DNA from: Bacilli bacterium
GTDB taxonomy: Bacteria; Bacillota_I; Bacilli_A; RF39; UBA660
Direction: 5' to 3'
Assembly (NCBI GenBank): GCA_017887885.1
Contig: JAGHHB010000090.1
Span: 1-37,889, forward strand
DNA: 37,889 bases
Shown: piece after piece, positions 1 through 37,889 of the stretch
Layout: each line of letters starts with the position of its first letter
Numbering within the stretch: position 1 is the stretch's first letter
Position numbers and translations under genes: made by a program
Notes under the pieces: generated by a model
The model's input: only the letters and a program-made list of their open reading frames with translations
What the model was told of the DNA's origin: nothing
Databases searched by the model: none

Positions 1-1
1 G

Positions 2-151
2 ATTAGATATTTTATTCCCAAAAAAACTTTAATAGAAAATTATTCATACCAAGATATTAATAAGATTGCCAACTGGATGAACAACTATCCAAGAAAAAGT
101 TTAAATTATAAAACTCCTTTAGAAGCAATTTTAAAAGAATTTATACTATAA
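2..151 (+). CDS. IS30-family transposase, C-terminal fragment (5' end outside the window)
   Basis: Frame 2 reads IRYFIPKKTLIENYSYQDINKIANWMNNYPRKSLNYKTPLEAILKEFIL*; the RYFIPK...NNYPRK.L.YKTP pattern is typical of the IS30 transposase C-terminus. Confidence 0.8.
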   Translation: MRYFIPKKTLIENYSYQDINKIANWMNNYPRKSLNYKTPLEAILKEFIL

Positions 152-161
152 CATTAAAAAA

Positions 162-192
162 CAGCTATTTCAATTTATAGCTGCCTTTTTTT
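162..192 (+). terminator. Rho-independent terminator after the transposase
   Basis: Perfect 7-bp stem cagctat/atagctg (162-168 / 177-183) followed by ccttttttt. Confidence 0.75.
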
Positions 193-199
193 AATTGAT

Positions 200-1522
200 T
201 TATCTATTTCTCTTTTCCCCATTGACCGCTGAATCATCTATCAGGCTATAATTTTTCATCAAATATTCTGCAATAAAAGTAATAGTTTTTTCTTCGTTAG
301 AAAAACGTTCATCAGAAAGTGGCAGAGAAAAAGCAGTACTCCAATAGCCACTTTTGATAAGTAAACTATTATAATAAGATAATGTTATATATGTATCTTT
401 ATTTTTATATATTGCTATTGAATTATCTGGGAGTATTTTGCCATACGGAATATATTCTCCATCTAAAATAAGTTCTAATAATGAATAATAACCTGTTTTA
501 TGATCTAAATTTGCAAATATTATACCATTATTATCATAATAAAAGTTACTTATAAAAATCTTATCTATTATTATTTTATATTTTTGGGCAAATATATTAT
601 GATTATCTCTAATATTGTCAATTAATTCTTTAATTAACTTATCTTTATTTTTTTTAGCTATTTCTAGTTTTAAAATTTTTGGTTGTATTTCCAAAAAAGA
701 TTTCATATTTTGGTAAATATCATCAAATGTCGAAGTCAAAAAATATCTTTCTAAATAAGAAATTAATATATCTTTATCTTCGTTATCTAATGGTCCAGAT
801 GTTATTTCTCTTCGTAAAGATTCAAAATTCAAAATACTAATTTCATTTTCTTCAAAAAGATGATCAACTTCCCTTTTTAATTCCATTAAATTTTGCTTAT
901 ATTGTTCTTCTGTTAGGTCATATCCTGCAAGCATGAACTTTGTATTTTCCGATAAACTTTCTATTATTCTCTTAAATAAGTTATAATAATAATAGTTTGT
1001 ATATTGATATAAAACATCATCTATATCAGCTTGCACTTTTTTTTCGTATTTTTCCTTTATCACTTTGCATTGCTTGGTAAATTCGTCACTATTACAATTA
1101 TAATTAATTTTTTGTCGATTTAGAAAGAAATTTGGTATCTTTGTAGATATAAGATATTTTTTATATACTTTTGTAAGTTCAGCTAAAAAGTCATCAAATG
1201 TCGTATTTAAAGTAGCTTTTTCTAAAAATTCCTCACACATTTTAGAAACTTCATAACCAAGACCAAAATAATCATTACCATTATTATAATATGCTTTTAT
1301 ACCACTAAACTTGGCCTTTATTTCTTCTTGAGTAGTTTTGCCTAAATTATCTGAAAGAACTTCATAGGCGGCATTTATTTTTTGCATCTCTTCATTACTA
1401 CCACCATGATCAGGATGATGCTCATTAGCCAATCGTCGATATGCTTTTTTTAATTCTGTTTCCGTAAAATTTGGCTTTAAGCCAAAAAGTTTAAGAGCTT
1501 CATGAAAATTCATACAAACCAT
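200..1522 (-). CDS. J-domain (DnaJ-like) protein with a long uncharacterised C-terminal region
   Basis: N-terminal EALKLFGLKPNFTETELKKAYRRLANEHHPDHGGSNEEMQKINAAYEVL with HPD motif; no Gly/Phe or zinc region seen. An in-frame Met at residue 4 may be the true start. Confidence 0.85.
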   Translation of the reverse strand: MVCMNFHEALKLFGLKPNFTETELKKAYRRLANEHHPDHGGSNEEMQKINAAYEVLSDNLGKTTQEEIKAKFSGIKAYYNNGNDYFGLGYEVSKMCEEFLEKATLNTTFDDFLAELTKVYKKYLISTKIPNFFLNRQKINYNCNSDEFTKQCKVIKEKYEKKVQADIDDVLYQYTNYYYYNLFKRIIESLSENTKFMLAGYDLTEEQYKQNLMELKREVDHLFEENEISILNFESLRREITSGPLDNEDKDILISYLERYFLTSTFDDIYQNMKSFLEIQPKILKLEIAKKNKDKLIKELIDNIRDNHNIFAQKYKIIIDKIFISNFYYDNNGIIFANLDHKTGYYSLLELILDGEYIPYGKILPDNSIAIYKNKDTYITLSYYNSLLIKSGYWSTAFSLPLSDERFSNEEKTITFIAEYLMKNYSLIDDSAVNGEKRNR

Positions 1523-1556
1523 ACACCTTCTTTCTATAAAGAATATACTCTTTTTA

Positions 1557-2897
1557 CTAATTTGTCAAGTATTTATTCTGGGATATTTGAAAAAGTATTT
1601 CACTTAAAATTATATTATTTGTAATATTAAATCCAGCTACTTTATTTTCTATTACCTCTCTTAATAACTCTGACGGTATAACAATTCCAAGATAGGACCT
1701 TGTGCTATTTTCGTTAGTAAAACTGTCTATTTTATTATTTTCTATAAATTTGTGAATAGCATATATTGCTTGATCATACCCATATTTTTCATATGTCTCA
1801 TGAATAGCAGACATAAGAGCATTCCATCCTAATTCAGAAATTACCAATTTCATTTTAGAGGGTGGAAAATTTTCTATGATCATCCTTCTTATATTTTCTC
1901 GGCGTACAAAAAGGTTAAAATTTGTAGTTTTTATATACTCCATAATAATTAAATGTAATTTTTTAGTCCCATAAATATTAGATAATTTATTTATGATATA
2001 AATAAATTTTTCTTTATCACTAGCTGTTATGTCATATTTATGATCTCTACTTGATGGCAAATAATCAAAATGGCAATCCGCAAATATCTCTTCGAAAGTT
2101 AAACTATTTTCTAATGTTTTTAGTATCAATTTACTTATCATGACAAATGAATTGTATAATTCCATTGTTTTTAAGTTATACTTTTTCAAAATAGTATTAT
2201 TAGTAGTTTTAGTTAATAATTTTAGTTCGTTTTGAATGAATTTTATGAAATCTCCAGAAGTTACTAAATTTAGAGTATTAGTTTTTATCTTGTTTTGCAA
2301 ATATACATATAATAGTTTAGCTAAAACATTAATGTAGGAAATTTCTGAATTTATCGTAAAAGCTATATTTTTATATTTTGGAATAAATGGACTAGAGAAG
2401 ATATCAAACTTATAATCTTTTTCACTTAAGTACTTTACGATTTTTAGTGCATCTTCTTGGGTAGATATACAGATAGTCAAGGCATCATTTCTTAATTCTT
2501 TTGTTATTCTAAACTGCATAAGAATATTTTGATGAACTGAAAATTCTATAATTTCAATGATCATTTGATACAGATCTTTGATTGCAATTGGCAAATACAT
2601 CTTAATAGCATTCTTTAAACTTTTATAGAATAATTGGCTATTATTACCATTTCTATTTTCGATAATAAGATAGTATCCATTACTAAATATTTCCAGTTTA
2701 GTATTGTCACGAAGATAATTTTTAATTTTTAATTGAACGGTAATAAGGGCAGTATTTTTTATTCTTTGACAATCTTTTTCATTAAATGAATTTAATTCAT
2801 AGTATATTGTGTCAGAAGAAATAGGAAGACTGGGATTTTGGTAATAAATTTTAGATAGATAATTTAAAAATCTATCCATCTTATCGAGACATGTCAT
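1557..2897 (-). CDS. Hypothetical protein, 446 aa
   Basis: Long ORF whose start overlaps the end of the upstream 53-aa ORF; no family recognised. Confidence 0.7.
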   Translation of the reverse strand: MTCLDKMDRFLNYLSKIYYQNPSLPISSDTIYYELNSFNEKDCQRIKNTALITVQLKIKNYLRDNTKLEIFSNGYYLIIENRNGNNSQLFYKSLKNAIKMYLPIAIKDLYQMIIEIIEFSVHQNILMQFRITKELRNDALTICISTQEDALKIVKYLSEKDYKFDIFSSPFIPKYKNIAFTINSEISYINVLAKLLYVYLQNKIKTNTLNLVTSGDFIKFIQNELKLLTKTTNNTILKKYNLKTMELYNSFVMISKLILKTLENSLTFEEIFADCHFDYLPSSRDHKYDITASDKEKFIYIINKLSNIYGTKKLHLIIMEYIKTTNFNLFVRRENIRRMIIENFPPSKMKLVISELGWNALMSAIHETYEKYGYDQAIYAIHKFIENNKIDSFTNENSTRSYLGIVIPSELLREVIENKVAGFNITNNIILSEILFQISQNKYLTN

Positions 2898-3042
2898 TTT
2901 CTATTTCCTCATTAACTTGGCTTAAATCGATGGTATTATCTAAATCTAATATCATAGTGTTATTATCATCAAAACTATTATCAGATAATTTAATAGGAAT
3001 TTTTCTAATTTTACCATCGATTTTAATCTCCTCTTCCTTCAT
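2881..3042 (-). CDS. Small acidic protein, 53 aa (not in the supplied ORF track)
   Basis: Reads MKEEEIKIDGKIRKIPIKLSDNNFDDNNTMILDLDNTIDLSQVNEEIENDMSR*; GAGGAG RBS just upstream; lies 2 nt after the nifJ stop and overlaps the next gene start. Confidence 0.65.
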   Translation of the reverse strand: MKEEEIKIDGKIRKIPIKLSDNSFDDNNTMILDLDNTIDLSQVNEEIENDMSR

Positions 3043-3044
3043 AT

Positions 3045-6000
3045 CTACTCCTCACTTAATTTCTTATAATAATTATATCGCTCGATAGCCCAATTTTTTT
3101 GATCATTTAAAATATCATCAGCAAATTCTTTATTAACATTCTTTAAACTAGAAAATCTATTTTCGGTCATTAAATATTCTTCATATCTTGAGAAATCAGG
3201 ATCTTTTGAATCAATAATTAACTTTTTTGTATAAGGATTATATCTAAATGTTAGAAAATAACCGCAACTAGTAGCTAAATATGCATTAGACTGTGAATGT
3301 TCCATACCGGTCTTTATTCCGTGTTCGATACATGGACAATAAGCTATTATTAATGATGGTCCTTTATATTCGCTAGCTTCTTTCAAAACCTTTAAGTATT
3401 GTTCTTTGTTATAACCAATATTAGTTGTTGCAACATAAACATGAGGATAACACATAGCTATTCTAGCTAAATCTTTTTTATAGTTATCTTTCCCTTTTGA
3501 AGTGAAAGAGGCTATTGAGCCATAATTTGATGATTTAGATGATTGACCTCCAGTATTTGAATATACTTCGGTATCTAATACTAGAATGTTGATATTTTCG
3601 TTTTTAGAAAGTACATGATCAAGACCGCTATAACCTATATCATAAGCAAAGCCATCACCACCAATTATCCATACTGATTTTGGCAAAATATAATCTTGCA
3701 TATCTAATAAATAAGGATGTTTTTTATAATCAATTTCATTGACAACCTTACTACATATATCATAATCATTCATATTTTCTAACCATTTTTTAAATGTTTT
3801 ATTATTAGGGTATTCTTCCATATATTTTTTAATTTGTGCTCTTTTCAAGTTAATTCCAATTAATATGCCATATCCATATTCAGCATTATCTTCAAATAGC
3901 GAACTTGCCCATGGAATGCTATAAGGCGTACTAGGAGCCGTACCACCATAAATTGATGAACAACCTGTTGCATTGGCAATTATCAAATTATTGGAAAAGA
4001 CTCTTGTCAAATTAGTCAAATAAGGTGTCTCACCACAGCCCGCACAAGCACCAGAATACTCAAATTTTGGATTTTTATAACTAATATTTTTAACTGTTAA
4101 GAGTGGAGAACTATTACTTTCATTGACATTATTTTTTAGTAAATAATCAAAAGGGGATACCTCATTGGTGTTCTTAACCATTTTCAAAGCTTTATTTCCT
4201 CTTTTTCCAGGACATGTTACTGCACATACTCCACATCCTGTGCATTGCTCGTAATTGGCAGCAATAACAAACTCTTTATCTGGAGGCATTAAAGAAGAAA
4301 TACTAGTAATTTTATCATCACCTTTATCTAGTAAAAAGGACCTAATAACACCATGTGGACAAGCAAAAACGCACTGATTACACTGAATACAGTTCTCCGC
4401 TATCCATAAAGGAATGTTTTCAGCGATATTTCTTTTTTCTTTACGCGTTATACCAGGACTAAAAATACCACTTTTTTTGTCAAGAAAACTACTTACTGGC
4501 AATGAATCTCCTTTTAAAAGATTAATAGTTTCATTAAAACTTAAGTCTTTTTTATTTTCATATGTCAAATTAATCCAATCTTCTGAAACAGTTATTTCTT
4601 CTAAAAACGCAAGAGTATTATCTATTATTTTGTTATTGATATCAATAATATTTTGACCTTTAGAAGAAAATCTTTTTTTATTATTTTCTTTCATAATAGC
4701 TATGACTCTGTTTATATCAAGCATATTTATTATCTCAAAAATACATGTTTCAAGACAGGTATTTATTTTATTTTTAAGTCCTAGTTCTCCCGCTAATTTA
4801 TAAGCATCAATTATAAAAAATCTGGCTTTTTTTTGTGCAAGTAAATACTTAACCTTATTAGGAAGGCTTTTTATTAATTGTTCTTCTTTTAAATTAGTAT
4901 TTAAAAGAAATAAGCCACCATTTTTTAGGTTATCTAAAATATCATATTTATATATATAGGTATCTTTAGATACAACAATAAAGTCAGGATTATCAACATA
5001 ATAAGTACTCTTAATTTGAGAATCAGATATTCTAATATGACTTCTTGTGACTCCACCTGATTTTTTAGAATCATACTGAAAATATCCTTGTACATATTTA
5101 GAAGTATAATCGCCTATTATTCTAATCAAATCTTTAGAAGTAGAAACCATACCATCAGAACCGTATCCATATAATAATAATTCATAATTATTATTATCTA
5201 ACTTAAAATGAGGATCAAAATCTAAACTTAAGTTAGTGACATCATCATTAATACCTATCGTAAAATTATTTTTTTTAGCTTCTCTAAGATTATCAAAAAC
5301 AGCTTTAATCATTGCTGGTGTTGTATTTTTACTTGATAATCCATATCTTCCACCAATGATAGTAACATTACTCATCTTAAAGGTATTTACTACTTCTAAA
5401 TATAATGGTTCTCCCGATGATCCTGGCTCTTTAGTTCTATCTAAAACAGCAATATTTTTTACTGTTTTAGGAACACAATTTAATAGATGCTTGCTACTAA
5501 AGGGCCTAAATAAATGAACTTTTATTAAACCAACACGATATCCTTTTGTGTTGAGTACTGAAACAACTTCTTCAATGCAAGAACAAACTGATCCCATTGC
5601 CACAATAACATCCGTAGCATTTGGATCACCATAATAATTAAATAGCGAATAATCTGTTTTAGCAATTTTATTTATTTTATTCATATATGTCTCGACGACA
5701 GTGATTGCATCATCATAGTTTCTATTTCGAACTTCTGTATTTTGGAAATAAATATCATCATTTTGTGCTGTTCCACGTGTATTAGGATTTTTATTATTCA
5801 ATGCTCGCATTCGAAAATCCTTTAAAGCTTCTTTATCGATTAATTTTTCTATTTTGGCTAAATCAATTTCTTGTATTTTATTTATTTCATGACTCGTGCG
5901 AAAGCCATCAAAAAAATGGATAAAAGGAAGTGAGGCCTTGATGCTAGATAAATGCGCAATCATTGATAGATGATAAGCTTCATCAACAGTTGCGGAAGAT

Positions 6001-6419
6001 AACATGCATACTCCTGTTTGTCTTGCAGCATAAACATCTTGATGATCTCCAAAAATACTAAGAGCATGTGTCGATAAGGATCTTGCCGCTACATGTATTA
6101 CGGCTGGAAGCATTTCACCTGCTAATTTATAAAGTGATGGAATCATAAGTAATAATCCCTGACTAGCTGTAAAAGTTGTGCTTAATAATCCGCTTTGAAG
6201 GGCACCATGAACTAATGCAATGGCTCCAGATTCAGATTGCATCTCAATTACCTTAACCTTATTGCCCCAATAATTTATTTCTCCAGTATTAGATAAAACG
6301 TCAATCTTTTCAGCCATAGGAGACGCAGGAGTTATGGGGTAAATACCGCAAACTTCACTAAATTTATAAGCAACTCTAGATACTGCCTCATTTGCATCCA
6401 TTGTTCTATATTTTGGCAT
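3045..6419 (-). CDS. nifJ: Pyruvate:ferredoxin (flavodoxin) oxidoreductase
   Basis: 1124 aa with N-terminal YRTMDANEAVSRVAYKFSEVCGIYPITPASPMAE, two 4Fe-4S motifs (CIQCNQCVFACPHG, CTGCGVCAVTCPG) and TPP-binding GDGFAYDIGYSGLDH. Confidence 0.97.
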   Translation of the reverse strand: MPKYRTMDANEAVSRVAYKFSEVCGIYPITPASPMAEKIDVLSNTGEINYWGNKVKVIEMQSESGAIALVHGALQSGLLSTTFTASQGLLLMIPSLYKLAGEMLPAVIHVAARSLSTHALSIFGDHQDVYAARQTGVCMLSSATVDEAYHLSMIAHLSSIKASLPFIHFFDGFRTSHEINKIQEIDLAKIEKLIDKEALKDFRMRALNNKNPNTRGTAQNDDIYFQNTEVRNRNYDDAITVVETYMNKINKIAKTDYSLFNYYGDPNATDVIVAMGSVCSCIEEVVSVLNTKGYRVGLIKVHLFRPFSSKHLLNCVPKTVKNIAVLDRTKEPGSSGEPLYLEVVNTFKMSNVTIIGGRYGLSSKNTTPAMIKAVFDNLREAKKNNFTIGINDDVTNLSLDFDPHFKLDNNNYELLLYGYGSDGMVSTSKDLIRIIGDYTSKYVQGYFQYDSKKSGGVTRSHIRISDSQIKSTYYVDNPDFIVVSKDTYIYKYDILDNLKNGGLFLLNTNLKEEQLIKSLPNKVKYLLAQKKARFFIIDAYKLAGELGLKNKINTCLETCIFEIINMLDINRVIAIMKENNKKRFSSKGQNIIDINNKIIDNTLAFLEEITVSEDWINLTYENKKDLSFNETINLLKGDSLPVSSFLDKKSGIFSPGITRKEKRNIAENIPLWIAENCIQCNQCVFACPHGVIRSFLLDKGDDKITSISSLMPPDKEFVIAANYEQCTGCGVCAVTCPGKRGNKALKMVKNTNEVSPFDYLLKNNVNESNSSPLLTVKNISYKNPKFEYSGACAGCGETPYLTNLTRVFSNNLIIANATGCSSIYGGTAPSTPYSIPWASSLFEDNAEYGYGILIGINLKRAQIKKYMEEYPNNKTFKKWLENMNDYDICSKVVNEIDYKKHPYLLDMQDYILPKSVWIIGGDGFAYDIGYSGLDHVLSKNENINILVLDTEVYSNTGGQSSKSSNYGSIASFTSKGKDNYKKDLARIAMCYPHVYVATTNIGYNKEQYLKVLKEASEYKGPSLIIAYCPCIEHGIKTGMEHSQSNAYLATSCGYFLTFRYNPYTKKLIIDSKDPDFSRYEEYLMTENRFSSLKNVNKEFADDILNDQKNWAIERYNYYKKLSEE

Positions 6420-6506
6420 TTTATTCCTTCTTTCTATGATTATTTATGCTATAATTTTATCATAAAAAAAATAAAATAACAATAACTTTTGGAAAATATT
6501 AAATTG

Positions 6507-6545
6507 ACAATAAAAAAGAAAAAACTTAACTATTTACAAGTTAAG
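6507..6545 (-). terminator. Rho-independent terminator of the lipoprotein gene
   Basis: Stem cttaac/gttaag (6525-6530 / 6540-6545) overlapping the stop codon; T-rich tract on the minus strand. Confidence 0.6.
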
Positions 6546-7117
6546 CCACGATCAGTATATACTTTCTTTTGGGTTTCTAAATTTTTATCTATATTAAATG
6601 TCGTTAAATCATTATCAGATAGTTTCGATAAGTCATAAGTATATGTTATCTTATAATTGTTGTCATTATCAACATCTGTAGTAGTTGTAAAACCCTCAAT
6701 ATTTGTATATGAACCAAACTTATTGCTGTGTTGATTCTTAATACCAGCGATATCTAAAATACCATCAGTTACTCCGGTTACGACATCATCAAGTGCGTCA
6801 CCAACTACACCATCAATTATACCGTCTTCATCATTATCAGTATCATTAGTAGTTCCATCTGTTCCAGTTCCTACTCCATCGGTATGATTATCATTAGTAG
6901 TTTCATCTGTTCCGTTTTTTGTTTCATCGGTATGTTTGTCATTATATTCATAAATTACCGTCAATTTTTTTATCTCATTATTTTTATGCTCAATCTTATA
7001 TGTTGTTTTTGATGTCAAATTTCCTACCGTATTATCTCCCGTGCATGTCATTGTTTCAGTAGTTCCACATCCAGATAGTATGATTATTACCGCTACAACT
7101 AATAAAGCTCTTTTCAT
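6530..7117 (-). CDS. Lipoprotein with low-complexity Thr/Asp/Gly/Asn insertion; flanks resemble YehR-type lipoproteins
   Basis: Signal peptide and lipobox ILSGC; N-terminal CTGDNTVGNLTSKTTYKIEHKNNEIKKLTVIYEY and C-terminal DLTTFNIDKNLETQKKVYTDRGLTCK flank the acidic insertion. Confidence 0.7.
   Translation of the reverse strand: MKRALLVVAVIIILSGCGTTETMTCTGDNTVGNLTSKTTYKIEHKNNEIKKLTVIYEYNDKHTDETKNGTDETTNDNHTDGVGTGTDGTTNDTDNDEDGIIDGVVGDALDDVVTGVTDGILDIAGIKNQHSNKFGSYTNIEGFTTTTDVDNDNNYKITYTYDLSKLSDNDLTTFNIDKNLETQKKVYTDRGLTCK
6841..6936. repeat. Two-copy 48-bp tandem repeat (16-aa unit)
   Basis: tatcattagtagttccatctgttcc (6841) recurs as tatcattagtagtttcatctgttcc (6889); catcggtatg recurs at 6877 and 6925. 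Protein: KHTDETKNGTDETTND / NHTDGVGTGTDGTTND. Confidence 0.85.
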
Positions 7118-7189
7118 AAAATTTACTCCTTTCCAATTATAGTATTTACCAAAATAATCTATTTATGACGGTATTTTTTACCAAAAAAG

Positions 7190-7252
7190 TATAAAAAAGA
7201 AATTGTAATACAAAATAAAATGTTTTTTTAAATACATAACTTTGTATTACAA
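7190..7252 (-). terminator. Long-stem terminator downstream of asnS
   Basis: Perfect 12-bp inverted repeat ttgtaatacaaa (7203-7214) / tttgtattacaa (7241-7252), followed on the minus strand by a T-rich tract. Confidence 0.6.
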
Positions 7253-7268
7253 CTTCAATATGAAAATT

Positions 7269-8642
7269 TTAATACTCACAACTTCCTGGTGTTCTTGGAT
7301 ATGGAATCACATCTCTAATATTATCGACACCAGTTAAATAAATTAATAATCTTTCAAAGCCCATACCAAAACCAGAATGAACGCAACCACCAAATTTTCT
7401 TAAATTTAGATACCATTCCATTTCTTTTTCATCAATTTTTAATTCTTTGATTCTATTTAGTAATTTTTCATAATTTTCTTCTCTTTGGCTGCCACCCATT
7501 AATTCACCAGCACCAGGTACTTCTAAATCAACAGCTGCAACTGTTTTATTATCTTCATTTTGTTTCATATAAAAGGCCTTGATATCTTTGGGCCAATTTT
7601 TGATAAATACTGGTCCATGAAAATATTCTGTAATATATTTTTCGTGTTCTTTAGCAATATCCTGATCGTATTCAGGAGAAAATTCCCACTTAATATTAGC
7701 TTCTTTTAATATTTTTATAACATCTTTATGATCAATTCTTGTAAATTTGCTAGTTATTAGTTTATTTAGTTTTTCTAATAGTCCTTTTTCAACAAATCTA
7801 TCAAAAAATAACATTTCATCAGGACAGTTATCAAGAACATACTTTATAACAAACTTTAGCATATCTTCCATAATATCCATATCTTGTTCTAGATCACAAA
7901 AAGCTATTTCTGGTTCGATCATCCAAAATTCAGAAGCATGAGTTTTTGTATTAGAGTTTTCGGCACGGAATGTCGGTCCGAAAGTATATGTTTTTTTATA
8001 GGCCATAGCAAAAGTTTCAGCTTCTAGTTGACCTGATACTGTAAGAGCAGTTTGTTTACCAAAAAAATCTTTACTATAATCAATACTATTTTTTTCATTT
8101 ATTTTATTTAGATCAAGAGTAGTAACTTGAAACATTTGACCGGCACCTTCACAATCGCTTGCAGTTATTAAAGGTGCATGAAAATAGATGTACCCACGAT
8201 CTTGAAAATATTTATGAATAGCATATGCTGTTATACTTCTAACTCTGAAAATAGCCGAAAATAGATTAGTACGTGGTCTTAAATATGCAATTTCTCTTAA
8301 AAATTCTCTTGTAGGTCTACCTTTGGCTTGTAATGGGTAATCTTCAGAGCAATCGCCTTCTAAAGTTATTTTTTCTAATTGCAATTCAAATGCTTGTTTT
8401 TCTTTTAATGATTTTATTAATATTCCGGTTACAGTAACAGCTGATCCTAGTCTTAATTTAGTTATTTCATCAAAATTTGGTAGTTTATCATCATAAACAA
8501 CTTGTAAATTTCTAAAAGTAGTGCCATCAGATAGATCTATAAAACCAAAATGAGCCTGACGGCGATGATTTCTAATCCAACCACTTAAAACTACTTTTTT
8601 ATTAATATAATCTTCTTCATATAAATTTTTAATATCTAACAT
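7269..8642 (-). CDS. asnS: Asparaginyl-tRNA synthetase
   Basis: N-terminal OB fold (VVLSGWIRNHRRQAHFGFIDLSDG), class II motifs FRAENSNTKTHASEFWMIEPE and GFGMGFERLLIYLTG, C-terminal RDVIPYPRTPGSCEY. Confidence 0.96.
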   Translation of the reverse strand: MLDIKNLYEEDYINKKVVLSGWIRNHRRQAHFGFIDLSDGTTFRNLQVVYDDKLPNFDEITKLRLGSAVTVTGILIKSLKEKQAFELQLEKITLEGDCSEDYPLQAKGRPTREFLREIAYLRPRTNLFSAIFRVRSITAYAIHKYFQDRGYIYFHAPLITASDCEGAGQMFQVTTLDLNKINEKNSIDYSKDFFGKQTALTVSGQLEAETFAMAYKKTYTFGPTFRAENSNTKTHASEFWMIEPEIAFCDLEQDMDIMEDMLKFVIKYVLDNCPDEMLFFDRFVEKGLLEKLNKLITSKFTRIDHKDVIKILKEANIKWEFSPEYDQDIAKEHEKYITEYFHGPVFIKNWPKDIKAFYMKQNEDNKTVAAVDLEVPGAGELMGGSQREENYEKLLNRIKELKIDEKEMEWYLNLRKFGGCVHSGFGMGFERLLIYLTGVDNIRDVIPYPRTPGSCEY

Positions 8643-8655
8643 TTTATCCCTCTTT

Positions 8656-9009
8656 CTATTTCATCAATCTTTTATTTATTATACTAGCAGATCTCTTTAT
8701 ATCCTTTAGTAGTTTATTATAAAGGTTAGGATAATGTCGCAACTCTAGAATAAAACCAACATCTTCATAAGAGATCCAACCAATAGATGTTTTATTCTCT
8801 TCATTGACAACTGCTATTTCTCTTCCCAACAAATAATCAGTAGTTGTTTCTAATTGTTCGGCTAATTTAACTAGTTTTTCTAAATTAGGAATCCTCGTAC
8901 CGTTTTCATAGCCACAGATAGAAACCTTTGTTACTCCAATTGATGAACCTAATTCTTGTTGTGATAATCCCTTTTCTACTCTTAATTCTCTTATTCTCTT
9001 ACCTATCAT
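8656..9009 (-). CDS. XRE-family HTH transcriptional regulator
   Basis: MIGKRIRELRVEKGLSQQELGSSIGVTKVSICGYENGTRIPNLEKLVKLAEQLETTTDYLLG is a canonical HTH_3 domain. Confidence 0.93.
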   Translation of the reverse strand: MIGKRIRELRVEKGLSQQELGSSIGVTKVSICGYENGTRIPNLEKLVKLAEQLETTTDYLLGREIAVVNEENKTSIGWISYEDVGFILELRHYPNLYNKLLKDIKRSASIINKRLMK

Positions 9010-9090
9010 TATCTTTTTCTCCCTGTTTTATTAGTAGTTATCTCCTTGTTAATAACATTTTATAACAATTTTTAAAAAAAGTATAGCTAA

Positions 9091-9105
9091 TTAACTTTTA
9101 GTTAA
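9091..9105. promoter_or_regulatory. Candidate operator (perfect palindrome) upstream of the XRE gene
   Basis: TTAACT-TTT-AGTTAA in the intergenic region upstream of the XRE start; a minus-strand TATACT -10-like box lies just downstream. Confidence 0.4.
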
Positions 9106-9129
9106 CTCGATTTGTTGGTTCTTTATAAC

Positions 9130-9165
9130 AAAAAAAGAAGCAACTACTTTTGAGCTTCTTTTTTT
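9130..9165 (-). terminator. Terminator of ssb (bidirectional-looking)
   Basis: aaaaaagaagc (9131-9141) / gcttcttttttt (9154-9165) hairpin with A/T tracts on both sides. Confidence 0.75.
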
Positions 9166-9167
9166 AA

Positions 9168-9539
9168 CTATTTTTCTTTTGATTCTTTTTCGTTATCTTT
9201 TGCTCCTCTTTTATTAACCGGACTAGAAGTAAGAAAAGTAACTTTTTCGGCAACTATCTCTGTTTTTCTTTTTTTAGCACCTTCTGGCGATTCTATAATT
9301 CGTGTTTGCAGTCTTCCTTTTACACCGATCATATCTCCTGTCTTACAATATTCTGTAGTGGACTCCGCTACAGCGGTCCATAAAGTGCAGTCTAAAAAAT
9401 CAGTTTCATATTCACCGCTGGCATTTTTATAATTTCTTGGTACTGCCAAAGTTAATGTTGCTACTTTCTTCCCACTCTCTGTCACTCTTATTTCAGGAGA
9501 TCTAGCAATTCTCCCCACTAAAACTATTTGATTAACCAT
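9168..9539 (-). CDS. ssb: Single-stranded DNA-binding protein
   Basis: MVNQIVLVGRIARSPEIRVTESGKKVATLTLAVPRNYKNASGEYETDFLDCTLW is a typical SSB OB fold; start trimmed from 9587 to the ATG preceded by AAAGGAGGT. Confidence 0.93.
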   Translation of the reverse strand: MVNQIVLVGRIARSPEIRVTESGKKVATLTLAVPRNYKNASGEYETDFLDCTLWTAVAESTTEYCKTGDMIGVKGRLQTRIIESPEGAKKRKTEIVAEKVTFLTSSPVNKRGAKDNEKESKEK

Positions 9540-9558
9540 AATACCTCCTTTCGAAGAC

Positions 9559-9587
9559 AATATAGCATATTTATATTTTAGTTTCAA
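9559..9587 (-). promoter_or_regulatory. Sigma-A-type promoter of ssb
   Basis: Minus strand TTGAAA - 17 nt - TATATT with TGn extended -10. Confidence 0.55.
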
Positions 9588-9722
9588 AGAAACAAAATAT
9601 TATTTTTAAAAGTTAGAATATGAAAAAAAAAGACTTTTAATATTATTAAAAATCTCTTTTTAAACATTTTAGTTATTTAAATTATTATTTTAGTATTTTT
9701 TCTATTTGACACTTATTTGACA

Positions 9723-11006
9723 CTATAATCCTAACTCTTCTTTAATTGCAGTGACTATTGCTTCTACATATTGATCTTCTTTTTCAAGCAAATTATTTAA
9801 ATCGTCAAGATTAGATATATACCCCAATTCTAATAAATACGTTTCATTGCCAATATTACTATTATAATATTTATTGACACCAACTTCTTCTGGATTACTA
9901 TCATCAATATAAGCACCAGTCATAATGCCACCAGTCTCTCTTATCATATACAAGTAATTTGATTCTTCGGTTACATTATATGGATTATAATTGTTTTCTT
10001 CATATCCCGCTAGTGAAGAAGCTATTTCTGCCGCTGAAAAATTATGTGTATAAACACCATCAAACATTTTGTACATTCTATTTGTCGAATAATCTAATCC
10101 GGTATAATTAATAATGTTATCAGCTAATGATCTAGCAAAATCATAGTTAATATTATCGGCGGTATATATTTCCAAACCACTTACTCTACTAGATTCATTT
10201 TTATTTATATGAATCGAAAAAGTATATTTAGATTTTACTTCATTTGGAACTACAGCTCTTCCATGCGTATTATATTCATCTAACACTTCGTTTTGCGTTA
10301 GATCACCTTCTTCATGTGTCAATTTAACTTTCAATCCTAATTTTTCTAGCTTATCCTTTATTTTATTACTAATATCCATAGTAAAATCAGTCTCTTTATA
10401 GTCATTTGCGGCGCCGCCACCATCCATACCGCCATGACCTGGATCAATAGTTATGTCAGCTATTTCATTGTTTGTCTTATTTTCACTAACAATAAAATTC
10501 ATTGTCTGGTATTCGTTATCTGAATTTATCATTATTCTATTATTATATTTTGTTAATGTATAGTATTCCACATCAGTATATTCTGTATTATTATCTAAAA
10601 TATAATATTTAGTTATTGGTTTTTCTATATCTTCAGTATTTTCATATGTTAACTTTAAAAACAGATAATAAGTTCCTCTTTCAATATCATCTAGGTATAA
10701 TCCTTCGTTAATCTCTTCAGAAAGAGAAAATACTATTTTACCTTCGTCTAAATTAGTATTTATCTTAATGTCTCGATCTTTGCCATTATATAAAGTAAGG
10801 ACAACATCTTGATAATTTTTATCTTCTACTTCTAAACTTCCTTCTATATTAAAATGATTTCCATAAATAAAGTATTTGCTAATAGCGACTTTTTCTTCTT
10901 CAGGATTAATTTTAGGTATTTGTTCTTTTATATAGTTTACGTATATAAAATATCCAAGAAAACTAGCAACGATTAATACTACGATTATAATAATAATTTT
11001 TTTCAT
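9723..11006 (-). CDS. N-acetylmuramoyl-L-alanine amidase (Amidase_3) with N-terminal TM segment
   Basis: ITIDPGHGGMDGGGAANDYKETDFTMDISNKIKDKLEKLGLKVKLTHE, FSIHINKNES, LLELGYISNLDDLNNLLEKEDQYVEAI. Confidence 0.92.
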   Translation of the reverse strand: MKKIIIIIVVLIVASFLGYFIYVNYIKEQIPKINPEEEKVAISKYFIYGNHFNIEGSLEVEDKNYQDVVLTLYNGKDRDIKINTNLDEGKIVFSLSEEINEGLYLDDIERGTYYLFLKLTYENTEDIEKPITKYYILDNNTEYTDVEYYTLTKYNNRIMINSDNEYQTMNFIVSENKTNNEIADITIDPGHGGMDGGGAANDYKETDFTMDISNKIKDKLEKLGLKVKLTHEEGDLTQNEVLDEYNTHGRAVVPNEVKSKYTFSIHINKNESSRVSGLEIYTADNINYDFARSLADNIINYTGLDYSTNRMYKMFDGVYTHNFSAAEIASSLAGYEENNYNPYNVTEESNYLYMIRETGGIMTGAYIDDSNPEEVGVNKYYNSNIGNETYLLELGYISNLDDLNNLLEKEDQYVEAIVTAIKEELGL

Positions 11007-12317
11007 TTATTTTCCTCCTATATTTAAAGATAGTAATCGATTTAATTCAACAGCATACTCCATTGGTAGTTCTTCTCTGAAAGCCCCAATAAATCCCATA
11101 ATAATTAGCTCTTTTGCGGCTTCTTCACTTATGCCTTTTGACATTAGATAAAATAATTTATCTTCAGATATCTTGGAAACAGTTGCTTCATGTTCTAAGA
11201 ATGATGTATCATTATTAACTATATTAGTAGGAATAGTATCACTTTTAGAAATTTCATCTAATATCAAGGTATCACATTTAACTGATGATGAAGAATTATG
11301 AGCATTTTTAGTGATTTTTACCTCACCACGATATGTCGCTAAACCACCATTAGAAACTATTGATTTGGAGACGATATTACTCTTTGTATTTTCAGCAAGA
11401 TGGATCATTTTAGCTCCGCTATCTTGAATTTGGTTTGTTGTCGCTGCTGCAACAGTTATACAGCTACCTCGAGCCCCATTGCCGTTTAATATGCAGCAAG
11501 GATATTTCATATTAACTTTAGAACCGATATTTCCATCAATCCATTCCATCAATCCATTCTCTTCGACAATGGCTCTTTTTGTAACTAAATTATAGACGTC
11601 ATTGGACCAGTTCTGAATTGTCGTATAACGACATTCAGCATTTTTACCAACAAATATCTCGACAACAGCGGCATGAAGTGCATCTTCTGTATAGGTAGGA
11701 GCCGTACACCCTTCAATATAATGAAGACTGCTATTATCATCAACGATTATTAAAGTCCTTTCAAATTGACCCATATTTTTACTATTTATTCGAAAATAAC
11801 TTTGAAGTGGTCTTTCAAGTTTAGTATTTGGCGGTATATAAATAAACGTTCCCCCAGACCAGACAGCTCCGTTAAGAGCTGTAAATTTATTTTCATTGTA
11901 CTTAACTAAAGAATTAAAATACTTCTTAAATAAATCAGGATATCTTTTTAAAGCAGTATCAGTATCTAAAAATATAACGTTCTTTTCCTCAAGCTCTCTG
12001 ACCATATTATGATAAATTACCTCACTGTCATATTGAGCCCCAACTCCATCTAAAAATTTTTTTTCAGCAGAAATTACACCTAATTTGTCAAAAACGTTCC
12101 TTACATCACAAGAAATGTTATCCCAATTATCGGTTAAGGCATCGGTTCTTTCCTTATAATAATTAATAGTATCATAATCAATATCTATTTTGGGACCAAA
12201 ATGTGGATTGCTACTTTTCTTAAAAGCATCTAAAGAACGCAACCTAAACTCTTGCATCCACTGTGGTTCCCCTTTTATTTTAGATATTTTCTTTACTACA
12301 TCTTCTGTCAGTTTCAC
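11007..12317 (-). CDS. sufB: Fe-S cluster assembly scaffold protein SufB
   Basis: GGTFIYIPPNTKLERPLQSYFRIN, VEGC-like IEGCTAP, NWSNDVYNLVTKRAIVEENGLMEWIDGNIGSK, EHEATVSKISEDKLFYLMSKGISEEAA. Confidence 0.96.
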   Translation of the reverse strand: MKLTEDVVKKISKIKGEPQWMQEFRLRSLDAFKKSSNPHFGPKIDIDYDTINYYKERTDALTDNWDNISCDVRNVFDKLGVISAEKKFLDGVGAQYDSEVIYHNMVRELEEKNVIFLDTDTALKRYPDLFKKYFNSLVKYNENKFTALNGAVWSGGTFIYIPPNTKLERPLQSYFRINSKNMGQFERTLIIVDDNSSLHYIEGCTAPTYTEDALHAAVVEIFVGKNAECRYTTIQNWSNDVYNLVTKRAIVEENGLMEWIDGNIGSKVNMKYPCCILNGNGARGSCITVAAATTNQIQDSGAKMIHLAENTKSNIVSKSIVSNGGLATYRGEVKITKNAHNSSSSVKCDTLILDEISKSDTIPTNIVNNDTSFLEHEATVSKISEDKLFYLMSKGISEEAAKELIIMGFIGAFREELPMEYAVELNRLLSLNIGGK

Positions 12318-12365
12318 CTTATCACCTTTATGTTAATATTATATATTAAAATATTTATTAAGTAA

Positions 12366-12402
12366 AGGAAAAAACTATCTATTTACGAATAATAGACAGT
12401 TT
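12366..12402 (-). terminator. Terminator of yunB
   Basis: aaactatctatt / aatagacagttt 12-bp stem with one wobble pair, minus-strand T run. Confidence 0.7.
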
Positions 12403-13147
12403 ATTTTCCTTCAACTATATTTGATTTTGTAGTAAACCCATCTATATAATAGTTCGGTATTTTTCCTTGTATTACCTTCATAGCAATTGGGATGCTACAG
12501 TCAATCGTTATAGTATCACTGACAATTGGGAGGATTATCTTTGTATCAACTTTGATATCTATCATTAGCTTTAATAAGGCATTATTTATTCCATATTCGA
12601 CAACTTCTGTGCTAAAGCCAGTAGATACATCACCTACCAAAGATAATTTAACTGGGACTTTGGGACCTAGATTATATAAAAGAGCTGAATTGGTAACTAT
12701 CCCAAGTGGTATTTCAAGTATTATCCCTTTATCTAATAATTCTAAATTATATTCACTCAAACTATTCTCAGGCAATTCCAACATATCAATTTTTCCTTCT
12801 TCAATAGCCCGCAGGTTAAGTTCCACTAAACTGGTCATAATACTTAAAATTTTAGCCGTATTTTGAGAATTAAAGTCAATTAGTTGTATTTCACCATCAT
12901 CATTATAATGTATATCAAATACTTCTGAAACCTCGATATTATTTATTTGTTTAGTAACTGCTTTATTAATGACAAGAATTGTTAGCTTTTTAGTTTCAGC
13001 TTCGGCATATGCTAGTAATAATGGTATTGACTTGTTAGAATAATAGTAAATAAAATAAAAGGTCGATGTAATAATCATAATAAAAATTATTATTAGCAAG
13101 CAAAACTTCTTTTTCTTTTTTTTTTCTTTTTTTAACTTCATCCTCAT
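12401..13147 (-). CDS. yunB: Sporulation protein YunB-like
   Basis: N-terminal TM, LVINKAVTKQINN, EIPLGIVTNSALLYNLGPKVPVKLSLVGDVSTGFSTEVVEYGINNALLKLMIDIKV, IPIAMKVIQGKIPNYY are YunB signatures. Confidence 0.88.
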   Translation of the reverse strand: MRMKLKKEKKKKKKFCLLIIIFIMIITSTFYFIYYYSNKSIPLLLAYAEAETKKLTILVINKAVTKQINNIEVSEVFDIHYNDDGEIQLIDFNSQNTAKILSIMTSLVELNLRAIEEGKIDMLELPENSLSEYNLELLDKGIILEIPLGIVTNSALLYNLGPKVPVKLSLVGDVSTGFSTEVVEYGINNALLKLMIDIKVDTKIILPIVSDTITIDCSIPIAMKVIQGKIPNYYIDGFTTKSNIVEGK

Positions 13148-13174
13148 ACTAATATATATGTTTTTTCTAAATAA

Positions 13175-13465
13175 TTAGATGATATTTTCCTCTTTTATTG
13201 CTAGAAACCCACCCTCTATTGACTTAGTATTATACCCAAATAAATTTAGTCTCTTACTAATCTCATAACTTTGCTTTCCTTCTTCGCAATAAAGATAATA
13301 CATATTATCTTTATTCAAGTAATGCGAATAATTATTTAATAGATTGTAATAAGGTATATTTATAGAATTTTTTATATGAGAGATATTGTAAGAATAGTTA
13401 TCTCTAATATCAATTATGATAGGATTATCTATAAGCTTTAAATTTTTGACAGAAATTGTATTCAT
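13175..13465 (-). CDS. Single-domain rhodanese-like protein
   Basis: PIIIDIRDNYSYNISHIKNSINIPYYNL and active-site loop YCEEGKQSYEIS. Confidence 0.88.
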   Translation of the reverse strand: MNTISVKNLKLIDNPIIIDIRDNYSYNISHIKNSINIPYYNLLNNYSHYLNKDNMYYLYCEEGKQSYEISKRLNLFGYNTKSIEGGFLAIKEENII

Positions 13466-13519
13466 ACTTACACCTCAATATAATATATACCATTTATTAA
13501 AAAGTGAAAAGTTAATAAA

Positions 13520-13556
13520 CACAAAAAACTCTCTACATATAGATAAAGAGCTTTTT
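13520..13556 (-). terminator. Terminator after the T4SS coupling protein gene
   Basis: aaaaactct...agagcttttt hairpin at the end of the cluster. Confidence 0.5.
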
Positions 13557-15705
13557 AATAATCATCTGAGAAAAAGTCATCGAAAAAGGCATCATCATCG
13601 GTATTATCTTCATATAGCTGTTCAGATACTTCTTTGTTATTTTGCAAAATTTCTTTATGATCTTCTTCTTTGATATTTGCTTTATCAGGAATTATTTTTT
13701 CAATCGTATCTCGATTTGGTATTAAGTCTTCAACCTTTGTACTTTCATCACCAGTCTTGTCTTTTTGAGCATCGTTTTCTTCTTTTTCTATTGCCGCTAT
13801 TTTGGCATCTATCTTCTTAACCAATTCATCAATGTTAAAAGTATCACCTTTAGGTTTAGAAATATTATTATTTTGAGAAAAACCATTCTTAAAAGGTTCA
13901 CTTGCATAACTAGATGAAAAATTACCTCCAAAAAGATTAGAATTCATAAAAGGATTATTGTTCATAAAAGGAGAACTTAAATTATTTTGAAAGTCAGGTG
14001 TTTTCTCTTTTTTCATTTCTTTTACAAACTGTCTAATATCAAATAATTCGACAGGCTTTTTTTGGCGAGTTGTAGGTTCTGATTTTGGATAGGTCCGTCC
14101 CCAATCAACTTCAAAATCTGTTTGAAATCTTGTTTTATAAGGATATAGTCTTCTTCTTAAAATAATTATTTCAAATTTATTTAATCTCTGCAAATCGCTT
14201 ACAGTAACAAGAGGCGTAGAAGATGTTTTTTCTTTTTCTTTAGATTTTACTTCACCACACATCTTACTTATTTCCTCAAGCGCCGCTATTTCACTACTAA
14301 TAAGATAAACTAAATTACAATTACCACGAATGGTATCACCATTTTCTTTTCCATAAACTTGCGTAAGTTGAGCAAAATTTTGAATTATAAATGTAAAACG
14401 TATGTTTCTACTTCGGGCAGCTGTAACCATAGTTGTTACATCTTTAAGAGGCGGCATATTAGCAAATTCATCAAGTATAAAATTAGTTCTAAATGGTAAT
14501 TTGCCCCCAGATTCTTGAGCCACGTCAATAAGCGTCTCATAACACTGTTTAATAAAAATAGTAGCCAGAGGATGCAAAGTTTTCTTTTCATCTTGAACGA
14601 TTATATAGACAGCCGTCTTTTTTCTTCCAATATCTTGCATATCAAAATCTGTATAAGAAAGCATTTCAGATAAATTTTCACGTGAAGAAAATATCTTTAT
14701 TTTCTGTTTGAATGTCGAAATAATTCCTTGCTTTGTCTCATCAGTTGTGAATACTGTACCAGAAGCATTGACATAAGCAGGTTTAGAGGGATCCTTACTA
14801 TTAAAATATTCTTTTATATAGTTATTGTTAGGTCCCATAAACCTTTCTTCACCTAAACTACTCATAAGATTAACACTATTTAAATTAATCTGTTCTGGTG
14901 TTCCATCTTCAAATAAACCTAATGATAACCCTGAAAAATAGTCCGCTGCGGTATTATTCCAAAAAGGATCAGAACTTTTTTGTTCGTCATGTAATATATT
15001 TATAGCTAGATCATCTAACAATTCTATCGCTTTATCAGAATTGCCTTCTTTATATAAACGATATGGTAAACTCATAGGATTCCAAGCATTTCCCTGTTGA
15101 GGATTTCGGAAATTTAAAACTACGATATTATATCCTGCTTCCTTAAGTATTGCTGCTGTTTCTTCGTATAATTCACCTTTAGGATCAGTCATAATCATTG
15201 ACTCACCGTGTTTGGCAAGTAACTTTATCATTGGTTTAGCCACAATAACCGTCTTACCAGAACCAGTAGATCCCATAACTAGATAGTGATCTTCACCATT
15301 ATCAACCCACATTTTACCTTTTTTACTATAAAGTGGTATGCCTGCAGCCGAAAGACTAGAATCTTTAATATTTACTTCTTCTAATCCAGATTTAAATTCT
15401 TTGTCAGTTGCCCATCTGGAATATCCTTTTTCTTTTTTAGCACCAACAGAAAAGCCAAAGCCCTTATCACGATCAAAAATATATGATTTTACAGCGAAAA
15501 ATAATCCTATTAAGGAACCTAAAAAAAGTAACAATGTCATTCCAATATATTTTCCAGTAAATGCTCTAAATGGTGACAATCCATAAAATTTTCCCTCACT
15601 AGCTATACTAGAAGCATTTAATACTCCAATGGCACAAAGATATAACAAAAAAACACAAAATACAATAAATATTTTTAAGTCTTTTTTTTCTACCTTAATC
15701 TTCAT
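13555..15705 (-). CDS. virD4: Type IV secretion coupling protein, VirD4/TraG family, with Asn-rich and acidic C-terminal tail
   Basis: Two N-terminal TM segments, Walker A GSTGSGKTVIVAKP, TDPKGELYEETA, NFRNPQQGNAWNPM, Walker B FILDEFANMPPL, TAARSRNIRFTFIIQNFAQL. Confidence 0.93.
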   Translation of the reverse strand: MKIKVEKKDLKIFIVFCVFLLYLCAIGVLNASSIASEGKFYGLSPFRAFTGKYIGMTLLLFLGSLIGLFFAVKSYIFDRDKGFGFSVGAKKEKGYSRWATDKEFKSGLEEVNIKDSSLSAAGIPLYSKKGKMWVDNGEDHYLVMGSTGSGKTVIVAKPMIKLLAKHGESMIMTDPKGELYEETAAILKEAGYNIVVLNFRNPQQGNAWNPMSLPYRLYKEGNSDKAIELLDDLAINILHDEQKSSDPFWNNTAADYFSGLSLGLFEDGTPEQINLNSVNLMSSLGEERFMGPNNNYIKEYFNSKDPSKPAYVNASGTVFTTDETKQGIISTFKQKIKIFSSRENLSEMLSYTDFDMQDIGRKKTAVYIIVQDEKKTLHPLATIFIKQCYETLIDVAQESGGKLPFRTNFILDEFANMPPLKDVTTMVTAARSRNIRFTFIIQNFAQLTQVYGKENGDTIRGNCNLVYLISSEIAALEEISKMCGEVKSKEKEKTSSTPLVTVSDLQRLNKFEIIILRRRLYPYKTRFQTDFEVDWGRTYPKSEPTTRQKKPVELFDIRQFVKEMKKEKTPDFQNNLSSPFMNNNPFMNSNLFGGNFSSSYASEPFKNGFSQNNNISKPKGDTFNIDELVKKIDAKIAAIEKEENDAQKDKTGDESTKVEDLIPNRDTIEKIIPDKANIKEEDHKEILQNNKEVSEQLYEDNTDDDAFFDDFFSDDY

Positions 15706-15731
15706 ATGTGACCTCCAAAATTACTAACAAT

Positions 15732-15760
15732 ATTATAGCATTAATGAACTTAATTGTAAA
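15732..15760 (-). promoter_or_regulatory. Sigma-A-type promoter of the coupling protein gene
   Basis: Minus strand TTTACA - 17 nt - TATAAT with TGc extended -10. Confidence 0.7.
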
Positions 15761-15795
15761 CAATATTTTTTACCAATATATTAGACAGTTTAAGC

Positions 15796-15848
15796 ACAAG
15801 ATAAAAAATGTTAACTATTTTTTAGTTAACAATTTCCTATTATCTTGT
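15796..15848 (-). terminator. Long imperfect hairpin (attenuator/terminator candidate) between lipoprotein and coupling protein genes
   Basis: Outer arms acaagataa/ttatcttgt, inner arms gttaacta/tagttaac, with T-rich tract after the inner stem on the minus strand. Confidence 0.55.
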
Positions 15849-15861
15849 TTCATTACAAATT

Positions 15862-16524
15862 TTATACCTTATTTTTTTTCTTTGCAATAACTCGCAATAC
15901 CAAGATTATAATAATTAGTAGTAAAAAGACACCAGCTACTAAAACAGCAGGGTTAATTGAAGGATTTATTTTTTCAGAAAAATCATTATCGATATTTAAA
16001 ACAATATTTATTTCACTATCTCGATAATTTTGACGATTAATATTCCATGTATATTTGTTTTTGTGAACACTATCGGCAGTCGATGATTCAACTTCAAGAT
16101 CAGTTGTTAAATTTATAGTTACGGAATCTAGTTCTTCATATTTATCAAAACATTTAAATTCTTTACTAGTAGCAATGATAATTTTATTGTTGTCTTTAAT
16201 CATTTTATATAGATCATAACATTGAGAAAATGATAATGAATAGTCGTTATATTCTGAAATAGTATAATTTTTTTGATATGACATTCCAAAAGTATTATTT
16301 CTATTTATAACAGAAGATTGATATAGCCCTAGACTATTTGTAGGACCTGTATATTTGTTTACTAAATTATTTACAGATCTTTCAATACTATCTTGAGAAA
16401 CTCCAGGAAGAAAAATGATATTATCTTCTTTAACAGTATTTTTTGTTATTTCAACATTATATTCAAAGGTACATCCCGTCAATAATAATAGTAAAATCAA
16501 TAATAGACCGTATCTTCTTTCCAT
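15862..16524 (-). CDS. Lipoprotein with additional C-terminal TM segment
   Basis: Lipobox LLLTGC near the N-terminus and C-terminal PAVLVAGVFLLLIIIILVLRVIAKKKNKV. Confidence 0.75.
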   Translation of the reverse strand: MERRYGLLLILLLLLTGCTFEYNVEITKNTVKEDNIIFLPGVSQDSIERSVNNLVNKYTGPTNSLGLYQSSVINRNNTFGMSYQKNYTISEYNDYSLSFSQCYDLYKMIKDNNKIIIATSKEFKCFDKYEELDSVTINLTTDLEVESSTADSVHKNKYTWNINRQNYRDSEINIVLNIDNDFSEKINPSINPAVLVAGVFLLLIIIILVLRVIAKKKNKV

Positions 16525-16532
16525 AGTTCCTC

Positions 16533-17843
16533 CTATTCAACCATATAAATGTATCCTAAAAACTTATAACCGGAAAAAATAGACGAAATGCTACCTACCG
16601 TTGTATCAGTATATGATATATGTGATTGATATCTAAATCCATATGGATTGGATTGTGTCTTCACCGAACTGATATTAGCTTCACTATAATCAAGCGTCCC
16701 ATCGTCATTAACTTTTTCAACAACACCAACATGTCCAAATTGGCCAGATTCCCAGACAATAATCGCTCCAGGTTTAGGATTATTAACATCAGTACTATAG
16801 GCAAAGGCTTCATCACCTAAATCAATATTATATTGCAACCAAAATTTAGCATCAGGAGCATATTTCCACTTCAAATCAGATCCAGCTTGAGCAAGTATTT
16901 CATTAGCTCTTCCAAAAGCATACCATGTACATTGACCTACAAAACCGGCACTATAAGACAAATTATTATTAGAAAAGTAAAATTCGTCATCATGAGAGTT
17001 TCCCTGTACAGGCATATTTGTTCTAACCGTAAAATTTTTACTACTTGCCGATAAACCTGAAGAATATCCATAACTTCCTCCTAGTACTCCGAGTTGGACA
17101 CCTGGCGAATAAAAATAGTTTAAAATATAATCATAAGTTTTTCCTTGATTAGCAAGTTCATATGAAGCAATTTGACTCATTCCACGTCCATGACCACCAG
17201 CTATCATATTGGTATACTTATTACTTACTGTTACTTTGTGTTTTTCATTATTAGGAAGTTTAGTATAAGTTACGCTGCAGCCGTTAGAATCACAACTATA
17301 ATCTCCACCTCTATAAAATGAATCATATTCTGATAGAATAATTTCTGAATTATATGTTAGTACTAAACCTTCGGTCGCACTAGCTGCCGTTCTGGCGGCA
17401 TCGGTGATATTAGTAGTAAAATTTTGAGCAGCACTACTATTATTTATTGGTGACTGACAATAGTTAGTTCTAATAATGGCGTATGACCTAGCCGCTATTG
17501 CTTGGGCTTTTAAAGCCTCAATACCTTCACTATTATAAGCTTCAGCACTCACAACACCTGCCACATATTCTTCTAAAGAATAAGCTTTATTATCTACAAT
17601 TATTGTTTCACACTCTTTCTCAACTTTTTGTAAATAAGTGTTTGGTGAGTATCCAATGCCACTAGTTTGCGATCCTGCTCCTTCTATATCAATAATCCCT
17701 AAAACCATAAGAGGGATAATAAGGACAATTAAAAAGATAATATTAGATACGACAAAGGAAACAATTGTCATTATTATTATTCGTCTTGCTTTTAATAATA
17801 TTTTGGCTATGCCACTATTCTTATTACTTTTTTGTTCATCCAC
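16533..17843 (-). CDS. T4SS-associated peptidoglycan hydrolase: TM + SpoIID-like domain + CHAP domain
   Basis: SpoIID motifs EEYVAGVVSAEAYNSEGIEALKAQAIAARSYAI and GGHGRGMSQIASYELANQGKTYDYILNYFYSPGVQL; CHAP motifs GQCTWYAFGRANEI and GHVGVVEKVNDDGTLDYSEAN. Confidence 0.9.
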   Translation of the reverse strand: MDEQKSNKNSGIAKILLKARRIIIMTIVSFVVSNIIFLIVLIIPLMVLGIIDIEGAGSQTSGIGYSPNTYLQKVEKECETIIVDNKAYSLEEYVAGVVSAEAYNSEGIEALKAQAIAARSYAIIRTNYCQSPINNSSAAQNFTTNITDAARTAASATEGLVLTYNSEIILSEYDSFYRGGDYSCDSNGCSVTYTKLPNNEKHKVTVSNKYTNMIAGGHGRGMSQIASYELANQGKTYDYILNYFYSPGVQLGVLGGSYGYSSGLSASSKNFTVRTNMPVQGNSHDDEFYFSNNNLSYSAGFVGQCTWYAFGRANEILAQAGSDLKWKYAPDAKFWLQYNIDLGDEAFAYSTDVNNPKPGAIIVWESGQFGHVGVVEKVNDDGTLDYSEANISSVKTQSNPYGFRYQSHISYTDTTVGSISSIFSGYKFLGYIYMVE

Positions 17844-17868
17844 TCTATCACCGCCTAAATAATGGACT

Positions 17869-19653
17869 CTATAATCCTCCGCCCGAACCGAATGACTCTA
17901 ATTCTTCTTCTGTAACCATAACATTTATCTGCATTCTTCTATTACCACACACAAATAATGCTTCTCCCTGACTAAATCTTTTTATCCCCTCTTTTTCATT
18001 ATCATTTAAGTCTATCAACATTGATAAATCTTCAACTGATTGTTTTTTTAATCCCATCACTAAATAATATGAAGAATTATCAAATATTGCTTTACCATGC
18101 ATCAAAATACCATCTGCCACAAAATCGGATGGCTGCTGTGTTATAATAATTGTTCCAGTATTATACTTTCGTGCTCTTCTTTGAACTTGAGCTAAAAATT
18201 CAGCCCCAAGTTCGTTTTTAGCTCCAAGTAGTACATGCGCTTCATCAACAGATAAGACTGTATTTACATGAGGATTTAAACAAAGGCCCCAAGCAAATTT
18301 GAGTACATTAAACAAAAGCGCATTTCTAATATTTGCATCAGAATTCATAAGTTCTTTAATGTTGAAAACAAGAAAATCACTATCAGTATTTATCGAAGTA
18401 TGACCATTAAAGTAATACTGAAGTTCTCTTACAAAAGGTCTTAACTTTAATTCTAATCTTTCCATAACATCGCGTTCATGAGTTTTTTCGGTCATTGAAG
18501 TTAATTTACTAGTTACTGTTATATAGACATCGCTAAAGGTTGGAAAATTTTGTGATGTCAATCTCGAAAAATCTGATGTAAAAGTTATACCAAATCTGGC
18601 ATAAGTATCTTGCACTATTTCACTAAATAATGTCAAAACATCTTCTTCAATATCAGGTGAATAGTACTTCATAAAAGCTTTTAATGACTGCAAAGTCTTA
18701 TTAAGAACAGTATATCCTAATCCGCTTCTGATTTCATCTTCATCGGCATCCATTATCACCTCAAGCGGATTTACCATGCCAAATTCTCCACCTTTTCCTA
18801 AATCAATTACATCGCCGCCATACATCCTTGTCATTTCACTAATCTCACCTTCAGGATCGACCGCTACAATTTGATATCCATTTCTAATATGACTACGAAG
18901 TATTAATTTAGCTGCTGTCGATTTACCACTTCCAGAAGTTCCTAAAATAATCATATTAGCATTATTTCGGTTATTTTCTTTCTTTAGTTGAAATAAAAAC
19001 TGGTTAAATAAGACGACACCTCCGGAAAAATCAACACCAAGCAGTGTAGATAATCCGTCATCTTTAATACTATCAAAAATAAAAGGATACATAGCTGCCA
19101 TCGTAGGTGAAGGCATAGGCGTTCCTATTCTTGTCTCAATAGGTTGCTTATCAAATATTGGTAAAATTGATTTTAACACTCGCTCTTGTTCAAAACGGAG
19201 TGGAATAGCACGCATCTGCATTGCATCCATATAGTTTTTTAAATTTACTTTTTTTATTTCTAAAGCCTCCCGAGTGTCAGCGGTCACCATAATATGCATT
19301 TGAAAATCGAAAGTTTTAGCTTGCGTGGAAGTAAACTGTTGAATAAAATATTCTAAAGAATCAACATCTTGCCTTATTCTTTCTTGAATAGTACGATCTC
19401 TTTCTTGCTGATATCTACTTTTTAAATCAGCAATTTCTTTATTTAACATTTTAGCAAGAACAGAAAAAGGAAGAGGAATGTGTTTAATTACCAATTTAAC
19501 ACCAGACATATTAGTCAAATTAGACAAATAACCTGAACCAATAAATCTCGGATACGAAATAACAGTTAATATAGTGGCATAGCGATCACTTATTACAAAA
19601 TCAGCTGGATTAAATTGCAATCCTTTAGGAGCTAATTCACTTTTTAAATTCAT
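17869..19653 (-). CDS. virB4: VirB4/TrsE-family conjugation ATPase, C-terminal portion with P-loop
   Basis: Walker A ILGTSGSGKSTAAKLILR, Walker B TVLSVDEAHVLLG, VQRRARKYNTGTIIITQQPSDF; N-terminus DRYATILTVISYPRFIGSGYLSNL matches a mid-VirB4 region. Confidence 0.93.
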   Translation of the reverse strand: MNLKSELAPKGLQFNPADFVISDRYATILTVISYPRFIGSGYLSNLTNMSGVKLVIKHIPLPFSVLAKMLNKEIADLKSRYQQERDRTIQERIRQDVDSLEYFIQQFTSTQAKTFDFQMHIMVTADTREALEIKKVNLKNYMDAMQMRAIPLRFEQERVLKSILPIFDKQPIETRIGTPMPSPTMAAMYPFIFDSIKDDGLSTLLGVDFSGGVVLFNQFLFQLKKENNRNNANMIILGTSGSGKSTAAKLILRSHIRNGYQIVAVDPEGEISEMTRMYGGDVIDLGKGGEFGMVNPLEVIMDADEDEIRSGLGYTVLNKTLQSLKAFMKYYSPDIEEDVLTLFSEIVQDTYARFGITFTSDFSRLTSQNFPTFSDVYITVTSKLTSMTEKTHERDVMERLELKLRPFVRELQYYFNGHTSINTDSDFLVFNIKELMNSDANIRNALLFNVLKFAWGLCLNPHVNTVLSVDEAHVLLGAKNELGAEFLAQVQRRARKYNTGTIIITQQPSDFVADGILMHGKAIFDNSSYYLVMGLKKQSVEDLSMLIDLNDNEKEGIKRFSQGEALFVCGNRRMQINVMVTEEELESFGSGGGL

Positions 19654-20219
19654 TATGATATCACCGTCCCGAAATTAGTAGTCATTCCACTATTAAGAAA
19701 ATTATCTAATATTATTCTCAAATCATCATTGGAAACTTGTGATGATTCTAAACCAGCATTGGCAAGTCCAGTCATTAATGTTCTTAAACGTTTTTGAATA
19801 AGATCATCATTTTTTTCCTTAAATAAAATATAATACTCTGTATCAGTTATGTTATTACTCATGAAATCATTAGCTTTATTAATATCTTGATTAATAAGTT
19901 TTCTAATAGCGGGACTAGTAGTTTGATTATATAGCAATTGAAGACGAGCTAAATAGCTATTCAAATCAACAGGACGATCTGCTGAAATTAGCCAAAACTC
20001 AAAATCAATAGAATTATAAAAATTTTTTAATGCTATAATAGTGTTATCCTGTGCTGCTTGATCTAATATAAAAATATTTCTTGGTCTAATTTTGACACCG
20101 GTCACTTTTAACTTATTATCAAGAACAATAGTTCCATTAATGATGGATTTTATTGGTATCCAATCTTCTGTATATTTAGAATTATTTTTTTTCGTTTTCG
20201 TCAACTGCGAATTTTTCAT
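19653..20219 (-). CDS. VirB4/TrsE N-terminal domain encoded as a separate gene
   Basis: EDWIPIKSIINGTIVLDNKLKVTGVKIRPRNIFILDQAAQDNTI... ends before the mid-VirB4 region and overlaps the next ATG as TAATG. Start trimmed to the internal ATG at 20219; the upstream ATG at 20243 is an alternative. Confidence 0.75.
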   Translation of the reverse strand: MKNSQLTKTKKNNSKYTEDWIPIKSIINGTIVLDNKLKVTGVKIRPRNIFILDQAAQDNTIIALKNFYNSIDFEFWLISADRPVDLNSYLARLQLLYNQTTSPAIRKLINQDINKANDFMSNNITDTEYYILFKEKNDDLIQKRLRTLMTGLANAGLESSQVSNDDLRIILDNFLNSGMTTNFGTVIS

Positions 20220-20511
20220 AAAAACACCAACCCTTCCATACATAGTTTCTTCTTTCCGAGAAAAATTTAATAATACTTTGCAGAGCACACATGACGTTAT
20301 GATAATTGGGAATAGGAATTACTAAAAATCCCGTTATTCCTACAGGAAGACAAGAAATAATCATGAGTGAAGCATTTTCTGAAGGAACAATTACGAATAA
20401 AAGTAAAGTCGTCAAAATTCCCGCTCCAAATAAGATTAAATCAAATGGTCGAAATAAGTTAAATATTAGTGTTCCTCGTTTTGCATTAGCAGGAACTAAA
20501 TATCCATTCAC
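20182..20511 (-). CDS. prgI: PrgI-family T4SS membrane protein (VirB3-like)
   Basis: 109 aa, YLVPANAKRGTLIFNLFRPFDLILFGAGI followed by two hydrophobic segments, directly upstream of VirB4, as in Gram-positive conjugation operons. Confidence 0.75.
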   Translation of the reverse strand: MNGYLVPANAKRGTLIFNLFRPFDLILFGAGILTTLLLFVIVPSENASLMIISCLPVGITGFLVIPIPNYHNVMCALQSIIKFFSERRNYVWKGWCFYEKFAVDENEKK

Positions 20512-20531
20512 TAGTTATCACACTCCTCTTT

Positions 20532-22514
20532 TTAATTTCCTCTTTTATCATATTTAGCATTCGCTTTGGCCTGTTCATATTTTTCATAATCACTACCTCC
20601 AGCTCCGCTAATGTTATTAATTCCTTTTTTGACGGTATCTTTATATGTCTTAAAAGTCGTCGCTCTAGCAGTTCCACTTATAGAAGTATCGATAAGAGAA
20701 TCACCTGCAAGTTCTCCATAACCATTTTCAATGCCTTTGCTTCTTATTGCTTCAGCATTCTTCATCTTAATTATAACGTTATCCGTATCTACATTACGAG
20801 TCAAATGGTCTGCTAAAGCAACTTCTTTTGCATGCTTAATGTTATTTTGAGCAGCTTCAATATCTTTAGCTGTAACGTTTTGTGTTATACTTTTATAAAC
20901 AGGTTTACCACCTTGTGTTATAGGTTTTCCCGTACTCTTATTAATCATTTGAGACCTTTTTGTAATTTTTCCGGTTTGCATCATGGAATCTAAAGCCATT
21001 TGCGCAGCCATAACTCTTGGATCCTTTTCAATTTCTTTATCAACATCACTTAATGCATCCTGATAATTTTTAAGGAATTGTAGTTTGTGCTCAAATTCTT
21101 CTTTTCTTCTAGTTGCAGTACTAGCACCGAGATGTCTTCCCCAAAAAGTGGAGTCGTCATTTTTTCTTTCGTAAGCTCTATCAGCAGCTTTTCTTTGCTT
21201 ATTCATAGCGTTTTGAACATTTTTAAATACGCCACCACTTGTTCTGGCTCCTATGAGTCCTCTTCCAAGTCCACTAATAGCTCCCGCAACTTTTCCTCCA
21301 ATTCCATTACCTCTTTTGATGCCAGTAGCAGCTACTGCACCTGCACCAATTAGAGCTCCTGTGCCAAATGTAAGTGCGCCTTTAACTTCCTTGCTAGGTT
21401 TTAAGCCCATGCTAAAACTTGCAACGCCACCACCAAGATTAGGAAATAAATCTTTTAAAAGATCTGGTACTTTTTTAGCAAATAAGAGAAGGCCAACAAC
21501 TAAAAATATTTTTACCCAATTCTTTGTCGCCGTCGAAATATCTCCTAAACTTAAAGATAAAATACTTTTTGAAGAAGAAAGCGCTTCTAAAACATAACTA
21601 GATAAATTGACAATAAAATAAATTAAAGCTAATCTAATAAACAAATCTAAAAAAGTAGTTGTACATTGTTTAATCCATTTTTTAAATGCCCCATCTGGAT
21701 CAGATATATAAGAAAGAATAGGAACGGGGGCAATTAATTGCAAATAAGCTAATTGAAAGACTCTTATAGCAGCCTGGAAACAATACATGAAAAGCATCCA
21801 TAAAACGGCACCACCTACTAATAACATAAAAATTTCATTGAATTCAATAGTATATTCACCATTTCTTTTATAAACAAGAAATCTTTCAGCATACCCAAAA
21901 TTTTCTGTTCCGTCATTTATTTTATTTTTAATTGAATTAATTTGAGTCTCCGTAAGATCAGCCTCTCCTTCTTCAGGATCAACTCCTTCACTCAAAAAAG
22001 GTTCCAGTTCATCTTCATAAAAAGAAAAGTATAACTCTGAAGAAAGTACTCTTCCAAAAGTCGTGCTATCTCCTCGCGGAGAATCACCGATAATTAATTT
22101 ATAAAGAACATTGTCACCATTATTTTCATTACCAATTATCAAATTTTGAATATCGAAAGCTTCTCTAAAAATAGTGGGAGTTATTCCAAGTAGCACTATA
22201 GAGAAAATACACCTACCAATTATTTTTCCAAAACCATTTTTTTGATCAGATAATTTATTTGGATCAATTAAGGCCTGAATAAGAGTAAAAGTGAGTTTAA
22301 ATAACATGAATAATCCTAATATCATTCCTACTCTTTGATATACAGCCTGTACTAAATCATTATCTAAAATTTCTGCTCGTGAAATATACATAAATAGATC
22401 ATAAATATTGATAATTAAGTTGTAAATTAGAGTTGCAATTCGGCCAATAAGAATTCTAAAAGCATGCTTTATTGCACTAGCAATATCTCCCATTAAGCTT
22501 AATGTATAAATCAT
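20532..22514 (-). CDS. VirB6/TrbL-like polytopic T4SS membrane protein with charged C-terminal region
   Basis: Multiple TM segments, AIRVFQLAYLQLIAPVPILSYISDPDGAFKKWIKQCTTTFLDLFIRLALIYFIVNL, Gly-rich linker and basic cytosolic tail. Confidence 0.82.
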   Translation of the reverse strand: MIYTLSLMGDIASAIKHAFRILIGRIATLIYNLIINIYDLFMYISRAEILDNDLVQAVYQRVGMILGLFMLFKLTFTLIQALIDPNKLSDQKNGFGKIIGRCIFSIVLLGITPTIFREAFDIQNLIIGNENNGDNVLYKLIIGDSPRGDSTTFGRVLSSELYFSFYEDELEPFLSEGVDPEEGEADLTETQINSIKNKINDGTENFGYAERFLVYKRNGEYTIEFNEIFMLLVGGAVLWMLFMYCFQAAIRVFQLAYLQLIAPVPILSYISDPDGAFKKWIKQCTTTFLDLFIRLALIYFIVNLSSYVLEALSSSKSILSLSLGDISTATKNWVKIFLVVGLLLFAKKVPDLLKDLFPNLGGGVASFSMGLKPSKEVKGALTFGTGALIGAGAVAATGIKRGNGIGGKVAGAISGLGRGLIGARTSGGVFKNVQNAMNKQRKAADRAYERKNDDSTFWGRHLGASTATRRKEEFEHKLQFLKNYQDALSDVDKEIEKDPRVMAAQMALDSMMQTGKITKRSQMINKSTGKPITQGGKPVYKSITQNVTAKDIEAAQNNIKHAKEVALADHLTRNVDTDNVIIKMKNAEAIRSKGIENGYGELAGDSLIDTSISGTARATTFKTYKDTVKKGINNISGAGGSDYEKYEQAKANAKYDKRGN

Positions 22515-22532
22515 ATTACTAAATCCACCTTT

Positions 22533-24101
22533 CTAAAATAAACCGCATGTATCAGGTGATATAATACCCCAAACTTTATTAGCTATATTTAATATTATAT
22601 TAACTATAGTTGGGACAAAAAATATTAGTATAGCTATACCGAGTCTTTTGATAAAATCTTGTTGTGCTTTTTTCATATTTTCTTCGGTTCCAGCAAAAAC
22701 AGCTTTTGCAAAATCAAAGATCCCAAATCCTATTAAAATTATCGGAATAACAATTTTCACAATATCTAAATATGAATTAATCTTATCCACTAATTCCTGA
22801 CCCAATAATCCCTCACAATCAATGATAACGGATATTCCACGACCACCCGCTATTGCTTCATATTCTTTTCTAACATCAGAAGTATCCTCGCTATTTAAAC
22901 CATAATCATCAGAATATTTGTCTAAATACGATGAACATCTTACGAGTTTTTTTAATTCATCATCAGTAAGTTCTTTTATATTAGGAAAAGCATCATATTC
23001 ATTGAGCATTTTAGAAACATCATCTGCAACAAGCTTAAATACGGTATTATCAACAGCATCTAGACCTCCCAACAAATTAACAAAGGCACAATTAGTAGCC
23101 GAATTAAGAGCTAAAGCTGACGATTGATTAGAACAAAGTTTATATTCTGTAGTATTATTATAAACATTATTGATTATAGGAATAGCTCCCGATAGATCAT
23201 TTAACATATCATGAGCCGTATAATCACTAAAAAATTGATAGCCTCTGCTCTCTTCCATTTTACTATTAAAAGCATCACAAGTGTAAAGAAGTTTATTATA
23301 ATCTTTTTTTAGTGAATTGTAACTTTCATTTTCTTTCAAAATTACCTCAATATTGTCATTATACCAATCATCTACAGCAGATTTAAGCTTACCCTTGTTA
23401 TCACCACTATCAAATATTATTTCTATTGATTTTGAGTATCCACTTTCAGGTACTCGTCCAGATGATATTATATATTTAGGAGTAAAATTAAAAGTATTTC
23501 CTAATCTAAAAAAATTTTCTCTAAAATTGATTGCATCTTTTGATATAAGATTATATTTATCTATATAAGCTGGCTCTCCCCATTCTGCCCTTGAAGCAAG
23601 ATGAACAAAATTACCATTATAATCATAATACTCTACCATTATAGAAGAATAGTCAGTAAAATTATTGTCAGAATGATTGTATAAATAGAAACTATATTGA
23701 TTTTCTTCCATTCTAACAGCCTTTATAGTTTCACCGATCCCAGCTAAAACCCTATTATTACCTTCTTTAGATTTTCTTATCTTTTCAGGACAAACACCAT
23801 TGGCTAGTTGTGAATTAGAATTATAATTATCCCTTGTATCACACCATTCATCCATCTCTTCAGAATCTTGAAACCAACACCAATCAACCTTATATATTTT
23901 ATTTCCATCAGGGTCAAGAAAATACCATACAGTTCCTATATTAGTATCACTTCCTTCTGTACCGCGAAAAAAAATCCAGTTACCTTCTCCTTCATCAGTT
24001 CTTTTACATTCTAGATACATCACCGGACCATCGGCCTTAACAATATTAATACCAATAAATAAAAATATGGAAATTAGAATTAATTTATATATTTTTTTCA
24101 T
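22533..24101 (-). CDS. Exported protein with large Cys-containing ectodomain and C-terminal VirB2/TrbC-like pilin domain
   Basis: Signal peptide; C-terminal IPIILIGFGIFDFAKAVFAGTEENMKKAQQDFIKRLGIAILIFFVPTIVNIILNIANKVWG aligns with the neighbouring 132-aa protein. Confidence 0.78.
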   Translation of the reverse strand: MKKIYKLILISIFLFIGINIVKADGPVMYLECKRTDEGEGNWIFFRGTEGSDTNIGTVWYFLDPDGNKIYKVDWCWFQDSEEMDEWCDTRDNYNSNSQLANGVCPEKIRKSKEGNNRVLAGIGETIKAVRMEENQYSFYLYNHSDNNFTDYSSIMVEYYDYNGNFVHLASRAEWGEPAYIDKYNLISKDAINFRENFFRLGNTFNFTPKYIISSGRVPESGYSKSIEIIFDSGDNKGKLKSAVDDWYNDNIEVILKENESYNSLKKDYNKLLYTCDAFNSKMEESRGYQFFSDYTAHDMLNDLSGAIPIINNVYNNTTEYKLCSNQSSALALNSATNCAFVNLLGGLDAVDNTVFKLVADDVSKMLNEYDAFPNIKELTDDELKKLVRCSSYLDKYSDDYGLNSEDTSDVRKEYEAIAGGRGISVIIDCEGLLGQELVDKINSYLDIVKIVIPIILIGFGIFDFAKAVFAGTEENMKKAQQDFIKRLGIAILIFFVPTIVNIILNIANKVWGIISPDTCGLF

Positions 24102-24206
24102 ATTGAACTCCTTTTTAGAAAATAACCTGTTATAGTTAAATTATAACATAGATGTTCAAAAAATGAAATATTTTTTAATTATTTTTATAGCTATTATGAA
24201 AAGAAA

Positions 24207-24236
24207 AAAGAAAACTCTAGCTTTTGAGTTTTCTTT
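24207..24236 (-). terminator. Rho-independent terminator after the VirB2-like gene
   Basis: Perfect 11-bp stem aaagaaaactc (24207-24217) / gagttttcttt (24226-24236), 8-nt loop, minus-strand T-rich tail. Confidence 0.8.
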
Positions 24237-24260
24237 ATCGTTATTTATTATAACTTGTTG

Positions 24261-24659
24261 CTATTCAGCTTCACCAGTTCCAGTTTCACCAGTTATTTTT
24301 GTATATACACATTTATCATTTGCTTCGCCTTTACTTAATATACAGTTCCAACAACCACGCCAATCGCTTGTTCCTTCAAGCTGCTCTTCTTCCCCACTGA
24401 AAAGAGAAGTCGCAAAACTTAAAACTAATTGAACAATCCAAACAACAGCGAAAACTAAAACAGCATATATAAGTCTTTTAATAAAGGCAGATCTTGCTTT
24501 TTTAACTTCATCTTCTTTACTTGCTATAACGGCTTTTCCTAAATCGATCATTCCAAGTATTATAAGGATTATAGGAATACCTATTTTTATGGCCTCAATG
24601 GCATAACCTATCAAAGTCATAACTGGCCTTAATTCTTGTGCGCAAGCTAATACATACAT
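24261..24659 (-). CDS. VirB2/TrbC-like pilin-type protein
   Basis: 132 aa with two TM segments: IPIILIILGMIDLGKAVIASKEDEVKKARSAFIKRLIYAVLVFAVVWIVQLVLSFATSLF. Confidence 0.75.
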   Translation of the reverse strand: MYVLACAQELRPVMTLIGYAIEAIKIGIPIILIILGMIDLGKAVIASKEDEVKKARSAFIKRLIYAVLVFAVVWIVQLVLSFATSLFSGEEEQLEGTSDWRGCWNCILSKGEANDKCVYTKITGETGTGEAE

Positions 24660-24686
24660 ATTATCACTCCTTCTTCTTATAAGAAT

Positions 24687-24715
24687 ATATTACACTATAT
24701 ACTAAAAAAAGTCAA
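24687..24715 (-). promoter_or_regulatory. Strong sigma-A-type promoter for the VirB2-like gene
   Basis: Minus strand TTGACT (24710-24715) - 17 nt - TAATAT (24687-24692) with TGn extended -10. Confidence 0.7.
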
Positions 24716-25738
24716 TCATTTAAAAAGATTAAATAACTTATTTATTTTTTTTTCTTGTTTTTCTGGACCTACAATTTCCTTTATATAACCTAACTTTTCT
24801 AATAAAGGAAGTAATATATTACTACAATCTTTTTTGTCATTTAGAGGAGGAATATTATAATATATCTTTAAATCTGTCTCTATTTCAAAATCTGCAATAT
24901 CCTCTTCATTAAGTAGACTTTTATTTAAAATAACTTTCTTATCCTTTAGTTCTATGAATATATTATTATTTATTAAAACCAACTCATTCAACTTTATAGT
25001 ACTAGGTTCTATTAAATATAAAACATCTGTACAAATATCTTCACACTTTGATTTATTCAAATCAATTATAAAGATATCAACAGCGCTATATTTAGCTAAT
25101 GTTTCGTTTAATTCATTTTCTTTTATCGAAAGTGAATCTTTATCTTTTAAATAGGTAAAATCTCTTTTATTTAATTCAAGAGACATTACTCTATAATAAT
25201 CATTTAATACTTTTCTTAAAAGGTATACTAAAGTAGTAGCCCCTGCAGAGTCAGTAACATTTTTTATACCTAATATTTTGTAGCGGTGGTCAGTTTGAGA
25301 GATCGCCGCAGAGTTATCAGAAGGAATATTTCCCGAATCATCGTCCTCTAAATCTTGCAAATAAGCAACATCACGATATATATTGGGATGCTTATAAAGA
25401 TGCATAAGACTATTTTTATCTTTAGTAAAATTATATATACCTATACTGACTAATTTCGACAAGAATTTTTGAGAATCACTTATTTGATCATCTTTATCTA
25501 ACAGTAAAATTACTTTATCCATATTGATATTCATAGATAATTTCTGTAAATTAGCGATATTTTTATAGTCATCAATAGCAGTTATATCTAAAAACATCCT
25601 ATTAAAGAAGAAATTACCAAACTTTTTGATTATTTCATCAACAGTAAAAACTCCTTCGATTTTTTTAGACACTTCGATATTTAATGAACTCAAAACGTCG
25701 TTATATTTATTAGCTATTACTGTATCCAATATAATCAT
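24716..25738 (-). CDS. CpaE/TadZ-like protein with degenerate P-loop
   Basis: N-terminal receiver-like region followed by KILGIKNVTDSAGATTLVYLLRKVL at the ParA/MinD Walker-A position; lies inside the Tad module. Confidence 0.6.
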   Translation of the reverse strand: MIILDTVIANKYNDVLSSLNIEVSKKIEGVFTVDEIIKKFGNFFFNRMFLDITAIDDYKNIANLQKLSMNINMDKVILLLDKDDQISDSQKFLSKLVSIGIYNFTKDKNSLMHLYKHPNIYRDVAYLQDLEDDDSGNIPSDNSAAISQTDHRYKILGIKNVTDSAGATTLVYLLRKVLNDYYRVMSLELNKRDFTYLKDKDSLSIKENELNETLAKYSAVDIFIIDLNKSKCEDICTDVLYLIEPSTIKLNELVLINNNIFIELKDKKVILNKSLLNEEDIADFEIETDLKIYYNIPPLNDKKDCSNILLPLLEKLGYIKEIVGPEKQEKKINKLFNLFK

Positions 25739-26175
25739 CCTTTCAAATTTGTGATTCTTCTTGTCTCACCAGTAATAGGTATCGTAAAACTCAAATTAAA
25801 AAACGGAAAATCTAATTTGACAAAGGTTGTAACTTTATAATAAGTTTCGTCTGCTCCATAATTATTTACAGTAGCGGGCTCTTCTATACAGTAGCCTTCG
25901 TCAAAACAAATACCATATTTGTCATCTTTATTTTCACTTAATCTGACATAGTAGCTAACTGATCTTAAATAATCATTAACTTGACCTAAGACAGAATTAT
26001 CTCCAACATCTGTATAATCTTCTATTCCCTCATTTTGTTCAATGATATCTATTATTCGATTTTTAACTCTAAATGCTTTGGCATAATTTAGAGCTACCGC
26101 TATAAAAACTATATAAACGGCAAGAAAAACTAATAATACATTAATCATAAATGTTCCACCAACGGCATCTCTCAT
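25735..26175 (-). CDS. TadE-like pseudopilin
   Basis: MRDAVGGTFMINVLLVFLAVYIVFIAVALNYAKAFRVKNRIIDIIEQ: short N-terminus then one TM helix, followed by a small ectodomain with CFDEGYC. Confidence 0.65.
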   Translation of the reverse strand: MRDAVGGTFMINVLLVFLAVYIVFIAVALNYAKAFRVKNRIIDIIEQNEGIEDYTDVGDNSVLGQVNDYLRSVSYYVRLSENKDDKYGICFDEGYCIEEPATVNNYGADETYYKVTTFVKLDFPFFNLSFTIPITGETRRITNLKG

Positions 26176-26209
26176 TTTTTACCTCCATTTTCTAATAGTA
26201 ATATACTAA

Positions 26210-26371
26210 TTATTCAGTAGTTACACCAGTATTTTTTTCAAATGTATCTCTAATCCATTGTCTTCCTATAGAATCATCACCTGCAAATAACCAAGTTCCT
26301 ATTCCTAACACTAGTGCTAATATAACGATAGTAATTACTGTCATTGAAACTTCACCTGTTGCTTCTTTCAT
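26210..26371 (-). CDS. Flp-like major pilin candidate, 53 aa (not in the supplied ORF track)
   Basis: Reads MKEATGEVSMTVITIVILALVLGIGTWLFAGDDSIGRQWIRDTFEKNTGVTTE*; AAGGTGAG RBS; lies between TadC-like and TadE-like genes. Confidence 0.72.
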   Translation of the reverse strand: MKEATGEVSMTVITIVILALVLGIGTWLFAGDDSIGRQWIRDTFEKNTGVTTE

Positions 26372-26428
26372 TATTTCTCACCTTCTTTCTCCCTTATTAC
26401 TATATTACTTTTTATATATTTCAAATTT

Positions 26429-27217
26429 TTATACAGAAACGAGCATAAAAATTGAAATCAATAATAATATTAGTGACCCTCCACCTGTGACAACCATCAT
26501 AATCATGGTCTTATTTTCCATCTTATTAAGTCTAGCTTGATATTTTTGTTCTCGAGCTTTAGCTTGCAAAGATGAAACAGATTTAGAAAAGGAAACTAAT
26601 TGTTGATGTTTCTTTTCTTGTTCACCTAATCCTAATCTATATAATAATCTCATCATTCGCATTGAATCTCTTACAGGATAATCATTAGCAAAATCCATAT
26701 ATGGATCAATACTTGAATCACCTTCTTCGATTCTTTGAACTAATTTTTTTAGTCCCGGCTTAAACACCTCTGGAGCATCATCAATGCTCTTGGCCAATGC
26801 TACAGGAACAGTGTAATGATGAATTAATACTTCTAATGTCTTTAAATAATATGGCAGCAATGAGTCAATATAATTTAAATGCTGACGATACCATTTTTTC
26901 AAACTCAAATATTGATTTTTATATACTAAAAATCCTACAACTAATCCTGCAATCACTGTTAGATAACTCATTTGCGATAGAAATAAGAATATTAAAGCTA
27001 TTGCAACTAACACACCATTTCGGACTCGTTTCATGAATACTTCATTTGGATTATATACTCGGTCACCATATTTAGCTATTAAAAGAAAATCATAATCTTT
27101 TTCTTTTAATAAGTTACACAATTTATCATTATTACTAAATACTCCATTTTTATCAATTTTTCCATTAACAATAAATATATATATTACTATTATGGCTATT
27201 ATTAGCATTTCTATCAT
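26429..27217 (-). CDS. tadC: TadC-like inner-membrane platform protein
   Basis: GspF-like ALAKSIDDAPEVFKPGLKKLVQRIEEGDSSIDPYMDFANDYPVRDSMRMMRLLYRLG; start trimmed from 27271 to the ATG overlapping the tadB stop (TAATG). Confidence 0.78.
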   Translation of the reverse strand: MIEMLIIAIIVIYIFIVNGKIDKNGVFSNNDKLCNLLKEKDYDFLLIAKYGDRVYNPNEVFMKRVRNGVLVAIALIFLFLSQMSYLTVIAGLVVGFLVYKNQYLSLKKWYRQHLNYIDSLLPYYLKTLEVLIHHYTVPVALAKSIDDAPEVFKPGLKKLVQRIEEGDSSIDPYMDFANDYPVRDSMRMMRLLYRLGLGEQEKKHQQLVSFSKSVSSLQAKAREQKYQARLNKMENKTMIMMVVTGGGSLILLLISIFMLVSV

Positions 27218-28119
27218 TATTCTGCACCTACATTCTCGTTGTAGTATTTTTCTCCCGAAAGAAGAAACCAACTGTTTATAATAACAATAGCATGAATAAT
27301 TATTTTAATAAAGGTATTATCTAACATGGCTATATATGTCTCTGAACTAATAAGAAGCTGAATAAGAGCAATCATTCCATATAGGGCTATTCCAAAAGTT
27401 AAAAACTGTTTATGAAATCTTGCTCTTTCACTTCGATCTCGATAGACGCCTTCAACTAGAATATCTATATCCGATAACATATTCTCAAATGTTCCTTCCG
27501 TATCTTTGGCACCTTCTTTAGTTACTTGTAAGAACAATTGATGCATATTTTTTACCATATAATAAGGATATTTAGTGTCCATATATTTTATGGAATCATA
27601 AATGTCACCTTTTTCATAAGATAAAGCAATCATCGTTTTGACATCTGACAAAACAGGTTCTTCTAAAACTCCAGACTCCGCAACACCTTCAAGTGATTTG
27701 ACAAAGGCTTGAGTCGTAGCAAATTCCATTATGGTATTTGTACAGTAAACTTGAACTTGTTCAAATATATATTCACTATATTGTCTTTTACAACGTAAAT
27801 AAGTTATATAAGGAATAAAAGAGACTGCCAGGATGGCATACACTATGGTAACCACCAAATTATAGAAATACAAGTAACTAATAACACCAGCAAGACCAGC
27901 AAAGATAATTACCTGAAATAAATATTGTATAGGCGTATATTCTAGTCCTAAATCTTTTACTCTTTCACGCATTACTTTAAAGGAGTATGGCTCAAACTTT
28001 TTATATGTATTAATCGCTTGTGTAGAGATAAATTTATATACTGATTCACCTCTTTTGGTACGATAAGATACTATAAATATTATTATTACACCAATTAAAA
28101 TTATTTCCATTAATTTCAC
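27217..28119 (-). CDS. tadB: TadB-like inner-membrane platform protein
   Basis: 300 aa polytopic protein between CpaF-like and TadC-like genes; VQVYCTNTIMEFATTQAFVKSLEGVAESGVLEEPVLSDVKTMIAL. Confidence 0.75.
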   Translation of the reverse strand: MKLMEIILIGVIIIFIVSYRTKRGESVYKFISTQAINTYKKFEPYSFKVMRERVKDLGLEYTPIQYLFQVIIFAGLAGVISYLYFYNLVVTIVYAILAVSFIPYITYLRCKRQYSEYIFEQVQVYCTNTIMEFATTQAFVKSLEGVAESGVLEEPVLSDVKTMIALSYEKGDIYDSIKYMDTKYPYYMVKNMHQLFLQVTKEGAKDTEGTFENMLSDIDILVEGVYRDRSERARFHKQFLTFGIALYGMIALIQLLISSETYIAMLDNTFIKIIIHAIVIINSWFLLSGEKYYNENVGAE

Positions 28120-28124
28120 CTACC

Positions 28125-29444
28125 TTACTTAAAAGTACGATCATTCATACTTGATATATTAACAGGTCTTGGATTTGATTGATTCTGGGCATAGATATTA
28201 GGAATCTGATTATTCACTTCATTTCGATACTGACTTGAACTACTATTTATCTGATTTTGATAAAAATGAGAACTTTGATGATTAGAATGATTTACTGAAA
28301 ACAATGCGGAATTATCTAAAGACTTATTACTATTATCAACAACAAAATTGTTATTTTTACTTTCGGATACTTTATTTAAATCCGTAAACTCTTCTTTAAC
28401 TAAAATATCATTTGGCATTATAACACCTTGACTTTCTAAATAACCAATTAAATATTTAGAAGGATTAGCAATTGATTCTTGACCTTCAGGTGTTTTTTTA
28501 TAAAGAATTTTATATTTAGCCTCATTATCATCAGTTACATAAAATTCTACTACCTCTGAAACTTCACGATGAAACCTTTTATATTTTTGACTATAATAAC
28601 CTTTAATATGAACACCTAATTGAACATAACGATGAATTGTTTTTAAAAATTGTTCTATATCAATATTTGTTTCAAGTAAACTATACATTCTATTAGGAAT
28701 CGATTCTGCTTTATCGGCATGAATAGTCGATAAAATGTTATGTCCTGAAGAAATGGAATTGCGGACAGCCATAACAGCTTCCGCTGATCTTACTTCGGAT
28801 AGTAAAATCCAACGTGGATTCTGGCGCATACAAGTAACTAAAACATCAGAATAAGAAGCAATATTATTTGTCTTCATAGCAACAATATCTCTATGAGGAA
28901 AAATTCTATCTAGATGAAGTTCAAGAGTATCTTCAATAGTTATTAATTTTTCACTTTCTTTAGTATGTGCCGCTAGATATTTGACAAATTCAGTTTTTCC
29001 CGATCCAGTTTCACCACTTACAATTATATTGCAGTGTCCTTCAACACACTTGAGCAAAAAATCATGAATATTTAATCTAATATAATCTTCAGCTATTATC
29101 TTATCCTTTTGTAATCTTATTTTAGCGGGTGTCTTTCTTATTAGAACTGCAATGCCATTTTTAGCTATCGAATCGTGAACAAAATTCATTCTTAATTCTG
29201 CAGATTCAGCATCGAGAAAGGGATTGGCCATATTGAAGGATTTACCCATAGAGTTAGCACATTGAAAAGCTATTTTCTCCATGAGTACATTATTTATACC
29301 TGTATTTTCAACACGATAAACACCTTGTGATAATGATTTTAACCAAACTTGACCACCATTACTATAAGAAATATCCGTTATGTCATCGTTATCTAAAAAT
29401 ACTTTTAATGGGCCAAAATCGACTTGAGTAAATTCAGTTTCCAT
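28125..29444 (-). CDS. cpaF: CpaF/TadA (VirB11-like) secretion ATPase with Asn/Ser/Gln-rich C-terminal tail
   Basis: Walker A IIVSGETGSGKTEFVKYLA, ITIEDTLEL, TCMRQNPRWILLSEVRSAEAV, ILSTIHADKAESIPNRM. Confidence 0.93.
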   Translation of the reverse strand: METEFTQVDFGPLKVFLDNDDITDISYSNGGQVWLKSLSQGVYRVENTGINNVLMEKIAFQCANSMGKSFNMANPFLDAESAELRMNFVHDSIAKNGIAVLIRKTPAKIRLQKDKIIAEDYIRLNIHDFLLKCVEGHCNIIVSGETGSGKTEFVKYLAAHTKESEKLITIEDTLELHLDRIFPHRDIVAMKTNNIASYSDVLVTCMRQNPRWILLSEVRSAEAVMAVRNSISSGHNILSTIHADKAESIPNRMYSLLETNIDIEQFLKTIHRYVQLGVHIKGYYSQKYKRFHREVSEVVEFYVTDDNEAKYKILYKKTPEGQESIANPSKYLIGYLESQGVIMPNDILVKEEFTDLNKVSESKNNNFVVDNSNKSLDNSALFSVNHSNHQSSHFYQNQINSSSSQYRNEVNNQIPNIYAQNQSNPRPVNISSMNDRTFK

Positions 29445-29461
29445 ATTTTGACCTCCTTTTA

Positions 29462-30292
29462 TTACTGGTCATTATCAGTAGTATTTTCTTGTACTTGATC
29501 ACTGATATTTGGCAAATCATCTACTGAAACTAATACAGTCTTACTATTAATAAAGTTTTCAATATCATTACTGCTTACAGTTACTTTGTCCTCTTCTGAT
29601 AAAGTGGCTGTATTTGGTATTAGGATTAATTCTACGTCATATTCATCTAAATATAAAGCTTTTCTTAATAGCAAGTGTGTCTCTTCAGGTACAGCAAATA
29701 GCATATATGCTGGCGTTCGAGTTTCTTCACTGTTTTCAAAAACATGTTGTCCTGATGAATCTTTAACATCTAATACTTCAATATTACTGATAAATTTGCC
29801 AAACATGATTTCGCCATCATCATTTAGTGATTTATAATAAATATTGATGTGGCTACCCGGAGCCATAGAATTAGCATAAGTACTAGCAATCGTTACAGGA
29901 TAATTAACGACCGTATACCCTTCAGGAACATCTGAAAAAGCTGAATCTGGAAGTTCTTCTTCGGTAACTACTAGATCAGTATAAAAGATACTTCCTTTAG
30001 CGATAATAGTATTAAAATTAGAATACTTTCCAATAATATTATTAACGTTTGTATAATAATCTCCGACAAGGAATGATTCAGGAACATTCATTGTACCGAC
30101 CATATCTTTTGTAATGTAGGTTCTTGGTTGAATTGTAGTTTTGGCATAAGGAATAGCCACTAACTTGACAGCCGAATTAATTCGGTAGTTATAACCAATA
30201 TATAATATTACTAAACATAATATTACCCCTAGTATGGTAACTGTATTTTTATTACCAAAAAATTTTTTCATTGAAGCTTTTAAATTATTCAT
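29462..30292 (-). CDS. cpaB: SAF-domain protein, CpaB/RcpC-like
   Basis: N-terminal TM, VAIPYAKTTIQPRTYITKDMVGTMNVPESFLVGDYYTNVNNIIGKYSNFNTIIAKGSIFYTDLV is a SAF/CpaB pattern. Confidence 0.85.
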   Translation of the reverse strand: MNNLKASMKKFFGNKNTVTILGVILCLVILYIGYNYRINSAVKLVAIPYAKTTIQPRTYITKDMVGTMNVPESFLVGDYYTNVNNIIGKYSNFNTIIAKGSIFYTDLVVTEEELPDSAFSDVPEGYTVVNYPVTIASTYANSMAPGSHINIYYKSLNDDGEIMFGKFISNIEVLDVKDSSGQHVFENSEETRTPAYMLFAVPEETHLLLRKALYLDEYDVELILIPNTATLSEEDKVTVSSNDIENFINSKTVLVSVDDLPNISDQVQENTTDNDQ

Positions 30293-30321
30293 TTTATCCT
30301 CCTTTTTATTTTTTAAATAAT

Positions 30322-31236
30322 CTAGCTTACATATTCGTATTCTTCATATGACCATGTTATATCAAATTTTATGGCTGCTGCCTTTTTGGATGTATCTGTA
30401 GTAGTTCCACTCCATTTGATCCAATAATCATATTTACTGCAGTCACTACCAGTTAATTTTTCATCACTTTGTGAGCAATTTTCAAATAATATTTTATTAT
30501 TATTTTTTAAAGTTAAGTTGCCGACCATATCATTAAGCGAAAGTAAATAATTTGTGCTATTTACTTCAATATCCGGATAGTCAATTTCCCTTTTTAGTAA
30601 AGCTATATTTAGTTCTGTTTGGGTAGTAATTAGTCCCCTATATTTGATATCTTTAATAATAACATTTCTAATATTACTTCTATTAAGTTCGTCTGGCATG
30701 TTTATAGGTTTAGAATCTACACCCGCATTATTTCCTACCAATGATGGTATTGAATAATATGTCGTTGTCATAGTCTTTTTAGTATAAGGATTATTATAAT
30801 GGCTATCTGTACTTGAAACATCAGTATACTTACCATAATATTCTAAAATGGCATCTAATTTATTGACGACATTATAATCTAGCTGTTCGCCATTTAATCT
30901 ATAATCGTTGGTACTATTCCTAACTTCTATCGATACTTTGGGAGGTGTTTCTATTATGTCATAAAAATTTATCGTATATCCACTTCCAACTAATATTGTT
31001 GATTCAGCAAATCTTCTAGTAAAATTTTCAACAAACTTTTCAGTAATTATTTTTAAATCACCCGTTTGACGATAATAAGAAATGTCGATAGCATCGATCA
31101 TAGAAGCCTCTGTTATCTCTTTTAACAAATAATAATCTCGTTCATTGCTAGTTGTAATCTGTTGAAAAAGTAAAATTATGCCAACACCGGTAATACCTAA
31201 AATTATAATACCTAAAGTTAAAAAGGACCACTTCAT
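30322..31236 (-). CDS. Single-TM exported pilus-associated protein
   Basis: N-terminal hydrophobic helix FLTLGIIILGITGVGIILLF, long ectodomain; 4-bp ATGA overlap with the upstream gene. Confidence 0.6.
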   Translation of the reverse strand: MKWSFLTLGIIILGITGVGIILLFQQITTSNERDYYLLKEITEASMIDAIDISYYRQTGDLKIITEKFVENFTRRFAESTILVGSGYTINFYDIIETPPKVSIEVRNSTNDYRLNGEQLDYNVVNKLDAILEYYGKYTDVSSTDSHYNNPYTKKTMTTTYYSIPSLVGNNAGVDSKPINMPDELNRSNIRNVIIKDIKYRGLITTQTELNIALLKREIDYPDIEVNSTNYLLSLNDMVGNLTLKNNNKILFENCSQSDEKLTGSDCSKYDYWIKWSGTTTDTSKKAAAIKFDITWSYEEYEYVS

Positions 31237-33008
31237 TTTTTACCACCAGCTTCAAAATACTTTCTTAAGAACGAACTTTCTTCATTTACCATAGTATACC
31301 AGTCAAAATAGCCGCCATTGGCATTTTGCTTTTGATTATAATCTTTTATTTCAGAAATCAACTGTTTATCTATACTAATAGAATATTGTAAATTTTTATA
31401 TGCCTCTCTTAATCTAGCTCTATTAGTCTCTATATTATACCAGTCAAACCAATTTATACCAGCATTTCGATTTGGAAATGGATTATTTAAATCGATTGGA
31501 CGATATATATATTGATAATATAGTGACTTAATGTCAAGCGAACATGAATCACCATCTATTTTGACATTCCAATTACCAGTCCATTTTTTATTGCTATCGC
31601 TATCCCCAAGTGCTGCTGAATCTTTTAGAACACTCATATTGCTAAGTTCAGCACTAATACGATATTTACTATCTTGATAATCTAAAGGCACATAGTATTT
31701 ATTATTGATTCCATAATTTGTTCCTTTACTAATACTATAGGTAATTTTTCCAGTAAAATCGTCAACAATAGCGTTTGGAAGAAAAAAGGTACAAACAGTT
31801 GTAATTTCGCTTCCAGCATTAAATTCGCCTGTTCTTGTACAACTTTTTCTAATTAGATTAGGTTTTACAATTTCACCACCGAACTTTATAGAAGTCAAAC
31901 TTATCTGTGATTCAAAGCTATTCAAATCTTTTAATTTATTTTTCATTATTTTAGTTACTTCACTTCGTACAGAATTATCCGTAACATTACTAACAAAGTC
32001 CCAACTTATGGTATTAGTATACATGACACCAAACTTAAATCCACCACCAGCATATAAGCTATCAGGCGTTAAAATATTTGAAACGGTTCCTTTTTGATCT
32101 ATCTTGACATCGACTGAAGTCTCATTATCACTTAAGACAATTGATGTTTTGTTGCAGACACTTTGAAGATTTATTCCATCATTGCAAGATAAATCTGTCT
32201 TCTCTGGGGGATCATAATCACATTTGTTAGTAGTAACAGTATATTTAAATTTGTATAGAACAGGGGAAACAACAACTTTAGTATTAAGATTATTATCTTG
32301 TGTTGCCACTACTGTATCGTCAGGGCATTTACTCATATTATTATTTCCTAACGAATAATTCCAATCAATATGGAAGCCATCAGCGATGGGATTATTCGTA
32401 TTGTTTTTGTTTCTTCTAATTATTGTAGCATAGAAATATTTACTATTATAATTTAATGGTTCTATGCTGACTTCGTTATTAGTAGAAAAAGCAGCACAAG
32501 AAAGAGCAGACTCGGCATTACTGCCATAAGTATCAATCAATGTAGCATTACTTCCTCCTCGCCAGCTACTAGATCCAGATGGTCGCCATAAACCGTGCGT
32601 ATAATATGTAGTATTGCCATTTTTATAATATTTAGTAGAAACTTGTTCTGGATTGCCACTAACATAATAATTATAAGTATCGCCTTCTGTTTCTGTCTTT
32701 ATATACATATTAAAGAAATCAGAATAGCTCCAACAAGAATCACTTTTACCGCCAGGACAAACTCTTGATAGTTCTATTTCTTTAGCTTCTTGTAGCTTTT
32801 TATTACCTGCTGTATTGGAACTTTCAAATAGAGGAAATGAAGTATAATTTGAAGTGCTTGTCACATTATTAATTCCATCTTGATAAAATGATTGTAAAAA
32901 GAAATAGTAATTTGTATAAGTCTTACTTTTTTCACTAGCTAATACAAAAGAATTAAACGTTAAATTAGAAAGAAGCAACAATAAAACAGTAAAAGTTATT
33001 TTCTTCAT
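31233..33008 (-). CDS. Large secreted Cys-containing protein, candidate adhesin or pilus tip component
   Basis: Signal peptide MKKITFTVLLLLLSNLTFNSFVLA; 591 aa with ten Cys and no C-terminal TM or LPXTG. Confidence 0.6.
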   Translation of the reverse strand: MKKITFTVLLLLLSNLTFNSFVLASEKSKTYTNYYFFLQSFYQDGINNVTSTSNYTSFPLFESSNTAGNKKLQEAKEIELSRVCPGGKSDSCWSYSDFFNMYIKTETEGDTYNYYVSGNPEQVSTKYYKNGNTTYYTHGLWRPSGSSSWRGGSNATLIDTYGSNAESALSCAAFSTNNEVSIEPLNYNSKYFYATIIRRNKNNTNNPIADGFHIDWNYSLGNNNMSKCPDDTVVATQDNNLNTKVVVSPVLYKFKYTVTTNKCDYDPPEKTDLSCNDGINLQSVCNKTSIVLSDNETSVDVKIDQKGTVSNILTPDSLYAGGGFKFGVMYTNTISWDFVSNVTDNSVRSEVTKIMKNKLKDLNSFESQISLTSIKFGGEIVKPNLIRKSCTRTGEFNAGSEITTVCTFFLPNAIVDDFTGKITYSISKGTNYGINNKYYVPLDYQDSKYRISAELSNMSVLKDSAALGDSDSNKKWTGNWNVKIDGDSCSLDIKSLYYQYIYRPIDLNNPFPNRNAGINWFDWYNIETNRARLREAYKNLQYSISIDKQLISEIKDYNQKQNANGGYFDWYTMVNEESSFLRKYFEAGGKK

Positions 33009-33038
33009 TTTTTCCTCCTTTGCTAATTTATTTAATAT

Positions 33039-33710
33039 TTATTTTAATATTTTTCTTTTTTTATCTTTCGAAGTTATAAGTATAATAGAAATTATTAATA
33101 GAATTACCCCCAATGTAATTAGTAAGAAAATTTTATATTCAGAAATAAAACTTAAAACTTTATTTAAAATACTTTCATCTTCTTGCTTTTTTTCTTGGTT
33201 ATCTAAATTATTTTGCAAACGATAAGATGTTACTTTCTTTTCAAATGTCTCATAATCGACATCATATTTATAGTATTTCCCACAAAGGGGAAATTCTTCA
33301 TCATCGATGCCTTCACATAATGGATCCAAAGAATAAATGTTAAAGCGTGGAAGATTTACTTCAATATCGCTTATCTTGATTCCACATTTAGATGAGAAAA
33401 CTTGATAATGCCATGTTCCAGTAGTCAAATTTATTTTAAGACTATCATCTTCTTCAATAAAATCTTCGGTAGCAAAAGGACTTAAATGAATATAAAAATC
33501 GTCATAAATATTACTAGTAACTACTAAAAATTTATTATGTACTTCCACATTATTTTCTTTAATAACTCCCAAATGTTCGTATGTTATTTTTATTTTACTA
33601 GCTTCTTTTTTTAAAGTTTCTATTTCTTCATCACTACACTGTGCTCGAACACAAGAAAAATCTAAACAAGTTACAATAGCAATAAGTATTAAACATTTGA
33701 TTTTTCTCAT
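33039..33710 (-). CDS. Exported protein with C-terminal TM anchor
   Basis: Signal peptide, four Cys in the ectodomain, C-terminal FLLITLGVILLIISIILITSKDKKRK. Confidence 0.6.
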   Translation of the reverse strand: MRKIKCLILIAIVTCLDFSCVRAQCSDEEIETLKKEASKIKITYEHLGVIKENNVEVHNKFLVVTSNIYDDFYIHLSPFATEDFIEEDDSLKINLTTGTWHYQVFSSKCGIKISDIEVNLPRFNIYSLDPLCEGIDDEEFPLCGKYYKYDVDYETFEKKVTSYRLQNNLDNQEKKQEDESILNKVLSFISEYKIFLLITLGVILLIISIILITSKDKKRKILK

Positions 33711-33739
33711 TTCAATCCTGCCTTTCTACCGTCTATTCT

Positions 33740-33767
33740 TTTATAATGATACCATAATTTTAAACAA
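33740..33767 (-). promoter_or_regulatory. Possible promoter of the Tad-side operon
   Basis: Minus strand TTGTTT - 16 nt - TATAAA upstream of the first cluster gene. Confidence 0.35.
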
Positions 33768-33827
33768 ATTGGAAGTTTTTTTTGTATTTTTATATAAAAA
33801 ATGTTATTATTATATTAGGTGATTTAG

Positions 33828-34262
33828 GTGACAAGAAAAAAAATTATATTTTTGATACTAATATTTATCTTTTCTCTAATTTTAGTAATTATCATGCTAT
33901 CAGATAAGAATAATTTTATTTCTTTAAATTATCAGGACATAAAACAAAAAATTGCTAACAAGGAATCCTTTGTTTTATGTATTACTGCCACTGATTGCAT
34001 TCATTGTCAAGATTTTAAACCCAAACTAGAACAAGTTGCTAATAAGTATGATATCAATATTTACTATACTGAATATGATTTATTTAATGAAAATGATTAT
34101 AATAATTTTAAAAAAGATTTCAGTTTTGATGGTAGTACACCTACTACTATATTTTTCATAGATGGACAAGAAAAAACAACCGCTACTAGAATATATGGCG
34201 ATGTTTCAACTGATAAAATAATTAATAAATTAAAAAAGAATGGTTTTATAAATGAGCAATAA
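33828..34262 (+). CDS. Membrane-anchored thioredoxin-like protein with CxxC (CIHC), GTG start
   Basis: N-terminal TM, ATDCIHCQDFKPKLEQVANKY and cis-Pro STPTTIFF motif. Confidence 0.82.
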   Translation: MTRKKIIFLILIFIFSLILVIIMLSDKNNFISLNYQDIKQKIANKESFVLCITATDCIHCQDFKPKLEQVANKYDINIYYTEYDLFNENDYNNFKKDFSFDGSTPTTIFFIDGQEKTTATRIYGDVSTDKIINKLKKNGFINEQ

Positions 34263-34264
34263 AA

Positions 34265-34777
34265 CTATTCTTTTATTAAATAATTTTCTCCTTTAAAAGG
34301 ATCTTTAGTTAAAAGATTATTAAAGTTTTGTTGTCTTAAAGCTTCATAGGTTACTATTGCAACACAATTAGCTAAATTTAAAGCTCTAATATTGATACTA
34401 GTTGGAATCCTATAGCAATTATCGATATTATTTTTCAGTATACTTTTAGGTATGCCTGTGCTTTCTTTTCCAAATATTAAATATATATTTTTATTTGGAT
34501 CACTAAAATCTATATCACTATAAGTTTTTGTTCCATATCGACTAAAAAAATATAAATCGCCACTATTCTTCTCTAAAAAATCGTCATAATCAAGATAAGT
34601 AGTATAATTAACCTTATCAATATAATTTGCAGCACTTCTTTTAATTTTTTTTTCGTCAAAAATAAAGCCAAATGGTTCAATTAGATGGAGATGGCTATTT
34701 GTTCCAGCACAAGTGCGCATAATATTGCCAGTATTTTCGGGTATTTCTGGTTCGTACAAAACAATATTAATCATCAA
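34265..34777 (-). CDS. trmL: tRNA (cytidine(34)-2'-O)-methyltransferase, SPOUT family
   Basis: NIVLYEPEIPENTGNIMRTCAGTNSHLHLIEPFGF, IYLIFGKESTGIPKSIL, YRIPTSINIRALNLANCVAIVTYEALRQ. Confidence 0.94.
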   Translation of the reverse strand: MMINIVLYEPEIPENTGNIMRTCAGTNSHLHLIEPFGFIFDEKKIKRSAANYIDKVNYTTYLDYDDFLEKNSGDLYFFSRYGTKTYSDIDFSDPNKNIYLIFGKESTGIPKSILKNNIDNCYRIPTSINIRALNLANCVAIVTYEALRQQNFNNLLTKDPFKGENYLIKE

Positions 34778-35294
34778 TTATCCCTTCCTGTTCAAGATAC
34801 TCTTCAACTTTATCAATATCATAGTCATCATCTTTTACTGAATACATACTTACAATTTCTCCATCTTTAAATATTGTTATGGATGGCAAATTAGTTATAT
34901 CTGTTTCTTCGAATTGATATGTTTCTTTGAGTTTTTTTATTTTCTTTGTATCATTTAATTCAGATGTTAAATCTAAATATAGAATGTTATTTCTGAGTGA
35001 TTCTCTCACGATCATATCTTTAAATTTGATTTCAAATTCTCGAACTATCGCATCATCTAGAAAAGAAGAATATATAATACAATCTTTATTTTCTATAAGA
35101 TAATTTTCTAACTCATTATAATTAATAACTTGCATATATTTATCCATTATTGGTGTTGATAACTGCTTACTTTCATAAGTACTATACCACATATAAAAAT
35201 AAATAATTAAAATAACCGATATTATCAATATCACTGATAATAAAATATAATTTTTTAGTGGAATATTTTTTTCTTTATCCATGTTAGCCTCCAT
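34767..35294 (-). CDS. Membrane-anchored thioredoxin-fold-like protein lacking CxxC
   Basis: N-terminal TM; CIIYSSFLDDAIVREFEIKFKD...ITNLPSITIFKDGEIVSMYS has thioredoxin-like layout, with no Cys pair at the active-site position. Confidence 0.55.
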   Translation of the reverse strand: MEANMDKEKNIPLKNYILLSVILIISVILIIYFYMWYSTYESKQLSTPIMDKYMQVINYNELENYLIENKDCIIYSSFLDDAIVREFEIKFKDMIVRESLRNNILYLDLTSELNDTKKIKKLKETYQFEETDITNLPSITIFKDGEIVSMYSVKDDDYDIDKVEEYLEQEGIIDD

Positions 35295-35381
35295 ATAATA
35301 TTGTATCAGTTTATGTGTTTTTTTTCAAGAAAATTATATGAAAAAAAATGTCATTTATGATATAATATTCTTGTTTAGTAA

Positions 35382-35999
35382 ATGGTGGTGATTTTTATAA
35401 AAAACAATTATAGTATTATTTGCGAAGAAATTCTAAATAATTTTAAAGAAAAGAAAAAACTATTACTGCACAGCTGCTGTGCGCCATGCAGTAGCTATGT
35501 CATTAGCTATCTAACAAATTTTTTTGATATAACTGTTTTATACTATAATCCAAATATTTATCCTTATGAAGAATATGAAAAAAGAAAAAACGAACAATTG
35601 CGACTAATTAAAAGTTTAAAAACAAAAAACAAAATATCTTTTATAGACTGTGACTATGATAATGATAAATATATCTTACTAATTAAAGGTTTAGAAAAGG
35701 AAAAAGAAAAAGGAAAAAGATGTAATATCTGTTACCAAATGAGAATGGAAAAAGCAGCCGTACTAGCTAAAAAGGGTAACTATGATTATTTCTGTACAAC
35801 ACTATCAGTTAGTCCATATAAAAATGTCAATCTTATAAATGAAATTGGTGAAAATTTAGCTAAAAAATATGATATAAAATGGTTATATTCAGACTTTAAA
35901 AAGAAAGATGGCTATAAAAAATCTATTCTTTTATCACAAAAATATAATTTATACCGTCAAGACTACTGTGGTTGTATTTATTCAAAAAGACAAACTTAA
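35382..35999 (+). CDS. queH: Epoxyqueuosine reductase QueH
   Basis: KKLLLHSCCAPCSSYVI, YYNPNIYPYEEYEKRKNEQ, RCNICYQMRMEKAA, TTLSVSPYKN, YRQDYCGCIYS. Confidence 0.93.
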   Translation: MVVIFIKNNYSIICEEILNNFKEKKKLLLHSCCAPCSSYVISYLTNFFDITVLYYNPNIYPYEEYEKRKNEQLRLIKSLKTKNKISFIDCDYDNDKYILLIKGLEKEKEKGKRCNICYQMRMEKAAVLAKKGNYDYFCTTLSVSPYKNVNLINEIGENLAKKYDIKWLYSDFKKKDGYKKSILLSQKYNLYRQDYCGCIYSKRQT

Positions 36000-36034
36000 A
36001 GATTGCAATTTTATCATAGAGCAATCTTTTTTTA
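35999..36034 (+). terminator. Rho-independent terminator of queH
   Basis: agattgc (36000-36006) / gcaatct (36021-36027) then ttttttt. Confidence 0.85.
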
Positions 36035-36143
36035 TTTAATTATTAATTTTTAAAGAAAAAAAAGAAATTACCACTTCAAAAATTATCAATAAAATGTGCT
36101 AACTTCTTCTTACACATAACTAAAATATAACTACATAAATATT

Positions 36144-36998
36144 TTACTTATTTTTTATCAATATAATAGCCGCAATAACAACTGCTACAGCTAATATTAG
36201 ACAAATTGTTCCAATTATAATGTATTTATTTTGTGCAAAACCAGCAGAATTATTTCTAACCATGTTAGGCTGAATACCTCGTGCATCTATTCCAATAGCA
36301 TTAGCTAAATTTTGATCTTTTACCACTGCTAATTTTTCAGCTTGAGGATTTTGATTTGGTAAAGAAAAATCAGAAGAGTTTGCCATTTTATTATGGATCT
36401 CTGAAGTGTCATAAATAGTGGTACCATTAATGTTATTATTTGGATTAGTTAGAGTAACTAAATTATCACGTACCACATTAGTATCTTGTTGGGGTTGAGA
36501 AATAGAATTTAAATTATCTGGTATAGTCCATACGGGAATTTCACTATTAATTCCAGTATCACTTACTAAATATTCTTTATAAAATTTAATAGATAACTCT
36601 ACTAAATCTTTACTGGTAATGGCAATAGAGCAACTAGCATAATACTCCTGCTGATTAAAATCAGGAATATTATTAAATATTTTTATTCCTAGCCTATTTG
36701 AAAAATCTTCAATTAATTTATGTGCTTCGCCACCTTTATTGAATTCGGATGGTAATAAGATAACAATGTTATAAACAAGGTTGCTTAATTTATTCTTTTC
36801 TTCTAGATTAATATTTTCAATAAAATTCTTTCCTTCGGAATTGGTAATAATTCTAGATACAAAAATCTGTCTATTTACTTCGTTTTCGTCGACAGAATAA
36901 ATCAAATATTCTTTTTCCTCATAAACAAATCCGACTATAGTATTAGCCTGTTTTTGAACATTAGTATTTTTATCAAACAAAACAAAACTTTTATTCAT
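36144..36998 (-). CDS. Hypothetical protein with C-terminal TM anchor
   Basis: 284 aa; Asn/Gln-rich linker, C-terminal YIIIGTICLILAVAVVIAAIILIKNK; RBS AGGAGGAAC upstream. Confidence 0.65.
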   Translation of the reverse strand: MNKSFVLFDKNTNVQKQANTIVGFVYEEKEYLIYSVDENEVNRQIFVSRIITNSEGKNFIENINLEEKNKLSNLVYNIVILLPSEFNKGGEAHKLIEDFSNRLGIKIFNNIPDFNQQEYYASCSIAITSKDLVELSIKFYKEYLVSDTGINSEIPVWTIPDNLNSISQPQQDTNVVRDNLVTLTNPNNNINGTTIYDTSEIHNKMANSSDFSLPNQNPQAEKLAVVKDQNLANAIGIDARGIQPNMVRNNSAGFAQNKYIIIGTICLILAVAVVIAAIILIKNK

Positions 36999-37094
36999 AA
37001 AAGTTCCTCCTCATAAACTATCATCTATTATGAGCTAATTGTAACATAAATTTATATTTTAAACAAGATATTTTTTAAAATTTGACATTTTTTT

Positions 37095-37131
37095 AAATAA
37101 AAAAATTTATATCTTTATCTAGATATAAATT
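37095..37131 (-). terminator. Terminator of the rRNA operon
   Basis: Perfect 11-bp stem aatttatatct (37104-37114) / agatataaatt (37121-37131) with minus-strand T run. Confidence 0.75.
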
Positions 37132-37144
37132 AAATAAAAAAATA

Positions 37145-37249
37145 TTGGCAACGACCTATTTTAGCGAAAATCACTATCTTCGGCGCTGAAGTGTTTAACT
37201 TCTGTGTTCGGGATGGGAACAGGTGAACCACTTCGCAATAATCACCAAT
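37145..37249 (-). rRNA. rrf: 5S ribosomal RNA
   Basis: Reverse complement contains GGTTCACCTGTTCCCATCCCGAACACAGAAGTTAAACACTTCAGCGCC, a canonical 5S core. Confidence 0.93.
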
Positions 37250-37313
37250 ATAATAGTAAATAATAGTTCTCTGAAAACATGATAATGTGGTTAATCAAAT
37301 TAAATAATTTAGG

Positions 37314-37889
<576 letters not shown>

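Follow-up and report, generated by a model that had tools for sequence, protein, structure and literature searches.

The locus described here raises the question of why a protein should join a large, apparently secreted domain to a pilin-like membrane hairpin, and what such a protein might do beside the genes of a secretion machine. The window (the whole stretch of DNA analysed, 37,889 nucleotides, from assembly GCA_017887885.1 of a Bacilli bacterium) encodes on its minus strand a 522-aa protein (22533-24101), recognized from its ORF and by sequence comparison as a fusion of a signal peptide, an ectodomain and a C-terminal VirB2-like hairpin. The neighbouring ORF encodes a 132-aa short VirB2-like protein (24261-24659, minus strand) which has no signal peptide and in which C6 and C103 bracket the hairpin. 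VirB2 has been reported absent from Gram-positive type IV secretion systems (T4SSs) except those of Patescibacteria, where VirB2 arrays made up of small pilins occur (PMC12857230, PMC12102498). A preliminary description had likened the last 65 or so residues of the larger protein to the smaller one, and had proposed the fusion as a tip adhesin or capping subunit.

The gene cluster and its distribution

The two genes belong to a chromosomal cluster (13555-33710) in which Tad-like and T4SS-like genes are syntenic, and whose order is kept across the family. All genes listed here lie on the minus strand. The first are those for a 223-aa membrane-anchored protein (p223), a 591-aa exported protein and a DUF5411 protein (together 30322-33710), followed by an RcpC/CpaB-like protein (29462-30292; a weak match, under cut-off), a TadA/VirB11-type ATPase (28125-29444; a clear match to PF00437, T2SSE), and TadB-like and TadC-like membrane proteins (26429-28119) assigned by position, without a Pfam match. 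Next come a Flp-like type IV prepilin of 53 aa with a prepilin-like motif (26210-26371; MKEATGEVSMTVI...), one or two TadE-like pseudopilins (in the window 25735-26175; from sequence and position, without a Pfam match), a TadZ-like protein (24716-25738; by position, again without a Pfam match), one to three short hairpin proteins and the extended hairpin protein. The last portion encodes a VirB6/TrbL-like polytopic protein (20532-22514; PF19597, NF045848, NF045889), a VirB3/TcpE/PrgI-like small membrane protein (20182-20511; weak TcpE match), a split VirB4 consisting of an N-terminal part (19653-20288; NF045975) and the VirB4 ATPase (17869-19653), a SpoIID and CHAP cell-wall enzyme that is VirB1-like by position (16533-17843), a putative lipoprotein (15862-16524) and a VirD4/TraG coupling ATPase (13555-15705; PF02534). 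The Flp-like prepilin, which falls below a 60-aa ORF cut-off, is conserved in two related loci (L054 and L065); its presence beside the VirB2-like genes means that the cluster encodes two pilin types. No relaxase is annotated in the window; a search of 11 genomes from the genus detected PF03432 in a single one, other than the window's own. The surroundings, which include SufB, a YunB-like protein and other genes of housekeeping type, give the locus the look of a resident chromosomal system, and the Tad-T4SS cluster resembles a resident hybrid machine.

The hairpin module is near-universal in the family and all but missing from the rest of the phylum. It occurs in 183 of the 193 genomes of the order sample, all of them from one family; in the class sample its sole match outside the family lies in a genome whose contamination is 5% (G467), on a contig of 2.3 kb, and the phylum sample yielded one marginal match (E=7e-5). 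Plasmids and phages gave no matches. Among the ten family genomes that lack the module, VirB4 is missing in seven and divergent (33% identity) in one, and TadB is missing in nine. Short forms are present in every in-family genome examined closely (41/41). Extended or fused forms were seen in 34 of these 41, a lower bound since the count is based on fetched contig regions.

A hairpin module common to both proteins

The resemblance of the two C-termini is real and longer than first described. BLASTP aligned residues 463-511 of the 522-aa protein with residues 39-87 of the 132-aa protein at 45% identity (E=1e-10), and the similarity spans ~90 aa instead of 65 because it takes in the Cys residues that precede helix 1 and follow helix 2. 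In an HMM-HMM alignment with hhalign, a profile of 39 extended forms matched one of 63 short forms with a probability of 99.9% and E=1.4e-34, as against E≥0.046 for all of 20 column-shuffled control profiles; comparisons among short, extended and enzyme-bearing hairpins gave E=1e-30 to 1e-34.

The module opens with a Cys, followed after about 20-25 aa by helix 1 with its conserved Pro and Gly, a D[FL]xKAV motif and a loop, acidic and then lysine-rich; a KR, helix 2 with FxP, and a terminal Cys complete it. Cys occupies the two corresponding alignment columns in 136 of 139 and 135 of 137 sequences, and the inter-helix loop measures 21-25 aa in 140 of 140 aligned modules. Lys and Arg together average 5.8 in this loop versus about one in each outer flank, a distribution which by the positive-inside rule places both ends of the module outside the cell. 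In the 522-aa protein the module comprises residues 429-519 (22545-22817, minus strand), between C429 and C519. Single-sequence AlphaFold2 models predict a two-helix hairpin in both proteins, rather than an unrelated polytopic fold, with helices at residues 3-45 and 49-90 of the short protein (pLDDT mostly 84-90) and 435-470 and 473-511 of the fusion (pLDDT about 69-82 over most of the hairpin). The features of VirB2-type subunits are thereby present: two TM helices and, by the charge rule, a basic loop on the cytoplasmic side and both ends outside. Judged by these comparisons, the two window proteins contain one and the same module, a predicted hairpin of two helices whose basic loop has a fixed length and which is framed by a near-invariant Cys pair.

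Profile matches further suggest that this module is related to the Pfam family T4SS_pilin (PF18895): of 37 representative modules, 21 hit that profile at E≤0.01 (best E=5e-8). A fused relative (L150:9604-10875) scored 39.1 bits, over the curated cut-off of 26.6; the 132-aa window protein reached 17.4 bits, under that cut-off, and the 522-aa protein gave no match to this profile. Foldseek found no significant match to the short protein in the PDB, and no solved structure proved close to the module in sequence or fold. The N-terminus of the window's VirB6 aligned with the hairpin at a suggestive E=1.5e-4, though one of the shuffled controls did far better; a similarity of this type is reportedly shared by CedA1 and CedA.

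A rapidly diverging ectodomain

The N-terminal remainder of the fusion conforms to its preliminary description as a signal peptide and a long ectodomain (~410 aa). A putative type-I signal peptide (aa 1-23, MKKIYKLILISIFLFIGINIVKA|DG; 24033-24101, minus strand) was recognized by eye and by a heuristic scan, and the fast-evolving ectodomain comprises aa 24-428 (22818-24032, minus strand). Homologues of the latter were detected within the genus only. Searches of Pfam and NCBIfam gave no match above cut-off, a PDB search returned nothing significant, and no enzymatic signature was apparent; the corresponding part of the AlphaFold2 model was unusable (pLDDT about 40). A C...CP repeat domain noted by eye in other ectodomains was considered, and no link to that of the window was established.

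Divergence was gauged by comparing the window with its closest sampled relative (G006). Values of dN were 0.02 for VirB4 and 0.02-0.22 for the majority of the remaining genes. Within the fusion, the hairpin gave 0.16 and the signal peptide with the ectodomain 0.73. VirB6 stood at 0.53 overall and 0.29 in its N-terminal 380 aa, so that it changes rapidly beyond its N-terminal membrane part. Estimates of dS lay at about 0.9-1.9, with saturation in the hairpin. No other part of the locus evolves as fast as the ectodomain. Against two other relatives (L051 and L054) its similarity falls to the level of shuffled sequences, both carrying a different, duplicated domain; VirB4 is 91-98% identical to that of other members of the genus, the figure for L054 being 93% and none being available for L051. 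Variability of this kind would fit an exposed, partner-facing part of the protein. As a separate observation, the VirB4 ATPase is 98% identical to that of G006 despite a dS of about 1.2.

Position beside virB6

In 32 of 37 distinct virB6 loci, the gene directly upstream of virB6 encodes an N-terminal extension followed by the hairpin (a hand tally that includes one locus, L033, truncated where its contig stops). At its shortest the extension is a signal peptide with some 15 further residues, at its longest about 570 aa, and in 21 of these loci it exceeds about 95 aa. Several loci have merely a signal peptide and about 15-40 aa, and in five (L068, L096, L104, L111 and L152) the adjacent gene is a short form only or another gene intervenes; these cases imply that the machine can do without a large ectodomain. 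A tree of hairpins (90 columns) is clustered by architecture, with 35 changes versus 92.7 on shuffling; the virB6-adjacent forms do not make up one clade (at least nine changes are forced) and are hence not simply one old orthologue.

In classical systems, the genes of VirB5 tip proteins sit directly upstream of virB6. VirB5 is the pilus tip protein and docks on VirB6 (PMC12857230). The 522-aa protein resembles VirB5/CagL-type tip proteins in its predicted secretion, its variability and the placement of its gene; it differs in having a membrane hairpin built in and in lacking a VirB5 profile match in Pfam or NCBIfam.

The hairpin attached to other domains

Modules of the family occur in three architectures: the short form, the signal peptide-ectodomain-hairpin form, and the hairpin followed by a C-terminal domain. 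The C-terminal domains include VanY (L144, 2.4e-15; L036, L141), peptidase S11 (L143, 2.4e-9), C39-like peptidases (L145, 4.9e-10; L137, L148, L150, L136, L058), CHAP (L146, 7e-11), GDSL (L056, L038), an esterase/S9-like domain (L142) and a weak GH99-like match (L147); in L034 a Flg_new repeat (7.9e-10) precedes the hairpin. The window's own genome encodes a third hairpin protein, with a CHAP domain (7.5e-11), on another contig (L135:8064-9086, the same as G000:C65:13063-14085). Its gene adjoins a paralogue of the lipoprotein gene of the cluster. Genes for hydrolase-bearing forms are dispersed in genomes, and one genome (G065) has 13 genes of the hairpin plus C-terminal domain type (loci L137 and L141-L147), four of them in tandem. 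Extensions are found at the two ends of the module only, never within the inter-helix loop. To judge from these arrangements, the hairpin is a portable module.

Two minor points may be added. Pairs of hairpin-enzyme and lipoprotein genes recur in relatives, and the match in G467, outside the family, is the hairpin-C39 gene L136 on its 2.3-kb contig.

Discussion

We favour, at a probability of about one half, the reading that the 522-aa protein is a specialised, low-copy subunit of VirB2 type, placed as VirB5 is, which displays its variable ectodomain at the tip of a VirB2-like assembly or elsewhere on it. It would have arisen as a specialised paralogue of the neighbouring short subunit. Exported by Sec with cleavage of its signal peptide, it would expose the ~410-aa ectodomain outside the cell and be retained in the membrane by the T4SS-pilin hairpin, with both ends out, the basic loop in the cytoplasm and the ends probably linked by a disulfide. 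VirB6 and VirB4 of the adjacent machine might then take up this hairpin as they would that of the short protein. A single copy, or a few, would come to lie at the tip of the VirB2-like assembly, or be sparsely scattered along it, where the ectodomain could touch a partner surface. Such a protein would in effect combine VirB2 with VirB5, and the same hairpin in its paralogues may place cell-wall hydrolases. On steric grounds, domains of this size would be expected to be few per filament. Solved F-pili have the ends of the pilin exposed on the exterior and its loop turned towards the lumen (PMC5018250); as the extensions of the hairpin are confined to its ends, this geometry supports the outward display of attached domains. 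The preliminary description was thus apt in seeing a pilin-type membrane module that carries a large secreted domain. Its "tip adhesin" is too narrow a term, given that the hairpin is also borne by peptidoglycan peptidases, CHAP, GDSL and other domains, which makes adhesion at most one use; for the 522-aa protein itself the idea is plausible but unproven.

The conserved position beside virB6 might also be expected of a membrane-resident assembly or scaffold protein, similar to VirB8 or VirB5, whose hairpin keeps the ectodomain on the VirB6 platform without polymerising, the short form perhaps being a channel component only. Large extracellular domains of Gram-positive T4SSs are usually membrane-anchored (PMC12857230). 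A generic TM helix would, however, suffice as an anchor, yet the fusion has kept the short form's residues, its loop length and its Cys pair, and a scaffold would not be expected to show as little conservation as this ectodomain; we regard this explanation as less probable. Still less probable is that the hairpin serves as a docking or sorting tag that takes cargo to or through the T4SS, the hydrolase forms, and perhaps the window ectodomain, being effectors or wall-remodelling enzymes. The dispersed genes joining it to CHAP, C39, VanY, S11, GDSL and esterase-like domains, 13 such forms in a single genome, and the VirD4 coupling ATPase would accord with such a role, but the 522-aa protein has a Sec signal of its own, which makes a T4SS unnecessary for crossing the membrane, and its ectodomain bears no sign of an enzyme. 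A generic two-TM anchor unrelated to any secretion machine, for which one might cite the module's weak, chance-like matches to unrelated TM families, is disfavoured as highly improbable by the profile similarity of E=1.4e-34 with controls near chance, by the T4SS_pilin match over cut-off in L150, and by the co-occurrence of module and machine across nearly the whole family.

If the favoured reading of the 522-aa protein as a VirB2-type subunit is extended to the family, the T4SS-pilin hairpin could be a portable loading module by which the VirB2-like structure of a chromosomal Tad-T4SS machine is armed with adhesin-like ectodomains and hydrolases, a broader proposal that we advance tentatively and with somewhat less than even confidence. 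In type VI secretion, "evolved" Hcp and VgrG are structural proteins with fused effector domains; the likeness lies in a structural module that bears diverse enzymatic domains, both the proteins and the machine being unrelated. VirB2/TraA-type pilins (PF18895; archaeal CedA1/TedC) share with the window proteins two hydrophobic helices, a basic loop, ends directed outward by the positive-inside rule, and genes encoded with VirB6, VirB3, VirB4 and VirD4; the window fusion differs in its domain of several hundred residues and nearly invariant Cys pair, and its host in being, by inference, a monoderm member of the Bacillota; gene content makes a reduced lineage of low GC likely. The T4SS of Patescibacteria (Saccharibacteria) is likewise monoderm and chromosomal, with several diverged VirB2-like genes and mostly no relaxase (PMC12102498), whereas in the window family the VirB2-like genes and a Tad system share one syntenic cluster, and large domains have been fused to many of the VirB2-like proteins. 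Archaeal Ced and Ted are domesticated T4SSs with homologues of VirB2, VirB4 and VirB6 (PMC9905601), and Ced of Sulfolobales works with type IV-like Ups pili (PMC11868833), which parallels the pairing of Tad and T4SS genes here.

Our literature search found no description of fused VirB2 modules or of a Tad-T4SS cluster of the window type. If the assignment is correct, this would be a second Gram-positive lineage with VirB2 pilins, besides Patescibacteria. It would be marked by near family-wide conservation in reduced genomes, by synteny with Tad genes, and by the fusion of pilin modules to large outward domains that include wall hydrolases. A hairpin attached to many outward domains, beside a combined Tad/T4SS cluster, suggests a modular surface machine; it would offer a new way of decorating a pilus and a testable explanation of the means by which the T4SS of a monoderm might traverse the wall and identify its partners.

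Two smaller features were also noted. A terminator-like stem-loop in the gap between the two window genes (24207-24236) was considered as a pilin attenuator and rejected, being present in 2 of 20 comparable gaps only. Extra genes occur among the short hairpin genes of four loci (L068:2247-3332, L067:8287-9351, L070:6381-7484 and L111:8572-9762); their products lack the hairpin and have an N-terminal TM helix and a pilin-like domain with NPYV or NPYI as its last residues.
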